Shown here: piece by piece, positions 1-64,000 of the stretch
How positions within the stretch are numbered: position 1 is the first letter of the stretch
Layout of the letters: every line of letters starts with the position of its first letter
DNA from: Domibacillus indicus
GTDB taxonomy: Bacteria > Bacillota > Bacilli > Bacillales > Domibacillaceae
Direction: 5' to 3'
Assembly: GCF_023715895.1 (NCBI RefSeq)
Contig: NZ_JAMBOO010000016.1
Location: 1 to 64,000, forward strand
DNA: 64,000 nt
The notes under the pieces: model-generated
What the model was told of the DNA's origin: nothing
The model's input: only the letters and a program-made list of their open reading frames with translations
Database searches by the model: none
Translations under genes and position numbers: made by a program

Positions 1-30
1 TAAAGGAAAAAGAACAAAAAGCCTAAAAGG

Positions 31-77
31 AAATAGGCAGATTCCTGTTGAATTTTGAACAGGAATCTGCCTATTTT
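31..77. terminator. Bidirectional rho-independent terminator
   Basis: A near-perfect inverted repeat (arms about 31-49 and 58-75) has a 7-8 base loop. It is followed by a T run on the plus strand and a T-rich tract on the minus strand. It could end a plus-strand gene lying left of the window and the minus-strand spore coat operon. Confidence 0.8.
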
Positions 78-99
78 TGTTGGAGAAACAAGCAAGAAT

Positions 100-247
100 T
101 TAAAAACGTAAGTTTTTCAGTGCCCTCTTTTGCTCAAGCGGGGTGTTTTTAGCAGCAGCATGCTTCATTTGTTGTATGAATTCAATTTCCTTTTTCTTTT
201 TCAAGTAAGGAGAATTGAAGAAATTTAGCTAAACCATCACGACTCAT
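100..247 (-). pseudogene. Small basic protein gene with a one-base frameshift
   Basis: From ATG at 247 the frame reads MSRDGLAKF and then stops after about 20 codons. A second frame reads on as NSPYLKKKKEIEF and continues to a stop at 100-102, giving a Lys-rich product of about 48 residues. The span is 148 bases, one more than a multiple of three, so a single inserted base (the T run in AAATTTC is the likely place) would explain the break. A TATACT -10-like box lies just upstream and no strong ribosome site is seen. The family is not recognised. It lies downstream of the coat genes on the same strand. Confidence 0.4.
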
Positions 248-272
248 TACATTCTAGTATAACACTTACAAA

Positions 273-500
273 TTATTCGAATAATTTGTCCAGCATGTCT
301 TTCAAGGAATTGTTCTTTGAATCCGTCGCTGGAGTATTCTGTTTTTTCAGCTCTTCTAATGCCTTCGCCTGGCTTTTCTTAAAATCTTCTTTTAGTTTTT
401 TGTTATTACGTTTTTGGCGAGAATCTTTCACCAGATTTTGGAGAGATTTCTCGTTCATTTTACGCAATTGTTCAACCAGGTCTTTACCTTTCGTATCCAT
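273..500 (-). CDS. Small Lys/Glu-rich protein downstream of cotX genes
   Basis: This is a 75-residue, highly charged protein with many Lys and Glu/Asp, predicted to be mostly helical or coiled-coil, with no signal peptide or membrane segment. The start at 500 is well supported by GAGGGGAGAAGG just upstream. It sits 33 bases after the second cotX-like gene on the same strand and probably shares its mother-cell promoter. That suggests a coat-associated or late sporulation protein, but the position is the only basis. I do not recognise the family. Confidence 0.6.
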   Translation of the reverse strand: MDTKGKDLVEQLRKMNEKSLQNLVKDSRQKRNNKKLKEDFKKSQAKALEELKKQNTPATDSKNNSLKDMLDKLFE

Positions 501-533
501 ACCTTCTCCCCTCTCTCTAAACTGGCTTATCTA

Positions 534-959
534 TTAAAGAACATCTAGTTTCACAACGATTGCTACAAGAATTTGCAGCAGTGCCTGGATGTTCACAGCC
601 AAGTCTGTGTCTGTTGTCGTCACTTTTACATGCTTAGAGCCTTCAACAACTGTTTTCTGCGTATTTTTTTGCTTTGTTTTAATGAATTGTTTAAGGTCTT
701 GAAGCACAGATTTACTTTGATCGGAATCGCCAACTGTGATACTTAGGACAACAGCAATCGCTGCCTGGATACCCAGCTGAAGGGACACGGCTGCTTGTGT
801 ATCTGTTGTGCGTACATCTACATCCTCGGAATCTTTTACGATAATCCATTCAAACGATTTTTGCTCGTTTGATACGAATTGTTCGCCTTTCTGCAAAACG
901 TCTGTGTCGTTGTTGTCGTTATCACAATGGTCTAATGCTCTCCATTTTCTTTCACTCAT
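534..959 (-). CDS. Spore coat protein X-like (CotX/CotV domain), paralogue 1
   Basis: The protein has 141 residues when started at ATG 959, which follows AGAGGTG. It has the CotX layout: a charged N-terminus and two tandem copies of a coat domain. The first copy has VKDSEDVDVRTTDTQAAVS and the second KHVKVTTTDTDLAVNIQ; each ends in a hydrophobic helix, and the protein ends in KLDVL. CotX proteins belong to the insoluble outer coat/crust of Bacillus spores. One Cys near the N-terminus could cross-link. It follows the next paralogue by 35 bases, so the two are co-transcribed. Confidence 0.88.
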   Translation of the reverse strand: MSERKWRALDHCDNDNNDTDVLQKGEQFVSNEQKSFEWIIVKDSEDVDVRTTDTQAAVSLQLGIQAAIAVVLSITVGDSDQSKSVLQDLKQFIKTKQKNTQKTVVEGSKHVKVTTTDTDLAVNIQALLQILVAIVVKLDVL

Positions 960-994
960 GTTTTTCACCTCTTCCGTTTTTTTATAAACACAAA

Positions 995-1462
995 TTACAA
1001 CACATCTAATTTAACAACGAGAGCAACAAGCAATTGTAGAAGCGCCTGGATGTTCACAGCCAGGTCTGTGTCTGTTGTTGTGATTGTGACATCTTTTGAG
1101 TTTTTAACAAAGATCTTCTGCTTGTTCGTCTGCTCCGAATCAAACTGCTGGAACAGCTCCTGAGCGACCGACTGCCCTTCATCTGAATCGCCAATTGTGA
1201 TGCTGACAACGAGCGCAATCGCCAATTGCAAGCCTACTTGGAGAGATACAGCGGCCTGTGTATCAGTCGAGCGTACCTCAACGTTGCAAGAATCTTTAAT
1301 CCATACGAGTTCGTCAGACTCTTGTTCCATCACTGATTTTTGAAAGCCGTCCTGTACAACTTCTACGTCGTCATTCCGCTCTCTCTCTTCTTGCCCTCTG
1401 TCTTCACGCGACTTGCGTTTTTGCTTTTTATCCTCGTTTTCTTCTCTTTGATTTCTTGACAT
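995..1462 (-). CDS. Spore coat protein X-like (CotX/CotV domain), paralogue 2
   Basis: The protein has 155 residues when started at ATG 1462, behind GGAGGGTGG. The first 40 residues are very polar (Arg, Glu, Asp, Lys). Two CotX-type repeats follow, each with a TTDT or STDT core (STDTQAAVSLQ and TTDTDLAVNIQ) and a hydrophobic stretch, ending KLDVL like its neighbour. It is the first gene of a minus-strand operon with the second cotX paralogue and a small basic protein. A sigma-K-like -10 (CATACAGTA) lies about 30 bases upstream, matching mother-cell expression of known cotX genes. Confidence 0.88.
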   Translation of the reverse strand: MSRNQREENEDKKQKRKSREDRGQEERERNDDVEVVQDGFQKSVMEQESDELVWIKDSCNVEVRSTDTQAAVSLQVGLQLAIALVVSITIGDSDEGQSVAQELFQQFDSEQTNKQKIFVKNSKDVTITTTDTDLAVNIQALLQLLVALVVKLDVL

Positions 1463-1493
1463 ATTATCCACCCTCCTTTTTCATGTTATACAG

Positions 1494-1502
1494 TACTGTA
1501 TG
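1494..1502 (-). promoter_or_regulatory. Putative sigma-K -10 element of the cotX operon
   Basis: The minus strand reads CATACAGTA, matching the sigma-K -10 consensus CATAnnnTA, about 30 bases upstream of the first coat gene. The weak sigma-K -35 signal was not assigned. Late sporulation control is expected for cotX genes. Confidence 0.5.
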
Positions 1503-1732
1503 ATCCAATCGTTCGTACGGTAGCGGCATATGTAACTAGTTTTAAAAAAATAAAAAACGCTTCTATACAGTCGCTTTTAAAAGATAAATTATGAAGGATA
1601 CTCCGTAATAAACCGCCATTATAGTCGTTTGATCAGTTGTTTAAAACAAAAAATCCTTCTCAAAAACCTTTAAAATTCTTTTGTTTTAAACTGATAATTT
1701 AGTCTTTTAATTTAGGCATCTAACAAGATTTT

Positions 1733-1764
1733 ACTTGTATAACAAGTAGACAACCTGTTATACT
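1733..1764 (+). promoter_or_regulatory. tpx promoter overlapping a 15-bp palindrome
   Basis: A sigma-A type promoter is formed by TTGTAT (1735-1740) and TATACT (1759-1764) with an 18-base spacer. The -35 lies inside the perfect palindrome ACTTGT-ATA-ACAAGT (1733-1747). A regulator could bind there. The half site ACTTGT also occurs near gntR, the SR1 gene and the transketolase operon. Confidence 0.5.
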
Positions 1765-1798
1765 AAATCTATCTTACATAAGTTGGAGGGAATCATTC

Positions 1799-2299
1799 AT
1801 GGCAAATGTAACGTTTAAAGAAAGTCCTATTACACTAACTGGAAATGAAGTAAAAGCAGGTGATCAAGCACCTGATTTTACTGTATTGGCAAATGATCTT
1901 TCTGAGATTTCCCTGGCTGATACAAGGGGTAAGGTACGAATTATAAGCGCAGTACCGTCCATTGATACAGGCGTTTGTGATGCTCAAACACGCCGGTTTA
2001 ATGAAGAAGCAGCAAACTTGGCGAACGTTGAGGTGCTGACCATTTCAGCTGACCTTCCATTTGCCCAGAGCAGATGGTGCGCAGCGGCTGGTCTTGAAAA
2101 TGTTAAAACTTTGTCTGACCATCGTGATTTCTCTTTCGCTCAAAACTATGGTGTTGGCATTGAGGAACTTCGCCTGCTTACACGTTCTGTTTTCGTATTG
2201 GATTCAAATGATAAAGTTATTTATGTAGAGTATGTTCCTGAAGCGACCAATCATCCGAACTATGAAGCAGCAATTGAGGCAGCAAAATCCGCTAATTGA
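1799..2299 (+). CDS. tpx: Thiol peroxidase (atypical 2-Cys peroxiredoxin)
   Basis: This 166-residue protein has the normal length for Tpx. The peroxidatic Cys60 lies in [17 protein letters not shown] and the resolving Cys94 in SRWCAAAG, the two signatures of the family. It reduces H2O2 and alkyl hydroperoxides in the cytosol with electrons from thioredoxin. The start follows a clear TTGGAGGG ribosome site. The gene is monocistronic, with its own promoter and a strong terminator just downstream. The -35 region lies in a palindrome, which suggests regulated expression, but the regulator is unknown. Confidence 0.97.
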
Positions 2300-2308
2300 T
2301 GTTACCGT

Positions 2309-2344
2309 AAAACCGGCTTTGGCATTTGTCAAAGCCGGTTTTTG
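2309..2344 (+). terminator. Rho-independent terminator of tpx
   Basis: A perfect 10-bp stem (2311-2320 with 2331-2340, AACCGGCTTT/AAAGCCGGTT) and a 10-base loop are followed by a T run, directly after the tpx stop. Confidence 0.9.
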
Positions 2345-2411
2345 GTCTTGCATAAACTTTCATTTCAAAATTAGCCTTTCATTTGATCAAGCACTGCAGC
2401 TTTTACATCGG

Positions 2412-2456
2412 CAAAAAAAAGCAGGATAACCGCTAATGGTTATACCTGCTTTTTAT
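2412..2456 (-). terminator. Bidirectional terminator, probably for rpiB
   Basis: The inverted repeat AGCAGG..TAACC / GGTTATACCTGCT is flanked by eight T on the minus strand and five T on the plus strand. It is the first terminator downstream of rpiB on the minus strand. Confidence 0.65.
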
Positions 2457-2672
2457 CTTAGAAAGGAAGATGATCACCTGTCAGTATTTTAATTGTTTTT
2501 TCTTTCTTAGTTACAAATATCGAAATACACACAGCTGCTCCTTCTTTTACAAAAACATTTATGTGACTGAATGATCCATTATAAGATAAACAGCCAGCCG
2601 CAGATCTGCTGCTAGATGAACAGCTTCTACTATTATATTGGCCTAGGCGTTATATTAAACTTAAATTTAAGG
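2457..2672. other. Intergenic region downstream of rpiB
   Basis: No credible gene was seen. The minus strand holds an open frame of about 55 codons with no usable start codon, possibly a remnant. It lies between the rpiB stop and the terminator. Confidence 0.3.
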
Positions 2673-3116
2673 TCAGACCTGTTCCATTTCTTCAATTTTA
2701 TTTACACGGTTTTCATGCCGTCCTCCCGATTCAAAGGTCGTTTCAAGCCAAATCCTCACAATATCGCGGGCCAGCCCCGGGCCAATAACCCGTTCACCCA
2801 TTGCCAGCATATTCGAGTTATTATGTTCCCGTGTCGCTCTAGCACTGAAGGTATCATGTACAAGGGCACAGCGGATTCCTTTTACTTTATTGGCCGCAAT
2901 ACTCATGCCTATACCCGTTCCGCATACTAAAATGCCCCGATCCACTTCCCCGCTGGCGACTTTATCTGCGGCCAGGCGTGCATAGTCAGGATAATCAACA
3001 GATGCCCCGCAGCCACACCCTAAGTCAATATATTCTACCTGCATTTCTTCTAGAAGAGCGGCGATCTCTTTTCGAATCGTTACCCCTCCATGGTCAGATG
3101 CAATGACGATTTTCAT
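2673..3116 (-). CDS. rpiB: Ribose-5-phosphate isomerase B family (RpiB/LacAB)
   Basis: Start at ATG 3116 (MKIVIASDHGG) is preferred over longer frames because it follows TAGGAGGAGAG. The product has 147 residues. The N-terminal SDHGG phosphate loop, the catalytic Cys65 in LVCGTGIGMS and the His in REHNNSN are all present, as in enzymes interconverting ribose 5-phosphate and ribulose 5-phosphate. LacA/B and sugar-specific isomerases share the fold, so the natural substrate may differ. It lies close to a transketolase/Pfk catabolic set and may supply pentose phosphates to it. Confidence 0.88.
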   Translation of the reverse strand: MKIVIASDHGGVTIRKEIAALLEEMQVEYIDLGCGCGASVDYPDYARLAADKVASGEVDRGILVCGTGIGMSIAANKVKGIRCALVHDTFSARATREHNNSNMLAMGERVIGPGLARDIVRIWLETTFESGGRHENRVNKIEEMEQV

Positions 3117-3190
3117 CTGATTCTCTCCTCCTAAAATGGTTTTTTTCTTAACTGGCTGTCTCATTATGTACTTTCATTTCCTTCATTTTT

Positions 3191-3228
3191 ATAGCAGGAT
3201 TGGCTTCTAAAAGCCAATCCTGCTTTTT
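3191..3228. terminator. Strong hairpin at the 3' end of the SR1-type transcript
   Basis: A perfect 12-bp inverted repeat (AGCAGGATTGGC/GCCAATCCTGCT) with an 8-base loop. The T run follows on the plus strand; the minus-strand side lacks a clean T tail. It is the only strong hairpin downstream of the SR1P gene and may end that RNA at about 3195. Confidence 0.5.
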
Positions 3229-3284
3229 GTAATCCCTTTCATTAACTATCAAAATAAGCAATTCTACGCACTGTTTTTATCTAT

Positions 3285-3410
3285 TCATTCGTTATCTTCA
3301 TTGTTCTGGCTGCAGTTCTCACATTCGCAATTAGAATAAAGAAACGTAACTTTTTCATCCTCAAAGTGATCAATTGTGGCATTACAAGTGTGGCAAATTA
3401 AAGTTCCCAT
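3285..3410 (-). CDS. SR1P-family GapA-binding peptide encoded by an SR1-type RNA
   Basis: This 41-residue peptide starts MGTLICHTCNATIDHFEDEK and ends in a Cys/Glu-rich tail. It closely matches the remembered SR1P pattern (MGTIVCQTCEGTIAHFEDEK then VLYG.C) from B. subtilis. SR1P binds glyceraldehyde-3-phosphate dehydrogenase GapA and is encoded on the dual-function regulatory RNA SR1. The ribosome site GAGGGGAGG is strong. The gene has a near-consensus sigma-A promoter and an ACTTGT operator-like repeat in its leader. The CxxC pair (Cys6, Cys9) and the CxC/C tail could bind metal. The base-pairing role of the RNA cannot be judged here. Confidence 0.85.
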   Translation of the reverse strand: MGTLICHTCNATIDHFEDEKVTFLYSNCECENCSQNNEDNE

Positions 3411-3429
3411 TTTATTTCCTCCCCTCATA

Positions 3430-3448
3430 ACTTGTCTACTTGTATACT
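3430..3448. promoter_or_regulatory. ACTTGT direct repeat in the SR1 leader (putative GntR operator)
   Basis: ACTTGT begins at 3430 and again at 3438 (8-base period), followed by AT and ACT. The same 8-base arrangement occurs at 10065-10095 in the transketolase leader. It lies about 10-30 bases downstream of the predicted start site. Confidence 0.5.
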
Positions 3449-3465
3449 ACGCTTACCACATTTAA

Positions 3466-3494
3466 AGTATAACTAAACATCAAAGACCTGTCAA
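3466..3494 (-). promoter_or_regulatory. Near-consensus sigma-A promoter of the SR1-type RNA
   Basis: On the minus strand, TTGACA (3489-3494) and TATACT (3466-3471) are separated by exactly 17 bases. This predicts an RNA start near 3459, about 50 bases before the SR1P start codon. Confidence 0.85.
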
Positions 3495-3651
3495 TTGTTT
3501 TTGATAGGGCTTTCATGATTCAATGATTTTTTCTCGCAAGTTTTATTTTAGTATTGGCTAAAGCGATTTATCCCCTTTCTTGAGAGCAAGAAAAAGCTGT
3601 TTCACTTTCTCTTTTTTTAATGCTTTCTTATTCAATAATCACATAATTATT

Positions 3652-3680
3652 TTGCCCTCCAAAAGGGAAAAGTATATAAT
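3652..3680 (+). promoter_or_regulatory. gntR promoter
   Basis: TTGCCC (3652-3657) and TATAAT (3675-3680) are 17 bases apart, placing the start site near 3687 and giving a short leader that begins with the operator. Confidence 0.7.
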
Positions 3681-3686
3681 AATAGT

Positions 3687-3701
3687 ACTTGTATGACAAC
3701 T
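3687..3701. promoter_or_regulatory. TTGT-N3-ACAA operator, probable gntR autoregulation
   Basis: ACTTGT-ATG-ACAACT contains the TTGT-N3-ACAA inverted repeat (3689-3699) typical of FCD-class GntR regulators. It sits at the predicted start site of gntR. An identical 11-base core is found at 10083-10093 in front of the transketolase operon. Confidence 0.65.
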
Positions 3702-3709
3702 AATAACCA

Positions 3710-4420
3710 TTGAAAGAAGTGATTTTTATTAATTTCAATCCTGTATCCAGTAAAAAATTATATATTCAAATTTATAACCAAATTCTTGCGGAAATTCAGG
3801 CAGGCTCTTTTAAAGTTGGAGATAAACTTCCTTCAGAAAGAGAATTGTGCGCCCAGTTCGGCGTCAGCCGTGCACCTGTCAGACAAGCTCTTAGTGCTTT
3901 AGAAATGAATGGTATCATTTACTCTCGCCAGGGAGAAGGGGTATTTGTGAAAAGCACGCATATCACAAATGGAAGTTCACAATCTCTTGAGTCGGTATCT
4001 CCGGAGGATATCGTAGAAGCGAGAATGAATATCGAGCCATTAATTATCAAATTTGCTGCTTTAAGAGCGACGGACGAAGATATAGAGGAACTAAAACAGA
4101 CAATTAAAAAAATGGAAGAAGAAACGCGTTCTGGCATCTATGTTCCCGAAACGGACGAACAACTACATATGGGCATTGCTAAAGCGTCGCATAATGATTT
4201 ATTTATCACGTTTATGTCTTCCATCACGAGTGCAATGAAGCAACAGGAAATGTGGCAGTTTATTCGGGACCGGACCGTTACCCGGTCAGATTATCAGGAA
4301 GTGAACTTCCAAGAACATAAACTGCTTATTCAAGCGATCGAGGATCGCAATGAAAAAGAAGCAGTAGAGCGTATGACCACCCATATGCAAAATTTATATG
4401 ACCGCTATTGGAAAAGCTGA
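3710..4420 (+). CDS. GntR family regulator, FadR/FCD subfamily
   Basis: This product has about 236 residues, with an N-terminal winged helix (about 15-80, LPSERELCAQFGVSRAPVRQAL) and a C-terminal FCD helical domain (about 95-225). Candidate metal/ligand residues are in DEQLHMGIAKAS, QEHKLL and TTHMQNL. FCD regulators usually sense sugar acids or other small carboxylates. The start is uncertain: TTG at 3710 and GTG at 3719 are possible and neither has an ideal ribosome site. An operator lies at its own start site and an identical one precedes the transketolase operon, so it likely controls that set. Confidence 0.88.
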   Translation: MKEVIFINFNPVSSKKLYIQIYNQILAEIQAGSFKVGDKLPSERELCAQFGVSRAPVRQALSALEMNGIIYSRQGEGVFVKSTHITNGSSQSLESVSPEDIVEARMNIEPLIIKFAALRATDEDIEELKQTIKKMEEETRSGIYVPETDEQLHMGIAKASHNDLFITFMSSITSAMKQQEMWQFIRDRTVTRSDYQEVNFQEHKLLIQAIEDRNEKEAVERMTTHMQNLYDRYWKS

Positions 4421-4437
4421 GCTTTATGATCTGGTTA

Positions 4438-4476
4438 TTTGAAGTGCCTTGTTAAAGGCGCTTCTTCTTTTTATAA
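4438..4476 (+). terminator. Terminator of gntR
   Basis: The stem GAAGTGCCTT/AAAGGCGCTTC has a 3-base loop and is followed by a TTCTTTTTAT tract just after the gntR stop. Confidence 0.75.
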
Positions 4477-4485
4477 GAGCAAACA

Positions 4486-4535
4486 AAATAAAGGCGCATA
4501 TCGACAGGCTTGCTGCCTGTCGATATACGCCTTTT
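4486..4535. terminator. Bidirectional terminator between gntR and the SR1P-like gene
   Basis: A long stem of about 20 bp (AAAGGCG...GACAGGC pairing with GCCTGTC...CGCCTTT) has a 5-base loop and T-rich flanks on both strands. It would end minus-strand transcription from the pfk/SR1P-like genes. Confidence 0.8.
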
Positions 4536-4545
4536 CCTTTGCTTG

Positions 4546-4695
4546 TTATGCTTCTTTTTGGTTTTCTAATCCCAAGCATCTCGGACACATTCCATATAAC
4601 ACTTTAACACCTTCAGGACTATGAGCTGTATCGATCACTTCTTCACAAACCTGGCATACAATCGTATCTTGCTTCACTTTTAATTCCTTTACCAT
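4546..4695 (-). CDS. Second SR1P-like small Cys-rich peptide
   Basis: This 49-residue protein contains TIVCQVCEEVIDTAHSPEGV and then VLYGMCPRCLG. The core TIVCQ.CE..I and VLYG.C match SR1P, so I read it as a longer member of the GapA-binding peptide family, with an extra N-terminal segment and a full second CxxC pair that could form a small zinc knuckle. It lies 99 bases after the phosphofructokinase gene on the same strand, with only a weak hairpin between, and may be co-transcribed with it. The ribosome site (AGAGGCG) is moderate. Binding to GapA is inference. Confidence 0.75.
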   Translation of the reverse strand: MVKELKVKQDTIVCQVCEEVIDTAHSPEGVKVLYGMCPRCLGLENQKEA

Positions 4696-4794
4696 GATTT
4701 ATCGCCTCTATTCCTCTTATTTAAAAAGGCCTTTAAGAATGCTGAACGTTTTCTTAAGTTAAACTAATCTGATGGACATATAGACGTTTCATTT

Positions 4795-5751
4795 TCAGTG
4801 TAAAAGCATTTCAAGTAATTGATAATCATCTCGTTTGTTTATGGATGCCTGATCGATCGTTTCAAGGTCTTTGCAGATAATTTTGTTTTCTTTCATGCCG
4901 ACCGCCTGTCCCGAATGGCCCTGTATCAGCAGCTCCACAGCTTTTACACCTAGCTTGTTGGCCAGGACCCGGTCAAAAGCAGAAGGATCTCCTCCTCTTT
5001 GGATAAAACCTAAAATCATTGTTCTTACCTCAATCTGCAGTTTTTCCTCAATGTATTGCTGCAGAGAAGGAAGATCATACATTCTTTCTGTAATAATGAC
5101 CACATTATCCTTTTTTCCGTTGCTGATTCTTTCTTGTAATTGGTGGCAGATTGTCTCAAAGTCCAGTTTTCTTTCTGGAGTGGAGATGATTTCTCCCTCC
5201 CCTGCCAGAGCGGAATAAAGAGCCAGATCGCCGCAGTATCTTCCCATCACTTCCACGATAGTCGTTTTACTGTGAGAAAATCCCGTATCCTTGATTTTCC
5301 CGATGCAGTCAAGCACTGTGTTTAGTGTAGTGTCAAATCCAATGGAGTAATCTGTATAAGGCATGTCATTATCAATTGTACCCGGGATGCCAGCTACCTT
5401 TACGCCCAGCTGGTGCAATTTCTGGGCTCCTTTTAAAGAACCTTCCCCGCCTATAACGACCACTGCATCTATTTCACATTCCCTTAATGTGCGAACTGCG
5501 CTCGTCCTCCCAGTGTCTTCCATGAATTCTAAAGATCTCGAGGTTTGCAGGATCGTACCGCCTTTGTTCGATATGTTTTCGACATCTGAAAGAGTCAGAG
5601 GATACATCGCCCCGTCAATCAAACCTTGATAGCCGCCTTGAATCCCCATAACCTCTGCCCCATAGTGATGAGCTGCTTTAACGACAGCTCGAATAGCTGC
5701 ATTCATTCCTGGAGCATCTCCTCCACTTGTTAAGACTCCCAGCTTTTTCAT
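4795..5751 (-). CDS. Atypical 6-phosphofructokinase-family sugar kinase
   Basis: This product has 318 residues from ATG 5751 (ribosome site AGAGGTG). It aligns along its length with bacterial ATP-PFK: LTSGGDAPGMNAAIR, PGTIDNDMP (catalytic Asp127 region) and IQRGG are present. Three positions differ from the standard enzyme: the Mg2+ site GGDGS is GGEGS, the F6P-phosphate contact Arg162 is Lys (SHSKTTIVEVMGR), and His249 is Phe (LGFIQRGG for LGH.QRGG). Gly104 is kept, so ATP rather than PPi is likely. It is not beside pyk or acc genes as housekeeping pfkA usually is. A related phosphosugar substrate (tagatose 6-P, sedoheptulose 7-P or other) is possible. Confidence 0.85.
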   Translation of the reverse strand: MKKLGVLTSGGDAPGMNAAIRAVVKAAHHYGAEVMGIQGGYQGLIDGAMYPLTLSDVENISNKGGTILQTSRSLEFMEDTGRTSAVRTLRECEIDAVVVIGGEGSLKGAQKLHQLGVKVAGIPGTIDNDMPYTDYSIGFDTTLNTVLDCIGKIKDTGFSHSKTTIVEVMGRYCGDLALYSALAGEGEIISTPERKLDFETICHQLQERISNGKKDNVVIITERMYDLPSLQQYIEEKLQIEVRTMILGFIQRGGDPSAFDRVLANKLGVKAVELLIQGHSGQAVGMKENKIICKDLETIDQASINKRDDYQLLEMLLH

Positions 5752-5852
5752 GATTAACACACCTCTTAGAAGATTAGGAATTTTTCTTTGTTTTCGAAGA
5801 TGGCCCAGAAAATGAAAGATTTCTCCTGTGTTTCTTGTTAAAATCGGTTCTT

Positions 5853-7193
5853 TCAGCTAGACTTCTCCAGGCTGGATTTCTCTGAGCTATTCTCTACTTT
5901 TAGCGCTTTCCCTGATTGTTTAACCAGAAAAACAATAATAAGCGAAGCAAGAATCATGCTGATGCCTAAGAAAATCATGCTTGTATTAAATGAGCCAGTT
6001 ACATCTTTAATGTAACCAACAATATACGGTCCGAAAAATCCGCCAAGATTTCCAATACTGTTAATTAGCGCAATGGCACCACCCGCTGCAGCTCCTGTTA
6101 AGAAAGAAGGCGGAATCGCCCAGAATGGAGAGTAGGCACCAAATGCGCCACATAACGCAATGGTTAAAAATACAAATGCTAATACAACATTTGAATCTGC
6201 TACATAACTGCTGACAATCATGGCAATGGCACTAACTGTTAAACAAGCAGCCACATGCAAGCGTCTTTCATTTTTCTTATCAGAATGGTTGCCGACCAAA
6301 ATCATCACCACCATTGCACAGGCATACATAAGACCTAACAGCCAGCCCATACCTTGCGTGCTTAAAGAAGTCGTTTGGGATAATCCTTGCGAAATAGTCG
6401 GCAGGAACATATTAATGCCGTAGTAGCCAACCATCCAGCAGAAGTAACCAATCGATAAAATTAGCACATCACGATCTTTTAAAGCTTGGGCGAATGTATA
6501 ATGCTTAACCTCTTCTTTTTCCAATCTTTCTTTTGTTGTGATGTCGATAAGCCACTGCTTCTCATCTCTATTCAGCCATTTTACATCCTCTATTTTGTCA
6601 TCCAGGTAGAAAAATGCAATAACACCGAGAATAAGCGCTGGAATGGCTTCTAAAATAAACAACCATTGCCAGCCTGCCATACCAAGCCAGTCAATTCCTA
6701 AAAGGAACGTGGAAAGCGGAGAACCCAGTGCATTAGCACCCGGAATAGCCAGCATAAAACCGGCAATCGCCTTTGCATGGTGTTTTGTTTGATAAAAACC
6801 ACTTAAGTAATACACCATGCATGGATAAAAACTCGCTTCTGCTACGCCCAGTAAGAAACGGGCTGTATAAAACTGCCATGGCTCTTGAACAAAAGCCATC
6901 AATATCGCAATTAAAGCCCATGTGACCATAATCCGGCTAATCCATTTTCTAGCCCCAATTTTCGTCATCATCGCGCTTCCTGGTACTTCTAATAGGAAGT
7001 AACCAATGAAGAAAATTCCGGCTCCTAACCCAAATACAGCATTGGAAAACCCTAAGTCTTCATTCATCTGCAGGGCAGCAAACCCGATGTTCACGCGGTC
7101 TAAAATAGCAATAATAAAACATAAGAACAAAAATGGAATTAATCGGAGTGTTACTTTACGAGTAGTGGAACGCTCTATTGCGAGTTGATCCAT
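5853..7193 (-). CDS. MFS transporter, anion:cation symporter (ACS) type
   Basis: This 446-residue protein has about 12 membrane helices and a cytoplasmic loop near residues 200-230 (YLDDKIEDVKWLNRDEKQWL). The N-terminal pattern LDRVNIGFAALQMNEDLG and GIFFIGYFLLEVPG are typical of ACS carriers for hexuronates, aldarates, tartrate or aromatic acids. It likely imports an organic anion by proton symport. The start at 7193 follows AAGGGGGAA. It precedes the pfk gene by about 100 bases and forms one unit with it. A cre-like site lies 140 bases upstream. The exact substrate cannot be read from sequence. Confidence 0.85.
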   Translation of the reverse strand: MDQLAIERSTTRKVTLRLIPFLFLCFIIAILDRVNIGFAALQMNEDLGFSNAVFGLGAGIFFIGYFLLEVPGSAMMTKIGARKWISRIMVTWALIAILMAFVQEPWQFYTARFLLGVAEASFYPCMVYYLSGFYQTKHHAKAIAGFMLAIPGANALGSPLSTFLLGIDWLGMAGWQWLFILEAIPALILGVIAFFYLDDKIEDVKWLNRDEKQWLIDITTKERLEKEEVKHYTFAQALKDRDVLILSIGYFCWMVGYYGINMFLPTISQGLSQTTSLSTQGMGWLLGLMYACAMVVMILVGNHSDKKNERRLHVAACLTVSAIAMIVSSYVADSNVVLAFVFLTIALCGAFGAYSPFWAIPPSFLTGAAAGGAIALINSIGNLGGFFGPYIVGYIKDVTGSFNTSMIFLGISMILASLIIVFLVKQSGKALKVENSSEKSSLEKSS

Positions 7194-7333
7194 TATAATT
7201 CCCCCTTAAGCTTGTTTTGCCTTCCTTCTTGTTGCCATGTTCCAAAGCTTAGAAATAAACTAACTGATTATCCGTTCTTTTTTGAAAAGGCGAGATTCCT
7301 TTACCGGGAAGTAAAAGATGTGAATGGCATTTC

Positions 7334-7349
7334 TATTAAGCGCTTACAA
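7334..7349 (-). promoter_or_regulatory. cre-like site upstream of the MFS/pfk genes
   Basis: The minus strand reads TTGTAAGCGCTTAATA, matching 14 of 16 positions of WTGNAARCGNWWWCAW. CcpA control of the transporter and kinase is likely. Confidence 0.5.
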
Positions 7350-7456
7350 AAACTGCTTTTTCATGAGTCGAAAACCGCCAGCTTATAGACTTGTTTTCAG
7401 TAAAGAAACGGGTCAGGCATATAGAATATGCCTGCTCCGTAAAGATCTGTTGAACC

Positions 7457-8215
7457 TTAATCCATATGTGAACCGCCATTAATATCGATCTCTTCACCAG
7501 TGATGTAAGATGCTTCCTGAGAGGCCAGGAACGCAATCGTTGCGGCGATCTCTCTTGTTTCACCTGGACGTGCCATTGGGATGCTGTCGATGACCTTTTT
7601 CGCATCCTCTTCAGGAAGTGATTTCCAGATATCCGTATTCACAAGGCCGGGAGCTACACAGTTTACTGTGATGCCATCCTGCCCCACTTCCCGGGCAAGG
7701 TTTTTAGAAAAACCTAATACAGCTGCTTTAGAAGCGGAGTAATGAGCCCCACCAAAAACGCCGCCGCCTCTTTTGGCAGATACAGAAGACAAGCTGATAA
7801 TACGGCCATATTGCTGCTTTTTCATTGTGGCCAAGACGGCTTGCGTGCACAGGAACAAACCAAACATATTGACGTTAAATACTCTTGTCATATCTTCGAG
7901 TGTCATATCTTCAACGGTTACTTTTTGAGAAATCCCGGCATTGTTCACCAAAATATCAATGCGTCCAAACGCCTCAAGCGTTTTGGCTACCATTTGGTCA
8001 ACTGATTCCTTGTTTGTTACATTCACTTCTACTCCGATGGCTTTTCCGCCATTTTCCGTAATCGCTTCTACTGTGTCCCAAATACCGGCTGGATTCATGT
8101 CAGCTACCACAATCGAAGCACCCTGCTCCGCAAGGGTTAATGCAATCGTCCGTCCAATTCCTTTTTCGGAACCGCTTCCAGTCACTATAGCTACTTTATC
8201 ATTTAATGTAAACAT
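7457..8215 (-). CDS. Short-chain dehydrogenase/reductase (sugar or polyol type)
   Basis: This 252-residue classical SDR has the cofactor loop TGSGSEKGIG, an NNAG motif, the catalytic Ser in SLSSVSAKR and YSASK (Tyr-x-x-x-Lys). It ends in GGSHMD. NAD(P)+ oxidation of a hydroxyl on a sugar, polyol or sugar acid is the likely reaction. It follows the transketolase C-subunit by 28 bases and is the last gene of that operon. A small inverted repeat (7413-7433) lies downstream. FabG-like annotation is possible by similarity, but the context argues for catabolism. Confidence 0.85.
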   Translation of the reverse strand: MFTLNDKVAIVTGSGSEKGIGRTIALTLAEQGASIVVADMNPAGIWDTVEAITENGGKAIGVEVNVTNKESVDQMVAKTLEAFGRIDILVNNAGISQKVTVEDMTLEDMTRVFNVNMFGLFLCTQAVLATMKKQQYGRIISLSSVSAKRGGGVFGGAHYSASKAAVLGFSKNLAREVGQDGITVNCVAPGLVNTDIWKSLPEEDAKKVIDSIPMARPGETREIAATIAFLASQEASYITGEEIDINGGSHMD

Positions 8216-8243
8216 GGCGTACCCCTATTTTCATATTTTATTT

Positions 8244-9191
8244 TTAAAGCATTTCTTTTGCTGTTTGAACAATGTTTTCAATGGTAATGCCGTTGATTTC
8301 CATCAGCTTCTCATAAGGAGCTGATTCTCCAAACTGGTCCTGGACTCCAATTCGTTTTACTCGGCCCCGTCCTTCTTCCGCTGCCACTTCACATACAGCG
8401 CTTCCCAGGCCGTTCAGGATGTTATGGTCCTCTACAGTCACGATGTTGCCGATATCGAGGCACTCTACCACCGCTTCTCTGTCTAGAGGCTTAATCGTAT
8501 GCATATCTAAAAGCGTTACAGAAATCCCTTGTTCTTCCAGCTGCTTGGCCGCTTCTAAGGCAAGGTATACGGTATCGCCATTCGCGATAATCGCAATATC
8601 TTTTCCGTGCTTTAGTTTCTTGGCTTTTCCGATGATGAATTCTTCATTTTCGTTGTAAATAACTGGCACCGCGTCACGAGTAAAGCGGAGATACATTGGA
8701 CCGTACGTATTCGCTGCCTGCTCGATCAGTTTTCTTGTTGAATAGTAATCAGAACCCATAATGACGGTCATATTTGGGAATGTTCTTAAAACGCCCATAT
8801 CTTCAATCGCCTGATGGCTTCCCCCGTCGTTTCCTGGAGTCAGTCCGCCGTGTGAGCAGGCGATCTTTACGTTCAAGTTTGGATAGCATACTTCCTGGCG
8901 GATTTGTTCCGCCATCCGCAGCGAGCCAAAAACAGCGTAAGTGCTTACAAATGGAATTTTACCAGTTGTTGCAAGACCTGCTGCCAGGCCGGCACCGTTC
9001 TGCTCCGCAATCCCGACGTTCACATGCTGATTAGGAAGCTGCTTAATGAATTCTCCTGTTTTACATGACTTGCCGATATCAATATCTACTACGTAAATAT
9101 TTTTATTTTCTTTTCCTAATTTAACGATTTCATCACCGAAAGCTTCCCGTGTCGCTTTTTTTGTCATTACTGCTTTTTCAGTTAGGCTCAT
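8244..9191 (-). CDS. Transketolase, C-terminal subunit (split enzyme)
   Basis: This 315-residue protein holds the pyrimidine-binding domain and the C-terminal domain of transketolase. The catalytic Glu lies in GIAEQNGAGLAAG, followed by SHGGLTPGNDGGSHQ. It pairs with the N-terminal subunit, whose stop codon it overlaps by four bases (ATGA type), so translation is coupled. Split transketolases transfer two-carbon ketol units with ThDP. They are common in specialised catabolic clusters, separate from the housekeeping one-chain enzyme. The acceptor and donor here are unknown. The start follows GGAGG. Confidence 0.93.
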   Translation of the reverse strand: MSLTEKAVMTKKATREAFGDEIVKLGKENKNIYVVDIDIGKSCKTGEFIKQLPNQHVNVGIAEQNGAGLAAGLATTGKIPFVSTYAVFGSLRMAEQIRQEVCYPNLNVKIACSHGGLTPGNDGGSHQAIEDMGVLRTFPNMTVIMGSDYYSTRKLIEQAANTYGPMYLRFTRDAVPVIYNENEEFIIGKAKKLKHGKDIAIIANGDTVYLALEAAKQLEEQGISVTLLDMHTIKPLDREAVVECLDIGNIVTVEDHNILNGLGSAVCEVAAEEGRGRVKRIGVQDQFGESAPYEKLMEINGITIENIVQTAKEML

Positions 9192-10024
9192 GATTTTAAA
9201 CCTCCTGCTAATTCTTCTAGTGCTTGCTCATATTCCTTTTCATTTGGTGCTACACCATGCCATGAGCAGACGTCTTCCATATAAGAAACGCCTTTGCCTT
9301 TAATCGTGTCGGCTACAATGCATTTCGGCTTTCCATTTTTCGCTTTTGTTACTTCATCTAATGTCTGCACGATTTCTTCCATCGAGTGGCCATCAATTCG
9401 TTTCGTTTCAAAACCGAATACTTCAAACTTTTTCTCGATGTCCTGCAGAGGCATAATTTCCTCACAGAAGCCATCAATTTGAAGACGGTTATTATCGACA
9501 AAAACAATTAAGTTATCCAGGTTGTATTTTACAGCCGTTTGAACCGCTTCCCAAATTTGCCCTTCCTGGCACTCCCCGTCGCCTACCATAGCGAATACCC
9601 GGTAATCTTTTTCGTCCCGATTGCCTGCAAGTGCCATACCGACGCCGCAGGAAAGGCCCTGGCCTAGTGAACCGGTTGAAATATCGATGCCCGGGCACTT
9701 CTTCATATCAGGATGACCCTGGAATGGCGATCCGTATTGTCTTAGCTTGTATACGTTTTCATATGGAACAAAGCCTCGGAGCGCCAGGGCAGCATATTGA
9801 ATAGGGGCTACATGGCCTTTTGAGAGAACAAAACGGTCCCGGTCTTCCCATTTCGGATTTTGGGGATCTATATTCATTTCTTTAAAATAAAGGGCTGTGA
9901 TGATATCTGCAGCGGATAATGAACCCCCTGGATGTCCGGACTGAGCCTCAAAAATCATCGTAATGGCTGTTTTTCTAAGCTCAATCGCTTTTTCTTGTAG
10001 TTCCGCAACACTTACTTCTTTCAC
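9188..10024 (-). CDS. Transketolase, N-terminal (ThDP-binding) subunit
   Basis: The preferred start is GTG at 10024, behind AGAGGTGATTGTA; an ATG at 10042 lacks a ribosome site. The 278-residue product has the ThDP/Mg2+ motif GDGECQEGQIWEA with the downstream NNRLQIDG, plus the KGH and HPG/GHPDM segments of transketolases. It is the first gene of the operon tktN-tktC-SDR. The leader carries three ACTTGT repeats and a TTGT-N3-ACAA operator identical to that in front of gntR, and the promoter overlaps a cre-like site, so both specific and CcpA control are expected. Confidence 0.93.
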   Translation of the reverse strand: MKEVSVAELQEKAIELRKTAITMIFEAQSGHPGGSLSAADIITALYFKEMNIDPQNPKWEDRDRFVLSKGHVAPIQYAALALRGFVPYENVYKLRQYGSPFQGHPDMKKCPGIDISTGSLGQGLSCGVGMALAGNRDEKDYRVFAMVGDGECQEGQIWEAVQTAVKYNLDNLIVFVDNNRLQIDGFCEEIMPLQDIEKKFEVFGFETKRIDGHSMEEIVQTLDEVTKAKNGKPKCIVADTIKGKGVSYMEDVCSWHGVAPNEKEYEQALEELAGGLKS

Positions 10025-10064
10025 TACAATCACCTCTGTCATAATTTAAGATGTAAACTTAACT

Positions 10065-10095
10065 ACTTGTTAACTTGTGTACTTGTATGACAACT
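10065..10095. promoter_or_regulatory. Triple ACTTGT repeat with GntR-type operator
   Basis: ACTTGT begins at 10065, 10073 and 10081, an exact 8-base period, and the third copy forms TTGTATGACAA (10083-10093), identical to the core at the gntR start site. It lies downstream of the predicted transketolase start site. Confidence 0.65.
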
Positions 10096-10108
10096 AGCTT
10101 ATGTGAAC

Positions 10109-10137
10109 ACTATACAACTGTTGAAAGCGTTTGTCTA
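10109..10137 (-). promoter_or_regulatory. Transketolase operon promoter with overlapping cre-like site
   Basis: On the minus strand TAGACA (10132-10137) and TATAGT (10109-10114) are 17 bases apart. Positions 10121-10136 read AAACGCTTTCAA at the core, a cre-like match with two mismatches, lying over the -35 and spacer. CcpA bound there would block RNA polymerase. Confidence 0.65.
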
Positions 10138-10140
10138 TAC

Positions 10141-10307
10141 CTTTTTTCAAAAAATTTGTTTTTTTGTATCCGGATACATTTTTGCATTGATTTATCAATT
10201 GCTTATGTTAAAACCACCAAGTCTATATAAACTGCTCTTAAGCTAACTTTTTCTAATTACTTTTAAAGTTTTTAGTTTTTTGTTATGTATATAGGTTTAT
10301 GTCATTA
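10141..10307. other. AT-rich spacer upstream of the transketolase promoter
   Basis: About 170 bases of AT-rich sequence with no gene, repeat or clear site. Confidence 0.3.
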
Positions 10308-10340
10308 AAAAGAGCATGCTTCGAAAAAACATGCTCTTTC
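10308..10340. terminator. Hairpin terminator after the extended SDR gene
   Basis: The stem AAAGAGCATG/CATGCTCTTT has an 11-base loop. On the minus strand it is followed by a short T-rich tract, consistent with termination of the gene at 10450-11469. Confidence 0.6.
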
Positions 10341-10449
10341 ACCAAAGTGTTAACCACTCACTATTTTGAATTTTATACGCTTAACCTATGTTCAAATCCA
10401 TCTTTTCCGCAATCCTTCAGTTTTCATTTTTTACTTTTTCTCACTCTCT

Positions 10450-11469
10450 TTAGAATGATTTCTTGAACATATTTAGACATTCCTGCTGCACGTCAATCAG
10501 CTTATCACAGAAACTGTTAAATTCCTCGTCGGTCTTCTGCAGTTCCGGATGGGCCAAGATATGTTCAATCGTTTCCCTGACTCCTTCATCGAACCGTTTC
10601 GTTGCGATGAAATTCGGTACAAGTCTTTTGATTTTGCTGTTGTCAAATACAGCGCAGCCAGCTTTATCCCCGAGTAATGGCCCTTCTAGATCCGGCCGGC
10701 AGCCAACGAGGAAATCAGTCGCTACATGGATTTTTTTCACTTCCACATTAAAAACTGCCCCAATGCAGTCATAAATTTTGTTCCAGGTTAGCGCCTCGTC
10801 CGATGTAATATGAACCGCTTCCCCTATAGCCCCTTGATTGGCCATCAGTCCGACAAATGCTTTAGCAAAATCGGTGTTATGCGTTAACGTCCAAAGCGAC
10901 GTACCGTCACCATGAATAATGACCGGCTTTCCTTGTCGGATGCGTTCTACAACCTGCCAGCTGCCGTTTTTTCCGTAAAAGGCTACCGGTACCTTTTGTT
11001 CTCCGTATGTATGACTTGGACGTACGATTGTGACTGGAAACTGATTGTTACGATATTCCGCCATCAGCATCTCTTCACAAGCGATTTTGTCCCGTGAATA
11101 CTCCCAGTACGGGTTACTTAATGGTGTGCTTTCACTTGTTCGATAATAAGAAAGTGGTTTTTGATAAGCGGAAGCGGAGCTGATAAAAATAAACTGCTTC
11201 GTTTTGTTTGTAAATAGCCTTATATCACGTTCAACGTGCTCTGGCTTAAAGGCGATAAAGTCCGCAACCACATCGAAATGGAAATCCTTGATGAGTTCGG
11301 CAACCGCTTTTTCGTCTTGGATATCGCCTTTGATAACCGTTGCGCCTTCAGGTACTTGGTCCAAACGGTTCCCCCTGTTTAAAAGGTATAAGTCCCATCC
11401 TTTTTCCACGATATGCTTTGAAACGGCACTGCTGATTGTCCCGGTTCCTCCAATAAATAACGCCTTCAT
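10450..11469 (-). CDS. NAD-dependent epimerase/dehydratase (extended SDR)
   Basis: This 339-residue protein has the N-terminal Rossmann motif MKALFIGGTGTISSAV, an active-site Ser in FISSASAYQ and YSRDK (Tyr-x-x-x-Lys), with a C-terminal substrate domain. This places it with extended SDRs acting on nucleotide sugars or with isoflavone-reductase-like relatives. The reaction cannot be fixed. The start at 11469 follows AAGGAGTGAGG. It stands alone between terminators and upstream of a plus-strand sporulation gene, so its role in the surrounding clusters is unclear. Confidence 0.8.
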   Translation of the reverse strand: MKALFIGGTGTISSAVSKHIVEKGWDLYLLNRGNRLDQVPEGATVIKGDIQDEKAVAELIKDFHFDVVADFIAFKPEHVERDIRLFTNKTKQFIFISSASAYQKPLSYYRTSESTPLSNPYWEYSRDKIACEEMLMAEYRNNQFPVTIVRPSHTYGEQKVPVAFYGKNGSWQVVERIRQGKPVIIHGDGTSLWTLTHNTDFAKAFVGLMANQGAIGEAVHITSDEALTWNKIYDCIGAVFNVEVKKIHVATDFLVGCRPDLEGPLLGDKAGCAVFDNSKIKRLVPNFIATKRFDEGVRETIEHILAHPELQKTDEEFNSFCDKLIDVQQECLNMFKKSF

Positions 11470-11701
11470 TTCCTCACTCCTTCTTTATAGAACAGTTTAC
11501 ATAGTAAATTTTAACAAAGCAGACTTTGAATGAGCAAGGCAGGCATTGGCAATCGAATTAATTCGTTTAATCCCTTCTAGCCTCTTTCTCTCAAATTGTC
11601 TGTAATCACATAAAAGTATCTGACAAGAAAAACGGGTATACTAAAGCTATCTGAATATCCTTATACCTTAAATAAGTAATCAGCTAAAAGGGGGCGTGCA
11701 G

Positions 11702-12298
11702 ATGTATCCTTTTAAAAACAGAAAAGCCGTTCAGCGGCACAAAAAAACAGTTCGTTTTATAACGAAAACCGGTGAGGAAACCGCAGAGATGTCGAAACAA
11801 ATCGCACATTCACTTCGCTTATCCTCTAAAGAGCCTGTTTTTTTATGTATTGGCTCTGATCGGTCTACAGGAGATTCTTTTGGCCCTTTAGTCGGCACGA
11901 TGCTAAAAGAACATCCTATTCCCTATCAGGTGTTTGGCACACTCAGCGAACCGGTACATGCCCAGAATTTAAAAATCGTTTTAAAAGAAATTCAAAAAAA
12001 GAAACTGGATTCACTTGTTTTTGCCATTGATGCCTGTTTAGGTGATCCCCATCAGATTGAATCCATTTATTTTAATGAGGGATCTTTCTGCCCGGGGAAT
12101 GCTGTTCATCAAACGCTGCCGGAAGTTGGTGATTATCATCTTAAAGCAGTCGTCAATCATTTAGATCCTTTTTTCCCCGTACATTCTTTGAATAACACAA
12201 GATTAGATACAGTGATGAGATTAGCAAAAAGAACAACATCCATTTTAATAAATGCCACTCAGCTCTCTAACATTGAAAATGAATCGGCATCTTCTTAA
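11702..12298 (+). CDS. yyaC: YyaC-type spore protein (DUF1256, GPR-like fold)
   Basis: The product has about 198 residues from ATG 11702 (an in-frame GTG at 11696 is also possible); the ribosome site is AAAGGGGG. Family features are the CIGSDRSTGDSFGPLVG motif near residue 55 and FAIDACLGDP near residue 105. YyaC resembles the germination protease GPR and is made during sporulation in B. subtilis. A sigma-F/G-like -10 (GGGTATACTA at 11634-11643) lies about 60 bases upstream, but the assignment is tentative. It is monocistronic, with a terminator following. Confidence 0.85.
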   Translation: MYPFKNRKAVQRHKKTVRFITKTGEETAEMSKQIAHSLRLSSKEPVFLCIGSDRSTGDSFGPLVGTMLKEHPIPYQVFGTLSEPVHAQNLKIVLKEIQKKKLDSLVFAIDACLGDPHQIESIYFNEGSFCPGNAVHQTLPEVGDYHLKAVVNHLDPFFPVHSLNNTRLDTVMRLAKRTTSILINATQLSNIENESASS

Positions 12299-12306
12299 AC
12301 ACGAAC

Positions 12307-12346
12307 GCAAAAAAGTGCAGATCTCCAGATGGTCTACACTTTTTTC
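12307..12346. terminator. Bidirectional terminator between yyaC and the HPr-like gene
   Basis: AAAAAAGTG..AGA.CT pairs with GG.CTACACTTTTTT across a 4-6 base loop, with T runs on both strands. It serves convergent genes. Confidence 0.75.
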
Positions 12347-12354
12347 ATTTACAT

Positions 12355-12603
12355 TTATACGACTCCAACTGGCAGACTTTGTTTCCATAATACACTCGCC
12401 ATCGCCAATTTTGCTTTTTCTTCGTCCGGTCCATGAATCTCTAATTTAAATGAGCTTGAGCTTAAAATACTATAGGTTAATCCTGGGATACTTTTAGCGT
12501 CTATCATTTTGTGATCTGTAATAATAACGATACTTGACTTATACTGGCTGGCAGTTTGATTGATTTCTGCTACGATGTGTGCGGTCGTCTTATCTAAAGA
12601 CAT
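12355..12603 (-). CDS. Crh/HPr-like protein lacking His15, paralogue 1
   Basis: This product has 82 residues from ATG 12603 (ribosome site AAAGGG). It follows the HPr fold: INQTASQY matches helix 1 and IDAKSIPGLTYS matches the HPr Ser46 segment (KSI.G). The active His15 motif (GIHARPA) is replaced by TAHIVAE, with no His at the catalytic position and no Pro18, so PTS phosphotransfer is not expected. The Ser46-equivalent is kept, as in Crh, which acts with CcpA. It is the last gene after the CitMHS transporter. A second copy lies beside aconitase. Role as a CcpA co-regulator is inference. Confidence 0.75.
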   Translation of the reverse strand: MSLDKTTAHIVAEINQTASQYKSSIVIITDHKMIDAKSIPGLTYSILSSSSFKLEIHGPDEEKAKLAMASVLWKQSLPVGVV

Positions 12604-12691
12604 GCTCATCACCCTTTCGAAAAGTGAAGTGCGTTATTCTTGCTGGATCGGTAAAGGTTTATGATTTTCTTGAGCTTTCCTGTACATGGTT

Positions 12692-14002
12692 TTACAAAGA
12701 AAAAGCACCGGTGAGCAATGAGACTGCAATCATAATAATCGATGTTCCAACAGCCCATAGAAGCGTAAACCGTTGAAATTCTCCAAAGTCAACCTTCACC
12801 ATTCCTACTAGTAAATACGTAGAAGCCACAAGCGGGCTGAGCAAATGCACAGCTGGTCCCATCAAAGAAGCACGTGCTACTTCTACAGCCGGAACTCCAT
12901 AGGTAGAAGCTGCTTCCGCAAGTATTGGGAGAATGCCGAAATAGTACGCATCATTTGACATAAAAAACGTAAACGGCATACTCGCAACAGCTGTAATAAT
13001 CGCAAAATGCGGACCCCATGCTTCTGGTATAATGCTTACTAGGCTGTTGGCCATTGCATCTACCATCTTCGTACCGGACAGTATGCCTGTAAATACACCT
13101 GCTGCAAATACAAGGGATACAACGGCTAAAACGTTGCTTGCATGAGCAGCGATTCTCGCTTTTTGTTCTTCTAGTTTCGGATAGTTAATCAGAATCGCTA
13201 CAGCAAAAGCAATCATAAACAAGTACTGCAGTGGAACTAAACCAAGAATAAGGGTTACCATAAGGGCTACAGTTAAAGCAAAGTTGATTAAACGAAGCTT
13301 TGGACGCTTTGTATCAACTCCCTCTAATGTTGCAGCATTCTCACTGTACTTTTGCTGTTCTGAATAGAAATCCCCCAAATCAATCACGCCTAAACGCTTT
13401 CGCTCTCTAAGTCCAAAAACGTAAGCAGTGAATAAAACCCAAATGGAACCGCCAACCATTGCCGGAACAAGCGGAACAAACACATCAGCCATTTCGAGCT
13501 GCAGCGCACTCACGACTCGTGCCATTGCGCCAGCCCAAGGCGTAATATTCATCACCGAGTTTCCTAATACGGCAATCGCTGCTAATATTAACGGATGCAT
13601 ACCAATTCTTTTGTACAAAGGAAGCATAGCTGAAATGGTGATCATATACGTGGTAGTTCCATCGCCATCCAGAGAAATAAGCAATACTAAGACCGCTGTT
13701 CCGAGAGTAATTTTTAAAGGGTCACCCTTCACAAATTTAAGAATTTTTCCTACAACAGGGTCAAACAAACCTGCGTCAATCATAACACCGAAATACAAGA
13801 TGGCGAACATAAGCATAACACCTGTCGGGGCCAGCTGCTCAATTCCGGCTAAGGACATTTCACCGATTTTCGCAAAGGAAAAACCGGCAAAAAGAGCAAA
13901 AATGCTTGGAATAACCATTAATGCGATTAACGCACTGATCCTATTCGTCATGATCAAAAACATAAATACGCAAATCATAGCGTATCCTAAAATTGCTAAC
14001 AT
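12692..14002 (-). CDS. CitMHS family metal-citrate:H+ symporter, copy 1
   Basis: This 436-residue protein has about 11-12 membrane helices. The conserved elements APTGVMLMFAILYFGVMIDAG and DGDGTTTYMITISAMLPLY are typical of CitM/CitH carriers, which import citrate complexed with Mg2+ or Ca2+. A cre-like site lies 15-30 bases upstream of the start. It follows a TIM-barrel isomerase gene by about 60 bases and precedes the HPr-like gene, forming an operon with an LDH2-type dehydrogenase. The true substrate may be another di- or tricarboxylate. Confidence 0.92.
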   Translation of the reverse strand: MLAILGYAMICVFMFLIMTNRISALIALMVIPSIFALFAGFSFAKIGEMSLAGIEQLAPTGVMLMFAILYFGVMIDAGLFDPVVGKILKFVKGDPLKITLGTAVLVLLISLDGDGTTTYMITISAMLPLYKRIGMHPLILAAIAVLGNSVMNITPWAGAMARVVSALQLEMADVFVPLVPAMVGGSIWVLFTAYVFGLRERKRLGVIDLGDFYSEQQKYSENAATLEGVDTKRPKLRLINFALTVALMVTLILGLVPLQYLFMIAFAVAILINYPKLEEQKARIAAHASNVLAVVSLVFAAGVFTGILSGTKMVDAMANSLVSIIPEAWGPHFAIITAVASMPFTFFMSNDAYYFGILPILAEAASTYGVPAVEVARASLMGPAVHLLSPLVASTYLLVGMVKVDFGEFQRFTLLWAVGTSIIMIAVSLLTGAFSL

Positions 14003-14016
14003 CTAAGTTCCCCCTT

Positions 14017-14032
14017 TTGTTTACGCTTTCAT
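14017..14032. promoter_or_regulatory. cre-like site before CitMHS copy 1
   Basis: TTGTTTACGCTTTCAT matches 14 of 16 cre consensus positions and lies just upstream of the transporter start. Confidence 0.5.
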
Positions 14033-14060
14033 TTATTGGAAATAAGGATAGAACAGAGAG

Positions 14061-14882
14061 TTAAGCCCTGTTTCGTTCCTTAATCATTCCTATTAAGAAT
14101 TCAAAAGCGTCTTTTGCTTCTGAATAACTATCTTCTCCCTGATTAATTTCCGGAGTAATAAAACCTTTATAGTTTAAAGAAATCAGTGATTGAATAACTT
14201 CCTCGAATTCGAACGTTCCTTTTCCTGGTGCCTTGCGGCTGCTGTCGGCTATGTGAAGGTAGATCAACTTTTTATGAGACTTTTCGAAATTTTCCGTTAT
14301 CGATTCACCTTCCATTTTCATGTGATAAACATCCAGCATTAGTTTTAGGTTTGGCAGGTTCATAGACTCTAAGAAAGAAAACGCATCTAAAGTGGTATGA
14401 AGATTATTCATAGCGGTTCGACTTTGAGGCTCTAGTGCTACCTCGATTCCAGCTTTTTGTGCGTATTCGCATATCTGCTCGAACCCTTCCTTCATCCAGA
14501 CCCATGATTGATCCGAATTCTCTTTATCAATCTCGCCTCTTAGCTTTCCAATACTCACCGGACAATCGAACTGGGAGGCAAAGTCTACTATCTTTTTAGC
14601 CCGCTCCACAGCTGCTGCCCTCGTTTCCTGGTTCTTAGCGGTAAATGTTAATTGATCGTCACTGACAACCGGGCCTGTCCCAACTGCTGCAATTTGAAGG
14701 TCCAATCGCTGTACTAAGCTGTGAATCAGAGAGACATCTACCTCTTCCGGATTTCGGGTAAGCAGTTCAATACCTGAATAGCCAATTCCTTTGAGCTGGG
14801 AAAGAGCATCTTTTGTATCTCCCTTGTATCCCAGGAGCGGTTTTTTTGTTTCTTCTGTTAAAAAAGGATACGCTAGCTTCAT
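14061..14882 (-). CDS. Sugar phosphate isomerase/epimerase-like TIM barrel (AP endonuclease 2 fold)
   Basis: This product has 273 residues from ATG 14882, behind GGAAGGAAG. It has xylose-isomerase-like TIM-barrel segments: GYSGIELLTR, VALEPQSR (metal-binding Glu), MLDVYHMKMEG (Asp and His) and ITPEINQGED (Glu). Such proteins isomerise or epimerise hydroxy-ketones, for example hydroxypyruvate or 3-keto sugars, with a divalent metal. It sits between an LDH2-type dehydrogenase and a citrate-type transporter, suggesting a hydroxy-acid substrate. A perfect 11-bp inverted repeat lies between it and the upstream gene. Confidence 0.82.
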   Translation of the reverse strand: MKLAYPFLTEETKKPLLGYKGDTKDALSQLKGIGYSGIELLTRNPEEVDVSLIHSLVQRLDLQIAAVGTGPVVSDDQLTFTAKNQETRAAAVERAKKIVDFASQFDCPVSIGKLRGEIDKENSDQSWVWMKEGFEQICEYAQKAGIEVALEPQSRTAMNNLHTTLDAFSFLESMNLPNLKLMLDVYHMKMEGESITENFEKSHKKLIYLHIADSSRKAPGKGTFEFEEVIQSLISLNYKGFITPEINQGEDSYSEAKDAFEFLIGMIKERNRA

Positions 14883-14948
14883 GTCTTCCTTCCTTTCTGC
14901 TGACAAACTAGTTAACAGTCATGATAGAATCTTGCTAAAAGTTTCTTC

Positions 14949-14991
14949 AATCCGTATACACAAGAATACACCTGAAAAACGTATACGGATT
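14949..14991. repeat. Perfect 11-bp inverted repeat in an operon gap
   Basis: AATCCGTATAC (14949-14959) and GTATACGGATT (14981-14991) flank 21 bases. It may be a regulator binding site (each arm also contains the palindrome GTATAC) or a processing hairpin. No T run follows, so a terminator is unlikely. Confidence 0.7.
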
Positions 14992-15007
14992 AAAGACCAT
15001 TCATTTA

Positions 15008-16093
15008 TTAGGAATTTAACGCAATTTCATTTAACTGACTGGAGATATCAATTCCATACTCCAAGCCGGTTTCTTGAAGGGTTTTAATCACTTCTTCTGT
15101 TAAAGGAATACCTGTATCCAGGCGCTTAGCTGCTGTTTTTTCTTCCGGCTCTCCCGGAATCAAAATTTCTTCAAACCCTTGTGCTTTTGGCAATGCTTTA
15201 GCACGCTTTACGAATGTATCCATCCGATCATCAAACTCATCTTTCGATACAAATAAGTCTGGCCGAATGGCGATAAACAGGTGACCAACATTCTGCGGTT
15301 CAGAATGATCAAAGTAAAGGCTTTTCACGTCGCCTCCATAATTCGCTCCAGTCAGTACGCCTGCAAGAAGGTCCATTAACATCGCCAGCGCAGAGCCCTT
15401 CGCTCCGCCGAATGGAAGGCAGACACCTTCAAATGCTTTAGCCGCATCCGTTGTCGGGGCTCCGTCTTTATCGAGGGCTAAGCCTGGAAGAATTGGTTCA
15501 CCGTGTGTGGCCGCTAAGCGGATTTTTCCTCGTGCAATAACAGTCATGGCCATATCTAATACATACGGTACTTCTTCTTTTCCGCCCGGGACGCCTGCGG
15601 CAAAAGGGCTGGCTCCCAAGAAAGCTGTACGTGAGCCCCAAACAGGAAGTGCTGGAGAAGAATTCGTATAAGCAAAAGAAAGATAGCCTTTTTTAATGGC
15701 GTCCTTTACATACAGCGCAGCCATTCCATAATGTGTGCTGCGGCGTACACCAACAAGGCCGATTCCATTTTTCTCCGCCAATGAAACCGCTTCCTCCATT
15801 GCGCGATGACCAGCCAAAAATCCCATTCCATCATCACCATCGACAAGTGAAACAGCTGGAAAAACATTTTGAACGGTAATATTAGGCTGCGGGTTTACGA
15901 CCTTGCGTTTAATCCGCTCTAAGTACATTGGAATACGGGAAGCCCCATGTGAATCGAGACCGCGCAAATTTGCTGCTACTAAGTCATGCGCCACAACAGC
16001 TGCATCCTCTTTTCTCAAGCCCCCCGCTTCAAAAAGCTGTGCAGCAATATTTGTTAATGTTCCAGGATCGATTATCATCTGTTTTTCTGTCAT
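15008..16093 (-). CDS. LDH2/malate dehydrogenase (YlbC/AllD) family oxidoreductase
   Basis: This 361-residue NAD(P)-dependent dehydrogenase has the family features: N-terminal RGLDSHGASRIPMYLERI, STHYGMAALY with the catalytic His, PFAAGVPGG and GGAKGSALAMLMDLLAGVLTG near residue 230. It is distinct from the Rossmann-type LDH/MDH. Members oxidise malate, lactate, sulfolactate, ureidoglycolate or 2,3-diketogulonate. It is the first gene of the operon with a TIM-barrel isomerase and the CitMHS transporter, so a 2-hydroxy acid substrate is likely. The start follows GTGGAGG. Confidence 0.88.
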   Translation of the reverse strand: MTEKQMIIDPGTLTNIAAQLFEAGGLRKEDAAVVAHDLVAANLRGLDSHGASRIPMYLERIKRKVVNPQPNITVQNVFPAVSLVDGDDGMGFLAGHRAMEEAVSLAEKNGIGLVGVRRSTHYGMAALYVKDAIKKGYLSFAYTNSSPALPVWGSRTAFLGASPFAAGVPGGKEEVPYVLDMAMTVIARGKIRLAATHGEPILPGLALDKDGAPTTDAAKAFEGVCLPFGGAKGSALAMLMDLLAGVLTGANYGGDVKSLYFDHSEPQNVGHLFIAIRPDLFVSKDEFDDRMDTFVKRAKALPKAQGFEEILIPGEPEEKTAAKRLDTGIPLTEEVIKTLQETGLEYGIDISSQLNEIALNS

Positions 16094-16325
16094 TTCAAGT
16101 CCTCCACTCTATTTGTCTTTAGTTGATGCTTGATCTACTTAAATCGTAAAGGACTTTTCAAAAGAATTAAAATACAAATCATTATAGGTTGTTTATAAAA
16201 AATTTGAATACCTGCCTTTTTCATTCAACTTTGCCTATGCTTAAATTGGAATGGTTTTTTCAATCGGAGCTTGTTTGTCTTGCTTCCTTGTATAACCTCC
16301 TTTTTATAAGAAAGTTTTTTAAACA
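16094..16325. other. Intergenic region upstream of the LDH2-type operon
   Basis: This should hold the promoter of the LDH2/TIM/CitMHS operon and is the likely target of the neighbouring LysR regulators. I could not assign convincing -35/-10 boxes, as is common for activator-dependent promoters. Confidence 0.3.
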
Positions 16326-16374
16326 GCAAAAAAGCGCTCTCCTGCGCAATAATCACTGCACAGGGAAGCACTTT
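16326..16374 (-). terminator. Terminator of the LysR gene at 16388
   Basis: On the minus strand AAAAGTGCTTCCCTGTGCA pairs imperfectly with TGCGCAGGAGAGCGCTTTTTT, ending in a T run. Confidence 0.65.
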
Positions 16375-16387
16375 TCCCTTCTCTACT

Positions 16388-17248
16388 TTACCAGTTACCC
16401 GCCTCGATAAAGTCAATAAAAGCTTTTATTAAATTCATTTCGAGCGATTCTTCATTATAATACATCCATGTATTTCTTTTAATCCGCTCGCCTTCCCGGT
16501 TTGTGATTTCTATTTTATATAAATTATTTGTGCCCTTTAAAATTTCACTCGGCAGGATGCCATATCCTATTCCATTTACCACCATGTTTTTACAAGTCTC
16601 TACATCATCTACTTCTATGCTGGTTGATGGTGCATCTGAATAGTGTTCTTTCCACCAGTCATCGATGATGGCTTTAAGATGAGAGTCGGTTTGATAGTCA
16701 ATTCTCGACTCATTTGGAAGATCGGCTAGATGAATCTTATGCACGGATACAACGGACATGGTTTCCTCAAAAAGAAGATGCTTTTTCCCTTCCCATTTAT
16801 AATCTCCCCGTACAAACCCAATATGAATGTCCTGGTTATAAACGGCTTTAACAATTTCGCTGCTCCATCCGGTTAGTATATCAAATTCAACTTCCGGGTA
16901 CTTTGACTGGAATTTTTTCAACATAGGGCCAAGCTTATATTTAGTAAAAAAATTAGATGCCCCAATTCTTAATATACCCGAAGGATTTTTACTAATCTCT
17001 GTTAGGGCTGCTTTTACATTTTGATAATGTTCAAGTACTCTTTTAGCGCTTTTAGCCAGATATTCTCCTTCGGCCGTAAACTCAACTCCTCTTCTTCCAG
17101 GGTTCATGATCTTAACCCCAAACTCATCTTGTATTTGCTTTAAACGGTTGGTTAAGGCTGGCTGGGAGATAAATAAAACGGCTGCTGTCTTTGTAATATT
17201 TTTTTGCTGGTAAAGTTCTTTTAAGATTTCCCAATCACGGTACTCCAC
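16388..17248 (-). CDS. LysR family regulator, paralogue A
   Basis: This 286-residue protein has an N-terminal winged helix (DWEILKELYQQKNITKTAAVL, then SQPALTNRLKQIQDEFG) and a C-terminal periplasmic-binding-like effector domain. The start is GTG at 17248 with GGAAGG about 12 bases upstream. It closely resembles three other LysR proteins in this window (17305, 25065, 29275), including the HIGFVRGDY segment and VNGIGYGILPS. The best known relative in function is CcpC, which controls citrate-cycle genes. Likely target: the adjacent LDH2/CitMHS operon. Confidence 0.88.
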   Translation of the reverse strand: MEYRDWEILKELYQQKNITKTAAVLFISQPALTNRLKQIQDEFGVKIMNPGRRGVEFTAEGEYLAKSAKRVLEHYQNVKAALTEISKNPSGILRIGASNFFTKYKLGPMLKKFQSKYPEVEFDILTGWSSEIVKAVYNQDIHIGFVRGDYKWEGKKHLLFEETMSVVSVHKIHLADLPNESRIDYQTDSHLKAIIDDWWKEHYSDAPSTSIEVDDVETCKNMVVNGIGYGILPSEILKGTNNLYKIEITNREGERIKRNTWMYYNEESLEMNLIKAFIDFIEAGNW

Positions 17249-17304
17249 CGTCTTTATCTACCTTCCATCAATTGAACAACCGATTCTTCCATCTGGAAAC
17301 TTCC

Positions 17305-18189
17305 TTATTTTCTTCTAGACATGTGGCTCAAATAGTCATTTTCGATAAATTGAACAAATGTCTGTACTATTTTTAATTCCATTGATTCTTTATATGAATA
17401 CATCCACGTTCTTCGCAAAATTGGATCACCATTTTTGTCTTTTAAAGTTATTTTATGTAAGGATTCTTCACCTTCTAGGATCATGCTGGGCAGAATGCCA
17501 TACCCTATCCCATTCAGCACCATTTCCTTGCATGTATCCACCCTGTTCACTTCAATGCTGGTTAAAGGTGAAGCAGCATAATTTTCAACCCACCAATTAT
17601 CAATTAATAACTTTAGTAAAAACTCACTTTTATACTCAATTCTTCGTTTGAAGGGCAACTGGTCGAGTTCTAATTTATCGATTGATGCGACGCACAGGGT
17701 TTCTTCAAAAAGCAAATGCTTCTGATCTCTCCAGCTATAATCACCTCGTACAAACCCAATGTGAATGTCTTTATTGTAAAGGGCTTTCATTATCTCACTG
17801 CTCCAGCCCGTACGCACCTTAAATTCTACTAAAGGATACTGTTCTTTAAATTTCTTTAAAATAAGCGGAAGTTTATACTTTGTGAAAAAATTAGAAGCCC
17901 CTATCCGTAACGTCCCTCTTACCTCGCTGTTCATGTTAAGCACATTTTCTTTGATTTCCCGGTAAAGAGACAGAGCTTCATCCGCTGCCGTGGCTAGGTA
18001 CTCCCCCTGAGGCGTAAGGTGAATACCCTTTTGGCTGCGGGCAGCTATAATCTTTATACCCAGTTCACGCTCCATAAGCTTCAAACGACTCGTTAGGGCC
18101 GGCTGGGTTAAAAAAAAAGAGTGAGCGGTCTTTGTGATGTTTTTGTGCTCATACAAAGCCTTGATGATTTCCCAATCCCGGTAATCCAT
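17305..18189 (-). CDS. LysR family regulator, paralogue B
   Basis: This 294-residue protein starts behind GCGGAGGCGG. The wHTH reads DWEIIKALYEHKNITKTAHSF with TQPALTSRLKLMERELG. The effector domain shares IGASNFFTKYKL, HIGFVRGDYSW and VLNGIGYGILPSMIL with paralogue A, so tandem duplication is likely. It lies 31 bases downstream of malic enzyme on the same strand and 56 bases upstream of paralogue A; possible targets are malic enzyme, the LDH2 operon, or both. Confidence 0.88.
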   Translation of the reverse strand: MDYRDWEIIKALYEHKNITKTAHSFFLTQPALTSRLKLMERELGIKIIAARSQKGIHLTPQGEYLATAADEALSLYREIKENVLNMNSEVRGTLRIGASNFFTKYKLPLILKKFKEQYPLVEFKVRTGWSSEIMKALYNKDIHIGFVRGDYSWRDQKHLLFEETLCVASIDKLELDQLPFKRRIEYKSEFLLKLLIDNWWVENYAASPLTSIEVNRVDTCKEMVLNGIGYGILPSMILEGEESLHKITLKDKNGDPILRRTWMYSYKESMELKIVQTFVQFIENDYLSHMSRRK

Positions 18190-18220
18190 TCGACCGCCTC
18201 CGCTCTTTTTTTAAATATGA

Positions 18221-19444
18221 TTATCGTAATATAAGCGCTTCTGCTGACTCTTCAGGATTGAGCGCTGCCAGTCGAGCACGAATTTTATCCGTATTTATTG
18301 GCTGTCGTGCCACCTTGGTCTTCATTGCAGCCTCGGCTACTTTGATGGCTACATTCACCGCAACCCTGCGGTCAAATGCAGATGGAATAACATACTCAGG
18401 GCTTAGTTCTTCGTCCGATATAAGCTCAGCAATCGCGTAAACTGCTGCCCGCTTCATTTCTTCATTTATTTCCTTAGCACGCACATCAAGCGCTCCTCGA
18501 AAAATACCAGGAAAAGCTAACACGTTGTTTACCTGGTTCGGGAAATCTGATCTTCCTGTGCCAATGACTAATGCCCCCGCTTCTTTCGCTTCATCTGGCA
18601 TGATTTCCGGTGTCGGGTTTGCCATGGCAAAAATAATCGGATCCTGGTTCATAGAACGGACCATTTCTTGAGTGAGAGCACCTGCTGCTGATACTCCGAT
18701 AAATACGTCCGCTCCTACTAATGCTTCAGCCAACATTCCTTTCTTGTTCTCTTTATTGGATAGGCGGGCCATTTCTTCTTTGAAGGAGTTCTTGCCGAAA
18801 GGACGTCCTTCGTAGATGATTCCTTTAGTGTCACACAAAATAATGTCATCTACTCCGATGTGGCGTAACAGCTTCATAATGGCAACGCCTGCTGCACCTG
18901 CACCATTAATCACTACAGAAAGGTCTTCTATTTTCTTTCGGGCTAGTTTAGCCGCATTGACAAGGCCCGAAGCGGTAACGATCGCGGTGCCATGCTGATC
19001 ATCATGAAATATAGGAATTTGACATACTTCCTGCAGCCGGCGTTCAATCTCAAAACATTGAGGAGCTGCAATATCCTCAAGATTCACACCGCCAAAAGAC
19101 GGTTCCAGTATCTTCACAGTTTCTGTCATTTTATCAGTGTCTGTTGTGTCCAAGCAAATAGGGAAAGCATCTACATCGGCGAATGCTTTAAACAGTAACG
19201 CCTTTCCTTCCATTACGGGCATGGACGCTTTTGGACCGATATTTCCAAGACCCAGCACCGCTGTACCATTAGATACAACAGCCACCAGGTTCCCTTTCAT
19301 TGTGTAATCATATATTTTGTCGTCATCCTTTTTGATTTCTAAACAAGGTTCTGCAACGCCTGGAGAATAAGCTAAACTTAAATCATTCATATTTTGTACG
19401 GTAACCTTAGAATGAATTTCGATTTTCCCCTTTTTTTTCTTCAT
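18221..19444 (-). CDS. NAD(P)-dependent malic enzyme with a disrupted 5' end
   Basis: The frame encodes 407 residues with the [12 protein letters not shown] substrate motif, the [10 protein letters not shown] segment, HDDQHGTAI and a Rossmann domain ([15 protein letters not shown]). It converts malate to pyruvate plus CO2. The in-frame ATG at 19444 has no ribosome site. An ATG at 19478 behind GGAGAG reads [17 protein letters not shown] in another frame, matching the usual malic enzyme N-terminus, and would join this frame if one base were lost from the A8G4 run (19427-19438). So the gene has a one-base frameshift or slippage site near codon 16. Confidence 0.9.
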
Positions 19445-19478
19445 GCATTTGTAGTACAGCTTGTTTAGGATTCGTCAT
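19427..19478 (-). other. Frameshifted 5' extension of malic enzyme (A8G4 run)
   Basis: This segment holds the probable true start (ATG 19476-19478, ribosome site GGAGAG) and a run of eight A and four G where the frame must change by one base to enter the main frame. Without a shift the peptide stops after about 23 codons. Confidence 0.7.
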
Positions 19479-19611
19479 CTCTGTATCTCTCCATTCTTCT
19501 CTCTTATGAGTGGAACACAAAGGCATAGCTTATTTGATTTTTTTCAAATCTTGCCGGTTCACTGTTTTTTTAGATCTCTTTTCTATTAGTTTTCTTAAAC
19601 CTTGAAAACTA

Positions 19612-20619
19612 TTACATCTGCAAGGATTGATTTAACTTAGAATGAGGCGGAATTAAAACAATTTTCCCTTTGTTTTTTCTTTCTTCGATTAACGCATGGC
19701 TCTTGGCTGCGTCGGCCAGTTTATAGGTATGGCCAACAACCATGTTTAACTGCTCCTCTTCTAAATAATGAATAATTTGTGCGGCAACAGGCTGTACAAA
19801 TTCCGGCTTATGCTTTCTTACAATCCCAAAGCTGAAGCCGCGTATAGACCGGCAGCTTGCATGAAGGTCTTTCGTTTGGATCAACCCGCTCTTTCCTCCG
19901 GCATTGCCAAAGTGTGCAATTCTTCCGAACATCGCCAGGCAGTCCAGGCTTTTTTCGGTTACGTCTCCTGCAATGGAATCTAAAACAATGTCAACTCCTG
20001 CACCGTTTGTGAATTCGAGTGTTTTTTTGGCAAAGTCTTCTGCTGATCTGTTAATGACATGGTCCGCTCCAGATTTTAAAACAACGTCTGCTTTTTCATC
20101 CTTGCTTACAGTACCGATTACCTTGCCCGCACCTAGCAGCTTGGCTAATTGAATGGCCGTTGTCCCTACACCTCCGCCGGCTGCATGAACCAAGACGGTT
20201 TCCCCTGCCTGAATACGTGCAACGTCCGCAAGAAGCTGGTAAGCTGTAAACGAAGCAATGGGTGCCGCTGCAGCTGTTAAAAAGTCAATCTTTTCTGAAA
20301 TAGGGAAGGTAAGATTTGCAGGCGCAACCGCATACTCAGCATAAGCCCCGCCTTTCGGAAAGGCTATTACTCTTTGCCCGACGGTGAATCCGTGTACGTT
20401 CCCGCCTACTTCTGTAATGACTCCTGCTGCATCAATTCCTGGCACGTAAGGAACCTTTCCATTTCCTTTGGATCCCCGCCGTGTTTTAATATCACTAAAG
20501 TTCACTCTGCAGGCTTCCACTTTGATGAGCACTTGACCAGGACCCGCCTGAGGCTGGTCAATGTCGGTATAGGTTAATAAATCTGGACCTCCGAATTGAG
20601 TCGCGACAATTGCTTTTAT
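19612..20619 (-). CDS. Zinc-less quinone oxidoreductase (MDR family), apparent ATA start
   Basis: Read from ATA at 20617-20619 the product has 335 residues, the normal family length, and begins (I)KAIVATQFGGPDLL as MDR quinone reductases do. The ribosome site AAGGAGG sits 7 bases before this ATA, so it is almost certainly the evolved start position. The first conventional start would be GTG at 20532, which loses 29 residues of the catalytic domain. The nucleotide-binding motif VHAAGGGVGTTAIQLAKLLG is intact. It would reduce quinones or enones with NADPH. A terminator separates it from the upstream SDR. Confidence 0.82.
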   Translation of the reverse strand: MKAIVATQFGGPDLLTYTDIDQPQAGPGQVLIKVEACRVNFSDIKTRRGSKGNGKVPYVPGIDAAGVITEVGGNVHGFTVGQRVIAFPKGGAYAEYAVAPANLTFPISEKIDFLTAAAAPIASFTAYQLLADVARIQAGETVLVHAAGGGVGTTAIQLAKLLGAGKVIGTVSKDEKADVVLKSGADHVINRSAEDFAKKTLEFTNGAGVDIVLDSIAGDVTEKSLDCLAMFGRIAHFGNAGGKSGLIQTKDLHASCRSIRGFSFGIVRKHKPEFVQPVAAQIIHYLEEEQLNMVVGHTYKLADAAKSHALIEERKNKGKIVLIPPHSKLNQSLQM

Positions 20620-20642
20620 AAAAGGGCCTCCTTCTTATTGTG

Positions 20643-20704
20643 ATAAAAAAGCCTCCTTAACCAATAGAATAAGAAAACGTTCTTATACTATAAATCAAGG
20701 AGGC
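20643..20704 (-). terminator. Long terminator hairpin after the SDR gene
   Basis: GCCTCCTT (20697-20704 on the minus strand) pairs with AAGGAGGC (20651-20658), extended by ATAG.ATAAGAA pairing. Six T follow on the minus strand. Confidence 0.75.
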
Positions 20705-20752
20705 ATCCAAAATCAGAAGACTATCCAGTCCCACTATATAAATCTCTTTTAC

Positions 20753-21517
20753 TTATATAGCTGTCCAGCCGCCGTCTACACGGATCGTTTCACCTGTAAT
20801 AAAATTCGCCATGTCAGAAGCCAGGAATAGAACCGCTCCTGTCACATCATTAGGCTTCGCTAATGAACCGAGCGGTATCCGATTCAGTACATCTTGGTGG
20901 AAGTCAGGATCTTCAAACATCGCTTTGGTGAAATCTGTTTCAATAAATGTCGGAGCTACCGCATTTACTTTTATCTGATGCTGAGCCCATTCAACCGCCA
21001 AAGCTTTTGTCAGCTGTACCGCTCCTCCTTTACTGGAGCAGTAGGCTGCACGTTTGATGTAGCCAACAAATGCCATCTGGGACACAATATTAATGATTTT
21101 ACCCGGATGTTCCTGCTCAATCATGTATTTCCCAGCCCGCTGGGTACAAAAGAATGTTCCTTTTAAGTTTGTATCAAGCACGCGATCCCAGTCTTCTTCT
21201 GTCACTTCTAATGACGGCTTTGCAATATTAATGCCTGCATTATTCACCAGCACATCGATCCGGCCAAGACGTCTATAAGCAAGGTCGATCATGTTGTAAA
21301 TTTGCGGGACATCCTGGATATCCGCTGTTAAATAGGAACATTGAGGATTATGCTGTTGCAGTTCCGCAGCTGCTTCTTGAAGATCTTGCTCGTTTCTGCC
21401 AGTAATTAAAACGTCTGATCCTAACTCAGCGAAGGCAAGGGCAATACTTTTGCCAATTCCCTTGCTTCCGCCGACAATGACTACTTTTTTGTTTTTTAGT
21501 TCTGAAAAATAACTCAT
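20753..21517 (-). CDS. Short-chain dehydrogenase (gluconate 5-dehydrogenase/FabG-like)
   Basis: This 254-residue SDR starts behind CAGGAGGC. The cofactor loop is VGGSKGIGKS, then NNAG, a Ser in NIVSQMA and YCSSK (Tyr-x-x-x-Lys), ending RVDGGWTAI. It is the last gene of the operon racemase-ALDH-Fe ADH-SDR. The arrangement suggests successive oxidation or reduction of a hydroxy-carbonyl compound. The substrate is not known; gluconate 5-dehydrogenases share similar sequence but so do many other SDRs. Confidence 0.83.
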   Translation of the reverse strand: MSYFSELKNKKVVIVGGSKGIGKSIALAFAELGSDVLITGRNEQDLQEAAAELQQHNPQCSYLTADIQDVPQIYNMIDLAYRRLGRIDVLVNNAGINIAKPSLEVTEEDWDRVLDTNLKGTFFCTQRAGKYMIEQEHPGKIINIVSQMAFVGYIKRAAYCSSKGGAVQLTKALAVEWAQHQIKVNAVAPTFIETDFTKAMFEDPDFHQDVLNRIPLGSLAKPNDVTGAVLFLASDMANFITGETIRVDGGWTAI

Positions 21518-21581
21518 GATTTTGCCTCCTGCTGATTCATTTAGTTCAATGAATCTGGACGTGTATGTTTAACGGAGCTTA

Positions 21582-22763
21582 TCAAGCATGTGATGGTTCT
21601 TCAACAGCGCCGTATGCTTCTTCATAAATCTTCTGGATTTCTTTTACTGTCAGCCATCTTGGATTGTTATTCAACAGACGATCGACTTTGCTTGCTTCTT
21701 CCGCCAAAGCTGGAATATCGGAAGCTGTTACGCCCACTTCTTTCAAGCTGGAAGGAATGCCGACATCCTGGGACAGCTGGGCAAGCGCCGAAACAGCACG
21801 ATCTGCAGCTTCACGAAGTGATAATCCTTCAATATTTTCTCCAAGCGCTTCTGCTACCTCCGCAAATTTCTCCAGGTCCGCTACTACATTGTATTTCATG
21901 ACATACGGCAGCAGGAGCGAATTCGCTACACCATGCGGCACTTTGAATTTACCGCCAAGTGGATAAGCAAGAGCGTGAACGGCCCCAACCCCTGCATTTC
22001 CAAGAGAGATCCCTGCCAGAAGGCTGCCCATTGCCATATCTTCGCGTGCTTTCAGGTCTTTTCCGTTATACACGGCTTTACGAATAGAACGCGAAATCAG
22101 CTTGATTGCCTGCAAAGCGATGCCGTCTGTTAGTTCCCCCGCACGAATAGCCGTATAAGACTCTACAGCATGCACTAACGCATCCATTCCAGTTGCCGCT
22201 GTAACCGCTGGAGGGACAGTCAATGTTAGTTCAGCATCTACAATGGCTACACTTGGAAGCAGGTACGGGCTGACAATTCCTTTTTTCACTTTGTCTCTTG
22301 TATCAGTAAAAATAGCATTGTACGTTACTTCCGAGCCAGTTCCGGCTGTAGTCGGCACTAGAATTGTAGGAACTCCCGGATTCTTTACTTTGTCAATGCC
22401 GACAAAATCGCGCACATCTTCTTTGTTTGTTAACATGATGGAAAGCACTTTCGTAATATCAAGTGCACTGCCGCCTCCCACACCAATAAGAAGGTCATAG
22501 CCTTTCCCTTCAATCTGTGCAGCAAGCTGTTCAAGATTTTCAAATGGCGGTTCCGGTATCACATCATCAATGATATCTGCTTCCAGGCCAGCCGCAGCTA
22601 GTGGTTCTGTCACTTTAGACAAAAGACCTGTTTCACGGATAATTTTATCCGTTACAATAATTACTTTTGTTGCCTCTAGTTTCTTAGCCTGCTCCCCTAC
22701 TTCAGCAATAGAGCCTGGTCCTGTAATAAGCGTACCTGCTGTACAAAAATATGAAGTTCCCAT
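21582..22763 (-). CDS. Iron-containing alcohol dehydrogenase
   Basis: This product has 393 residues from ATG 22763 (ribosome site GAGGAGG). The family features are GVGGGSALDITK for nucleotide binding, GTGSEVT, and metal ligands in GMDALVHAVESY and HALAYPLGGKFKVPHG. It is a group III metal-dependent alcohol dehydrogenase, related to those acting on 1,3-propanediol, butanol, lactaldehyde or 4-hydroxybutyrate. It lies 11 bases after the aldehyde dehydrogenase gene, so the pair probably handles alcohol, aldehyde and acid forms of one compound. Confidence 0.9.
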   Translation of the reverse strand: MGTSYFCTAGTLITGPGSIAEVGEQAKKLEATKVIIVTDKIIRETGLLSKVTEPLAAAGLEADIIDDVIPEPPFENLEQLAAQIEGKGYDLLIGVGGGSALDITKVLSIMLTNKEDVRDFVGIDKVKNPGVPTILVPTTAGTGSEVTYNAIFTDTRDKVKKGIVSPYLLPSVAIVDAELTLTVPPAVTAATGMDALVHAVESYTAIRAGELTDGIALQAIKLISRSIRKAVYNGKDLKAREDMAMGSLLAGISLGNAGVGAVHALAYPLGGKFKVPHGVANSLLLPYVMKYNVVADLEKFAEVAEALGENIEGLSLREAADRAVSALAQLSQDVGIPSSLKEVGVTASDIPALAEEASKVDRLLNNNPRWLTVKEIQKIYEEAYGAVEEPSHA

Positions 22764-22774
22764 GTTTTTCCTCC

Positions 22775-24223
22775 TCAACCTAGTTTAATTCCGATAAATT
22801 TAATTTCTGTCATATCATCAATCGCGTATTTAACACCTTCTTTTCCAATACCACTCAGCTTTACACCGCCATAAGGATAGTTGTCTTGGCGGTAGGTAGA
22901 CGTTTCATTAATCCAAACGCCTCCTGTTTCAAGACCTTCTGCTACACGCATTGCACGATTAATGTCGCTTGTAAATACTCCTGCTTGGAGGCCAAACACG
23001 GAATCGTTAGCCATTTCAATCACTTCTTCTTCTGTTTCAAATGGAATCACAGATACAATTGGAGCAAACGTTTCTTCGCAAACTACTTTCATATCCGGTT
23101 TCACATCAACAAGAATAGTTGGCTCAAGCAGCGTGCCTTCCCGATTGCCGCCTGTTGCAAGCCTTGCCCCTGCTTTTACCGCTTCCTGAATCCAGCTATG
23201 AGCACGAATCGCTTCTTTTTCACTAATCATTGGCCCGATATCTGTTGATTCGTCAGCTGGATCTCCAAGAGTTAACACTTTAACAGCAGAAACATATTGG
23301 TCCAGAAACTCTTGGTAAACCCCTTTTTGCACATAAATGCGCTGCGCCGAAATACACACCTGGCCTGAGAATGCAAAAGCCCCTCGTACCAGCCCAGCAG
23401 CCGCCGCTTTGACGTCCCCATCCTCAAAAACAATGTTTGGAGAGTTAGACCCTAGTTCTAACGTTACTTTTTTCAATCCTGCTTTTTGACGAAGATCAAT
23501 TCCTACAGCCGGGCTTCCTGTGAATGTAATTTTGCTGACACGTGAATCTGTTACCAGAATGTCGCCAACTTCTGATCCGTTTCCAATTACTAGGTTCAGT
23601 GCACCTTTCGGCAGTCCAGCTTCTTCAAAAAGCTTTACAAGCATGAACGCGGAAAGCGGCGTTTTGCCTGCTGGTTTTAACACAACAGTATTTCCTGCTG
23701 CAAAAGCTGGAGCTAATTTATGTAAGGCCAGGTTTAGCGGGAAATTAAACGGTGTTATCGCAGATACCACTCCGATTGGAAGGCGGCGCACCATGCCAAT
23801 CCGATTTTCTCCTCCAACTGCTGCATCCATTGGAACGAGTTCTCCTTCGATTTTCTTCGCTTCATCTGCTGCAAAGCGAAGTACCTGTACAGCTCTTCCT
23901 ACTTCTCCGCGACCATCCCGGATCGGCTTTCCTGCTTCTAATACGAGAATGCGTGCAAATTCTTCTGTCTGCGCTTCCAGTAAGTCAGCGGTTTTACGTA
24001 AAATATCAGCACGCTGGTAAGCTGGCATTTTTTTCATGGTTTCATGAAAAACACGGTGAGCCGACTGGATCGCTCTTTCTGCATCTTCTGCAGATGCTAA
24101 ACTTACTTTTCCTACTACTTCACCGTTAAATGGGCTAATGACATTAGCCGTTCTCCCTTCTGCTCGACTGATAGGATTTCCTTCGATTAATGATGTTACA
24201 TGCATCATTTTAGTTTTAATCAT
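22775..24223 (-). CDS. NAD(P)-dependent aldehyde dehydrogenase
   Basis: This 482-residue ALDH has the catalytic Cys in FSGQVCISAQR, the general base Glu in TLELGSNSPN, and the PFNFPLNLALHK and FTGSPAVG motifs. It is closest in style to the lactaldehyde/glyceraldehyde/succinate semialdehyde group. The start at 24223 follows AAGGAGGC, and the gene overlaps the racemase stop by 8 bases, so translation is coupled. Substrate is unknown; neighbours include an Fe-ADH and an SDR. Confidence 0.9.
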   Translation of the reverse strand: MIKTKMMHVTSLIEGNPISRAEGRTANVISPFNGEVVGKVSLASAEDAERAIQSAHRVFHETMKKMPAYQRADILRKTADLLEAQTEEFARILVLEAGKPIRDGRGEVGRAVQVLRFAADEAKKIEGELVPMDAAVGGENRIGMVRRLPIGVVSAITPFNFPLNLALHKLAPAFAAGNTVVLKPAGKTPLSAFMLVKLFEEAGLPKGALNLVIGNGSEVGDILVTDSRVSKITFTGSPAVGIDLRQKAGLKKVTLELGSNSPNIVFEDGDVKAAAAGLVRGAFAFSGQVCISAQRIYVQKGVYQEFLDQYVSAVKVLTLGDPADESTDIGPMISEKEAIRAHSWIQEAVKAGARLATGGNREGTLLEPTILVDVKPDMKVVCEETFAPIVSVIPFETEEEVIEMANDSVFGLQAGVFTSDINRAMRVAEGLETGGVWINETSTYRQDNYPYGGVKLSGIGKEGVKYAIDDMTEIKFIGIKLG

Positions 24224-24902
24224 TTAAAACTGCCTCCTTATTAGATACTTCTTGAATGATTGCTTTTACGCTGATTTCAGGACTTGTTAAGATTGGCTTT
24301 GGTTTTGCTTTTAATGTTTTTAACGCTCTAGCCATAGAAAATTGGGCAAAAAGAATAACGTCGCATTCTAACGCTAACTCTTCCGCTTTTTGATGAATCA
24401 ATTGATCATGCTTTGCTTGATTTCGATTCTGGAGAGCTTCGAAAGCTTCAGGGATAATCACTGTGTCAATTGAGATATCTTTTCCATGCTTTGCAGCAAT
24501 TCCTTCTAAAAGTCCCGTAGTGGTCGGTCCTGCCGCCTCTACTGTAGCAATCACGCCGATCCGGCTTCCAATCTCTACGGCTCTCTCAAGCATACTTAAA
24601 TCCGCACTTAACATGGGAACCTCAAATAGATGGCTGATTTGGGCTACTGCCGGCGTAAAAGATGAGCAGGTCAGCAATATTCCGTCTACTCCATAATCAG
24701 CCGCTTTCTGGGCTAGATTCAGCAGCCGCCTGACCATATCTTTCGTTACTGTATTCGTTTCATTTAATTCAAAAATCAAACTTTCATCCATAAAGTTCAC
24801 AACCGTGACATCCGGCGCATGCTCGCGAAAAGCTTCCAAAATCGGTTGTACAGAATTCATGGTTGCGTGAATCAGCCCAATTTGGCATTCTTTTTCCTGC
24901 AT
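24216..24902 (-). CDS. Asp/Glu racemase superfamily protein with one catalytic Cys
   Basis: This 228-residue protein starts behind GGGAGGGAG. The first active-site Cys is present in LLTCSSFTP, but the second, normally in a CTSM-like segment, is Gln (FAQFSMARAL). Two-base racemisation therefore seems unlikely; one-Cys relatives include decarboxylases and isomerases of this superfamily. It is the first gene of the racemase-ALDH-Fe ADH-SDR operon and is divergent from a LysR regulator, which probably controls the operon. Confidence 0.78.
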   Translation of the reverse strand: MQEKECQIGLIHATMNSVQPILEAFREHAPDVTVVNFMDESLIFELNETNTVTKDMVRRLLNLAQKAADYGVDGILLTCSSFTPAVAQISHLFEVPMLSADLSMLERAVEIGSRIGVIATVEAAGPTTTGLLEGIAAKHGKDISIDTVIIPEAFEALQNRNQAKHDQLIHQKAEELALECDVILFAQFSMARALKTLKAKPKPILTSPEISVKAIIQEVSNKEAVLND

Positions 24903-25064
24903 CTCTACTCCCTCCCTTGAATTCGCTTACAGAGATGATAAAAAATTTTTAAAAAAACTTACTCACTTTCTGTACGATAAATATATTATAGTTACATTAA
25001 TTAATAAAATATTTAATTTTTATAAAGAAGCATAGATTTTTTCGATGATAAGGTGGGAAATAGA
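24903..25064. promoter_or_regulatory. Divergent promoter region, racemase operon and lysR
   Basis: A 160-base AT-rich intergenic segment between divergent genes, the usual site for a LysR regulator to control its neighbour. A TATTATAG -10-like box lies near 24990. The 73-bp element seen at aconitase and CitMHS copy 2 is not present. Confidence 0.4.
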
Positions 25065-25943
25065 ATGGGAACAAAAGACTGGATTATCTTACAAACCGTT
25101 TACGAGGAAAAAAATATTACCAAAGCAGCGGAACGGCTGTATATTGCACAGCCAACCTTAACTTATCGGCTTCAGCAGATCGAGAAAGAATTTAATATTA
25201 AACTTTTTTATCGTGGAAGAAAAGGTGTTGATTTTACGGAAGAAGGAGAATTATTGGTTAAGCACGCTGCCGCTATGTTAAAAGAAGAACAGAAAATAGA
25301 GGAACAGCTTCAGAATAGAGAAGGTGAAGTAAAAGGAACTTTGCGGTTAAGCGTATCAAGGACCTTCGCTTTTTACCGTCTGCCTCAGCTGCTCAAAGCT
25401 TTTCATAAAAAATTTCCCTATGTTGAATTTCATGTAACAACAGGCGTTAATCATGAGGTGATTCAAACGGTTTATAAACAGGAAGCACATATAGGGATTG
25501 TAAGAGGAAATCACACATGGCCAAACAAAAGCATTACGATTTCCAAAGAGCATATTTGTGTTCTCTCTTCTCAAAAAATTACTTTAGAAGAGCTTCCTTC
25601 CATGAGAAGAGTTGTTTACCAAACAGATCCGGCATTAAATATGGTAATTGAAAATTGGTGGAAGGCTCATTTTTCTAAACCGCCTATCAATCATATGGAT
25701 GTTGATAATGTAGAAATAGCCAAAAGAATGGTGCTGAATGGGTTCGGCTACTGTATCGCACCTAGTATTGTATTAGAGGATCATGATCTGTTGCAGCAAG
25801 TTGTTTTAGTGGATCAAAACGATTCTCCTGTTATTTGGAAAACACGTATGTTATACCGGGAAGAGTTAACAGAATTGGCAATGGTAAAAGAGTTTGTTGA
25901 TTTTGTACAAATGTATGGTTTAATGACTTCTGAAGAAAAATAA
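25065..25943 (+). CDS. LysR family regulator, paralogue C
   Basis: This product has about 292 residues from ATG 25065 (ribosome site AAGGTGG; an in-frame GTG lies at 25053). The wHTH reads DWIILQTVYEEKNITKAAERL with AQPTLTYRLQQIEKEF. It shares HIGIVRGNHTW and VLNGFGYCIAPS with the other LysR copies. It is divergent from the racemase-ALDH-ADH operon, the probable target. Confidence 0.88.
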   Translation: MGTKDWIILQTVYEEKNITKAAERLYIAQPTLTYRLQQIEKEFNIKLFYRGRKGVDFTEEGELLVKHAAAMLKEEQKIEEQLQNREGEVKGTLRLSVSRTFAFYRLPQLLKAFHKKFPYVEFHVTTGVNHEVIQTVYKQEAHIGIVRGNHTWPNKSITISKEHICVLSSQKITLEELPSMRRVVYQTDPALNMVIENWWKAHFSKPPINHMDVDNVEIAKRMVLNGFGYCIAPSIVLEDHDLLQQVVLVDQNDSPVIWKTRMLYREELTELAMVKEFVDFVQMYGLMTSEEK

Positions 25944-26023
25944 AAAAATTGCTAGTTAATTAAACCACTCATTCTAAATAAAACCTTTGTTATTCACTAC
26001 TTTTTATTCCTTTTTCTATTGGG

Positions 26024-26062
26024 CACAGAAAAGCTCCTGATCAGTGCCAGGAGCCTTTCTGT
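26024..26062 (-). terminator. Terminator downstream of the second HPr-like gene
   Basis: The stem AGGCTCCTG/CAGGAGCTTTTCTG, extended by CAGAAA/TTTCTG pairing, lies immediately after the HPr-like gene on the minus strand. Confidence 0.65.
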
Positions 26063-26313
26063 CATTCATTCACGCATACAGGTACATTATGCTGATGAAA
26101 TACATGGGCCATCGCTTTTTTTGCTTCATCTTCATCCGGCCCATGAATTTCAAGTTCAAAGGTTTTGGAGTTTAGAACAGAATACGTCAGCCCAAGAATA
26201 CTCTTTGCATCAAAACTTTTACGATCAGTTTTAATGACAATGCTGGATTGGAATTCCTGTGCTGTTTTATTAATTGCCACAACAAATTCGGCAAATGTAT
26301 TGCTTATTTCCAT
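26062..26313 (-). CDS. Crh/HPr-like protein lacking His15, paralogue 2
   Basis: This 83-residue protein starts behind GAAGGAGGAG. It aligns with the first paralogue (12355) over its whole length: SSIVI.TD, FDAKSILGLTYSVL and LEIHGPDE are shared. The Ser46-type site (KSILGL) is kept, but the His15 region reads TFAEFVVAI, so there is no phosphocarrier His. This is the Crh pattern. It lies 63 bases after aconitase on the same strand and is probably co-transcribed. Phosphorylation by HPr kinase and binding to CcpA are inferred. Confidence 0.75.
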   Translation of the reverse strand: MEISNTFAEFVVAINKTAQEFQSSIVIKTDRKSFDAKSILGLTYSVLNSKTFELEIHGPDEDEAKKAMAHVFHQHNVPVCVNE

Positions 26314-26376
26314 GCTTTCTCCTCCTTCAAACAGTCATTTTCACATCAATGATTGCAGTCGAACAGATTACTTGCT

Positions 26377-29106
26377 TTATTTCACAGTTAGCGTGGAGGT
26401 ATGGTTTATTAATTGCCGGATGACTTTTTGCATAATGCCCCCATGCCGGTAATATTCGACATCTACAATATTGTCCAGCCGCACAAATACATTAAATTCA
26501 AAAGATTTTCCGTCTTTACCTATTGCTTTAATTCTAATCTTTTGTCCGGGCTGAATCTCGTCTGATAAGCCGATTGTCTGAAAGATTTCTGTTCCTTTAA
26601 TCCCTAAGGATTCCGCGTTTTCCCCGTTCTCAAATTGAAGTGGAAGCACGCCCATTCCAACCAGATTGCTGCGGTGAATGCGTTCAAAACTTTCGGCAAT
26701 TACCGCTTTGACACCGAGCAGTGCTGTGCCTTTCGCCGCCCAGTCACGCGAACTGCCTGTGCCGTATTCTTTTCCAGCAATAATGAATAGTGGCGTATGA
26801 TCTTTTTTGTATTTTAACGACGCCTCATACATCGACATGACTTCCCCGCTCGGCAGGTATTTCGTTACGCCCCCTTCCGAGCCGGGAACCAGGTAGTTGC
26901 GGATACGATGATTAGCCAGTGCTCCCCGAATCATGACTTGGTGATTTCCGCGCCGTGAAGGATAAGAATTCAAATCTCTCGGCTTCACGCCACGGCTTTT
27001 TAAATATAAACCGGCCGTACTGTTAGCTGGCACTACGCCAGATGGCGACAGATGGTCTGTTGTGACCGAGTGCCCTAATACGGCTATCGCACGGGCATGC
27101 TGAAAATCAACGATGTTTCCTGGCTGGGCAGGCAAATCTTTTAAAAATGGCGGCTCCTGTACGTAGGTTGAGGATTCTTCCCAGTCAAAAAGCGGTCCTT
27201 CTGGAATCTCTAACTCATTCCATCTTTCATTAGCTTTGAGTATATTTTGATACCTCATTTGAAACAGCTCAGGCCGCAGGGCATTCCCAAGCCATTTTTG
27301 TGTATCTGCTAAGGACGGCCAAATATCACGCAGATAAACAGGCTGATTGCTGGAGTCATGCCCAAGAGGCTCTGTTGCAAAATCAATATCAACTGTACCA
27401 GCCAGTGCATAGGCAACAACTAAAGGTGGTGAAGCCAGATAATTGGCTTTGACCTCAGGATGGACACGGCCTTCAAAATTACGGTTTCCTGACAGAACGC
27501 CTGCTACCGTCAAGTCGTGCTGGTTGATCGCTTCGCTTACTTCGGCAGGAAGCGGTCCTGAGTTGCCGATGCAAGTAGCACATCCATACCCGGCAATGTG
27601 AAAGCCTAGCTTTTCTAAATATGGAAGCAGCCCTGATTCTTGAAGATAATCGGTGACTACACGTGATCCTGGCGTTAAGGAACTTTTTACAAAAGCAGGC
27701 TTAGACAATCCTTTTTCGACTGCCCTTTTCGCAAGCAGCCCTGCCATCATGAGAACGGTTGGATTGGACGTATTGGTACAGCTTGTAATAGCTGCCAGCA
27801 CGACAGAGCCATTCTTTATAACCGACGTTTCCCCACTTTCGTGCGTAACCGGAACTTCTTTTTTCAGTGCTTCCTCGGTAATGCCATAGCCCCCCTCGGC
27901 CACCGGCTTGCGGATGACTTCCCGATAATTTTCTTTCATGTTTGTTAAGCTGATCCGGTCCTGCGGCCGTTTCGGGCCAGCTAAGGATGGAACAACGGTA
28001 GATAAATCCAGCTCAATCACTTCAAGATAATCCGGATCTTTGCTGTCTTTTTCCATAAACATACCTTGAGCTTTGTAATACGCTTCAACCAGGTTTACTT
28101 GTTCCTCGTCACGACCGATCAGCCGCAGGTAGTGAATCGTCTGCTCGTCTACGGGGAAAAAGCCCATGGTGGCTCCATATTCTGGCGCCATATTCGCAAC
28201 TGTAGCCCGGTCAGCCACACTCATAGAACGCACGCCTTCACCAAAAAACTCTACAAACTTTCCAATCACACCTTTTTGACGGAGAATGTTTGTAATCGTT
28301 AGGGCAAGATCTGTGGATGTTGTTCCTTCTGAAAGTGATCCGGTCAGCCGGAAGCCGATCACTTCCGGTGTGGCAAAATATAAAGGCTGTCCTAGTATCG
28401 CTGCTTCCGCTTCTATACCGCCTACTCCCCATGCCACAATCCCAAGGCCATTTATCATGGTCGTGTGAGAGTCTGTTCCAACAAGTGAATCAGGATAAAC
28501 AACGTTGCGCCCTTCTTCTCTCTTTTTGGCCGTAACAGTGGACAAATACTCCATGTTAATTTGGTGCATGATGCCGGAAGAAGGCGGGATAATGTTCAGG
28601 TTATCAAATGCCTGCTGTGCCCAGCGCAGGAAACGAAACCGCTCACTATTACGCTCCATGTTTACTTTCTCATTGAGTTCCAGGGCATCTGGCCGGGCAA
28701 AATAATCGACGGTTACCGAATGATCGACAACTAGATCAACTGGAATCAAAGGATTGACAGCCGAAACATTTCCTCCTGAGCGCTTCATCGTTTCACGCAT
28801 AGCGGCTAAATCCACAATGGCCGGAAGCCCTGTTGTATCATGCAATAAGATGCGCACAGGCTTAAATGGGACTTCTTCATTTGGTTCCCTTTCCACTGTC
28901 CAGTCCGCCAGCTTCCGAATATGCTCTTCCGTTACAGAGGTTCCATCGAATGTACGGATGGCCGCCTCTAACAGTACCTTAATCGAATAAGGGAGTCTTG
29001 CTATATGCTGAAACTTTTGATTGTCTAATTGATGAATGGGATAATACGTGTATTCGTTTTCATTTACTTTCAGGCTGACTGGCTTGATATATCCTTTTGT
29101 CTTCAT
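26377..29106 (-). CDS. acnA: Aconitate hydratase (AcnA/CitB type)
   Basis: This 909-residue protein has the normal length for bacterial AcnA. Iron-sulfur cluster Cys residues are in AAITSCTNTSNP and GYGCATCIGNSGP, and the C-terminal swivel domain holds KEYGTGSSRDWAAKG. It interconverts citrate, cis-aconitate and isocitrate. The LysR gene at 29275 is divergent, and a 73-bp element shared with the CitMHS copy 2 promoter lies between them. The setting among citrate transporters suggests it serves citrate uptake; whether it is the only aconitase of the genome cannot be told here. Confidence 0.96.
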   Translation of the reverse strand: MKTKGYIKPVSLKVNENEYTYYPIHQLDNQKFQHIARLPYSIKVLLEAAIRTFDGTSVTEEHIRKLADWTVEREPNEEVPFKPVRILLHDTTGLPAIVDLAAMRETMKRSGGNVSAVNPLIPVDLVVDHSVTVDYFARPDALELNEKVNMERNSERFRFLRWAQQAFDNLNIIPPSSGIMHQINMEYLSTVTAKKREEGRNVVYPDSLVGTDSHTTMINGLGIVAWGVGGIEAEAAILGQPLYFATPEVIGFRLTGSLSEGTTSTDLALTITNILRQKGVIGKFVEFFGEGVRSMSVADRATVANMAPEYGATMGFFPVDEQTIHYLRLIGRDEEQVNLVEAYYKAQGMFMEKDSKDPDYLEVIELDLSTVVPSLAGPKRPQDRISLTNMKENYREVIRKPVAEGGYGITEEALKKEVPVTHESGETSVIKNGSVVLAAITSCTNTSNPTVLMMAGLLAKRAVEKGLSKPAFVKSSLTPGSRVVTDYLQESGLLPYLEKLGFHIAGYGCATCIGNSGPLPAEVSEAINQHDLTVAGVLSGNRNFEGRVHPEVKANYLASPPLVVAYALAGTVDIDFATEPLGHDSSNQPVYLRDIWPSLADTQKWLGNALRPELFQMRYQNILKANERWNELEIPEGPLFDWEESSTYVQEPPFLKDLPAQPGNIVDFQHARAIAVLGHSVTTDHLSPSGVVPANSTAGLYLKSRGVKPRDLNSYPSRRGNHQVMIRGALANHRIRNYLVPGSEGGVTKYLPSGEVMSMYEASLKYKKDHTPLFIIAGKEYGTGSSRDWAAKGTALLGVKAVIAESFERIHRSNLVGMGVLPLQFENGENAESLGIKGTEIFQTIGLSDEIQPGQKIRIKAIGKDGKSFEFNVFVRLDNIVDVEYYRHGGIMQKVIRQLINHTSTLTVK

Positions 29107-29144
29107 GCCGTTTCCCCTTTTCTGTTCTAAATAGAAATTAGCTT

Positions 29145-29217
29145 ATTTCTATCATACTGAATCGTTTCTTTCTGAAAAAATAGCGTTTTTTCATAGTTAA
29201 ACATGAACGATTTCCAT
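29145..29217. repeat. 73-bp regulatory element, copy A (aconitase/lysR)
   Basis: By hand count this aligns without gaps to 31751-31823 with 61 of 73 positions identical. It contains the dyad TGAAAAAA-TAGCG-TTTTTTCA (8-bp perfect arms) and, on the minus strand, a TATGAT -10-like box for aconitase. A LysR binding site is the likely reading. Confidence 0.75.
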
Positions 29218-29274
29218 CTTTCTTCTTTAGAAACCACAAAGGGTATGATATGTTTTAGAAAAAGGAGGACGCAT

Positions 29275-30144
29275 ATGGACGATCGGGACTGGTTAATTTT
29301 ACATACGCTTTTTCATGAAAAAAGCATTACAAAAGCAGGCCAAACCCTTTTTATTGCCCAGCCGACCTTGACGAAACGGCTGAAGCAGATTGAAACAGAG
29401 TTTGGGGTTAAAATTGTAAACCGGGGTATTAAAGGCGTACAGTTTACGCCTGAAGGAGAATATTTAGCAAAACGTGCTGAAGAACTTTTAAATACATTTC
29501 GTGAAATTAAAGAAGAAGTCGATAATTTTAATCATATTGTGGCCGGCACACTTCGGGTTGGTGTTTCAAATTTTATCAGCAAATATAAACTCCCCGGCTG
29601 GTTAAAACAGTTTAAAGAACAGTATCCGGACGTTGAATTTCAAATTGAAACCGCCTACAGTAGGCAAATCTACCAGCTTGCTTACAATCATGATATCCAT
29701 ATTGGCTTTATCCGTGGGGAATACAACTGGCCCGGCTATAAAGAGCAGCTGTTTGAAGAGAATTTATGTGTATTTTCCAATGAACCGGTCACACTCGAGG
29801 ACCTGCCTCACCTGGCCAGGATTGATTATCAAACGGACCAGCTTTATAAGCATATGACAGACAATTGGTGGGCTGAGCACTATTCACATCCGCCTTCAAT
29901 CGGCATCACGGTAGACCGGGCTGATACATGCAAAGAAATGGTGTTAAACGGTTTAGGGTATGCCATTCTGCCATCTTTATTTTTTAATGACACGGATGCT
30001 ATTTACAAAATCCCGCTTCAGACTAAAGAGGGACAGGCACTTACACAAAAAACATGGATGGTGTACCACCCAGAAGCTGAAGAATTAAACGTTGTGAAAG
30101 CATTTGCTGATTTTGTTAAGCAGAACGTCGCTTTCAAGGACTAA
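29275..30144 (+). CDS. LysR family regulator, paralogue D
   Basis: This product has 289 residues from ATG 29275, behind AAGGAGGAC; a longer frame from 29203 is not favoured. The wHTH reads DWLILHTLFHEKSITKAGQTL with AQPTLTKRLKQIETEFG. It shares GVSNFISKYKLPGWL, HIGFIRGEYNW and VLNGLGYAILPS with the other three copies. It is divergent from aconitase and convergent with CitMHS copy 2. The duplicated 73-bp element upstream of both makes it the best candidate regulator of both. Confidence 0.88.
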   Translation: MDDRDWLILHTLFHEKSITKAGQTLFIAQPTLTKRLKQIETEFGVKIVNRGIKGVQFTPEGEYLAKRAEELLNTFREIKEEVDNFNHIVAGTLRVGVSNFISKYKLPGWLKQFKEQYPDVEFQIETAYSRQIYQLAYNHDIHIGFIRGEYNWPGYKEQLFEENLCVFSNEPVTLEDLPHLARIDYQTDQLYKHMTDNWWAEHYSHPPSIGITVDRADTCKEMVLNGLGYAILPSLFFNDTDAIYKIPLQTKEGQALTQKTWMVYHPEAEELNVVKAFADFVKQNVAFKD

Positions 30145-30178
30145 AAAAACAGGCCAGTTTTCTGGCCTGTTTTTTTTG
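30143..30178. terminator. Bidirectional terminator, lysR D and CitMHS copy 2
   Basis: AAAACAGGCCAG/CTGGCCTGTTTT with a 4-base loop and T runs on both strands between convergent genes. Confidence 0.85.
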
Positions 30179-30203
30179 AACAAGGATTATAGCGACCGGG
30201 TAT

Positions 30204-31508
30204 TTACATAGAAATGGCTCCTGTTAATAGTGCTGCAATAATCATGACCACACAAGTTCCGATTGCCCACTTTAAAATAAATTTCTGATGCTCTCCAAAA
30301 TCTACTTTTGCCATTCCGACTAATAGATGAGTGGAAGCGATAAGCGGGCTCATGGCGTGAAGCGGCTGGCCGAGCACCGATGCTCTTGCAATTTCAACCG
30401 GGTCCACCCCGTACGCTGCCGCGGTTTGCGCAATAATAGGTACTACACCAAAATAATATGGATCATTTGCCATGACATATGTTAAAGGCATACTGGTGAT
30501 CGCAGTTATTAAAGCAAAAGACGAGCCAAGTTCTTCAGGGATAACGGATATGAGGCTGTTCGCCATTTCATCCACCATGTGCGTTCCAGAAAGAATACCT
30601 GTGAAAACGCCTGAAGCAAAAATTAACGCGACTACAATTAGGACACTGTCAGAATGAGAAGCCAATACTTTTTTTTGAATTTCAAGGTTTGGATAATTCA
30701 CTAACAGCGCCAAAGCAAACCCTATCAGAAACAGAACAGGCAGAGGAAGAATCCCTATAACCAGCGCTGTGATTAACGACAACGTAAGAAGAAAATTGAA
30801 CCAGATTAGCTTAGGCCGTTTTAACTCCGAATCCACTACAGTAGCTGCTTCTTCCTGAAACTGCAGCGGAAGCTTAGACATATCTAAGTCCATGATTCCT
30901 AATCTAGTACATTCTTTTTTCCCCAATATATAAGCTGTAAAAAATACCCAAACCAAACCTGCCGCCATGATTGGAATAAGAGGAAGAAAAACTTCGTTCG
31001 CATCTAAATTCAAGGCGCTTACAGCTCTTGCCGTTGGACCTCCCCACGGAAGCATATTCATAACGCCAAAAGCCATCATAGATACGCAGGTTAAAATAAG
31101 AGGGTTCATCCCAAGGTACGTATAAAGAGGCAGCATCGCTGAAACGGTTATAATATAAGTGGTTGTCCCATCACCGTCAAAGGCAACAAGGGCAGAAAGA
31201 ACCGCTGTTCCGATGACAATTTTTAAAGGATCTCCTTTAACGATAGCTAATATTTTTTTGATAAGCGGTTCAAACAAACCAGCATCTATCATAATGCCAA
31301 AATACATAACCGCAAACATGAGCATAATCCCTGTCGGTGCTACCCCGCTAAGCCCTTCCAGTATCATGGGGCCCAGGTCTTTTCCGAAACCGCCAATGAT
31401 CGCAAAAAACAGAGGCACCACAATTAAAGCAAGTAAAGCGGACATCTTTCGAGTAACGATTAAAGCAATAAACACCAGCATCATGACAAAACCCAATAAC
31501 GAAACCAT
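30204..31508 (-). CDS. CitMHS family metal-citrate:H+ symporter, copy 2
   Basis: This product has 434 residues from ATG 31508 (ribosome site GGGAGGG). A longer frame to 31592 is rejected because it adds 28 polar residues and would put the cre site inside the gene. APTGIMLMFAVMYFGIMIDAG and DGDGTTTYIITVSAMLPLY are conserved with copy 1. It imports citrate or a related acid with a divalent metal. A 15/16 cre match lies 20 bases upstream and the 73-bp element about 240 bases upstream. Confidence 0.92.
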   Translation of the reverse strand: MVSLLGFVMMLVFIALIVTRKMSALLALIVVPLFFAIIGGFGKDLGPMILEGLSGVAPTGIMLMFAVMYFGIMIDAGLFEPLIKKILAIVKGDPLKIVIGTAVLSALVAFDGDGTTTYIITVSAMLPLYTYLGMNPLILTCVSMMAFGVMNMLPWGGPTARAVSALNLDANEVFLPLIPIMAAGLVWVFFTAYILGKKECTRLGIMDLDMSKLPLQFQEEAATVVDSELKRPKLIWFNFLLTLSLITALVIGILPLPVLFLIGFALALLVNYPNLEIQKKVLASHSDSVLIVVALIFASGVFTGILSGTHMVDEMANSLISVIPEELGSSFALITAITSMPLTYVMANDPYYFGVVPIIAQTAAAYGVDPVEIARASVLGQPLHAMSPLIASTHLLVGMAKVDFGEHQKFILKWAIGTCVVMIIAALLTGAISM

Positions 31509-31527
31509 ACAATCCCTCCCGTTCCAT

Positions 31528-31543
31528 TTGTATACGCTTACAA
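31528..31543. promoter_or_regulatory. cre site upstream of CitMHS copy 2
   Basis: TTGTATACGCTTACAA matches 15 of 16 positions of WTGNAARCGNWWWCAW and lies 20 bases before the start codon. Confidence 0.7.
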
Positions 31544-32000
31544 TAAAATGCAATTTATCCTGCTCCGCAACAATCCGCTCTTGACCATTCATTCATTGTT
31601 TGCAAGTCTTTTATTCTGTTAAATGGCTGCTTCATCAAAACCTGAAACTGGACAATTCCAGCTCTATGTACCATTTTCACCCTTCTTTTATGACGTGTTT
31701 ACTTGTTTTTGTCCCCCTTCTTCTCTTTTATTTTTGCATCAAGCAGGCTCATTTCTATCATACTGAATGGCGCTTCTCTGTAAAAATAGCGATTTTTCAT
31801 AGTTAAGCATCACCAATTTCCATTGATCACATTTTGTTCCGGCGTTTGAACACATTCTACCCGCCCTATTATTTAATCGCTTTATGCCAGTCTGTAAAAC
31901 GATGTTTTACAAAGACAGTCAATTTCTTGCTTTTAAGGTGAAACGGCTAATCATAAAAATATTTACATACATGCAGCAGGCTATTCTGTGGTTAAAAAGC
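31544..32000. other. Long regulatory leader of CitMHS copy 2
   Basis: About 460 bases without a credible gene. It holds copy B of the 73-bp element (31751-31823). The rest is AT-rich, with no other repeat or hairpin of note. Confidence 0.4.
31751..31823. repeat. 73-bp regulatory element, copy B (CitMHS copy 2)
   Basis: By hand count 61 of 73 positions are identical to 29145-29217 without gaps, including ATTTCTATCATACTGAAT at one end, AAAAATAGCG and TTTTTCATAGTTAA in the middle and ATTTCCAT at the other end. Confidence 0.75.
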
Positions 32001-32028
32001 AAAAACAGGCCAAAGTTGGCCTGTTTTC
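32001..32028 (-). terminator. Terminator of the tct-rraA operon
   Basis: AAAACAGGCCAA/TTGGCCTGTTTT stem with a short loop and T run on the minus strand, abutting the rraA stop. Confidence 0.85.
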
Positions 32029-32664
32029 TTATGATAAGAAGCGATCTAAATACGCAATAATTTCTTCTCTATTGCCTGATACTTTTTGAGCTCGTTTAAT
32101 ATCTTTGTCCGCTTTCTCTATCGACTGTTTTAACACTTCTTCTTCTGCTTCCTGCGGGACAACGGTGACGCCATCCGCATCCCCCACGATAATATCGCCG
32201 GGATGAATCGTTACACCTCCGCAGGAAATCGGTACATTGATTTCTCCCTGCCCTGCTTTTCCGCTCGCGGCAATGGTCGTCCCTTTGCAGAAAACAGGGT
32301 AATTTAATTCTTTGATGCCAACTACATCTCGAATTACGCCATCTACGATGATGCCTTTAATGCCAAGCGTCTGCGCCATTCCGACAATAAAGTCGCCTGC
32401 TATCGCCCGATATGTGTCTCCTTTTGCGTCAATGACCAAAACATCACCTGGTTTTGCTTCTCTGATCGCTTTCAGCACGACTAAATTATCCCCAACCGGC
32501 ATTTTCACTGTAAAAGCCCGCCCGGCAACACGGTATTCTTCTTTGAGCGGCTGAATCGCTGATGACAAATTGTTCATCCCCTGCAGCGCATCTGAAATAC
32601 AAGTGGTTGGAATGCCCTCAAATTGTTCTACAATATTCATTTTAACTTGGTTTTCAACAGTCAT
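32029..32664 (-). CDS. RraA-family aldolase/decarboxylase (HMG/CHA aldolase-like)
   Basis: This 211-residue protein starts behind AAAGGAGAG. The signature GIIVDGVIRDVVGIKEL carries the Arg-Asp pair that binds pyruvate enolate and metal, and DGDGVTVVP-like sequence (GDADGVTVVP) follows. Family members cleave 4-hydroxy-4-methyl-2-oxoglutarate or 4-carboxy-4-hydroxy-2-oxoadipate and decarboxylate oxaloacetate. It is the last gene of the tctC-tctB-tctA operon, so it probably acts on an acid brought in by that transporter. RNase E inhibition is not expected in Bacillaceae. Confidence 0.85.
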   Translation of the reverse strand: MTVENQVKMNIVEQFEGIPTTCISDALQGMNNLSSAIQPLKEEYRVAGRAFTVKMPVGDNLVVLKAIREAKPGDVLVIDAKGDTYRAIAGDFIVGMAQTLGIKGIIVDGVIRDVVGIKELNYPVFCKGTTIAASGKAGQGEINVPISCGGVTIHPGDIIVGDADGVTVVPQEAEEEVLKQSIEKADKDIKRAQKVSGNREEIIAYLDRFLS

Positions 32665-32681
32665 TTTTCTCTCTCCTTTAA

Positions 32682-34208
32682 TTATCCTTCTTCATTTAAA
32701 ATTAGTTTTTTCCCTCTCAGTTTTAAAAACAGCGGCGTTAAAATCCACAAAATCCCGACAATAATAAAAGCCAGGGAAAGTGGTTTTTGGAAGAAAATCA
32801 TTACATCGCCATTAGACAGCGTCAGCGCTCTCCGTAAATTATTTTCAATCATCGGCCCTAATACCAAGCCCAGTACAAGAGGGGCAATCGGAAAATCATT
32901 TTTTGAAAGAAAATAGCCGGCTACTCCGCAGGCAATCAGCAGGCCTAAATCAAAAACAGAAAACTGGACCGCATAAACGCCAAAGAAAGAAAAGCCAATG
33001 ATTAACGGAATCAAGTATTTGGCAGGTGTTTCGACTACTTTGGCAAACACTTTAACCATAGGCAGATTTAAGATCAATAAAATCGCATTTCCAACAAACA
33101 TGCTGGCAATCAATCCCCAGGCAACATCTGGGTGTTCTTCAAAAAGAAGCGGGCCAGGCGTAATATTAAACATAATAAATGCACTCATTAAAATCGCTGT
33201 GGAACCGGATCCTGGAATACCGAGCGTGAGCAGGGGAACAATGGCCCCTCCGGCCGCTGCATTGTTTGCAGATTCCGGGGCCGCTACTCCCTCAATAGCG
33301 CCCGTCCCGAACTTCTTAGGATTTTTGCTTAATTTCTTTTCCATAATGTAGGAAAAGAATGAAGCAAGAGTGGCCCCTGCACCAGGAAGAACGCCGATGA
33401 AAAAGCCTAAAACCGATCCACGGGCAATCGGAAGGGAGCTGTCTTTTAAATCCTGTTTAGTCGGGATGATCCGCGTAATCTTAGCAATGTCACCGTCATT
33501 GCTTTCTCGCTCTAAAATGGCTTTAAACACTTCCCCTACCGCAAAAAGACCAACTGCGATCGTTAAGAATTCTAGTCCTGAATACAAAACCGGCATGTCA
33601 TATGTAAAACGGGTAACACCCGATACAGAGTCAATGCCAATTGTTGCTAGAAGAAGTCCGAAGACGGTCATCATCAGGGCTTTCGTAATAGATTTGCCGC
33701 CAAGCCCGCTTACAGCCAGGAGGCCAAGCAGCATAAGAGACGTATATTCAGCCGGGCCAAACTTTAACGCAATACTGGCCAGCGGGTTAGCTAACAAAAT
33801 AAGACCGATTAAAGCGATTAATCCAGCGGCAAAAGAGCCGATTGCGCAAATAGCCAGTGCAATTCCGGCCCGGCCGTTTTTAGCCATTTGGTGCCCATCA
33901 AGGGTAGTAACAACAGAGGATGATTCACCTGGTGTGTTCAAAAGAATCGATGTAGTAGAGCCGCCATACATGGCTCCGTAGTACACGCCAGCCAGCAAAA
34001 TAATAGAGCTTGTTGCTGCTGCTTCAGCAGGAAGCCCGCTTGTAATAGACGCGGTAATAGGCATTAAAAGAGCGATCCCGCTCATGGGGCCAATCCCAGG
34101 AAGAACGCCAACAGCCGTTCCTATCAATACTCCGAAAAAAGCGAATAAAAGATTGTGCCACTGCAGGGCTGTTGCAAAACCCTGCATTAAATAATCCAGC
34201 GTGCCCAT
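32682..34208 (-). CDS. tctA: Tripartite tricarboxylate transporter, large permease TctA
   Basis: This 508-residue, strongly hydrophobic protein has about 12 membrane helices. The repeated glycine-rich motifs GVLPGIGPMSGIALLMP near the N-terminus and GVLPGAGATLASFFSY near the middle are typical of TctA. With TctB and the binding protein TctC it forms a cation-driven importer of citrate or other carboxylates. It follows tctB by 10 bases. The start is behind TTAGGAGGGG. Confidence 0.95.
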   Translation of the reverse strand: MGTLDYLMQGFATALQWHNLLFAFFGVLIGTAVGVLPGIGPMSGIALLMPITASITSGLPAEAAATSSIILLAGVYYGAMYGGSTTSILLNTPGESSSVVTTLDGHQMAKNGRAGIALAICAIGSFAAGLIALIGLILLANPLASIALKFGPAEYTSLMLLGLLAVSGLGGKSITKALMMTVFGLLLATIGIDSVSGVTRFTYDMPVLYSGLEFLTIAVGLFAVGEVFKAILERESNDGDIAKITRIIPTKQDLKDSSLPIARGSVLGFFIGVLPGAGATLASFFSYIMEKKLSKNPKKFGTGAIEGVAAPESANNAAAGGAIVPLLTLGIPGSGSTAILMSAFIMFNITPGPLLFEEHPDVAWGLIASMFVGNAILLILNLPMVKVFAKVVETPAKYLIPLIIGFSFFGVYAVQFSVFDLGLLIACGVAGYFLSKNDFPIAPLVLGLVLGPMIENNLRRALTLSNGDVMIFFQKPLSLAFIIVGILWILTPLFLKLRGKKLILNEEG

Positions 34209-34218
34209 CTAACCCCTC

Positions 34219-34680
34219 CTAACTGAAACTCATCCATGATGGAAATGGTGGCAGTGAACCTTGCAAAAGAACGACAAATAAGTAGTAAACCCCTATGGAG
34301 AAACATCCAGCAATTAAAACAGATGCCCATACCTTTCCTTTCTGCATCGTCTGGAAACCAATCAACAAAAACAGGAAGGTAGTAATGACATATCCGAGTG
34401 TTTCCAAAAGTGCCGCATATAAAATGGCCGCAGTCAGGATAATGCCAAACCGCTTATAATCCAGTTTCGTACCGCTATTTTTCACTTCTGTGTAGCGAAA
34501 CGTTTCATAAACAAGACGGATGCTCAGCAAGATTAAGGCAATGCCTAAAGACATCGGAAAAATGTTCGGTCCAATTTCACTGCCATAGGCACTTTGAGAA
34601 AGTTTCAAGCTTTCCACTACAAACATGGCGCCGATCGCAAGAAATAGGATGCCTGCATAGCGGTCAAATGTTTTGCTCAT
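34219..34680 (-). CDS. tctB: Tripartite tricarboxylate transporter, small permease TctB
   Basis: This 153-residue protein has four predicted helices, the usual TctB layout, starting with FDRYAGILFLAIGAMFVVESLKLS. It couples with TctA in the membrane. The start follows AAGGAGGAA. A hairpin in the gap to tctC (34704-34745) may reduce its expression relative to the binding protein. Confidence 0.88.
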   Translation of the reverse strand: MSKTFDRYAGILFLAIGAMFVVESLKLSQSAYGSEIGPNIFPMSLGIALILLSIRLVYETFRYTEVKNSGTKLDYKRFGIILTAAILYAALLETLGYVITTFLFLLIGFQTMQKGKVWASVLIAGCFSIGVYYLFVVLLQGSLPPFPSWMSFS

Positions 34681-34703
34681 TGTTTTCCTCCTTCCTGTCT
34701 CTG

Positions 34704-34745
34704 AAAAAGCAGCAGCCCATCAAGAAATATCATGCCGCTGCTTTT
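34704..34745 (-). terminator. Attenuator-like hairpin between tctC and tctB
   Basis: On the minus strand AAAAGCAGC pairs with GCTGCTTTTT, with an imperfect interior. It may stop part of the transcripts or protect the tctC mRNA, giving more binding protein than permease. Confidence 0.5.
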
Positions 34746-34762
34746 CTCCTATTTGAGGATCA

Positions 34763-35788
34763 TTATTTTGCCATGCCGAGATCTTCGTAAATCTCTTTAT
34801 ACATCGCTTCCTCTTCTTCCATCAGCTTGATAAAGTCCTCCGATGCCATATAGCCATCCTGCCAGCCCTGTTTTTCCAGTTCGTTCTTCCAGGCTTCTGT
34901 ATCTACTAGCTGGGCTACTTTTTCTTCCCAGTAAGCTTTCGCTTCTTCTGACATATCAGCCGGTCCGTAAATACCGCGCCAGTTGGTTAATTCGGCGTCT
35001 ATGCCCTGCTCTTTGTACGTTGGAATCTCTGCAAATTCTCCTTCCAGGCGTTCAGGAGCAGAAATGCCTAAAATCTTCACTTTATCGGCTTTTACATACT
35101 CATATACGGAAGAGACATCAGAAGAAATAACGTCAGCGTTTCCGCCAAGCAGAGAAGTAAGCGCCTCTCCACCGCCATCAAAAGAAATATACTTAAGCCC
35201 TTTGACATCTACGCCGGCTTTCATGGCCGGATAAATGGCATTTAAGTGATCAAAAGAGCCTGGACCAGAACCGCCCGCAAATGAAATAGACGCTGGATCT
35301 TTTTTTAAGTCAGCAAATAAAGCTTCCAATGTGTCATATTTAGAATCTGCCGGGACCGCCAGTACGTCATATTCTGTCACCAGCCGGGCAATTGGCGTAA
35401 TATCCCGAAAAGAAACCGGGCTGTTTCCTTCTTTCTTAATGTGATTCAAAATAAATGGTGTAGATGCAATCAGCAGCCGGTAGTCGTTCCCTTTGTCTTT
35501 GTTCGCAAAATCAACTGTGCCGACAACTTGTCCGCCGCCTGGATTATTTTCAACGGTAATGGTACTGTCTACAATTCCTTCAGAAGAAAAAAGATTGCTT
35601 AGCGCCCTTCCTGTTGTATCGAGCCCGCCTCCTGCACCAGATGGAACAGAAAAGGTTATCGCTTTTTCCGGATAGCTGCTGCCTGATCCGCCTTGTCCAC
35701 CTGCAGCTTTTTCTCCTCCACTATTACTACAGGCGGCCGTTCCCAGCGTTAAAGCAGCAGCTAGAATAGGTACCATCAACTTTTTCAT
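34763..35788 (-). CDS. tctC: TctC-type solute-binding lipoprotein
   Basis: This product has 341 residues from ATG 35788 (ribosome site GGGGGG). The signal peptide MKKLMVPILAAALTLGTAAC ends in a lipobox with Cys20. The mature protein starts with a Gly/Ser-rich linker and has YPEKAITFSVPSGAGGGLDTT, the usual start of the Bug/TctC fold. It captures the carboxylate outside the cell for TctAB. It is the first gene of the operon and is divergent from the isocitrate-dehydrogenase-like gene. Confidence 0.93.
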   Translation of the reverse strand: MKKLMVPILAAALTLGTAACSNSGGEKAAGGQGGSGSSYPEKAITFSVPSGAGGGLDTTGRALSNLFSSEGIVDSTITVENNPGGGQVVGTVDFANKDKGNDYRLLIASTPFILNHIKKEGNSPVSFRDITPIARLVTEYDVLAVPADSKYDTLEALFADLKKDPASISFAGGSGPGSFDHLNAIYPAMKAGVDVKGLKYISFDGGGEALTSLLGGNADVISSDVSSVYEYVKADKVKILGISAPERLEGEFAEIPTYKEQGIDAELTNWRGIYGPADMSEEAKAYWEEKVAQLVDTEAWKNELEKQGWQDGYMASEDFIKLMEEEEAMYKEIYEDLGMAK

Positions 35789-36309
35789 CAAAATCCCCCC
35801 TATTATTTATCTGATTAATCAGTAAATTTTGGTTCTTTTGTTTTAATTCGAAAAGCGACGGACTTGATTTGAAATACTCATTCCTCCCTCGGTACACTTC
35901 TTTCTCTCTTAAGTTTTGAAGAGAGCCAAGCCAAGCTCACCTGACTATTTTTTCAATCAACCTCTATTGAGGATTGAAGTGTAGAACAAACCTCCCTTCA
36001 CCTGCCGAGATAACGCTTTCATTTTTTTGTAAATGAAGATTTGTTTTCTCTGATTAAAGTGTACTCGATTCATAAATCCTTTGAAAAATAGTGATAATTC
36101 ATGATTACGTATTCTAATTTTGAATAAAATCACTTTCCTTTTGGACTCTACTTTTGTAATTTCAGGCTTTTACATAGAAAAATGTAATAGTTAAGTGATA
36201 AAAAATTCTATTTTATTAATTGTTTGAAATCGTTTACAGTGAAAACAGCACAATCAATATGTTTTTACTGAACTGGGACACTTTTTAATTCAGAAAGGAA
36301 GTCGAAACA
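35789..36309. promoter_or_regulatory. Divergent regulatory region, tct operon and IDH-like gene
   Basis: A 520-base gap with a weaker cre-like site at 36007-36022 (GAGATAACGCTTTCAT), a sequence related to the 73-bp element at 36081-36110 (TGAAAAATAGTG then TTCATGATTA), and a strong cre at 36224-36239. Both flanking units are probably controlled here. Confidence 0.5.
36224..36239. promoter_or_regulatory. cre site upstream of the IDH-like gene
   Basis: TTGAAATCGTTTACAG matches the relaxed cre consensus WTGNAANCGNWWWCAW at 15 of 16 positions. Confidence 0.65.
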
Positions 36310-37389
36310 ATGACTGTTTATCGTATCGGAGTATTAGCTGGAGACGGCATTGGACCTGAAATTGTGGACGCTGCAGTGAATGTTTTCAAAACGGCGGCCC
36401 AAAAAGCAGGTGTAGATATTGAGTGGGTTGACCTTCCCATGGGATGGAAAGGCATTAAACATCATAATGACCCTCTTCCAGAAATTACAACGAAAACATT
36501 AGAAACCACTCATGGCTGGCTTCTTGGACCACATGATTCAGCTGCTTATCCTCCAGAACATAAAATCAAGCTGAACCCGAGCGGTGCCCTTCGCCACAAC
36601 CTTGATTTGTATGCCAACATTCGTCCAGCTAAAACAATGCCTGGAATTAAAAGTGTTGTAGAAGAAGCAGATCTAGTAATCTACCGTGAAAATACAGAGG
36701 GTTTTTATGCGGACCGCAATATGTACAGTGGGCATGGTGAATGGCAGATCACGGAAGACGTGGTGGTGACTTCAGGCGTCTTTACGCGAAAAGCAGCGGA
36801 ACGTATTGCCCATAGCGCTTTTAAAATGGCGATGCAGCGCCGCAAAAAAGTAACGATTGTTCATAAAGCTAATGTACTACGTTTGAGTACCGGCTTGTTT
36901 TTAAAGGTTTGCCGGGATGTAGCGGAGCAGTACCCTGAAGTGACAATAGACGATTACCATATTGACGCAATGGCGGCCCACTTAGTACGTCGTGCCAAAG
37001 ATTTTGATGTCATTGTTACGGAAAATATGTATGGAGATATTCTTTCTGACCTTGCTGGTGAACTTGTAGGCAGCCTGGGACTGGCTCCTTCTATCAACTC
37101 AAATGACAATGTTGCAATGGCACAGGCAGCACATGGTTCCGCACCTGATATTGCCGGCTTAAACATCGGCAATCCGATTGGTATGATGCTTTCTACTGTT
37201 ATGCTGATGGACTGGCTGTCAGAGCGGCACAATGATCCAAAGCTAAAGGAAATGGGTCAGCTCGTTGAACAAGGATTGTACCAGTCACTTGAGGATGGTG
37301 TTAAAACAAGAGACCTTGGCGGCAGCGCTACAACCTCGGGATTTGCAGAAGCCGTAGCCGACCGAATCAAACAAGCCCTTGTAAATTAA
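36310..37389 (+). CDS. NAD-dependent isocitrate/isopropylmalate dehydrogenase family enzyme
   Basis: This 359-residue beta-decarboxylating dehydrogenase starts behind GAAAGGAAG. Features are IGVLAGDGIGPEIV, the substrate loop with GALRHNLDLYANIRPAK, YRENTEGFYA, the Lys/Asp catalytic segments (TIVHKANVLR, TENMYGDILSD) and HGSAPDIAGLNIGNP, whose Asp favours NAD over NADP. The substrate loop is unlike classic Icd and closer to homoisocitrate or NAD-isocitrate types. It is divergent from the tct operon. Likely job: oxidative decarboxylation of an imported tricarboxylate. Confidence 0.87.
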   Translation: MTVYRIGVLAGDGIGPEIVDAAVNVFKTAAQKAGVDIEWVDLPMGWKGIKHHNDPLPEITTKTLETTHGWLLGPHDSAAYPPEHKIKLNPSGALRHNLDLYANIRPAKTMPGIKSVVEEADLVIYRENTEGFYADRNMYSGHGEWQITEDVVVTSGVFTRKAAERIAHSAFKMAMQRRKKVTIVHKANVLRLSTGLFLKVCRDVAEQYPEVTIDDYHIDAMAAHLVRRAKDFDVIVTENMYGDILSDLAGELVGSLGLAPSINSNDNVAMAQAAHGSAPDIAGLNIGNPIGMMLSTVMLMDWLSERHNDPKLKEMGQLVEQGLYQSLEDGVKTRDLGGSATTSGFAEAVADRIKQALVN

Positions 37390-37390
37390 G

Positions 37391-37443
37391 CAGGAATACC
37401 GGATTTTACAAAGATGTTCCTTTGTAAAATCCGGTATTTTTTA
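37391..37443 (+). terminator. Terminator of the IDH-like gene
   Basis: The stem AATACCGGATTTTACAAAG pairs with CTTTGTAAAATCCGGTATT (about 19 bp) and is followed by a T run. Confidence 0.92.
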
Positions 37444-37521
37444 CTTTTGTAAAGGTGATTTCAATGTGAGTATTTCTTTTCTTCGTGCATCCTCTATATT
37501 TAGAAACTAATAGCTATCCTG

Positions 37522-38505
37522 TTACTCGTATTCCTTCTCAAATTCAACAGTGCTTCTCACGGTATCAATAGGCCGTACTAATTTTTCAATTTGTTCACGT
37601 TTCGGCTCCAAGAACGGCGGTAATGAAAGCTTTTCGCCGACTGTTTCGTAAGGCTCATCGCCCATAAATCCAGGTCCATCCGTCGCAAATTCAAATAGAA
37701 TCTGCGGTGCAACACGGGAATAAAGAGATTCGAAGAAGTAACGGTCTACGTAACCGGATGTCTGGTAGCCAAAGCTTTCAAGGCGGTCCGTCCATTCATC
37801 CAGCACGGCCCGGTCTTCTACACGGAAGGCTGCATGGTGAACAGTACCGTACCCTTGGCGCGCCTGCGGCAGCACCGTATTATGTTCTACTATAACCTGA
37901 GCCCCGTTTCCGCCTTCGCCTACCTCAAATAAATGCAGGGAACCTTCCGCTGCTATTTCTTTAAATAACAGCACCTGCTCCATCATTTGTTTGAAATACT
38001 TAAAGTCAGCAATGCGGACAAACAGAGGGCCTAAGCCTGTAATCGCAAATTCTAATGGGATCGGCCCTTTCTGCCAAGGTGTACCAGAAGCCACTCCTTT
38101 ATTATGTTCATCTGAAACAAGCTGATAGTGCTGATCATCGAAATCAATAAACGAAAGTGTCTGTTTGCCAAACTGTTCTTTAATACCTGTATGTTTCACG
38201 TTTAAGCGGTCAAATCGTTTCACCCAATAATCAAGCGCCGCATCGGTCGGTACCCGGAAAGACGTTTTTGAGATTTCATTTGTCCCATGCACGCCTTTTG
38301 GGATACCAGGGAAATCAAAGAACGTCATGTCGGTTCCGGGGCTGCCCTTATCATCAGCAAAGAACAAATGATACGTTTGAATATCATCCTGGTTTACTGT
38401 TTTCTTGACTAATCGCATACCTAATACATATGTGAAAAACTCATAATTTTTTTCTGCACTGCTTGTAATAGCTGTGACATGATGAATGCCTTTTAAATGA
38501 TTCAT
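37522..38505 (-). CDS. mhqO: Ring-cleaving dioxygenase/glyoxalase MhqO-type, copy 1
   Basis: This 327-residue protein of the vicinal-oxygen-chelate superfamily has two halves. Metal ligands are seen in GIHHVTAI and in VHHAAFRVED, with a final Glu in LFEFATDGPG. MhqO in B. subtilis is induced by methylhydroquinone and catechol, and the family is linked to quinone/thiol-adduct detoxification. The start follows AGGAGG. An MhqR-type palindrome lies 30-50 bases upstream, so it has its own regulated promoter, separate from the mhqR gene before it. Confidence 0.88.
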   Translation of the reverse strand: MNHLKGIHHVTAITSSAEKNYEFFTYVLGMRLVKKTVNQDDIQTYHLFFADDKGSPGTDMTFFDFPGIPKGVHGTNEISKTSFRVPTDAALDYWVKRFDRLNVKHTGIKEQFGKQTLSFIDFDDQHYQLVSDEHNKGVASGTPWQKGPIPLEFAITGLGPLFVRIADFKYFKQMMEQVLLFKEIAAEGSLHLFEVGEGGNGAQVIVEHNTVLPQARQGYGTVHHAAFRVEDRAVLDEWTDRLESFGYQTSGYVDRYFFESLYSRVAPQILFEFATDGPGFMGDEPYETVGEKLSLPPFLEPKREQIEKLVRPIDTVRSTVEFEKEYE

Positions 38506-38536
38506 TTCTTTTTCCTCCTAGCCAATTAGGTTCAAT

Positions 38537-38554
38537 TATCTTCAATTCGAGATA
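38537..38554. promoter_or_regulatory. MhqR-type operator before mhqO copy 1
   Basis: TATCTTCAATTCGAGATA is an inverted repeat with one central mismatch pair. It matches the published MhqR box pattern tATCTcgaAtTCgAGATa. Confidence 0.8.
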
Positions 38555-38588
38555 TAAACGTTAAAAAGATCTTTTCTTTTTTATTTCA

Positions 38589-39029
38589 TTAAAGTGATTG
38601 TGCTCGGTAGCCAATTCGTTTAATCAGTTGGATAGCAGTATGGAGTTCATCAGGCTTCAAGCCTTCAAATACTTTCCCCATTGTGCGTTCATGTTTAGGG
38701 AATATTTCCTCCATTAGCTCCCTGCCCTTTTGTGTAATGGCTGCATACGTGACACGGCGGTCTTTCGGACAGCCTTTTCGAACGGCATACCCTTTTTGTT
38801 CGAGTTTATCGACCACATATGTGATACTACCGCTTGAAATTAATATTTTTTTGCCAATCACTTGAATCGGCTGATCGCCTTTATGGTACAGCAATTCCAA
38901 AACTGCAAACTCTGTTGGGTTTAACCCATAGAGCGCTACATCTTTTCGAACGACGTCTTGAATCGCCTGAGAAGCCCGCAAAATCACTGTAACGGCTTTT
39001 AGTTCATTATAAGTCTGTTCCATTATCAT
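38589..39029 (-). CDS. mhqR: MarR family regulator MhqR-type
   Basis: This product has about 146 residues from ATG 39029 (ribosome site AAAGGG; ATG 39023 also possible). The winged helix is VLELLYHKGDQPIQVIGKKI then SSGSITYVVDKLEQKGYAVR with the wing CPKDRRVTYAAIT. MhqR represses dioxygenases, esterase and nitroreductase genes for quinone stress; several such genes lie around it, and three matching palindromes are in their promoters. No conserved redox Cys is obvious beyond the one at the wing (KGCPKD). Confidence 0.88.
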   Translation of the reverse strand: MIMEQTYNELKAVTVILRASQAIQDVVRKDVALYGLNPTEFAVLELLYHKGDQPIQVIGKKILISSGSITYVVDKLEQKGYAVRKGCPKDRRVTYAAITQKGRELMEEIFPKHERTMGKVFEGLKPDELHTAIQLIKRIGYRAQSL

Positions 39030-39067
39030 CACTTCTTCCCTTTATTTCGAAATGATAACCGATCTAT

Positions 39068-39676
39068 TTAAAGTGATAAATTGCGGTACCAGTCAGCAGC
39101 TGCTTCTACCTCGGTCAGCGTTAACTGGTGGCCGTGATTTTCCCAGTGAACGTCTACCGATGCGTTTGCTTGTTCCAGTAAAGATTGAAGCTGCTTTGAT
39201 TCCATCGGGGCACAAATCGGATCATTCGTACCGGCTGCAATAAAAACGGACGTTCCAGTCAAATCAGGAAGCTCTATGCCTCTTCTAGGCACCATAGGAT
39301 GATGAAGAATCGCCGCCTTTAGTGCATGCTGGTAGTGAAACAGCATGCTTGCTGCAATATTGGCTCCGTTTGAATAGCCAATCGCAATGATATTATTTCG
39401 GTCAAATCCATACGTTTCAGCCGCTTCATCCAAAAATGCATTTAATTCTGTTGTGCGGAAAATAAGGTCTTCTTCATCGAATATCCCTTCCGCCAGTCTC
39501 CGGAAAAAACGCGGCATACCGTTTTCCAGTACGTTTCCTCTTACACTTAAAATGGAAGCCTCATCATCTACTTTTCCAGCAAGAGGAAGCAGGTCTAATT
39601 CGTTGCCACCTGTTCCGTGAAGCAGTAATAGTGTAGGTTTTGAGGGGTCTTTGCCTTTTTGAAAAAGGTGTTTCAT
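39068..39676 (-). CDS. mhqD: Carboxylesterase/hydrolase MhqD-type
   Basis: This 202-residue alpha/beta hydrolase has the N-terminal oxyanion segment LLLHGTGGNELDLL, the nucleophile Ser in IGYSNGANIA, Asp in GTNDPI and His in HGHQLT, a complete triad. It resembles MhqD/YodD phospholipase/carboxylesterases of the quinone response. Its ATG overlaps the end of the upstream dioxygenase gene by four bases, so translation is coupled. Confidence 0.88.
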   Translation of the reverse strand: MKHLFQKGKDPSKPTLLLLHGTGGNELDLLPLAGKVDDEASILSVRGNVLENGMPRFFRRLAEGIFDEEDLIFRTTELNAFLDEAAETYGFDRNNIIAIGYSNGANIAASMLFHYQHALKAAILHHPMVPRRGIELPDLTGTSVFIAAGTNDPICAPMESKQLQSLLEQANASVDVHWENHGHQLTLTEVEAAADWYRNLSL

Positions 39677-40620
39677 TTCTGGTCTCCTTCCAAAACACGA
39701 ACCTCTACAGGAGGCAAGTTTTTTTCTAATTCTTGTCGTTTTGATTCCAGCCAGGACGGCAGCATCAGCTTCTGCCCGAGCTTCTCGATCGGTTCATCCA
39801 CCGCAAAGCCTGGTGGGTCAGTGGCGATTTCAAACAAAATGCCGCCCCCTTCGTGAAAATAAAGAGCTTTAAAGTAGTGCCGATCACGGATTTCGGTCGG
39901 ATAGAAGTTCTTTTCCTGAAGAACCACTCTCCATTTATGAAGTTCTTCTTCATCTCTTGCTCTCCAGGCAATGTGGTGAACCGTTCCTGCTCCCATCAGC
40001 CCGCGGACAGAAGGAGTAAGCTTAATATCAACCGTGTTTCCAACCGGTGCTTCTGATTTAAACCTTAGAAAGCCTTCTTCCTGTCCCAGGCATTCGAATC
40101 CTAGAATGTTTTCAAGTACTTCCGCCGTTTTATGAGGATGCACGGAAATTAACATCGCCCCGCTAAATCCTTGAACCGCCTTATCCGATGGAATACCGTC
40201 AAAGGAGCCGCTATATGAAAACTCTTCTTCCCTTTCGACCAGTTCCAGTTCAAGGCCATCTGGATCTTGAAAAGCGATATGTTTTTCGCCAAAACGGACC
40301 GATGAAAAAAATTTTACGCCAAACTTCTGTAACCGATTTTTCCAAAATTCCGTTGAACCGGCTGGGATGACAAAACTGATACTGCCTACCTGTCCTGTAC
40401 CGATACGGCCTTTCGGCTGTTTAGCCCACGGAAAGAATGTAATGACTGTTCCTGGGTCTCCTGATCCGTTTCCAAAATACAGATGATATACTTCTGGACG
40501 GTCAAAGTTGATTGTTTTCTTTACGAGCCGCAGCCCAAGCACCCCTGCGTAAAAATCAATCGTTCTTTGTGCATCGTTCACCATCGCAGTAATATGATGA
40601 ATGCCCGCTATTTTTTGCAT
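39673..40620 (-). CDS. Ring-cleaving dioxygenase MhqA/MhqO-type, copy 2
   Basis: This product has 315 residues from ATG 40620 (MQKIAGIHHITAMV); the longer frame adds nine residues without support. VOC metal ligands are in GIHHITAM, in VHHIAWRARDEEELHKW and in LFEIATDPPG. The two other copies in the window share the motifs RLVKKTIN and YHLYFGNGSGDPGT. It probably acts in quinone/electrophile detoxification within the nitroreductase-to-mhqR operon. Confidence 0.87.
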   Translation of the reverse strand: MQKIAGIHHITAMVNDAQRTIDFYAGVLGLRLVKKTINFDRPEVYHLYFGNGSGDPGTVITFFPWAKQPKGRIGTGQVGSISFVIPAGSTEFWKNRLQKFGVKFFSSVRFGEKHIAFQDPDGLELELVEREEEFSYSGSFDGIPSDKAVQGFSGAMLISVHPHKTAEVLENILGFECLGQEEGFLRFKSEAPVGNTVDIKLTPSVRGLMGAGTVHHIAWRARDEEELHKWRVVLQEKNFYPTEIRDRHYFKALYFHEGGGILFEIATDPPGFAVDEPIEKLGQKLMLPSWLESKRQELEKNLPPVEVRVLEGDQK

Positions 40621-40653
40621 GTTGTACACCCCGCTTCCCGGATTCAACTTTTC

Positions 40654-41271
40654 TCAGCTTGGGCGGTCAATAGTAAAGATTTCGCCGATTTTTGCATAAT
40701 CATTTCCCGCCAGCCTGCTTACAGCTCCTAATCCATCTGGGTTGATTCTGCCGTTTTCATAAATCTCTTCCGCAATGTGAAACTGCACAACTTTTCCGAT
40801 GATCAGGTCACACCCAGGAGCATCAGAGCCTCCTAGTTCCAGTGACTGCTCCAGCAGACATTCCATTCGAATTTTTGCTTCCTTTACGCCTGGAACGGAA
40901 ATTTTCACACTTTCCACCGGCGTCAGCTGTGCCCGTTCTATTTCACTTTCCTCAGGAGAAAGGTTGGCAGCCGTTTCGTTCACTTTTTCTACGTTTTGTT
41001 CATCTACAATATGAACGACAAATTCTTTTGACTCAACAATGTTTCGGGCAGTATCTTTTCGTTCTCCCTGATTTCGTTGAATTGCTAAAGAAATCATCGG
41101 AGGGTTAGACGAAACAATATTGAAATAACTAAACGGGGCGCCGTTCAGCGTTCCTTCTTTTGACATCGACGTTACAAAAGCGATCGGTCTCGGGATAATG
41201 CTCCCTATTAGAAACTTGTAATTTTCTCGTTCTGTGTTTGCAGATGGGTCAATGGAAAGCAAAGCACTCAC
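40654..41271 (-). CDS. Flavin reductase-like FMN-binding split-barrel protein
   Basis: This 205-residue protein has SIIPRPIAFVTSMSKEGTLNGAPFSYFNIVSSNPPMISLAI, read here as two conserved pieces of the YwrF/flavin-reductase family, with FMN-binding residues around the second piece. It may supply reduced flavin or act as an FMN oxidoreductase. The listed start is GTG; a TTG four codons later has the better-spaced GGAG. It lies 12 bases after one dioxygenase gene and 33 bases before another. Confidence 0.83.
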   Translation of the reverse strand: MSALLSIDPSANTERENYKFLIGSIIPRPIAFVTSMSKEGTLNGAPFSYFNIVSSNPPMISLAIQRNQGERKDTARNIVESKEFVVHIVDEQNVEKVNETAANLSPEESEIERAQLTPVESVKISVPGVKEAKIRMECLLEQSLELGGSDAPGCDLIIGKVVQFHIAEEIYENGRINPDGLGAVSRLAGNDYAKIGEIFTIDRPS

Positions 41272-41283
41272 TCCAATCAGAAT

Positions 41284-42222
41284 TTAATCGAGTTCTCTTA
41301 CCTGGAAAGGGATCAGCACCCGTTCAATTTGTTGCCGGCGGGGTTCATACTGCTCCGGCAGCATAAGCTTTTCTCCCATCGTTTCAAATGTCTCATCATG
41401 CGCAAACCCTGGAGGATCGGTCGCAATTTCAAATAGGATTTCACCATGCTCTCTAAAGTAAATGGCATTAAAGTAATTTCTGTCCCGTACTGCCGTCACG
41501 CCATATCCGTTTTCAGCCACATATTTTTGCCACTCCAGCTGATCCTGATCATCTTCGGCGCGCCAGGCAATATGGTGCACAGTGCCAACACCCATTGTTC
41601 CCCGCCCAATCGGCGTTCTTTTTAAATCAATGATATTTCCAATGTCGGCTGAAGACTGAAAACGCACGAAGTCTCCTTCTTCACTTACTTTTTTTAGCCC
41701 CATCACCTGCTCCAGTAAGTGAGCCGTTTTTTCCGGCTGGGCTGATAATAAAGTAGCCCCGCCAAACCCTTTAATGGCTGTGTCTGGTATAATGTCTCCA
41801 AACTGCCATGTATTCTTTTCGCCTTCCTCCCGCTCCACAATCTCCAAATGAAGTCCATGAGGATCGTCGAATTCGAGGTATTGCTCCCCAAAGCGCTCCA
41901 TTTTGGTAACCGGCACATTGAATTTCGCCAGCCGTTCTTCCCAAAATACGATCGCTCCTTTTGGAACAACATAAGAAGTGACCCCTACCTGGCCATCTCC
42001 TATCGTCCCCTGGCGGGCGCCTGCCCAAGGGAAAAATGTAATGATTGTTCCCGGTTTTCCGCCTTCATTGCCAAAGTAAAGGTGGTACGTTCCGGGGTCA
42101 TCAAAGTTCACCGTTTGTTTAACGAGGCGCAGCCCCAGTACACCTGCGTAAAAATCAACGTTTTCCTGTGGATGGCCGACAATCGCTGTAATATGGTGAA
42201 TGCCTGCTGTTTGTTTGTTCAT
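41284..42222 (-). CDS. Ring-cleaving dioxygenase MhqA/MhqO-type, copy 3
   Basis: This 312-residue VOC protein starts behind AAAAGGAGC. Metal ligands are in GIHHITAIV, VHHIAWRAEDD and LFEIATDPPG. It is very similar in layout to copy 2, including RLVKQTVNFDDPGTYHLYFG, and both belong to the same operon. Gene duplication within an electrophile-response operon is likely. Confidence 0.88.
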   Translation of the reverse strand: MNKQTAGIHHITAIVGHPQENVDFYAGVLGLRLVKQTVNFDDPGTYHLYFGNEGGKPGTIITFFPWAGARQGTIGDGQVGVTSYVVPKGAIVFWEERLAKFNVPVTKMERFGEQYLEFDDPHGLHLEIVEREEGEKNTWQFGDIIPDTAIKGFGGATLLSAQPEKTAHLLEQVMGLKKVSEEGDFVRFQSSADIGNIIDLKRTPIGRGTMGVGTVHHIAWRAEDDQDQLEWQKYVAENGYGVTAVRDRNYFNAIYFREHGEILFEIATDPPGFAHDETFETMGEKLMLPEQYEPRRQQIERVLIPFQVRELD

Positions 42223-42288
42223 TTTACCTGCTCCTTTTTGATGTGATTGGTTCGGTTTCGTTATGCACCGAATTCTTGATTGAACGAC

Positions 42289-42909
42289 TTAGTAGTACGT
42301 CACAAATTCACTGACAGGTTTTCGGTACCCGCGCGGCTTTCTGCTCTCTGTCTTTTCTTTTCCAATCGTAATCATTAAAACGGGTTCATCTTCATCATGT
42401 ATATTTAACAGCTCTCTTACCGCTTTAGGATCAAATCCAATCATGGGACATGTATCCCAGCCTTTTTCTTTGGCCGCCAGCATAAACAGCATGGCGGATA
42501 AAGAAGCATTCCGGATTGCTTCGTCCCGCTGAAATTCTCGTCCTCTTGATTCATAAAAGGAAACGGTATCTTCCACCATTTGATCATATTCTTGCTTGTT
42601 CACAATTCCAAGCATTTTTAAACCCTTGTAAATTTGTGAAGCCTGCTTAAATGCGCCTTTGTCTCCAAGCACAATAATCACAGCTGAAGCACTTGACACT
42701 TTATATTACCCGTAGGCAGCCGTTCTTATCTTTTCTTTCAGTTCTGGATCCATTACGGTTATATATTTCGTATGCTGCAGATTAAAAGCCGATAGTCCCA
42801 GCTTGATGAGCGAGAAAATGTCATTTAATTCGTTTTTGGTAATGGGTGTATCGGCCAGGAAATTGCTCGCCGAGCGCCGTTCTTCTACTAGCTGAGTGAA
42901 TTCAATCAT
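42289..42909 (-). pseudogene. Nitroreductase (MhqN/YodC-like) with one in-frame stop
   Basis: The reading frame from ATG 42909 runs 67 codons and stops at TAA after RTAAYG; the same frame then continues as YKVSSASAVIIVLGDK to a stop at 42289. Together they make a normal nitroreductase of about 206 residues, with RRSASNF and FNLQHTKY for FMN binding and AMLFMLAAKEKGWDTCPMIG. Homologues have Gln at the break (GQYKV), so CAA has probably become TAA. It is first in the mhq operon, behind two MhqR palindromes. Read-through or restart at GTG 42699 would give only the C-terminal part. Confidence 0.85.
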
Positions 42910-42930
42910 TTTTACATCCCCCTAGAACAA

Positions 42931-42950
42931 ATATCTCGAATTCGAGATAT
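42931..42950. promoter_or_regulatory. Perfect MhqR-type palindrome, proximal
   Basis: ATATCTCGAA/TTCGAGATAT is a perfect 20-bp palindrome, 22 bases before the nitroreductase start. It matches the MhqR box of B. subtilis. Confidence 0.9.
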
Positions 42951-43057
42951 TAATGTATAAAAGATGATAAACCTTCTGTTTTAAAACTAAGTAAGGGCAA
43001 GAACTTTTTTAAAAAATTCTGCTTTCTCTTTCTAAGTAGTTTCCACTTCAAAATAAA

Positions 43058-43077
43058 TTATCTTGAATTCGAGATAA
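43058..43077. promoter_or_regulatory. MhqR-type palindrome, distal
   Basis: TTATCTTGAA/TTCGAGATAA is a 20-bp inverted repeat with one mismatch pair. Its centre lies 127 bases upstream of the proximal box centre, so looping between two MhqR dimers is possible. Confidence 0.8.
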
Positions 43078-43196
43078 ATATACCTGATTCTTTTCGGTCT
43101 GTCAACTGATTGTGCTGAAAGATTTTTCATATTTCTTTCCGCTCCTTAAACTGAACCAGCTAAGCCGCTCTTATGTCAGACTCTTTTTTCTTTAAA

Positions 43197-43233
43197 ATTA
43201 AAAAGGCAGGCACAAATTTGTACCTGCCTTTTA
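43197..43233. terminator. Terminator of the frameshifted small gene
   Basis: AAAAGGCAGG/CCTGCCTTTT stem with internal pairing AAATTT and T run on both strands. Confidence 0.8.
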
Positions 43234-43234
43234 A

Positions 43235-43407
43235 CTAACGACGATGTTCCACGAGGTCAATGGCACCTAATACAATGCGGGCTAATCCAAAACCAAAAAC
43301 AGTGTTGCAATAGCTTTACTAGTCCCGCCTCTTTGTCTTAGGGCATATCCAGTAGCCGTAACAGCTGAACCCAATAAGGTTGGAATTAAGCCTTCACGAA
43401 AGTTCAA
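43235..43407 (-). pseudogene. Small membrane-like protein gene with a one-base deletion
   Basis: From TTG 43407, behind the strong site TGGAGGG, the frame reads MNFREGLIPTLLGSAVTATG and then AL RQRGGTSKAIA before going out of frame. The next frame continues as NTVFGFGLARIVLGAIDLVE with HRR and a stop at 43235. The span is 173 bases, one short of a multiple of three. The intended product is about 57 residues with two hydrophobic segments. Family not known. It has its own terminator, so it was a real gene. Confidence 0.6.
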
Positions 43408-43536
43408 TGGAATCCCTCCACATCGTAGTCAGCGGATGTATTAACAAGCCACCTTTACTATTTCCGAATATGCAAATATGTACGTAAGTAGGCTGCATTT
43501 TTCTAAATCACAATTAACCAGCGCTGCTTTTTCTCA

Positions 43537-43583
43537 TAAAAAAAAGCTGAAGTACGAGGATGTTACGTTCCTTGTACTTCAGC
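43537..43583 (-). terminator. Terminator overlapping the 3' end of mgtC
   Basis: GCTGAAGTAC..AGGA pairs with TCCT..GTACTTCAGC, followed by eight T on the minus strand; the stem begins inside the last mgtC codons. Confidence 0.9.
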
Positions 43584-44252
43584 AGATATTACGCCTTCAA
43601 TGCTCCGGATGCTTTCATAAACGTCCGTTGTATACCGCTGCTTTTCTACTTCGGCTTCTAGATACATGTTTTTGCAGTCATCTTCTAGATCTTTAAGCCG
43701 CAAATTTTTTACGTTCACGCCAGTTTGTTTAATACTTTTCAGCAAAAGAGTTAAATTCACGCTGTCTTCTACCTTAATTTTCACGTAGATGGGTTTCATC
43801 AAAAGTGTTTTTGGGCCAAACAGCTTCATTAAAAAAGGTATAATCTCAACCGCAAAAATCACGAGTATGACCATTACAACGGCTTCCAGGTAAAATTCTG
43901 CTCCGACTGCGATCCCTGTTGCCGCCGATGCCCAAACAATGGCAGCTGTGGTCAAACCTGAAATCATTTCATTGCTCCGGCGGAGAATAACCCCCGCTCC
44001 GATAAAACCGATACCCGAAATAATCTGGGCTGCAAGGCGCAGCGGGTCCATCGGCCGGATCGCTGCTTCTGCATAGCGAAAGCTTGATTCAATCGACACG
44101 ATGGTAAGCAGGCAGGCTGCCGCAGCGATTACAATAGAGGTTTTCATGCCGACAGGCTTGCGTTTAAATTCCCTTTCAACACCGAGCAAGAAACCTAAAA
44201 AGGCCGCAAATCCGATTTTCCCAATCATCCATAATTCTATTTCCCAGTCCAT
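43563..44252 (-). CDS. MgtC/SapB family membrane protein
   Basis: This 229-residue protein has four to five N-terminal helices with GFLLGVEREFKRKPVGMKTS and GIGFIGAGVILRR, the core MgtC signature, and a C-terminal soluble ACT-like domain (from about residue 150). MgtC proteins affect Mg2+ homeostasis and membrane ATP synthase activity in some bacteria. The start follows GAGGGGAAG. A small ORF with its own ribosome site lies in the leader. Confidence 0.9.
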   Translation of the reverse strand: MDWEIELWMIGKIGFAAFLGFLLGVEREFKRKPVGMKTSIVIAAAACLLTIVSIESSFRYAEAAIRPMDPLRLAAQIISGIGFIGAGVILRRSNEMISGLTTAAIVWASAATGIAVGAEFYLEAVVMVILVIFAVEIIPFLMKLFGPKTLLMKPIYVKIKVEDSVNLTLLLKSIKQTGVNVKNLRLKDLEDDCKNMYLEAEVEKQRYTTDVYESIRSIEGVISAEVQGT

Positions 44253-44281
44253 ATCTTCCCCTCTTCTGTTCTTTATTTTAA

Positions 44282-44338
44282 CTACACCTTATTAGAAGCC
44301 GCTTTGGCTTTTAGCCTGAATGCCTCCGCACGGTCCAT
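44282..44338 (-). CDS. Possible 18-residue leader peptide upstream of mgtC
   Basis: The ORF MDRAEAFRLKAKAASNKV starts 8 bases after AAAGGA and ends 30 bases before the mgtC start. Leader peptides are known to control mgtC in enterobacteria, but this one is not Pro-rich and no clear attenuator is visible, so the role is a guess. Confidence 0.3.
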   Translation of the reverse strand: MDRAEAFRLKAKAASNKV

Positions 44339-44691
44339 CACGTTTTTCCTTTGTTTCCTTACACTAATGTTTATGCAAACCTGCGTTCACTTTTTCGCCG
44401 GTTTTTGTATTTTACTTTGCCGTTTAGCTTAGATCAACTGTAAATGTAAACTCTGTAAACGGGCATAGGAAAGCGTTACATTGTAATCACTGCAAGCCTG
44501 CTGTACAGATAGCTTTTAATATACGCCGCTTGACTATAGTAATCTATTACTACCTCAAGTACAATAAAGAATTTTTCCCAAGACCTTTTTCTTTCAGCTT
44601 TCATTTTAGTGAAATGTTGTTAGCTTTTTATTTTTAACTTAGCCATTAATATTAAAAGCGAAAAAAAGACTTTTTATAATTGTAACATACA
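44339..44691. other. Intergenic region between mgtC and the GH78-like terminator
   Basis: About 350 bases, AT-rich, containing the mgtC promoter region. No M-box-like structure or gene was recognised. Confidence 0.3.
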
Positions 44692-44723
44692 AAAAACGCT
44701 TTCATTTGAAGGCGTTTTTTGTG
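44692..44723 (-). terminator. Terminator of the rhamnoside locus
   Basis: AAAAAACGC/GCGTTTTTT stem with a 12-base loop and T tail on the minus strand, just after the GH78-like gene. Confidence 0.85.
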
Positions 44724-44726
44724 CTT

Positions 44727-46295
44727 TTAAAGATTATATTTTCGAATCAAATACGTTGGTGTACAGCTCCACGCATGGCAGTAACTGTTGATTAAATGAC
44801 TGCCATATGGAGAAAAGCTTTTATTTTTTGGATCATACAATTCCCAGAATGTATCTGCCCCATCTTCGAGCATACCGCCCCAATACACTTTCATTTGCTC
44901 AATAGCTTTTTCTCTTTCTCCTGAAAGCAGAAGAGCTTCCACATAATGATGATACATATAAGGGGTAGCCATGCCAACGGCTTTGTCAGCCATTAACAGC
45001 CGGTTTAGTAATGCCGCATTTTCTTCTTTTGGCAAAATATCAGCCAATACCATCCATACCTGGCTCGCCCAAGATACCTGCCGATCTGCCCCGCTGATGA
45101 AAAATTGCTGTTTTTCATCCCATAAGAATTGCTTTGCAGCTTCTACTATATCCACCAGGCATGATGCCAGCATTGATTTTTCAGGCGCATTTAACGCATC
45201 AGCCAGGTGAATCGCCTGTTTCAGGGCATAAATTAAGACAGCTTGTGATGGTGCCTGCTTATTCAGGCCTTCCTCCCAGTCAATAAATGACCACCATTCT
45301 TCTGAATCTGTCACAATATGCCGTTCATCTAAACGCTCAAGCGCCAATTCCACCTGCCGAAGCGCTATCGGCCAAAGATCGATTAACGCTTCCATGTCTT
45401 TCGTTGCCTCATAGTAATCATACAGGGTTGAGACGAAAAACAAGGAGTAATCAAACAGCCGTATATCATCTGCGATCAGCTCAGGCTTTATAAATAGATT
45501 TGCGGCCACCTGTCCATTGTCATCCGGTACGCCGGCAAACATGTATAAGCAGCGCTTCACAAGATCATTTGTACAGAATGTTTTATAGTTTGCCAGCGCC
45601 TGTAGACGAAGATCCCCTAACCAAAGACGGCGATCCCGTTTCGGTCCGTCTTCAAATACCTCCTGCATGCAGTCAGCGAGCGTCTTTACACTGATTTCAT
45701 CCATCTTTTGAAGGAGTGGATCTACGTACTTAAGGGGTTTTACAGCCTGGTAATCAGCGGATGTGACCGAATTGCATTTTATATTTTCAAAAACAACCCG
45801 GTATTTACGAGAGGTTTCGAGCACTTCTGCTTTTACATACCGGAAGCTGTAACGGCGTGGCAATTCTAGTTTGGCTGGCAGCACATCAATGAAAATGGTT
45901 TCTTCCTGAAGCCACGAACCCGCAAGCCATCCATCGTAGGATTCAAACGGTTCTGCCATCTCAACCGGCATTTCACCAATCGTCAGCTTTAGCTTCAGGG
46001 GCGCATCCGGCGGACTTCCGGCAGGACGGATATCCATCGATAGATAGCCAACCTGATGATCACCGAAATCTAAAATAAATGAATCTTTTTTGGCTAATTC
46101 ACGTTCACTTAATTCGGAAACCGGCGCTGCATATTCTGCGGTCCAGCCGTGAATTGCCTTCTGATCGGCTTTGACATTGACAATAGATACAGGCTTGACC
46201 ACTTTCGTTAGCAATTCTGGTTTTAACTGTTCTGCCTTTTCAATAAAAGATTTATTTCGAACCGTCACATACTCTTTTTTTACTTGAACACTCAT
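44727..46295 (-). CDS. GH78-family six-hairpin glycosidase-like protein
   Basis: This 522-residue protein lacks a signal peptide and is much shorter than full GH78 enzymes. It has an N-terminal beta-sandwich region and an (alpha/alpha)6 region with EDGPKRDRRLWLGDLRLQAL at the position of the GH78 catalytic motif DCPQRDERMGWTGD. The DGxKRDRxxWxGD form is seen in a GH78 subgroup; the Glu of the DER form is absent. WWSFIDW and HAWSCTPTYLI fit a six-hairpin glycosidase. The start follows GGGAGGG. It is the last gene of the rhamnoside locus. Cytosolic action on a short glycoside is likely. Confidence 0.8.
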   Translation of the reverse strand: MSVQVKKEYVTVRNKSFIEKAEQLKPELLTKVVKPVSIVNVKADQKAIHGWTAEYAAPVSELSERELAKKDSFILDFGDHQVGYLSMDIRPAGSPPDAPLKLKLTIGEMPVEMAEPFESYDGWLAGSWLQEETIFIDVLPAKLELPRRYSFRYVKAEVLETSRKYRVVFENIKCNSVTSADYQAVKPLKYVDPLLQKMDEISVKTLADCMQEVFEDGPKRDRRLWLGDLRLQALANYKTFCTNDLVKRCLYMFAGVPDDNGQVAANLFIKPELIADDIRLFDYSLFFVSTLYDYYEATKDMEALIDLWPIALRQVELALERLDERHIVTDSEEWWSFIDWEEGLNKQAPSQAVLIYALKQAIHLADALNAPEKSMLASCLVDIVEAAKQFLWDEKQQFFISGADRQVSWASQVWMVLADILPKEENAALLNRLLMADKAVGMATPYMYHHYVEALLLSGEREKAIEQMKVYWGGMLEDGADTFWELYDPKNKSFSPYGSHLINSYCHAWSCTPTYLIRKYNL

Positions 46296-46311
46296 GCTTT
46301 TCCCTCCCTGA

Positions 46312-46480
46312 TCACTTTCCCAGTCTTAATTCTTCTAAAATACGTAAGCATTCTTTATCAAGTTTGTAGAAAACAAAGCAAGACAAGCTGTAAAAAGCAA
46401 AAATAGTCAGCACACAAACGCAAAACTAGGGGTATTCAGCGCGCCATCAATCTGCCCTTTTTGTCTGCCGATATAACCAC
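46312..46480 (-). pseudogene. Remnant of a GPH-type glycoside symporter C-terminus
   Basis: The minus strand reads GYIGRQKGQIDGALNT in one frame and VLTIFAFYSLSCFVFYKLDK with ECLRILEELRLGK in the next, ending at 46312. This resembles the last helix and tail (FYKLD...L..I..EL) of glycoside-pentoside-hexuronide cation symporters. No intact upstream part is present. It lies between the GH3 and GH78-like genes, so a transporter gene was probably lost here. Confidence 0.4.
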
Positions 46481-46659
46481 TCGCTGACGAATGATCTAAC
46501 AAAAGAGGCTAAAAAGGGCATGAGCAGTATGACATCTGTAAAGCTAATTTCTATTCTAAACACCTTCAGCTGTGTGCTCATTTTGATTCTGAAAGCCGCT
46601 TCAATAAAAAAGGAAGCAGCTCGAACACGTTAAAAGCAGAGTTCTTTTTTAATGATTTT

Positions 46660-48879
46660 TTAACGATTGTTTTTTCGGTATTTTATTGTCCGGCTGTCTG
46701 TCATAACACCTTCCCAATTAAGCCCAAAAGCAAAATCATACACATTATGCTCCGTATCAACATGGGGCTCCATATCATGAGCCACATCTTCGAGCTGTTC
46801 CTCAACGGTTTGCATATTAGCCGGCATTTGAAAAGGCAGCAGCCCGGACGGTTCGGCTTTTCCACTCAATATGTCTAAAACAGCCTGATCCTGTAAGCCA
46901 AAATGGATAAGAAGTCCATCTGCCTCTTCTTCAAATTCTGCAACAACAGCTGGATTAGATAAAAGCATTGATACAATCACTGGCTTTCCTTCCATCTGCT
47001 TTCTTGTTTCCAGCACTAAATCTAGATCACACTCATTGATCGTCTTTACCGTCTTTCCTTTGTAGGCACGATCACCAGCAATGCTTTTGTCTCTAGCGTA
47101 TTCCGCTGTATACGGCCGATACTGCAGACTGATAGGCACAAATCCATTTCCGCCTTTTTCTGCATCGTCGTTACTGTATCCAATGCCGGAATCAGGCCCA
47201 GAGATGAAAACAAGCCCCACATCGGCTTCAGCCGGCTCATCCGCCACTTGGAAATACTTTTCTAAAAGCTTTCGATTTATCGGGTAATCTGTTCGTGCTG
47301 GAATCAAATTTCCAAACCAGTCTCGTTTAGCTGGATAGTGTTGTTTCGGCATATATACTTTCACTTGTCTACTGAGCGGAAGAAGTTGATTTTTATTTTT
47401 CAAAAGTACAATGGATTTTAATTGAGCCGCAAAGCCTTCACCCATGAAATCTGAATTTCCGACTGTTTTAACCGTCTCTTCCACATCTAAATAAGGATTT
47501 TCAAATAATCCGAGCCGAAACATATTCAGCAGCAGGCGAACAGCTGATTGCTCCATTCGTGCCCGCATGAATGATTCTCCATGCTCTTGAACACCCATAT
47601 GATACGCTTCAAGAATAGGGTCGATATCAAAATTGCCGCCAAACTGGTCCACTCCGGCCATAAGAAGTTTATAATGCCGTTCCGCAACAGAAAGCTGTTC
47701 TACACCCCAGGGCTTTCCATTAATAAAGACATCCATTTTTCCTGAAAAATCCCGTGTAATACTCCAATCTGTGCATACAACCCCGTCGTATCGGTACGTT
47801 GTGCGAAGCAGGTCTTGAATTAAATAACGACTATAGGAATTGCCTACATTTTCACCGTTTACTGTGTCTTGATCAACTGAAATCGTATAATACGGCATAA
47901 CGGCAGACGCTTCTCCCGTTTCACCGGCCAGTTTGAAGGCACCTTCTGTAAATGGAAGCAGGTGTTCTTCAAAATTGTTTCCTGGATAAACTGCATACTT
48001 GCCCGCACCATAGTGGGCATCTCTTCCCCCTTCTCCTGAGCCGCCGCCGGGCCAGTGCTTCACCATGGCATTTACGCTGTCATATCCCCAGCCGTGTGAA
48101 ATTTCTCCTTCTCCGGACGAGGTTTGGAATCCATCAACATACGCGCGTGCTAGATCGCTAGACAGGTCAGAATCTTCGCCGAATGTGCCATTGAAGCGAA
48201 ACCAGCGAGGGTCTGTAGCGAGATCAATCTGTGGTGAAAGAGCGGTTGTGATACCGAGTGCCCTGTATTCCTTGGAGGCAATTTCCCCAAATTTCTGAAC
48301 CAAATCGGGATCAAAGGCAGCGGCCAAGCCGAGCGGTTCCGGCCACATCGAAATGTGGCCGCCTGCTCCTTCATTAAACTCTTTGCTGGAATCTGAAGAA
48401 TGACGAGGGTCTGAGCTATTGTTTACAGGTATGCCAAGCCCAATCCCTTCGACAAACGCCTGCATCCCATTGCTCCACTTGGCAGCAGCCTCAGGGCTTT
48501 GAACCGATGTAACGAGCACATGCCTTACATGATCATTTGTTAAAAATTCAATTTGCTGATCGGATAGTTCCCATGGCTTGGCTCCGCTTTCTGTAAATGA
48601 TTTGCCGCCAAATGTGCTTGTAAAAAAACCTCGGTCAGCAGCCGGGATCGACTGGTGCGGGCTGTACAGCATCAATCCGGCGATTTGTTCAATCGTCATT
48701 TTCGATGCTAAGTCTTTCGCTCGCTCTGCTGCCGGCAGACGCCAATCTTTGTAAGGCTCAAGCTTGCCGCTTTTATTTAAGTCCTTGAATTTCTTTCCAT
48801 CTACCGTTATGATGCCAATGCGTGATGATTGTGAATATCCCAATACAGGACCATCTTCATTTTCAATATACTGAATCAT
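46660..48879 (-). CDS. Glycoside hydrolase family 3 beta-glucosidase
   Basis: This 739-residue protein has no signal peptide. GH3 features are PVNNSSDPRHSS, TTALSPQIDLATDPRW, the MVKHWPGGGSGEGGRDAH segment with the transition-state Lys-His, and the nucleophile Asp in DGVVCTDWS. A C-terminal (alpha/beta)6 domain follows. It would release glucose, xylose or a related sugar in the cytosol from imported glycosides. It is in an operon with GH78 (43 bases downstream of it). The start follows AAAGGTG. Confidence 0.92.
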   Translation of the reverse strand: MIQYIENEDGPVLGYSQSSRIGIITVDGKKFKDLNKSGKLEPYKDWRLPAAERAKDLASKMTIEQIAGLMLYSPHQSIPAADRGFFTSTFGGKSFTESGAKPWELSDQQIEFLTNDHVRHVLVTSVQSPEAAAKWSNGMQAFVEGIGLGIPVNNSSDPRHSSDSSKEFNEGAGGHISMWPEPLGLAAAFDPDLVQKFGEIASKEYRALGITTALSPQIDLATDPRWFRFNGTFGEDSDLSSDLARAYVDGFQTSSGEGEISHGWGYDSVNAMVKHWPGGGSGEGGRDAHYGAGKYAVYPGNNFEEHLLPFTEGAFKLAGETGEASAVMPYYTISVDQDTVNGENVGNSYSRYLIQDLLRTTYRYDGVVCTDWSITRDFSGKMDVFINGKPWGVEQLSVAERHYKLLMAGVDQFGGNFDIDPILEAYHMGVQEHGESFMRARMEQSAVRLLLNMFRLGLFENPYLDVEETVKTVGNSDFMGEGFAAQLKSIVLLKNKNQLLPLSRQVKVYMPKQHYPAKRDWFGNLIPARTDYPINRKLLEKYFQVADEPAEADVGLVFISGPDSGIGYSNDDAEKGGNGFVPISLQYRPYTAEYARDKSIAGDRAYKGKTVKTINECDLDLVLETRKQMEGKPVIVSMLLSNPAVVAEFEEEADGLLIHFGLQDQAVLDILSGKAEPSGLLPFQMPANMQTVEEQLEDVAHDMEPHVDTEHNVYDFAFGLNWEGVMTDSRTIKYRKNNR

Positions 48880-48921
48880 TCGATCACCTTTCTACAGGAG
48901 GAAAATACGAACCCTTTCTGT

Positions 48922-51798
48922 TTAAACGCGGACAAGAACACGGCCCAATTGTTCATCAAGTGCTTTCACTTTTTCTTCCGTTACTAAATGCGAAACAAAT
49001 GGGGATTCCTGCATTTCTTTTACGGTTTTTTTCAAAACCTGCTTTAAAATCATCGGATTTTCGTTAATTTCCGGCAAAACGCCCAGCAGTACTTCCTTTG
49101 TATCTTCATTTCCAAGCAAGTCCCGCACCGTATCGTTTGTACTGTACATAAGCAGGTACGTTTTTGTTGGCATATACGTGAAGATATAATGCCCGGTGCC
49201 AAGCGTGATTGCGACAGCTGTTCCCTCCTGCTTTCCTTCAGACAGCGGCTGACTGTTTAATTGCACGTTTTGCAGGTCTGCATCCGGCAGTATAATATCC
49301 GCTGTTGTATTGAATGGAATGGTAAAATCAAATGTCAAAGAGCCGTCCTTTTCAATTGTCCATTCGCTTTTAATGAGCCCGGATGCCGACTCGAAGGATG
49401 CCTTCGCATAAGACAGCCTGCCAAACGGCTGCGGCTTCAGTTCAAACCGCTTAAAGCCAGGCGAATATTCAACGGGTGTGATACCGCACATATAACGGTA
49501 CATCCATTCGGCAATGGAACCATATGCGTAATGATTTAACGAGTTCATGCCGGTATCGCTGATACTGCCGTCTGAAAGCACAGAATTCCATCGTTCCCAG
49601 ATCGTTGTTGCTCCCATCTTCACCGCATATAGCCAGCTTGGATAATCGTCATTCAATAGCAGCTCATACGCATATTCATTGGCACCGCTTTCCGATAGAA
49701 CCGGGCAAAAATATGGAGTGCCGACAAATCCTGTTGTTAAATGCATGTCATCATCGCGCAGCTGCAGTTTCAAGTCTTCGATCAAACGCTGGCGGTACGA
49801 TTCCGGAACCAGATCCATATACAGCGCAACAATTTTCGCCGTCTGCGTAGGAATAGCACATCGACCATTGGCCGTAAAATATTCCTTTTGAATGGCTTCT
49901 TTAATTTCATCAACTAACGCTGTGTACTCATCCGCCAACACTGTGTACCCAAGCACCCGGGCTGCTTTTACGACCAGCTGGGCAGAGTAGCAATAATAAG
50001 CGGATGCAATATAATAGCTGTCGGTGCCGCCTGTTAAAATAGATGGATCTTTCACGTCAAGTGACAGCCAGTCTCCAAAGTGGAAACCTGCTTTCCAAAG
50101 ACGGCTGCCGCCCGATTCATCGTCCACCCGCTTAATATGATCCACCCAGTCTTTCATCGTATCAAACTGCTGGCGAAGCAGCTCCTTGTCACCATAATGC
50201 ATGTAAAGGATCCAAGGAATAACCGTTGCCGCGTCTCCCCATGCAGCCGATCCGTTCATTGCAAACATATTTTGAGCGTCTTTCGGCTTAATTGTCGGCA
50301 CAACGAATGGAACCGAGCCATTTAAGCGAATTTGCTCTTCACGCAGGTCTCGCATATATTTTTGATAGAAAGCGGGCGAATACATGTTATAGCAGGCTGT
50401 TGAAGCAAAGATTTGCGCATCTCCTGTCCAGCCCATTCTCTCGTCACGCTGCGGGCAGTCGGTCGGCACATCAAGAAAATTGCCTTTTTGCCCCCACATC
50501 GCATTTAAAAACAAGCGGTTCACATCTGGATTTGATGTTTCAATATGACCTGTTTTTTCTAATTCACTGTAAAGAACGCAGCCAGTAAAATCATCAATAT
50601 TCACTTGTTCAAAGCCATCCACTTTCACATAACGGAAGCCAAAGTATGTGAAAAACGGCTGCACCTCCCGCTCGCTCCCATCCGATATATACGTATACTC
50701 TGCTTTCGCTGTCCGGAAGTTATCCCGGTAAAAATTCTCTTCCTGCAAAATTTCGCCGAACTGCAAGTGCAGCTTCGTTCCAGCTGGTGCATTGGTTTTA
50801 AAACGAATCCATCCGGTCATATTTTGTCCCATATCGAGCACTGTTTCACCGGCAGGCGTGTGGATGATCCCGATCGGCTTGATTTCTTCCATGATTTTCA
50901 CCGGGGGGCTGAGACGGGCTGTCAGCTTATCTTTATCAAGACCCACGATTTGAACACCATGCCAATCATTTCCCACTGGGGCACAAGCCCAGTTTTCCAC
51001 TTCTCTATTTGCATCGTATGCTTCTCCATCATACACACCGCTGAATGTTATAGGAGAAGGCGCGGACTGCCACGTTTCATCTGTTGTAATCCGCCGTTCT
51101 GAGCCATCAGCTAATGTCAAGATGATCTCGCCAATAAACGCCAGCTGATCACCGTAAATATTTTCGTATCCTCCCTCAAAGCCAAAGCGCCCTTTATACA
51201 TCCCGTTTCCAAGCATAACGCCAATTGCATTCTCTCCCGGCGTTAAAAGATCTGTAATATCATACGTTTGGTACTGCAGCCAAAAATCGTACGCATGAAA
51301 GCCCGGCGCTAAATATTCATCGCCCGCTTTTTGACCGTTTATGAACAGCTCATACAAACCTACTCCACAAACATAAGCACGTGCCGAGATGATATTTTCT
51401 GGAAGACTAAACTCCTTTCTAAGAAGCGGATGAATGTCTTTGTCAAAATCTGCTGCAATCCAATTCCCCTGCCATGGCTCATCCATCTTTGCTGTTTCAA
51501 AAAAAACAGGATCACTTGTTGCTTGCCCGCCTGCATTTCCCCAGACTGTAACACGCCAGAAATAGCGGGTGCGCGGAGCAAGTTCAATATTCGGCATAAA
51601 TGACAAGCTGTCAATAGCTTCTCGTTTACCGCTGTCAAACACAATTTCCTGAAATAGTTCGTCCTCTGCGATTTCCACTTGGGCCGCTGTCTGGTATTGG
51701 TCTGAACTGGACTCAGTGATCCATGAAAGCCGAACATTATTGAACTCGAAACCAAGCGGATTTTCAACATGATTGGTGCGAAGCTTTGAAATTTTCAT
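48922..51798 (-). CDS. Alpha-L-rhamnosidase, GH78
   Basis: This 958-residue protein has the full GH78 layout: N-terminal beta-domains (LGFEFNNVRLSW, then LRKEFSLPENIISARAYVCG), the Bac_rhamnosid domain, the (alpha/alpha)6 catalytic domain with DCPQRDERMGWTGDAQIF around residue 440, and a C-terminal beta-sandwich. Acidic catalytic residues are in that motif. There is no signal peptide, so it acts on imported rhamnosides. A C-terminal extension of about 70 residues after the beta-sandwich (LLGNEDTKEVLLGVLPEI) is unusual. The start follows GGAGGAG. Confidence 0.95.
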   Translation of the reverse strand: MKISKLRTNHVENPLGFEFNNVRLSWITESSSDQYQTAAQVEIAEDELFQEIVFDSGKREAIDSLSFMPNIELAPRTRYFWRVTVWGNAGGQATSDPVFFETAKMDEPWQGNWIAADFDKDIHPLLRKEFSLPENIISARAYVCGVGLYELFINGQKAGDEYLAPGFHAYDFWLQYQTYDITDLLTPGENAIGVMLGNGMYKGRFGFEGGYENIYGDQLAFIGEIILTLADGSERRITTDETWQSAPSPITFSGVYDGEAYDANREVENWACAPVGNDWHGVQIVGLDKDKLTARLSPPVKIMEEIKPIGIIHTPAGETVLDMGQNMTGWIRFKTNAPAGTKLHLQFGEILQEENFYRDNFRTAKAEYTYISDGSEREVQPFFTYFGFRYVKVDGFEQVNIDDFTGCVLYSELEKTGHIETSNPDVNRLFLNAMWGQKGNFLDVPTDCPQRDERMGWTGDAQIFASTACYNMYSPAFYQKYMRDLREEQIRLNGSVPFVVPTIKPKDAQNMFAMNGSAAWGDAATVIPWILYMHYGDKELLRQQFDTMKDWVDHIKRVDDESGGSRLWKAGFHFGDWLSLDVKDPSILTGGTDSYYIASAYYCYSAQLVVKAARVLGYTVLADEYTALVDEIKEAIQKEYFTANGRCAIPTQTAKIVALYMDLVPESYRQRLIEDLKLQLRDDDMHLTTGFVGTPYFCPVLSESGANEYAYELLLNDDYPSWLYAVKMGATTIWERWNSVLSDGSISDTGMNSLNHYAYGSIAEWMYRYMCGITPVEYSPGFKRFELKPQPFGRLSYAKASFESASGLIKSEWTIEKDGSLTFDFTIPFNTTADIILPDADLQNVQLNSQPLSEGKQEGTAVAITLGTGHYIFTYMPTKTYLLMYSTNDTVRDLLGNEDTKEVLLGVLPEINENPMILKQVLKKTVKEMQESPFVSHLVTEEKVKALDEQLGRVLVRV

Positions 51799-51889
51799 CG
51801 TACTCCTCCAATTTCTTTTATTGTTTTAAAATTATTTCCGAGTTATGCAACAAAACGAGATACCACGTGAAAAATGCTTTTTTATTAAT

Positions 51890-51918
51890 AGAAAGAAAGC
51901 ACCTATTTAAACAGGTGC
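51890..51918 (-). terminator. Hairpin after the ABC permease genes
   Basis: GCACCT/AGGTGC stem with an 8-base AT loop and TTTCTTTC on the minus strand, between the permease gene and GH78. Confidence 0.65.
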
Positions 51919-51925
51919 AGTCTTT

Positions 51926-52822
51926 TTATTTAACGGAACCGCTTGTCATTCCAGCTACAATTTGTTTATTAAAGAAAATAAACAAAATAAGCGGCGGAAT
52001 CGAGATAATTAAAATATTCGTAAACAGCAAGTTCCATTGTGTGCTATATAAGCTCATAAAGTTGTAAAGTGTCAGTTGCAGAGTCGCATTTTCAGAACCC
52101 GGGAAGAAATAAAGCGGGTTGACAAAATCATTGTAAATACCAACAGCAGTAAGGACAATGACCGTTGCTGACACGGGCTTCAACAGCGGCAAAATAATTC
52201 TAAAAAACAATTGGAGCCGGCCGCACCCGTCAATCAATGCTGCTTCGTCGATCTGCTTCGGAATCGTCGCCATAAAGCTTCGGTACAAAATAACGGTAAA
52301 TGGCAGATTCAGTGCTACTTCTACAAGCACAATACCTGGCATTGTCTTAAATAAACCGATGCCTTCCAACACCCAAATCGTCGGTACGACAGCCGGCGGA
52401 ATAATAAGGCCTGCCAGCAGCAAAAAGTTGTAAAATGGTGAGAGCTTTGTGGTTTTCCGATGCAGTACGTATCCTGCCATTGCCCCAAACAAGATTAACA
52501 GGACAATAGAAAAGCCAGTAATGAGCGCACTGTTCATAAACGCCCGTACAATCATTCCATTTTCAGCTGCAAATACAGCTGCAATATTTTCTGTCAACTG
52601 AAACTCTGTCGGCCATGCCATATTAAGAAGAGATGCTTCAGGTGTAGTTTTAGCCGCATTGACAAAAACAAAATAAAGAGGGATACCGAACAGAATCATC
52701 GTTACCAATACAGCAACCACTTCCATGAAAACCTGCCGGATACCCTTTCGTTTTACTTTAAAACCTTTTTTCATTTTTAAAGACGGCTGGACCCTTGATG
52801 TACTTTCAACAGCTTTGCTCAT
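51926..52822 (-). CDS. Carbohydrate ABC importer permease (MalG/YesQ type)
   Basis: This 298-residue protein has six predicted helices and the EAA loop EAALIDGCGRLQLFFRIILPLLKP, read as conserved pieces EAALIDGCG and ILPLLKP. It is a CUT1 family inner-membrane permease. It overlaps the upstream permease stop by one base, and the ribosome site is GAGGTGG. No ATPase gene is nearby; a shared MsmX-type ATPase elsewhere is usual for such systems. Confidence 0.92.
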   Translation of the reverse strand: MSKAVESTSRVQPSLKMKKGFKVKRKGIRQVFMEVVAVLVTMILFGIPLYFVFVNAAKTTPEASLLNMAWPTEFQLTENIAAVFAAENGMIVRAFMNSALITGFSIVLLILFGAMAGYVLHRKTTKLSPFYNFLLLAGLIIPPAVVPTIWVLEGIGLFKTMPGIVLVEVALNLPFTVILYRSFMATIPKQIDEAALIDGCGRLQLFFRIILPLLKPVSATVIVLTAVGIYNDFVNPLYFFPGSENATLQLTLYNFMSLYSTQWNLLFTNILIISIPPLILFIFFNKQIVAGMTSGSVK

Positions 52823-53688
52823 TATAAGTCCACCTCTTTTCTGTTTAAATACGCATAAAGCGGGAATGCCAGCATGGAAACAAGCAGGAATAAAATAACG
52901 TTGCCAGCAGTCGACAGCCCGTAGAAGCCAGCTTGGTACTGCTTATAAATAATCGAAGCAATCAAGTCAGTCGTAAAACCAGGACCGCCCTTTGTCATAG
53001 ACCATACTAAGTCAAAGGAGCGCAGGCCGCCGATAAACGCAAGAATGATAACCGTGTTCATGGCCGGACGGCTAAGCGGAAGAATAATACTCCAAAACTT
53101 ATTCCACCCGTTACCGCCGTCAATCATGAGCGCTTCATAATAATCCTGCGGGATCGACATGATACCGGCGATAAAAATAACCGTTGCCATCCCAATACCT
53201 TTCCAAACATCCACTAACGCCACAGACAATAGTGCAATTTGCGTATCACCAAGCCAGTCTGGACCGGCAATGCCAACAATTGAAAGCGCCGCGTTAATCA
53301 TTCCCTGTGTTGGATGCATCATCATTGAAAACGCGATACCGACCGCTATCGTACTGAGGAGTGTTGGAAAAAAGATCATCGAGCGAATAAATCCAACACT
53401 CCGGAGACGCTGGCTGAGAAAGACGCCAAGAAGCAGCCCCAGCACTACTTTTAGAACACAGGTAACGACCGCATAAATAACCGTGTTTTTAAAACCAATG
53501 TTTAGCGACGGCTCTGATAAAAATGTTTTAAAGTTTTCCAGTCCAATAAATTTCCAATCGGTTAAGGACCACCATGTCATGCTAAAGAAAAAAGATAGGA
53601 TAGTTGGCAGCAGAAAAAAGATGAAATAGATGATGCCAGCCGGCAGCAGAAAATAATAGCTGTATGTTTTTGCAGTTAAACTGTTCAT
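52822..53688 (-). CDS. Carbohydrate ABC importer permease (MalF/YesP type)
   Basis: This 288-residue protein has six helices and the EAA motif EALMIDGGNGWNKFWSIILP (about residue 185-205). It pairs with the MalG-type permease. It follows the binding-protein gene by 63 bases, with a small hairpin between them. Confidence 0.92.
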   Translation of the reverse strand: MNSLTAKTYSYYFLLPAGIIYFIFFLLPTILSFFFSMTWWSLTDWKFIGLENFKTFLSEPSLNIGFKNTVIYAVVTCVLKVVLGLLLGVFLSQRLRSVGFIRSMIFFPTLLSTIAVGIAFSMMMHPTQGMINAALSIVGIAGPDWLGDTQIALLSVALVDVWKGIGMATVIFIAGIMSIPQDYYEALMIDGGNGWNKFWSIILPLSRPAMNTVIILAFIGGLRSFDLVWSMTKGGPGFTTDLIASIIYKQYQAGFYGLSTAGNVILFLLVSMLAFPLYAYLNRKEVDL

Positions 53689-53714
53689 AAATACGTACTC
53701 CTTTCTTTTGAGAA

Positions 53715-53738
53715 GAGCCCTGCCAAAGAGCAGGGCTG
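53715..53738 (-). terminator. Attenuator-like hairpin after the binding-protein gene
   Basis: AGCCCTGC/GGCAGGGCT stem with a short loop and CTTCTC tail on the minus strand, between the binding protein and permease genes. It probably lowers permease expression or stabilises the upstream mRNA. Confidence 0.6.
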
Positions 53739-53751
53739 TCTCATTTCTTTC

Positions 53752-55062
53752 TTACCAGCCTTCAAGGCCAAGCTGTTTTGCCTGTTTTTCAACATCGCTG
53801 TCATATGCTTTCGCACCTTCTTCAGCTGTTTTAATGCCACTGCCCACTTCTGTTGTGAGCTGTTCAAGGCTTGGACCTTTTACAGGGCTTAAGAATTCAA
53901 GTGCCGGTGTTACTTTTCCTTCATTGATGTAAGGAAGCATGTCTTTTACAACACCATATACGTCATCTGGAAGAGTTGTGTCTTTAATCGCAAGCGGACC
54001 TTCTGGTTTTTCAGCAGCAAGAAATGCCTCTACCCCTTCGGGTGAAACTAATGTTTCTACCCATTTTTTCGCTGCATCGACATTTTCACTGTTTTTGTTA
54101 ATGTACACAGCCCCAGGCATCCAAACCGTAAAGCCATTTGTTTCTGCGCTGTCACCAGGCTGAGGGAATACACCAATGTCTTCCATTTGATCCGGATAAT
54201 TTTGTGCGATCATCGGAATAGCAAGTGAAATCATTGGATAATGAACACCTGTCCCTTCTGCCAGCATTTTTACACCTGCATCAAGTGTTGTTGCCAAGTA
54301 ATCTTCATTCATGTAGCCGCCTTCATGAATTTCCTGCAGTTTTTCAAAGCTGCGGAGCGCCGCTGGTGTTGTTGAAAATTTCGCTTTGTTGGCTGTAAAA
54401 TCTTCAGCAAAAGTTGGTTCCTCAGTTATCACATTGTGATTGTCAGCCAGCACGGGAACCTGCGATGTCCATGTATCTTTGTATGAGCCAATTACAGCTG
54501 TTTTGCCCGCTGCTTTGATTTTTTCATTGTTTGCCATCAGCTCCTCCCATGTTTTTGGTACAGACAGGCCGAGCTCTTTGTATACTTTTTTGTTATAAAA
54601 CCATCCGCCTACCCCCACTGTGGAGGCTGGTGCACCAAAAACTTTATCATTAACTGTAACCGTTTGTTTAAAATCATCTGTGACGTTTTCCATAAACGGC
54701 TCATTTGTTACATCCACAAAATTTTGTTCTGGATTAAGCGCTTGCAAAAGGGAGCCGGAATTATAGTAAACAAGATCGCTCATATCGCCTGTGGCAAGCC
54801 GCGTCTTAACAATATTATCGCCTTCTGTACCGCCAGGACGTGTTTCAAATTCCGTTTTAATACCGTGTTTTTCTTCCACAAGCTCCGCAATAGCTTCAAC
54901 CGATGCACGGGAAGACTGGTTGTCAATGAGTAGCGTCAGAGTTGCACCATCCCCGCCTCCACTGCCGCCAGTGGCTTCTTCTGCGTCACTGCCACACCCT
55001 GCAAGCAGTCCTGCAAATAATGCCGCACTTGATAATGCTGTAAGAAACTTTTTCTTTTTCAT
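53752..55062 (-). CDS. Sugar-binding lipoprotein of a CUT1 ABC importer
   Basis: This 436-residue protein has a lipoprotein signal peptide with lipobox LLAGC (Cys23), followed by an acidic/Gly linker and a family 1 extracellular solute-binding fold (GGWFYNKKVYKELGLSVPKT). It likely binds rhamnose-containing oligosaccharides, judged only from the neighbours. A cre-like palindrome lies 40-55 bases upstream, and the YesMN-type two-component genes are immediately upstream. Confidence 0.93.
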   Translation of the reverse strand: MKKKKFLTALSSAALFAGLLAGCGSDAEEATGGSGGGDGATLTLLIDNQSSRASVEAIAELVEEKHGIKTEFETRPGGTEGDNIVKTRLATGDMSDLVYYNSGSLLQALNPEQNFVDVTNEPFMENVTDDFKQTVTVNDKVFGAPASTVGVGGWFYNKKVYKELGLSVPKTWEELMANNEKIKAAGKTAVIGSYKDTWTSQVPVLADNHNVITEEPTFAEDFTANKAKFSTTPAALRSFEKLQEIHEGGYMNEDYLATTLDAGVKMLAEGTGVHYPMISLAIPMIAQNYPDQMEDIGVFPQPGDSAETNGFTVWMPGAVYINKNSENVDAAKKWVETLVSPEGVEAFLAAEKPEGPLAIKDTTLPDDVYGVVKDMLPYINEGKVTPALEFLSPVKGPSLEQLTTEVGSGIKTAEEGAKAYDSDVEKQAKQLGLEGW

Positions 55063-55102
55063 TTTCCTGCCCCCTCGTTTCTGTTTTTCTTTGATAACCT
55101 AA

Positions 55103-55118
55103 TTGTAAGTGCTTACAA
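55103..55118. promoter_or_regulatory. Palindromic cre-like site before the sugar ABC importer
   Basis: TTGTAAG-TG-CTTACAA has perfect 7-bp arms and differs from cre by one position. It lies in the promoter region of the binding-protein gene. Confidence 0.5.
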
Positions 55119-55170
55119 AATTAAAAATAAGTGCTCATAATTTGTATTGATGTCCGATTTTTTTAGAAAA

Positions 55171-55201
55171 CAAAAAAACAGGCTTCCTCAATGCCTGTTT
55201 A
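55171..55201 (-). terminator. Terminator of the two-component genes region
   Basis: AACAGGCA/GCCTGTT stem, loop of about 10 bases, and seven T on the minus strand, downstream of the response regulator gene on the minus strand (55255-56736). Confidence 0.7.
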
Positions 55202-55254
55202 TTCTGTCGATGACGCAAATCGATTTTAGGTGCGTTATAATACCGAAGAAAAAA

Positions 55255-56736
55255 TTACTGACTTTCTTTATACTGGCCGGGACTCACTCCTGTTTGTTTT
55301 TTAAACAGCTCAGAGAAATGCCGGTAGCTGTGGTAACCAACTTGTTCGCTGACTTCGGCGACTTTTCCTCCCGCAAGGAGCAGCTCTTTTGCTTTTTCAA
55401 TACGGATGTACGTTAGGTATTTGATATAGGACTTGCCAACTTTGTCTTTAAAGAGCAGGCTAAAATAGGTACTATTCATGCCGACATGATCGGCGACTTC
55501 CTGCAAGGTAATATCTTGATTAAACCGGCTTTCCATGTAGGCACATGCACGCTCTGCCGCCCCTTGTTTTTCGGTTGTGCGCACCCGCAAAATCCACTTC
55601 ATAATCAAGTCCATTTGTACATACAGCCAGTCAAACAGCTGCTCTTTTGTCTGGATAGCTCGGATTTCCTGCTGCGGAAAGTAGCCTCCCTCTTTTATGG
55701 TATGTATATCTCCGCCTGTTTCTTTCGCGACTTCCTGTGCCAAATAGATAAGCTTCAGGACTTCACTTTCAAGTACATCCGGATTCAGCTTTTGTGTTTC
55801 CAGCTCTTCTCTAAAATGCTCTAACTCACCAAGCAGACCGCCTTCATCTACTGTGCGAATCTTAAAAATAATGCTTTTCTCAAGTTCTGACAGATAGCGC
55901 GGCAGCCGCGTATTTTCTCCGATGTCTTCAAACCGGATCCAGCCAGTCTCTTCCATAAATAAACCGTATTTTAAAGCATGCTGGGCATCACCGTAGCTTT
56001 GCGGAGCCTCGACAAGCGCCGTTACTGTCCGGCCAGAGCCGATAACTAATTTGTTTGGAAACGCAAGTAATCGCCGAATCAGCTCTTCAGAATGGAGCGT
56101 AAAATGAAACACGATACCTAGCCGCTCGTGCCCGTTGCGAACTGTGACAATTCGGTAATCATCCGGATCCGGCAGGAACATGTGATCACCTGACAAAGCA
56201 AGCACGGTCACAGCCTGTACTCGGCTTGCGTCATCGCCGAATGCTTCCCGCCACTTCTCAATGGCACCTTCATGCCCCAGCAGCAAATCCATTGTCGCTT
56301 TTTCCAGCCGCTCCTGCTGCGTGCCTTCCCATTCCGCCTCCAGCTGTTCAATACGCTTCTGTTCTTTAATTTTCTTGATTGTTTTCAATAGAACTTCTTC
56401 AATCATCGGTAGTGTAATTGGCTTTTCTAAATAGTCCACTACACCCAGCCTAATCGCTTTTTTCAAATAGTCCACTTCATTAAATCCGCTAAACACAATG
56501 CACGCAGTCTCAGGGGCTTCTTTCATGATTTCTTCAATGACCTGCAGACCTGTTAAGCCCGGCATACGAATATCGGTTAACACAATATCGGGCTTCATTT
56601 CTTCAAATAAGCGAAGCGCTTCTAAACCGTCTGAAGCTGTACCAGCCAGTTCAATTCCGTGTTTGTTCCAGTCAATCATCATGCGCAAACCTTGCAGCAC
56701 AATATACTCATCATCAAATACAACGGCTTTTAACAC
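55255..56736 (-). CDS. AraC-type response regulator (YesN family)
   Basis: This 493-residue protein has an N-terminal receiver with phosphoacceptor Asp55 (IVLTDIRMPG) and acidic pair FDDE, a long middle region and a C-terminal AraC DNA-binding domain (ITLQEVADHVGMNSTYFS; GYHSYRHFSELFKKQTGVSP). The start is GTG behind AAAGGAGAG. With the upstream sensor kinase it probably activates the sugar ABC importer and rhamnosidase genes in response to extracellular oligosaccharide. Confidence 0.93.
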   Translation of the reverse strand: MLKAVVFDDEYIVLQGLRMMIDWNKHGIELAGTASDGLEALRLFEEMKPDIVLTDIRMPGLTGLQVIEEIMKEAPETACIVFSGFNEVDYLKKAIRLGVVDYLEKPITLPMIEEVLLKTIKKIKEQKRIEQLEAEWEGTQQERLEKATMDLLLGHEGAIEKWREAFGDDASRVQAVTVLALSGDHMFLPDPDDYRIVTVRNGHERLGIVFHFTLHSEELIRRLLAFPNKLVIGSGRTVTALVEAPQSYGDAQHALKYGLFMEETGWIRFEDIGENTRLPRYLSELEKSIIFKIRTVDEGGLLGELEHFREELETQKLNPDVLESEVLKLIYLAQEVAKETGGDIHTIKEGGYFPQQEIRAIQTKEQLFDWLYVQMDLIMKWILRVRTTEKQGAAERACAYMESRFNQDITLQEVADHVGMNSTYFSLLFKDKVGKSYIKYLTYIRIEKAKELLLAGGKVAEVSEQVGYHSYRHFSELFKKQTGVSPGQYKESQ

Positions 56737-56739
56737 GCG

Positions 56740-58500
56740 CTACTTCTCTCCTTTCTTTTCTGGAAATTGCAGTTCCACTTTTGTTCCTTTTCCCGGTTCG
56801 CTTGCAACTTTGAATGTACTTTCCGGTCCGTAAAACAGCAGAAGCCGCTCTTTTACATTGCTCATGCCAAACCCCTCATTCGCTTTTGAAACATCTTCCA
56901 TGCCAACACCATCGTCTTCCACAGTAAATTTGAACAGGCCATCATTTTCCCATCCGGTTACGCGGATCGTACCCGGCCCAACTTTCTGTTCAAGACCATG
57001 ATAAATGGCATTTTCTACAAGTGGCTGCAGGAGCAGCTTTAGCATCGGCCTATCCAGCATTGCAGGGTCTACGTCTTCTATGTACGTGAAACGGTCCTGA
57101 TACCGTAAATTTTGGATGGTAATGTAATGGCGGATATGATCGAGTTCATCCTTCACAGAAATTTGTTCTTTTCCTTTGCTTAAACTGATCTTAAAGCTTT
57201 CTGACAGGGCGAGCGCCATTTTGGCGATATCCGGATTGTTGTTAATGGTCGCCATCCAGTACATGGAATCAAGCGTGTTATACAAAAAATGCGGCTTAAT
57301 TTGCGCCTGCAGCACTTTCAACTCAGCTTCCCGTTCTTTTAGCTGAGCACGAACCAGCTCTTCACTCAATTCTTTGTTTTCCGTTGTGACCCGCTTGAAT
57401 GTCTCACCGATTTCTGTAATTTCATCATTCTTTTTGTTTTCACTGCCTATCCCATGGCTGCTCCAATCCGATGTTAGTAATTTCAGTTGAAGAAAAGGCT
57501 GGGTCAGCCGGCCGGATGCAACAAATGATAAATACAAAGAGACCATAACCATTAAAATAGCAAGAAGTGCGGTCGCATTCCGGATGCCGCTCGACTGGCT
57601 GAACAGTTCGTCTTCATCGATGGTGTGCACAAATGTCCAGCCAGTCGTATCGTTTTGATAACTGCTGACAAGGTTTCCGTCTTCTTTCAAGCTGTCAATT
57701 GTTCCCTCAAGTGTACTTCGGTGACTAAGAGAAGACCTGCTGACAATGGGATCACTATACACACTTCGAACAATGGAACCTGAATCATCAAACACCATCG
57801 TTTTACTGTTACCGCTTTCATTTATAGCCCGCTCAAATAACGATTTTTTTACATTCACAACAAGCATGCCGAGATCTCTTTCTTCAAAAACCCCTTCCGC
57901 ATCCCGAAGCAGTTTAACTGAAGAAAAGGTTTGTTCAGACTGGTTGCCGACTAGCACATTCCTGCTGAAAAAGGTAATGCCGCCTTCTGCTTTTAGTCCT
58001 TCCTGATACCATTTTTCACCTTCGATTTCTGGGAATGAGCCGCCGTTATCGAATAAACCGATGCTGTTAGAATTGCCGTAGCAGTATGGACGGTGATGAA
58101 TATCAAATAAGCAGACCGAGTCGATATCTTGTGTATCAATAAAATAGCTGTAAATGATGTAATCAATCCGGTTAAGTGTCTCATTCGTCATCGTCGCACT
58201 GTCTATTTCATTGTTTGCCGCACTTTCTTTTAGCTCGCTTTGAAGATCTTGGTTCCATGACATAAGCCGTTCCAAATTAATAACATTTTGAAGCAGTAAA
58301 TCTGCACTTTCACTCGATGTTTTTAATTGGTTCGCTGTTGCCTGCAGCTGGTTCTCAGCCAGTGTATTTTTGGCGATATTATAGGAAATGAAACCAAGTG
58401 CGGCAATCGGCAAAATCGAAATAATCAGCATGGTTACAAAATATTTTTGGCGAATCTTAACGGGGCGTACCCATTTCATCAAATTATCCCATTTATTCAT
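56740..58500 (-). CDS. Sensor histidine kinase (YesM family)
   Basis: This product has about 586 residues from ATG 58500 (ribosome site AAAGGGG). It has an N-terminal helix, an extracellular Cache-like sensor domain, a second helix (LLAILMVMVSLYLSFVA), a HAMP-like segment, the phosphoacceptor His in QIKPHFLYN and an ATPase domain (LVENAIYHGLEQK, DDGVGM, GFGMSNVKERL). It is the LytS/YesM type that pairs with AraC-like regulators. The response regulator follows after 3 bases. Confidence 0.93.
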   Translation of the reverse strand: MNKWDNLMKWVRPVKIRQKYFVTMLIISILPIAALGFISYNIAKNTLAENQLQATANQLKTSSESADLLLQNVINLERLMSWNQDLQSELKESAANNEIDSATMTNETLNRIDYIIYSYFIDTQDIDSVCLFDIHHRPYCYGNSNSIGLFDNGGSFPEIEGEKWYQEGLKAEGGITFFSRNVLVGNQSEQTFSSVKLLRDAEGVFEERDLGMLVVNVKKSLFERAINESGNSKTMVFDDSGSIVRSVYSDPIVSRSSLSHRSTLEGTIDSLKEDGNLVSSYQNDTTGWTFVHTIDEDELFSQSSGIRNATALLAILMVMVSLYLSFVASGRLTQPFLQLKLLTSDWSSHGIGSENKKNDEITEIGETFKRVTTENKELSEELVRAQLKEREAELKVLQAQIKPHFLYNTLDSMYWMATINNNPDIAKMALALSESFKISLSKGKEQISVKDELDHIRHYITIQNLRYQDRFTYIEDVDPAMLDRPMLKLLLQPLVENAIYHGLEQKVGPGTIRVTGWENDGLFKFTVEDDGVGMEDVSKANEGFGMSNVKERLLLFYGPESTFKVASEPGKGTKVELQFPEKKGEK

Positions 58501-58592
58501 TTTCATCCCCTTTCCCTATGTAAAACAAATAGACCACTTTTGGATACCGGTTGTCAATAGCACTTTTTCTTTTATCATTTTCAGCGAGAACA

Positions 58593-58620
58593 CTCCCACT
58601 TCAAGCTTGCTAAGTGGGGG
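58593..58620 (+). repeat. Left-end subterminal hairpin of the IS element
   Basis: CTCCCACTT (58593-58601) pairs with AAGTGGGGG (58612-58620) across a 10-base loop; the right end has the same stem. Confidence 0.7.
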
Positions 58621-58653
58621 ATGAATCGCTGCTCTTTCAGTCATTCTTTTTCC

Positions 58654-58683
58654 TTGAACGCACTATTGCTAAAATGGTATAAT
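58654..58683 (+). promoter_or_regulatory. tnpB promoter
   Basis: TTGAAC (58654-58659) and TATAAT (58678-58683) with an 18-base spacer, ahead of a GGGGGTGGAG ribosome site. Confidence 0.7.
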
Positions 58684-58717
58684 TAGGTATAGAACAAATG
58701 TTCAGGGGGTGGAGAAA

Positions 58718-59932
58718 ATGATGAAAACCAAAACAGATGAAACAAAGAACCTTCATTTTAAAGCCTTTCGGTTTAAAATCCATCCAAGTGACGAGCAAAA
58801 ACAACTGATTAACCAAACGATCGGCTGCTGCCGGTTTGTCTACAATTATATATTAAATGAAAACATCAAGAGTTTCGAAAAAACAAAAAAACGGTATACA
58901 GAAACAGCCGCTAAAAAGCTCCTCCCTGGGCTAAAAGAAACGTTCAAATGGTTGTCTGATTCTGACAGTATTGCTCTTCAGGCAAGCATCGAATATCAGT
59001 ACGAAGGATTCAAAAAATATAAGGATCAGCCAAAAAAAGAATTAAAAAAACGAGCCGCGAAAAAATGTGCAGAAGGCTATACGCCAACGGCGTATGATTT
59101 CAAGGGGCATCCGACATTCAAAAGTAAGAAAAACCCAGTCCAGAGCTATACGACCAAAATGACAAACAACAATATTAAAATGATAGACAACCACATTCAG
59201 CTGCCGAAACTCGGCTGGATTCGTTTTTCCAAGTCCCGAAACATCGAAGGCGACATTAAGCGTGTCACCGTGCGCCGAAGCAATACCGGCCGGTATTCTA
59301 TTTCGGTCATTTGCGAAATGCCTTATTCTCCGTACAAACCAAGCACCAACGACGCCGTTGGCATTGATTTGGGATTAAAAGAGTTTGCCGTGCTCTCCAA
59401 CGGTGAATCCATTGCCAACCCGAAATACTATCAAAAATACGAAAAGCGATTAGCCTTTCTTCAGGGTGCGTTTGCACGTAAAAAAGAAGGTTCGAAATCG
59501 TGGAAAAAAAATAAAGCCCAGATTGCTAAACTGCACGAAAAAATCAAACACACAAGAGAAGATTTTCTTCACAAGCTGACGACCAGGCTCGTTCATGAAA
59601 ACCAAGTGATCGCAGTGGAGAATTTGTCAGTGAAGAATCTCGTCCAAAACAAAAAACTAAGCAAGGGGATTCATGATGCGTCATGGTCGAGGTTCAACGA
59701 AATGCTCGCTTACAAAGCGAAGTGGTACGGACGGACGATCATAAAAGTCGATCCGTTCTTCCCATCAAGCCAGCTCTGCTCAAGGTGCGGGCATCAGCAT
59801 AAGGATGTAAAAAATCTCGCTGTACGGGTGTGGGAGTGTCCATCCTGCGGCGTACGTCACGACCGGGACCTGAATGCGAGCCTGAATATTGAAAAAGAAG
59901 CCCTTCGGCTTCTTTCACTTCAGTCTAGTTAA
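58718..59932 (+). CDS. tnpB: RNA-guided endonuclease TnpB (IS605 OrfB)
   Basis: The product has about 404 residues from ATG 58718 (an in-frame GTG at 58709 and ATG at 58721 are alternatives). It has an N-terminal HTH/OrfB_IS605 domain (FRFKIHPSDEQKQLINQTIG), RuvC motifs VGIDLGLKEFAVLS (Asp), VIAVENLSVKNLV (Glu) and HDRDLNASLNI (Asp), and a zinc ribbon CSRCG and CPSCG. All key residues are intact, so the nuclease looks active. TnpB uses an omega RNA from the element right end to cut DNA beside a short TAM and helps retain the element. It sits downstream of no tnpA, in the gap upstream of yesM. Confidence 0.94.
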   Translation: MMKTKTDETKNLHFKAFRFKIHPSDEQKQLINQTIGCCRFVYNYILNENIKSFEKTKKRYTETAAKKLLPGLKETFKWLSDSDSIALQASIEYQYEGFKKYKDQPKKELKKRAAKKCAEGYTPTAYDFKGHPTFKSKKNPVQSYTTKMTNNNIKMIDNHIQLPKLGWIRFSKSRNIEGDIKRVTVRRSNTGRYSISVICEMPYSPYKPSTNDAVGIDLGLKEFAVLSNGESIANPKYYQKYEKRLAFLQGAFARKKEGSKSWKKNKAQIAKLHEKIKHTREDFLHKLTTRLVHENQVIAVENLSVKNLVQNKKLSKGIHDASWSRFNEMLAYKAKWYGRTIIKVDPFFPSSQLCSRCGHQHKDVKNLAVRVWECPSCGVRHDRDLNASLNIEKEALRLLSLQSS

Positions 59933-59934
59933 GC

Positions 59935-60044
59935 TTGGTCATAAAACCGTTGGAATACGGGGTTAGCCTGATTACTGGGGGTCGAAGATCCCCTTGCCCA
60001 GGAATCCCCCACTTCAACCGTCAGGTAAGTGGGTGGTAGTTCAA
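59935..60044 (+). ncRNA. Putative omega RNA / right end of the tnpB element
   Basis: The 110 bases after the tnpB stop hold GGGG/CCCC-rich hairpins (near 59976-59994) and the terminal CCCACTT/AAGTGGG hairpin, as expected of the omega RNA scaffold. The guide would be the sequence just beyond 60044. RNA was not observed; boundaries are inferred. Confidence 0.5.
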
Positions 60045-60132
60045 GTGCGCTGTGTTTATAGGTTTTTTAAATAAGCAGGTTTTATATTCTTCTAATGGTT
60101 TTTGTTTTGCTCATTTTTTCACAATGCTACTT

Positions 60133-60170
60133 AAAAAAAAAACAGAAGAGACAAGGCGTCCTCTCCTGTT
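60133..60170 (-). terminator. Second terminator downstream of the Gfo/Idh/MocA operon
   Basis: ACAGGAGAG pairs with CTCTTCTGT and ten T follow on the minus strand. Confidence 0.75.
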
Positions 60171-60361
60171 CCGATGTAAGAGCTGTTACTCAGGATTGCT
60201 TTCATCCCGCAAAACATTTACTGTTTTTTAAGTATCTTTTATTATTTTTTTATACTTTAAATTCTTTAACTGCTTCTTTAAATGATTTAATCATTGAGAA
60301 GGGATTTTCATGTTGTAGAAATGTTAAAAAACCATCCATCAATTTATACAACTAATAAAAA

Positions 60362-60398
60362 ATCAAAAGAAACAGAGGATTTCTTTCGTTCCTCTGTC
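60362..60398 (-). terminator. First terminator downstream of the Gfo/Idh/MocA operon
   Basis: ACAGAGGA pairs with TCCTCTGT around a 10-base loop, then TTCTTTTG on the minus strand. Confidence 0.75.
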
Positions 60399-60486
60399 TT
60401 CGCAATTTTATGTTTCGATAGAACAGCTTCTTCATACTGGTTTACTTCATTTAGTTATTAAAAAACAAACAGTAAAACACCTAATT

Positions 60487-61530
60487 TCATCCGAGTGGCA
60501 CTTCCTGTCTTAGTGAAACAATTTGCTTTGTTTCCTGTGATTCAAGTGCCGCTAAAATAATTTGCAGAGATTTTAAGCCTTCTTCGCCGTTGATAAGCGG
60601 TTCCTTGTTTTCTTGAATGCTTTCAACAAAATGATCAATTACATGCGAGTTTGTCTGCCCGCCTTCTTCATTTGTTTGGATTTTATCCAATTTATGATTC
60701 ACTACATTACCGTTGCGGTATTCTTCAACGAGGGAATATTCCGGATCTGCTTCTAGACGGAGCACACCCTTTTCTCCATAAATAATTGTAGAATTGTCGC
60801 CGCCCGAAACGTAGGTCCAGCTTGCAGCAAGCGTGCCGATAATGCCGCTCTCTGTTCTGAGAATACAAACGGCATTGTCATCCACTTCCGTGTTTTGTTT
60901 TGCATTTGTTTCAATGAACGCACCTACTTCTGAAAACTCGCCAAGCAAATAACGCATTAAATCTGATTTGTGTACGCCAAGATCGCCCATTGCGCCGATA
61001 AACGCCTGCTCTTTATTAAAAAACCAGCTTCCAGCTTCATCTACACTCCAAGCTTCAGGCCCTGGATGGCCAAATGTTGTTTTAAAGCTGTAAATTTTCC
61101 CAAGCTTGCCGCTGTCGATGATCTCTTTTGCCGCCTGATGAGAAGACACGAAACGCTGGTTGTGGGCAATCATCAGCTTTTTATTGTTCACTTTTGCCGC
61201 TTCAATCATGGCTTCCGCTTCTTCTTTTGAAGTAGCCATCGGCTTTTCGCATAAAACATGCTTGCCTGCATTTAGCGCATCAATAGATACAGGCGCATGC
61301 AAATAGTTAGGCAGACATACACTGACAGCATCAATATCATCAAGAGCTATTACCTCTTTATAATCGGTGTAGGCTTTTGCATCATACGTTGCTGCCATTT
61401 CTTTTGCACGTTCTGCCACAATGTCGCATACCGCTGCAATCTCTACCTGATTGTTCGCTTTATATTCAGAAAGATGACGATATTTTGCAATACTCCCACA
61501 TCCAATAACCGCTACCCTCAATTTGCTCAT
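60487..61530 (-). CDS. Gfo/Idh/MocA family oxidoreductase, copy 1
   Basis: This product has 347 residues from ATG 61530 (ribosome site GGGGGAGG). It has an N-terminal Rossmann motif VAVIGCGSIAKYRHL, the family motif CEKPMATSKEEAEAM with the catalytic Lys, and the GDLGVHKSDLMRYLLG substrate segment. NAD(P)-dependent sugar oxidation or reduction is likely. It follows a paralogue by 20 bases in a three-gene operon with a sugar isomerase. Confidence 0.9.
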   Translation of the reverse strand: MSKLRVAVIGCGSIAKYRHLSEYKANNQVEIAAVCDIVAERAKEMAATYDAKAYTDYKEVIALDDIDAVSVCLPNYLHAPVSIDALNAGKHVLCEKPMATSKEEAEAMIEAAKVNNKKLMIAHNQRFVSSHQAAKEIIDSGKLGKIYSFKTTFGHPGPEAWSVDEAGSWFFNKEQAFIGAMGDLGVHKSDLMRYLLGEFSEVGAFIETNAKQNTEVDDNAVCILRTESGIIGTLAASWTYVSGGDNSTIIYGEKGVLRLEADPEYSLVEEYRNGNVVNHKLDKIQTNEEGGQTNSHVIDHFVESIQENKEPLINGEEGLKSLQIILAALESQETKQIVSLRQEVPLG

Positions 61531-61549
61531 TCTCTTTTCCTCCCCCGTC

Positions 61550-62638
61550 TTATACTGCTGCATTTGGTTGTTTTATTAACGGCGGGCAATTGCAACTGCT
61601 CTCCATTATGTAATGCCTTCCCTGTTCGGATGACAGATGAATACCATGCATAATTTCAAGAACGTGCAGTGCCATCTCTCCATTTGCGCGTGGTTGTCTG
61701 CCTGCTTTAATCGCTTCCGCCATATCTGCAAGTCCGATTCCACGCAAGTTATCGAGAGCATCTCCTTCTGGTTTGATTTCTTTCCATTCTTTCCCATCAT
61801 GTCTTTTCACTAAAATAGGCTGGTTGAAATGATTAGGATCCGGGAGGCTAATCGTGCCCTCTTCACCGTAAATTTCAATGAATGGCGTGCGTGCTGCAGA
61901 TACATCAAAGCTTGTTGTAATAGTTGCCGTGGCCCCGTTTATAAAATCTAGAATGCCGGTAACATGAGTTGGAACCTGAACGGTAATTTTTTCTCCGTAT
62001 TTTGCTTCACTTGTAATGGTACGCTCTGGAAACGTAATTCGAGCGGATCCAGTAATGCGGTTTACCGGACCCATCAGGCTGACAAGTGCCGTAAGATAAT
62101 ACGGACCCATATCAAACATCGGCCCGCCGCCTGCGTGGTAAAAAAATTCGGGATTCGGATGCCATGATTCAGGCCCTCGTGACATCATGAATGCGGTTGC
62201 ACCAACTGGTTTTCCAATAACTCCATCTTTCATTAATTGGCCGGCAAGCTGAATGCTGCCGCCTAAAAAAGTGTCCGGTGCGGAACCGACTGTGACATTG
62301 TTTAAACGTGCAGCTTCCATAATCCTCTTTCCATCTTCCAATGAAACAGCAAGCGGCTTTTCTGAGTATACATGCTTCTTTTGTTCAATAGCTTCGAGTG
62401 CTACTGCTGCGTGAGCGTGCGGAACCGTTAAGTTCATAATCATATCAATGTCCGGTGAAGCGATCATTTCCTCGACACTGTATACAGATTCAACACCATA
62501 TTTACGAGCTGCTTCTTCGGCTTTTGCCTTGTCTAAATCCGCACAAGCAATAATATTAAACTGCGGAAAGCGGCAACTATTTTCCAAATAAATGCCACTA
62601 ATATTTCCACAGCCGATGACGCCAACATTTACTGCCAT
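61550..62638 (-). CDS. Gfo/Idh/MocA family oxidoreductase, copy 2
   Basis: This 362-residue protein starts behind AAAAAGGGGG. Rossmann motif VGVIGCGNISGIYLENS, SEKPLAVSLEDGKRIM with the conserved Lys, and FDMGPYYLTALVSLMG. Such pairs of dehydrogenases with an AP-endonuclease-fold isomerase are seen in inositol-type and 3-keto-sugar pathways. Substrate is unknown; the nearby glycosidases suggest a released sugar or glycoside. Confidence 0.9.
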   Translation of the reverse strand: MAVNVGVIGCGNISGIYLENSCRFPQFNIIACADLDKAKAEEAARKYGVESVYSVEEMIASPDIDMIMNLTVPHAHAAVALEAIEQKKHVYSEKPLAVSLEDGKRIMEAARLNNVTVGSAPDTFLGGSIQLAGQLMKDGVIGKPVGATAFMMSRGPESWHPNPEFFYHAGGGPMFDMGPYYLTALVSLMGPVNRITGSARITFPERTITSEAKYGEKITVQVPTHVTGILDFINGATATITTSFDVSAARTPFIEIYGEEGTISLPDPNHFNQPILVKRHDGKEWKEIKPEGDALDNLRGIGLADMAEAIKAGRQPRANGEMALHVLEIMHGIHLSSEQGRHYIMESSCNCPPLIKQPNAAV

Positions 62639-62652
62639 CTTTATCCCCCTTT

Positions 62653-63423
62653 TTAGTTGCCTGTAAGATGCGGCAGTTTCGTTTTTAAATAGTTAATGCT
62701 GATTTCAATACTTTCAAACGGAGACTTACGAGTCATATCTTGTTCTACTATCCACCACTCTACATTGGATTCTTCACCTGCTGCCAGGACCTCATCAAGA
62801 TCCACACCGCCTGTGCCGAGCTCTGCAAAAAACTGCTCCTCATCTGTTGTCATATCTTTTAAATGAACGAGAGGTGTTCTTCCGTTATAACGACGAAGCC
62901 AGTCAATCGGCCGTTCCCCAGCTTTAGTCAGCCAATACACATCGAATTCCGCTTTTACATTTTTTGAGTCCGTATCATTAAAAATGGCTTCAAGTGCCGG
63001 CCGGCCATCTGATAAGCGGTCCAGTTCAAAATCGTGATTGTGATAGCAAAGCGTGATGCCTTCCTGGCGGCATGTTTCCCCGGCTTCGTTCAGCAAGGCA
63101 ATAAGCGCTCTATAATCTTCCTCAGTTCGCTGCTCTGGAAGTAAATATGGGCAAACTACAAATTTACTGCCTAATGTTTTTTGATCTTCAATCACTTGTG
63201 CCAAATTTGTTTTCAATTCGTCCAGCGGTATATGGCTTGACGCGGCTTTTAGCCCCAGTTCATCCAGCAATGTACGGACTTCAGCAGCGGACAGCCCTCC
63301 ATATCCTGCAAATTCAACACCATCGTAGCCAAGTTCTGCTACCTTTTTCAATGTGCCGGCAAAATCCTTCTCGCTTTCATCACGCAAAGTAAACATTTGA
63401 ACTGCTATCGGAATCGCTTTCAT
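62653..63423 (-). CDS. Sugar phosphate isomerase/epimerase family TIM barrel
   Basis: This 256-residue protein has GYDGVEFAGYGGLSA, CYHNHDFEL (metal-binding His), AEFDVYWLTKAG and PLVHLKDM with a Glu at WIVEQD, the metal-binding set of the xylose-isomerase-like fold (IolE, YcjR and relatives). It likely isomerises or epimerises a keto-sugar made by the two dehydrogenases after it. It is first in the operon and divergent from an AraC-type regulator. The start follows AAAAGGGG. Confidence 0.87.
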   Translation of the reverse strand: MKAIPIAVQMFTLRDESEKDFAGTLKKVAELGYDGVEFAGYGGLSAAEVRTLLDELGLKAASSHIPLDELKTNLAQVIEDQKTLGSKFVVCPYLLPEQRTEEDYRALIALLNEAGETCRQEGITLCYHNHDFELDRLSDGRPALEAIFNDTDSKNVKAEFDVYWLTKAGERPIDWLRRYNGRTPLVHLKDMTTDEEQFFAELGTGGVDLDEVLAAGEESNVEWWIVEQDMTRKSPFESIEISINYLKTKLPHLTGN

Positions 63424-63553
63424 TTTATTTCCCCTTTTCTTGTTATATGATTAATCTGACTACAGCATATAACGGACAATTAAAAATGAACATAAATGAT
63501 ATAATTAAAACATGTACAATTTTGCTATTATGTAAAAAAAGCGAGTGAATGAT
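63424..63553. promoter_or_regulatory. Divergent promoter region, isomerase operon and AraC-type gene
   Basis: A 130-base AT-rich gap between divergent genes with several TATAAT-like boxes (e.g. GATATAATTAAAA near 63500); the flanking AraC-type regulator probably binds here. Confidence 0.4.
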
Positions 63554-64000
63554 ATGGATATACATGTATGCGGTTACTCTTATCACACACAGGGGTTTTA
63601 TTCCCAGCACAAACCTGGATCTGCAAGTTATTTGTTTCGTTTGCAAACGGAAGGGTCGTGTGAAGCCAAAATCAATGGGGAGAAACTTCTGATCAAAAAA
63701 GGGGATCTTTTAATGGTTCATCCAGAAGATCACTACGAACTTTTTATTAAAGAAAAGGTTGGCAGCGGTGATTATTATCTCATTTGCAACGACGCTTGGC
63801 TTGATGAATGGTGGTCCCGATCAGCAAAGCGGACCATTTCACATATCGGGATTAATGAAACCCTCATTTCCTTGTGGCAGAACATCATCATTGAGGAACG
63901 CAGGCCCTCATCCAGTGACAACAAAATGATCACCAGCTATTTGCTGCGGGCGCTTTGTCTATCTCTCGAACGGGCCTCCACTGAAACGAGTCCTGCTTTT
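63554..64000 (+). CDS. AraC family regulator, N-terminal cupin part (cut by window end)
   Basis: The frame from ATG 63554 stays open to the window edge (149 codons). It reads as the sugar-sensing cupin domain of AraC-type regulators (GSASYLFRLQTEGSCEAKI, then KLLIKKGDLLMVHPEDHYEL). The DNA-binding domain would lie beyond 64000. It is divergent from the isomerase/dehydrogenase operon and probably controls it. Confidence 0.75.
   Translation, partial: MDIHVCGYSYHTQGFYSQHKPGSASYLFRLQTEGSCEAKINGEKLLIKKGDLLMVHPEDHYELFIKEKVGSGDYYLICNDAWLDEWWSRSAKRTISHIGINETLISLWQNIIIEERRPSSSDNKMITSYLLRALCLSLERASTETSPAF

Follow-up and report, generated by a model that had tools for sequence, protein, structure and literature searches.

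The genes at positions 12355-12603 and 26062-26313 of a 64,000-nucleotide stretch of Domibacillus indicus DNA (the whole analysed stretch, called the window below) encode HPr-like proteins that retain Ser46 and lack the first β-strand (β1), and profile and tree comparisons place them in what is, on sequence grounds, a discrete family and apparently an undescribed branch of HPr. The family members are most likely putative HPrK/P substrates acting on catabolite control. More specifically, we give a probability of roughly 0.45 to the reading in which the Ser46-phosphorylated family protein would be a Crh-like co-effector in the HPrK/P-CcpA circuit, providing acid operons with a built-in shutdown. 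The relevant features of the window are as follows.

12304-12349, minus strand: terminator-like hairpin after HPr-like copy 1 (z -4.1; 1/200 shuffles equally stable)
12355-12603, minus strand: HPr-like copy 1, 82 amino acids, Ser46 retained, without the His15 loop and β1, with atypical Pro48 and Leu80
12692-14002, minus strand: CitMHS citrate:proton symporter copy 1 (TIGR00784, 645 bits, cut-off 259.7), directly upstream of HPr-like copy 1
14017-14032, minus strand: exact cre box ATGAAAGCGTAAACAA, 14 bases ahead of the CitMHS 1 start codon
14061-24902, minus strand: remainder of the cassette ending in HPr-like copy 1 (profiles and resemblance to an annotated plasmid cassette)
24917-24932: cre-like box of the copy-1 cassette
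25053-25943, plus strand: CcpC-like LysR regulator (239 bits to NF058504, under the cut-off of 400)
26025-26062, minus strand: terminator-like hairpin after HPr-like copy 2 (z -5.5; 0/200 shuffles equally stable)
26062-26313, minus strand: HPr-like copy 2, 83 amino acids (Ser46 being residue 38), HPr fold without β1 (AlphaFold pLDDT 89.9)
26377-29106, minus strand: aconitase AcnA (TIGR01341, 1315 bits), directly upstream of HPr-like copy 2
29048-29063, minus strand: cre-like box with one mismatch, just within acnA; no mismatch in orthologues L040, L041, and L211
29203-30144, plus strand: CcpC-like LysR regulator, divergent from acnA (245 bits to NF058504, under the cut-off of 400)
30207-31508, minus strand: CitMHS copy 2, profile match (longest ORF 30204-31592)
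31528-31543, minus strand: exact cre box TTGTAAGCGTATACAA, 19 bases ahead of the CitMHS 2 profile match; upstream of CitMHS 2 only given a start at 31508, as the longest ORF starts at 31592
32029-35791, minus strand: RraA-like gene with TctA, TctB, and TctC (BLAST against references; TctA also identified separately)

The initial annotation had described two Ser46-only HPr-like genes at the ends of CitMHS and aconitase operons. Both ORFs were confirmed: PF00381 (PTS-HPr) scores were 28.5 bits for copy 12355 and 35.4 bits for copy 26062 (curated cut-off 23), and the KSI.GLTYS motif was kept as KSIPGLTYS and KSILGLTYS, respectively. The number of copies had been understated, since the genome carries five family members, not two. 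Copy 12355 may start at an ATG after GAAAGGGTGATGAGC (12355-12603) or at a GTG (12355-12612), and copy 26062 starts at the ATG after GAAGGAGGAGAAAGC. A PHROGs search gave no matches. Each gene is indeed the final one ahead of a strong hairpin, separated by 88 nt from CitMHS 1 (copy 1) or by 63 nt from aconitase (copy 2), and neither gap folds more strongly than shuffled sequence. The cassette ending in copy 1 further contains epimerase-like, Ldh2-like, two LysR, malic enzyme-like, zinc dehydrogenase-like, SDR, iron alcohol dehydrogenase, aldehyde dehydrogenase, and Asp/Glu racemase family genes, several of these names being based on the annotated plasmid cassette. The dN/dS values of copy 26062 against two orthologues were low (0.02/0.84 and 0.07/0.46; the pair with the nearest orthologue L040, at 0.026/0.040, is too similar for judgement), which indicates that this copy is under purifying selection and that the ORFs are not chance. 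Copy 12355 is a family outlier on a long branch of the tree, with Pro48 and Leu80 each found in 1/94 distinct members.

The absence of His15 and Pro18 reported earlier is due to an N-terminus some eight residues short in both window proteins, so that all of β1 and the active-site loop are gone as well. The predicted models begin at helix A with no β1 present, and an additional C-terminal strand is predicted in the family. All 39 top Foldseek matches were entries for HPr, Crh, or NPr, alone or in complex (TM ≤0.70), including the HPr S46D entry 1opd, and the alignment with the Crh structure 1mo1 gave 30% identity. Without the His15 loop and first strand the family cannot carry out PTS phosphotransfer; it shares the fold and the Pfam match with the HPr phosphocarriers, but the window proteins stay under the TIGR01003 cut-off (22.3 bits for copy 12355 and 30.7 bits for copy 26062 vs. 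47.9). In two plasmid records, members are annotated as "HPr family phosphocarrier protein" and given a PTS GO term; a phosphocarrier label implying sugar-PTS function is untenable for these proteins. Lys45 and Ser46 were found in 94/94 distinct members (kept out of 112), with Ser46 partly preselected in the 80 motif-scan loci because the scan motifs include KSI.GL. HMM searches with no motif demand gave KSM, KSF, and KSL members, in which the scan motif is broken, and Ser46 was kept in all those read. Ser46 caps helix B and also occurs in HPr of E. coli, a species without HPrK/P, so its conservation alone is no proof of phosphorylation. Position 17 is not conserved in the family, Arg17 being missing together with the 12-18 loop, and Met51 is replaced by Phe, Thr, or Ser. 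We take Arg17 and Met51 to be CcpA or HPrK/P contact positions, and their loss in the aligned members speaks against the standard CcpA contact.

The family profile gave at least 94 bits for members and at most 48 bits for the next HPr/Crh proteins, and the tree (65 of 112 members, filtered by identity) split the 65 family rows from the three HPr/Crh rows of the same genome in 100/100. The description as Crh-like therefore stands for Ser46-only HPr-like proteins and fails for Crh proper: the two copies branch separately, lack Arg17 and β1, and reached only 26.3 (copy 12355) and 27.5 bits (copy 26062) with the NCBIfam Crh equivalog NF010354 (cut-off 123). In B. subtilis the crh locus comprises rapZ, yvcK, and whiA; the D. 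indicus genome has a separate Crh in a locus of this kind (L018, genes named by eye), where the window genes do not lie. Orthology with Crh was thus rejected on the separate Crh and the separate branch. The family resembles B. subtilis Crh (1mo1, 1zvv) in its HPr fold, its Ser46 without His15, and its occurrence in genomes with HPrK/P and CcpA; unlike Crh, which has β1 and Arg17, it lacks β1 and the loop, is multi-copy and often cassette-linked, and has the predicted extra strand. The Crh dimer swaps its N-terminal strand (PMC3724859), and that strand does not exist in the family. Several observations go against a simple Crh role: Arg17 is lost, Met51 is replaced, the Paenibacillus core copies (see below) are unlinked, and copy 12355 has Pro48. 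Members are scattered unevenly across Bacillales and frequent in Paenibacillus, with up to six copies seen per genome; a literature search of open PubMed Central papers found no description of the family.

In an order-wide HMM search, 22 of 30 family loci had a citrate, tricarboxylate, aconitase, PrpF, or RraA gene no more than 5 kb away, vs. 3/16 other HPr-type loci (control, two strains). Two of these three linked control loci encode Crh-type proteins that are full-length and have no His15, one of them right behind CitMHS. In the same-species genome G762 alone, linkage was found for 4/6 family and 2/8 other HPr-type loci, which is not significant (p 0.16). In the motif scan (80 loci out of 448 relatives reported), 25 of the 31 non-core loci lay within 5 kb of carboxylate genes. 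The other 49 form a Paenibacillus-type core, the commonest family members, whose neighbors are genes for an M29 peptidase and for YlaN or ChaA, not carboxylate genes. With these core loci and a cotX-dacA copy (C33, L051, L061, L212) unlinked, a universal carboxylate linkage was rejected. The linkage proposed earlier does recur in other genera, with TctCBA, PrpF, RraA, aconitase, and CitMHS as partners; it is missing at the Paenibacillus core and is not specific to CitMHS, since linkage to Tct is the most frequent kind (16 tree rows vs. 3 with CitMHS as the nearest gene). The pairing arose repeatedly in the tree, with at least three changes for Tct, two for RraA, and two for CitMHS on starred branches. 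A syntenic cassette, complete with a family copy of its own, is also present on a Priestia plasmid.

The same species also has a second Ser46-only lineage, whose proteins are full-length and have β1, Arg17, and Met51 but not His15 (L220:7799-8068, GLESRAA; L213:9086-9358, GLQARGA). With the family profile these proteins scored 29.9 and 22.2 bits vs. 118 and 122 bits for the two family members in L213. In G762 one Crh-type gene lies 285 bases behind CitMHS and one adjoins a TctA remnant. Two Ser46-only lineages thus occur in the same carboxylate niche, and because the second is there too, Ser46-only HPr proteins seem to be what gets recruited to carboxylate loci. The G762 gene directly behind another CitMHS gene is an observation that favors local CcpA feedback.

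The transporter promoters had also been noted to carry cre-like sites, and the boxes at 14017-14032 and 31528-31543 proved to be exact. The window has 20 cre matches (≤1 mismatch) vs. 7.0 expected, a number reached by 0/100 shuffles. Over 41 loci, cre boxes lay upstream of 41/91 carboxylate genes vs. 15/381 controls, and exact boxes upstream of 19/91 vs. 0/381, in a test that draws its controls from the same loci, lets orthologues and divergent gene pairs enter repeatedly, and classes CitT-type and racemase-family genes as carboxylate genes. A cre-like box lay upstream in 8/49 Paenibacillus-type core loci. Repression of citM was reportedly found by Warner and Lolkema in 2003 to depend on Crh. 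The window matches CcpA-Crh control of citM in having a CitM-type transporter with cre (boxes TGAAAGCGTAAACA and TGTAAGCGTATACA) and differs in that the HPr-like gene is inside the operon, whereas B. subtilis Crh is encoded elsewhere. As B. subtilis citM has a cre box, given as TGTAAGCGGATTCA in PMC3463425, cre on citrate genes is expected anyway and the boxes do not implicate the HPr-like proteins.

The D. indicus genome has two HPrK/P genes, CcpA, and Crh. A second HPrK/P was present in just 4/12 genus genomes, exactly those with at least three family copies, and also in G762; its presence is confounded with genome size, and absences are weak evidence, as the HPrK search missed its B. subtilis control. 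Family copy number tracks CitMHS number (rho 0.93, 13 Domibacillus genomes), and each also tracks genome size (0.78 and 0.80).

In the co-effector reading, HPrK/P would phosphorylate Ser46 at high glycolytic flux, the phospho-form made from within the operon would enter the HPrK/P-CcpA circuit, and higher acid-operon expression would lead to readier shutdown once sugar is available again. Less certain is the sign of this effect, taken here as corepression and not antagonism. With the same anatomy, the protein might be an antagonist or decoy that vies with HPr and Crh for access to HPrK/P or ties up CcpA but does not activate it, so that induction of an acid operon would relieve catabolite repression and commit the cell to the acid by positive feedback. 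The intact helix-B motif around Ser46, combined with loss of the Arg17 side of the presumed CcpA contact, fits this, as does the second HPrK/P in high-copy genomes; we consider it unlikely, however, as the operons would have to retain strong cre boxes and at the same time encode a product that weakens their effect, occurrence of the second HPrK/P also tracks genome size, and the Crh-type protein behind CitMHS in G762 retains Arg17 and Met51.

HPr-Ser-P also has non-CcpA roles, in inducer exclusion and with RbsR (one paper is said to describe RbsR with HPr-Ser46-P), and the family could be a Ser46-P switch for a local LacI, CcpC-like LysR, CitS/CitT-type kinase, or transporter. A gene of the LacI type comes next on the Priestia plasmid and is the next one of ordinary size in L196, CcpC-like LysR genes lie near the aconitase and PrpF copies, and CitS/CitT-type genes near Tct copies. 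In six Paenibacillus loci a LacI-like gene (cluster 25) lies no more than seven genes away, but no CitS-type kinase was found within 5 kb of the 49 core loci and no regulator type is common to all family contexts. Since local regulators vary by cassette, a common partner is likelier global, and a local partner appears improbable. Quite improbable is a family with no part in catabolite control, in which Ser46 would merely cap helix B of a binding protein (e.g., for a carboxylate enzyme) or the gene would be a cassette hitchhiker. The core copies outside carboxylate loci, the 8/30 unlinked loci of the HMM search, and Pro48 and the long branch of copy 12355 would agree with it; purifying selection, the repeated pairings, and the second Ser46-only lineage at CitMHS in G762 argue against it, and so does copy 12355 being sister to the cotX-dacA copy and not to the L196 cassette copy despite syntenic cassettes.

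The carboxylate linkage suggests built-in control over the use of citrate and similar acids. A broader picture, which we find doubtful and offer tentatively, is that a new HPr lineage shed β1 and His15, closed its sheet with a C-terminal strand, and became a portable Ser46 part tying mobile carboxylate cassettes, one of them plasmid-borne, to the HPrK/P-CcpA flux sensor. Each cassette would then encode its own catabolite control in place of a single global HPr and Crh, a second HPrK/P might be dedicated to the family, and Crh-type proteins of full length would have entered the niche in parallel. The family offers a small system for the study of Ser46 phosphorylation without His15 chemistry. 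Catabolite control in Bacillota is usually pictured as one HPr and one Crh feeding CcpA; if the broader picture is true, the CcpA co-effector can itself be a local element gained by horizontal transfer.

Two small open reading frames were confirmed on the minus strand, both above the Pfam PTS-HPr cut-off of 23 bits:

12355-12603, minus strand: HPr-like copy 1 (copy 12355), 28.5 bits, Ser46 motif KSIPGLTYS, 88 nt after CitMHS
26062-26313, minus strand: HPr-like copy 2, 35.4 bits, Ser46 motif KSILGLTYS, 63 nt after aconitase

The initial annotation had described two HPr-like proteins that keep Ser46, lack His15 and Pro18, and are encoded last after CitMHS or aconitase, and all of this was borne out. 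Each gene has a plausible ribosome-binding site before it and a strong terminator-like hairpin on its 3' side; the two gaps fold no better than shuffled sequences. Aligned with HPr, both proteins start ~8 residues late, so the loss goes beyond His15 and Pro18 to the whole of beta-1 and the His15 loop. The Crh-like label therefore stands only in part: these are Ser46 proteins of the HPr type without His15, but their build differs from that of Crh. The observation is real and larger than proposed, because the two genes belong to a family with five copies in the window's genome.

Across 94 distinct family members there is no variation at Asp43, Lys45, Ser46, Leu50, Gly66, Asp68, and Ala72 (HPr numbering); members without KSI carry KSM, KSF or KSL, Ser46 still being present. 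The Met that HPr has at position 51 is replaced by Phe, Thr or Ser, and Pro48 and Leu80 are each unique to copy 12355. AlphaFold models of window copy 2 (pLDDT 89.9, pTM 0.79) and of a Paenibacillus core member (pLDDT 85.9, pTM 0.75) both predict helix-strand-strand-helix-strand-helix followed by C-terminal strand residues (80-81 and 76-79, respectively), from which we infer that the C-terminal strand may take the place of beta-1 in the sheet. All of the 39 best Foldseek matches in the PDB were structures of HPr, Crh or NPr, alone or in complex.

The window's assembly has 14 PF00381 matches, and five of these form the one subfamily, the two window genes being joined by:

C95:20681: HPr-like copy 13 bases behind TctA; TctB, TctC, and a CitS/CitT-like pair nearby
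C136:6466: HPr-like copy behind a PrpF-family gene; CcpC-like LysR, CitMHS, and DUF1256 genes nearby
C33:413: HPr-like copy at a contig edge

The genome also encodes ordinary HPr proteins, two HPrK/P genes, CcpA, and a Crh in a rapZ-yvcK-whiA-like locus; most of its 8 CitMHS and 3 TctA genes have no adjacent family copy. Broken HPr-type genes, pieces with internal stops, were seen at L013:4858-5096 (contig C106) and L014:5122-5235 (C44). Two genes lie between the second HPrK/P gene (G000:C113:5514-6416, locus L160) and a gene for a class III fructose-1,6-bisphosphatase-like protein (by eye). Within the genus, a second HPrK/P was confined to genomes with at least three family copies; this is suggestive, although the second gene also follows genome size. 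Strain G762 of the same species (two contigs) has six family copies:

behind aconitase
the C33 type, flanked by cotX-like genes and dacA, with no carboxylate genes (CitMHS, Tct, aconitase, PrpF or RraA) nearby
next to what looks like a TctA remnant, 111 bases away
in a racemase-AldDH-FeADH-SDR cassette, RraA and CitMHS lying ~6 kb further on
behind TctBA
behind PrpF

In G762 the stretch from the aconitase copy to the DUF1256 gene lacks copy 12355 and its cassette. Contig C33 opens with its HPr-like copy (G000:C33:1-700); in G762 and locus L051 the same copy follows a cotX-like pair, and such a pair (named by eye) lies at the window's left end (534-1471), so C33 probably adjoins the window.

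Profile A2, built from 38 members and searched at E 1e-10, detected members in 40/398 genomes class-wide and 24/397 order-wide; in the order search members scored at least 94 bits (18 genomes) and the next proteins at most 48. Eight of 12 genus genomes examined have members, the window's own counted. When 65 members were placed in a tree with three HPr/Crh proteins from the window's genome (82 columns; 23/65 inner branches open), the family separated from HPr/Crh at 100/100. A scan of genome contigs reported 448 relatives, and the best 80 of these 448 loci came from Domibacillus, Peribacillus, Priestia, Jeotgalibacillus, Bacillus, Paenibacillus, Cohnella, and Fontibacillus.

Genes up to 5 kb away were labeled by BLAST against reference proteins (E 1e-15). 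Among the best 80 of 448 loci, 25 lay by carboxylate genes, 49 were of the Paenibacillus core type, adjoining M29 peptidase, YlaN or ChaA, and six were other. The expected recurrence beside CitMHS in other genomes held, but the association is broader, taking in Tct, PrpF, RraA, and aconitase genes too, and does not extend to the Paenibacillus core loci. One common Paenibacillus copy has an M29 aminopeptidase on one side and YlaN on the other (e.g., L073, L205, L207-L210). By the 5-kb rule, 22/30 order-search loci were carboxylate-linked (matched by contig coordinates, plus G002:C6:432818, ~310 bases from CitMHS), and 9/14 outside the genus, vs. 3/16 other HPr-type loci (Fisher p 0.0005 for 22/30 vs. 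3/16). The contrast was 4/5 vs. 1/8 in the window's genome (p 0.03), the single control qualifying through a 36% RraA-like gene (flanks 4.6-5.5 kb), and 4/6 vs. 2/8 in G762 (p 0.16); these p values are rough, since the loci are related to one another. Label changes on starred branches numbered at least three for Tct, two for RraA, and two for CitMHS, so the pairings were gained or lost more than once. A DUF1256 (YyaC-like) gene, of a family associated with sporulation, lies at 11696-12298 and recurs beside CitMHS/PrpF loci holding HPr-like copies (also L012, L052, L053, L055, L056, L211, L214, L216). Four CcpC-like LysR regulators occur in 14 kb (16388-17248, 17305-18189, 25053-25943, 29203-30144), three of which scored 239-258 bits against NF058504 (cut-off 400).

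The cre-like sites claimed at the transporter promoters were also found. With up to one mismatch the window holds 20 matches to WTGNNARCGNWWWCAW (7.0 expected), the exact ones being:

14017-14032: cre box (CcpA operator) by CitMHS copy 1
31528-31543: cre box by CitMHS copy 2, upstream if that gene starts at 31508
9747-9762: match inside a transketolase-like gene

Across 41 loci (-200 to +80 of genes, up to one mismatch, orthologues included), cre-like boxes were present at 41/91 carboxylate genes vs. 15/381 other genes, and exact boxes at 19/91 vs. 0/381; CcpC-like LysR genes, counted apart, gave 7/19. In B. subtilis, citM carries the same type of cre as the window boxes (PMC3463425). The boxes support CcpA control of the cassettes but do not tie the HPr-like protein to it.

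The carboxylate cassette is mobile. Priestia megaterium plasmid NZ_CP127875.1 (L218, 69645-93887) carries one with its own HPr-like gene, in the order aconitase, LysR, RraA, CitMHS, epimerase, Ldh, LacI, HPr-like, zinc dehydrogenase, SDR, FeADH, AldDH, racemase, LysR; its proteins are 44-87% identical to those of the window (CitMHS 79%), and an exact cre box precedes CitMHS. Synteny with this cassette extends over much of window 12.3-25 kb. A further cassette-bearing locus, L196, has a similar gene order and an HPr-like copy 98% identical to the plasmid's. In the tree, copy 12355 nevertheless pairs with the cotX-dacA type (99/97) rather than with the L196 copy, an arrangement suggesting that the two were recruited separately to similar positions. 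A second plasmid match, from Paenibacillus cellulosilyticus, is of the core type. An open reading frame at 58709-59932 resembles an IS605-type OrfB/TnpB protein (by eye).

Both carboxylate-linked control loci of G762 encode full-length Crh-type proteins without His15:

L220:7799-8068 (G762 C1:290822): 285 bases behind CitMHS, 3.6 kb from TctA; GLESRAA replaces the His15 loop
L213:9086-9358 (G762 C2:1747100): by a TctA remnant; GLQARGA

They keep Ser46, Arg17, and Met51 and reach only 22-30 bits against the family profile; unlike the family they are full length, and they are not members of it. A broken relative of the L220 protein lies on C106 in the window's strain. Neither the two His15-bearing HPr proteins of G762 nor its Crh lies by carboxylate genes, so His15-less Ser46 proteins of two builds occur at such loci.

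Arg17 and Met51 are gone in the family, which counts against a corepressor; that the protein is instead an antagonist or decoy seems unlikely to us. The commonest members lie outside carboxylate loci, again a point against a corepressor, and action on another partner ranks just behind the decoy. Ser46 may also be kept for structure; a protein without any role in catabolite control is the least probable reading, and the occurrence of two builds at carboxylate loci favors a Ser46 function rather than chance. The trait common to all contexts is the HPr fold with Lys45-Ser46, not any local regulator, and HPrK/P was found in 13/13 Domibacillus genomes tested. On these grounds we favor, at a probability of roughly 0.45, a role as corepressor: HPrK/P would signal through Ser46 of the HPr-like protein, and this signal would act on CcpA, the corepressor being made within the operon.
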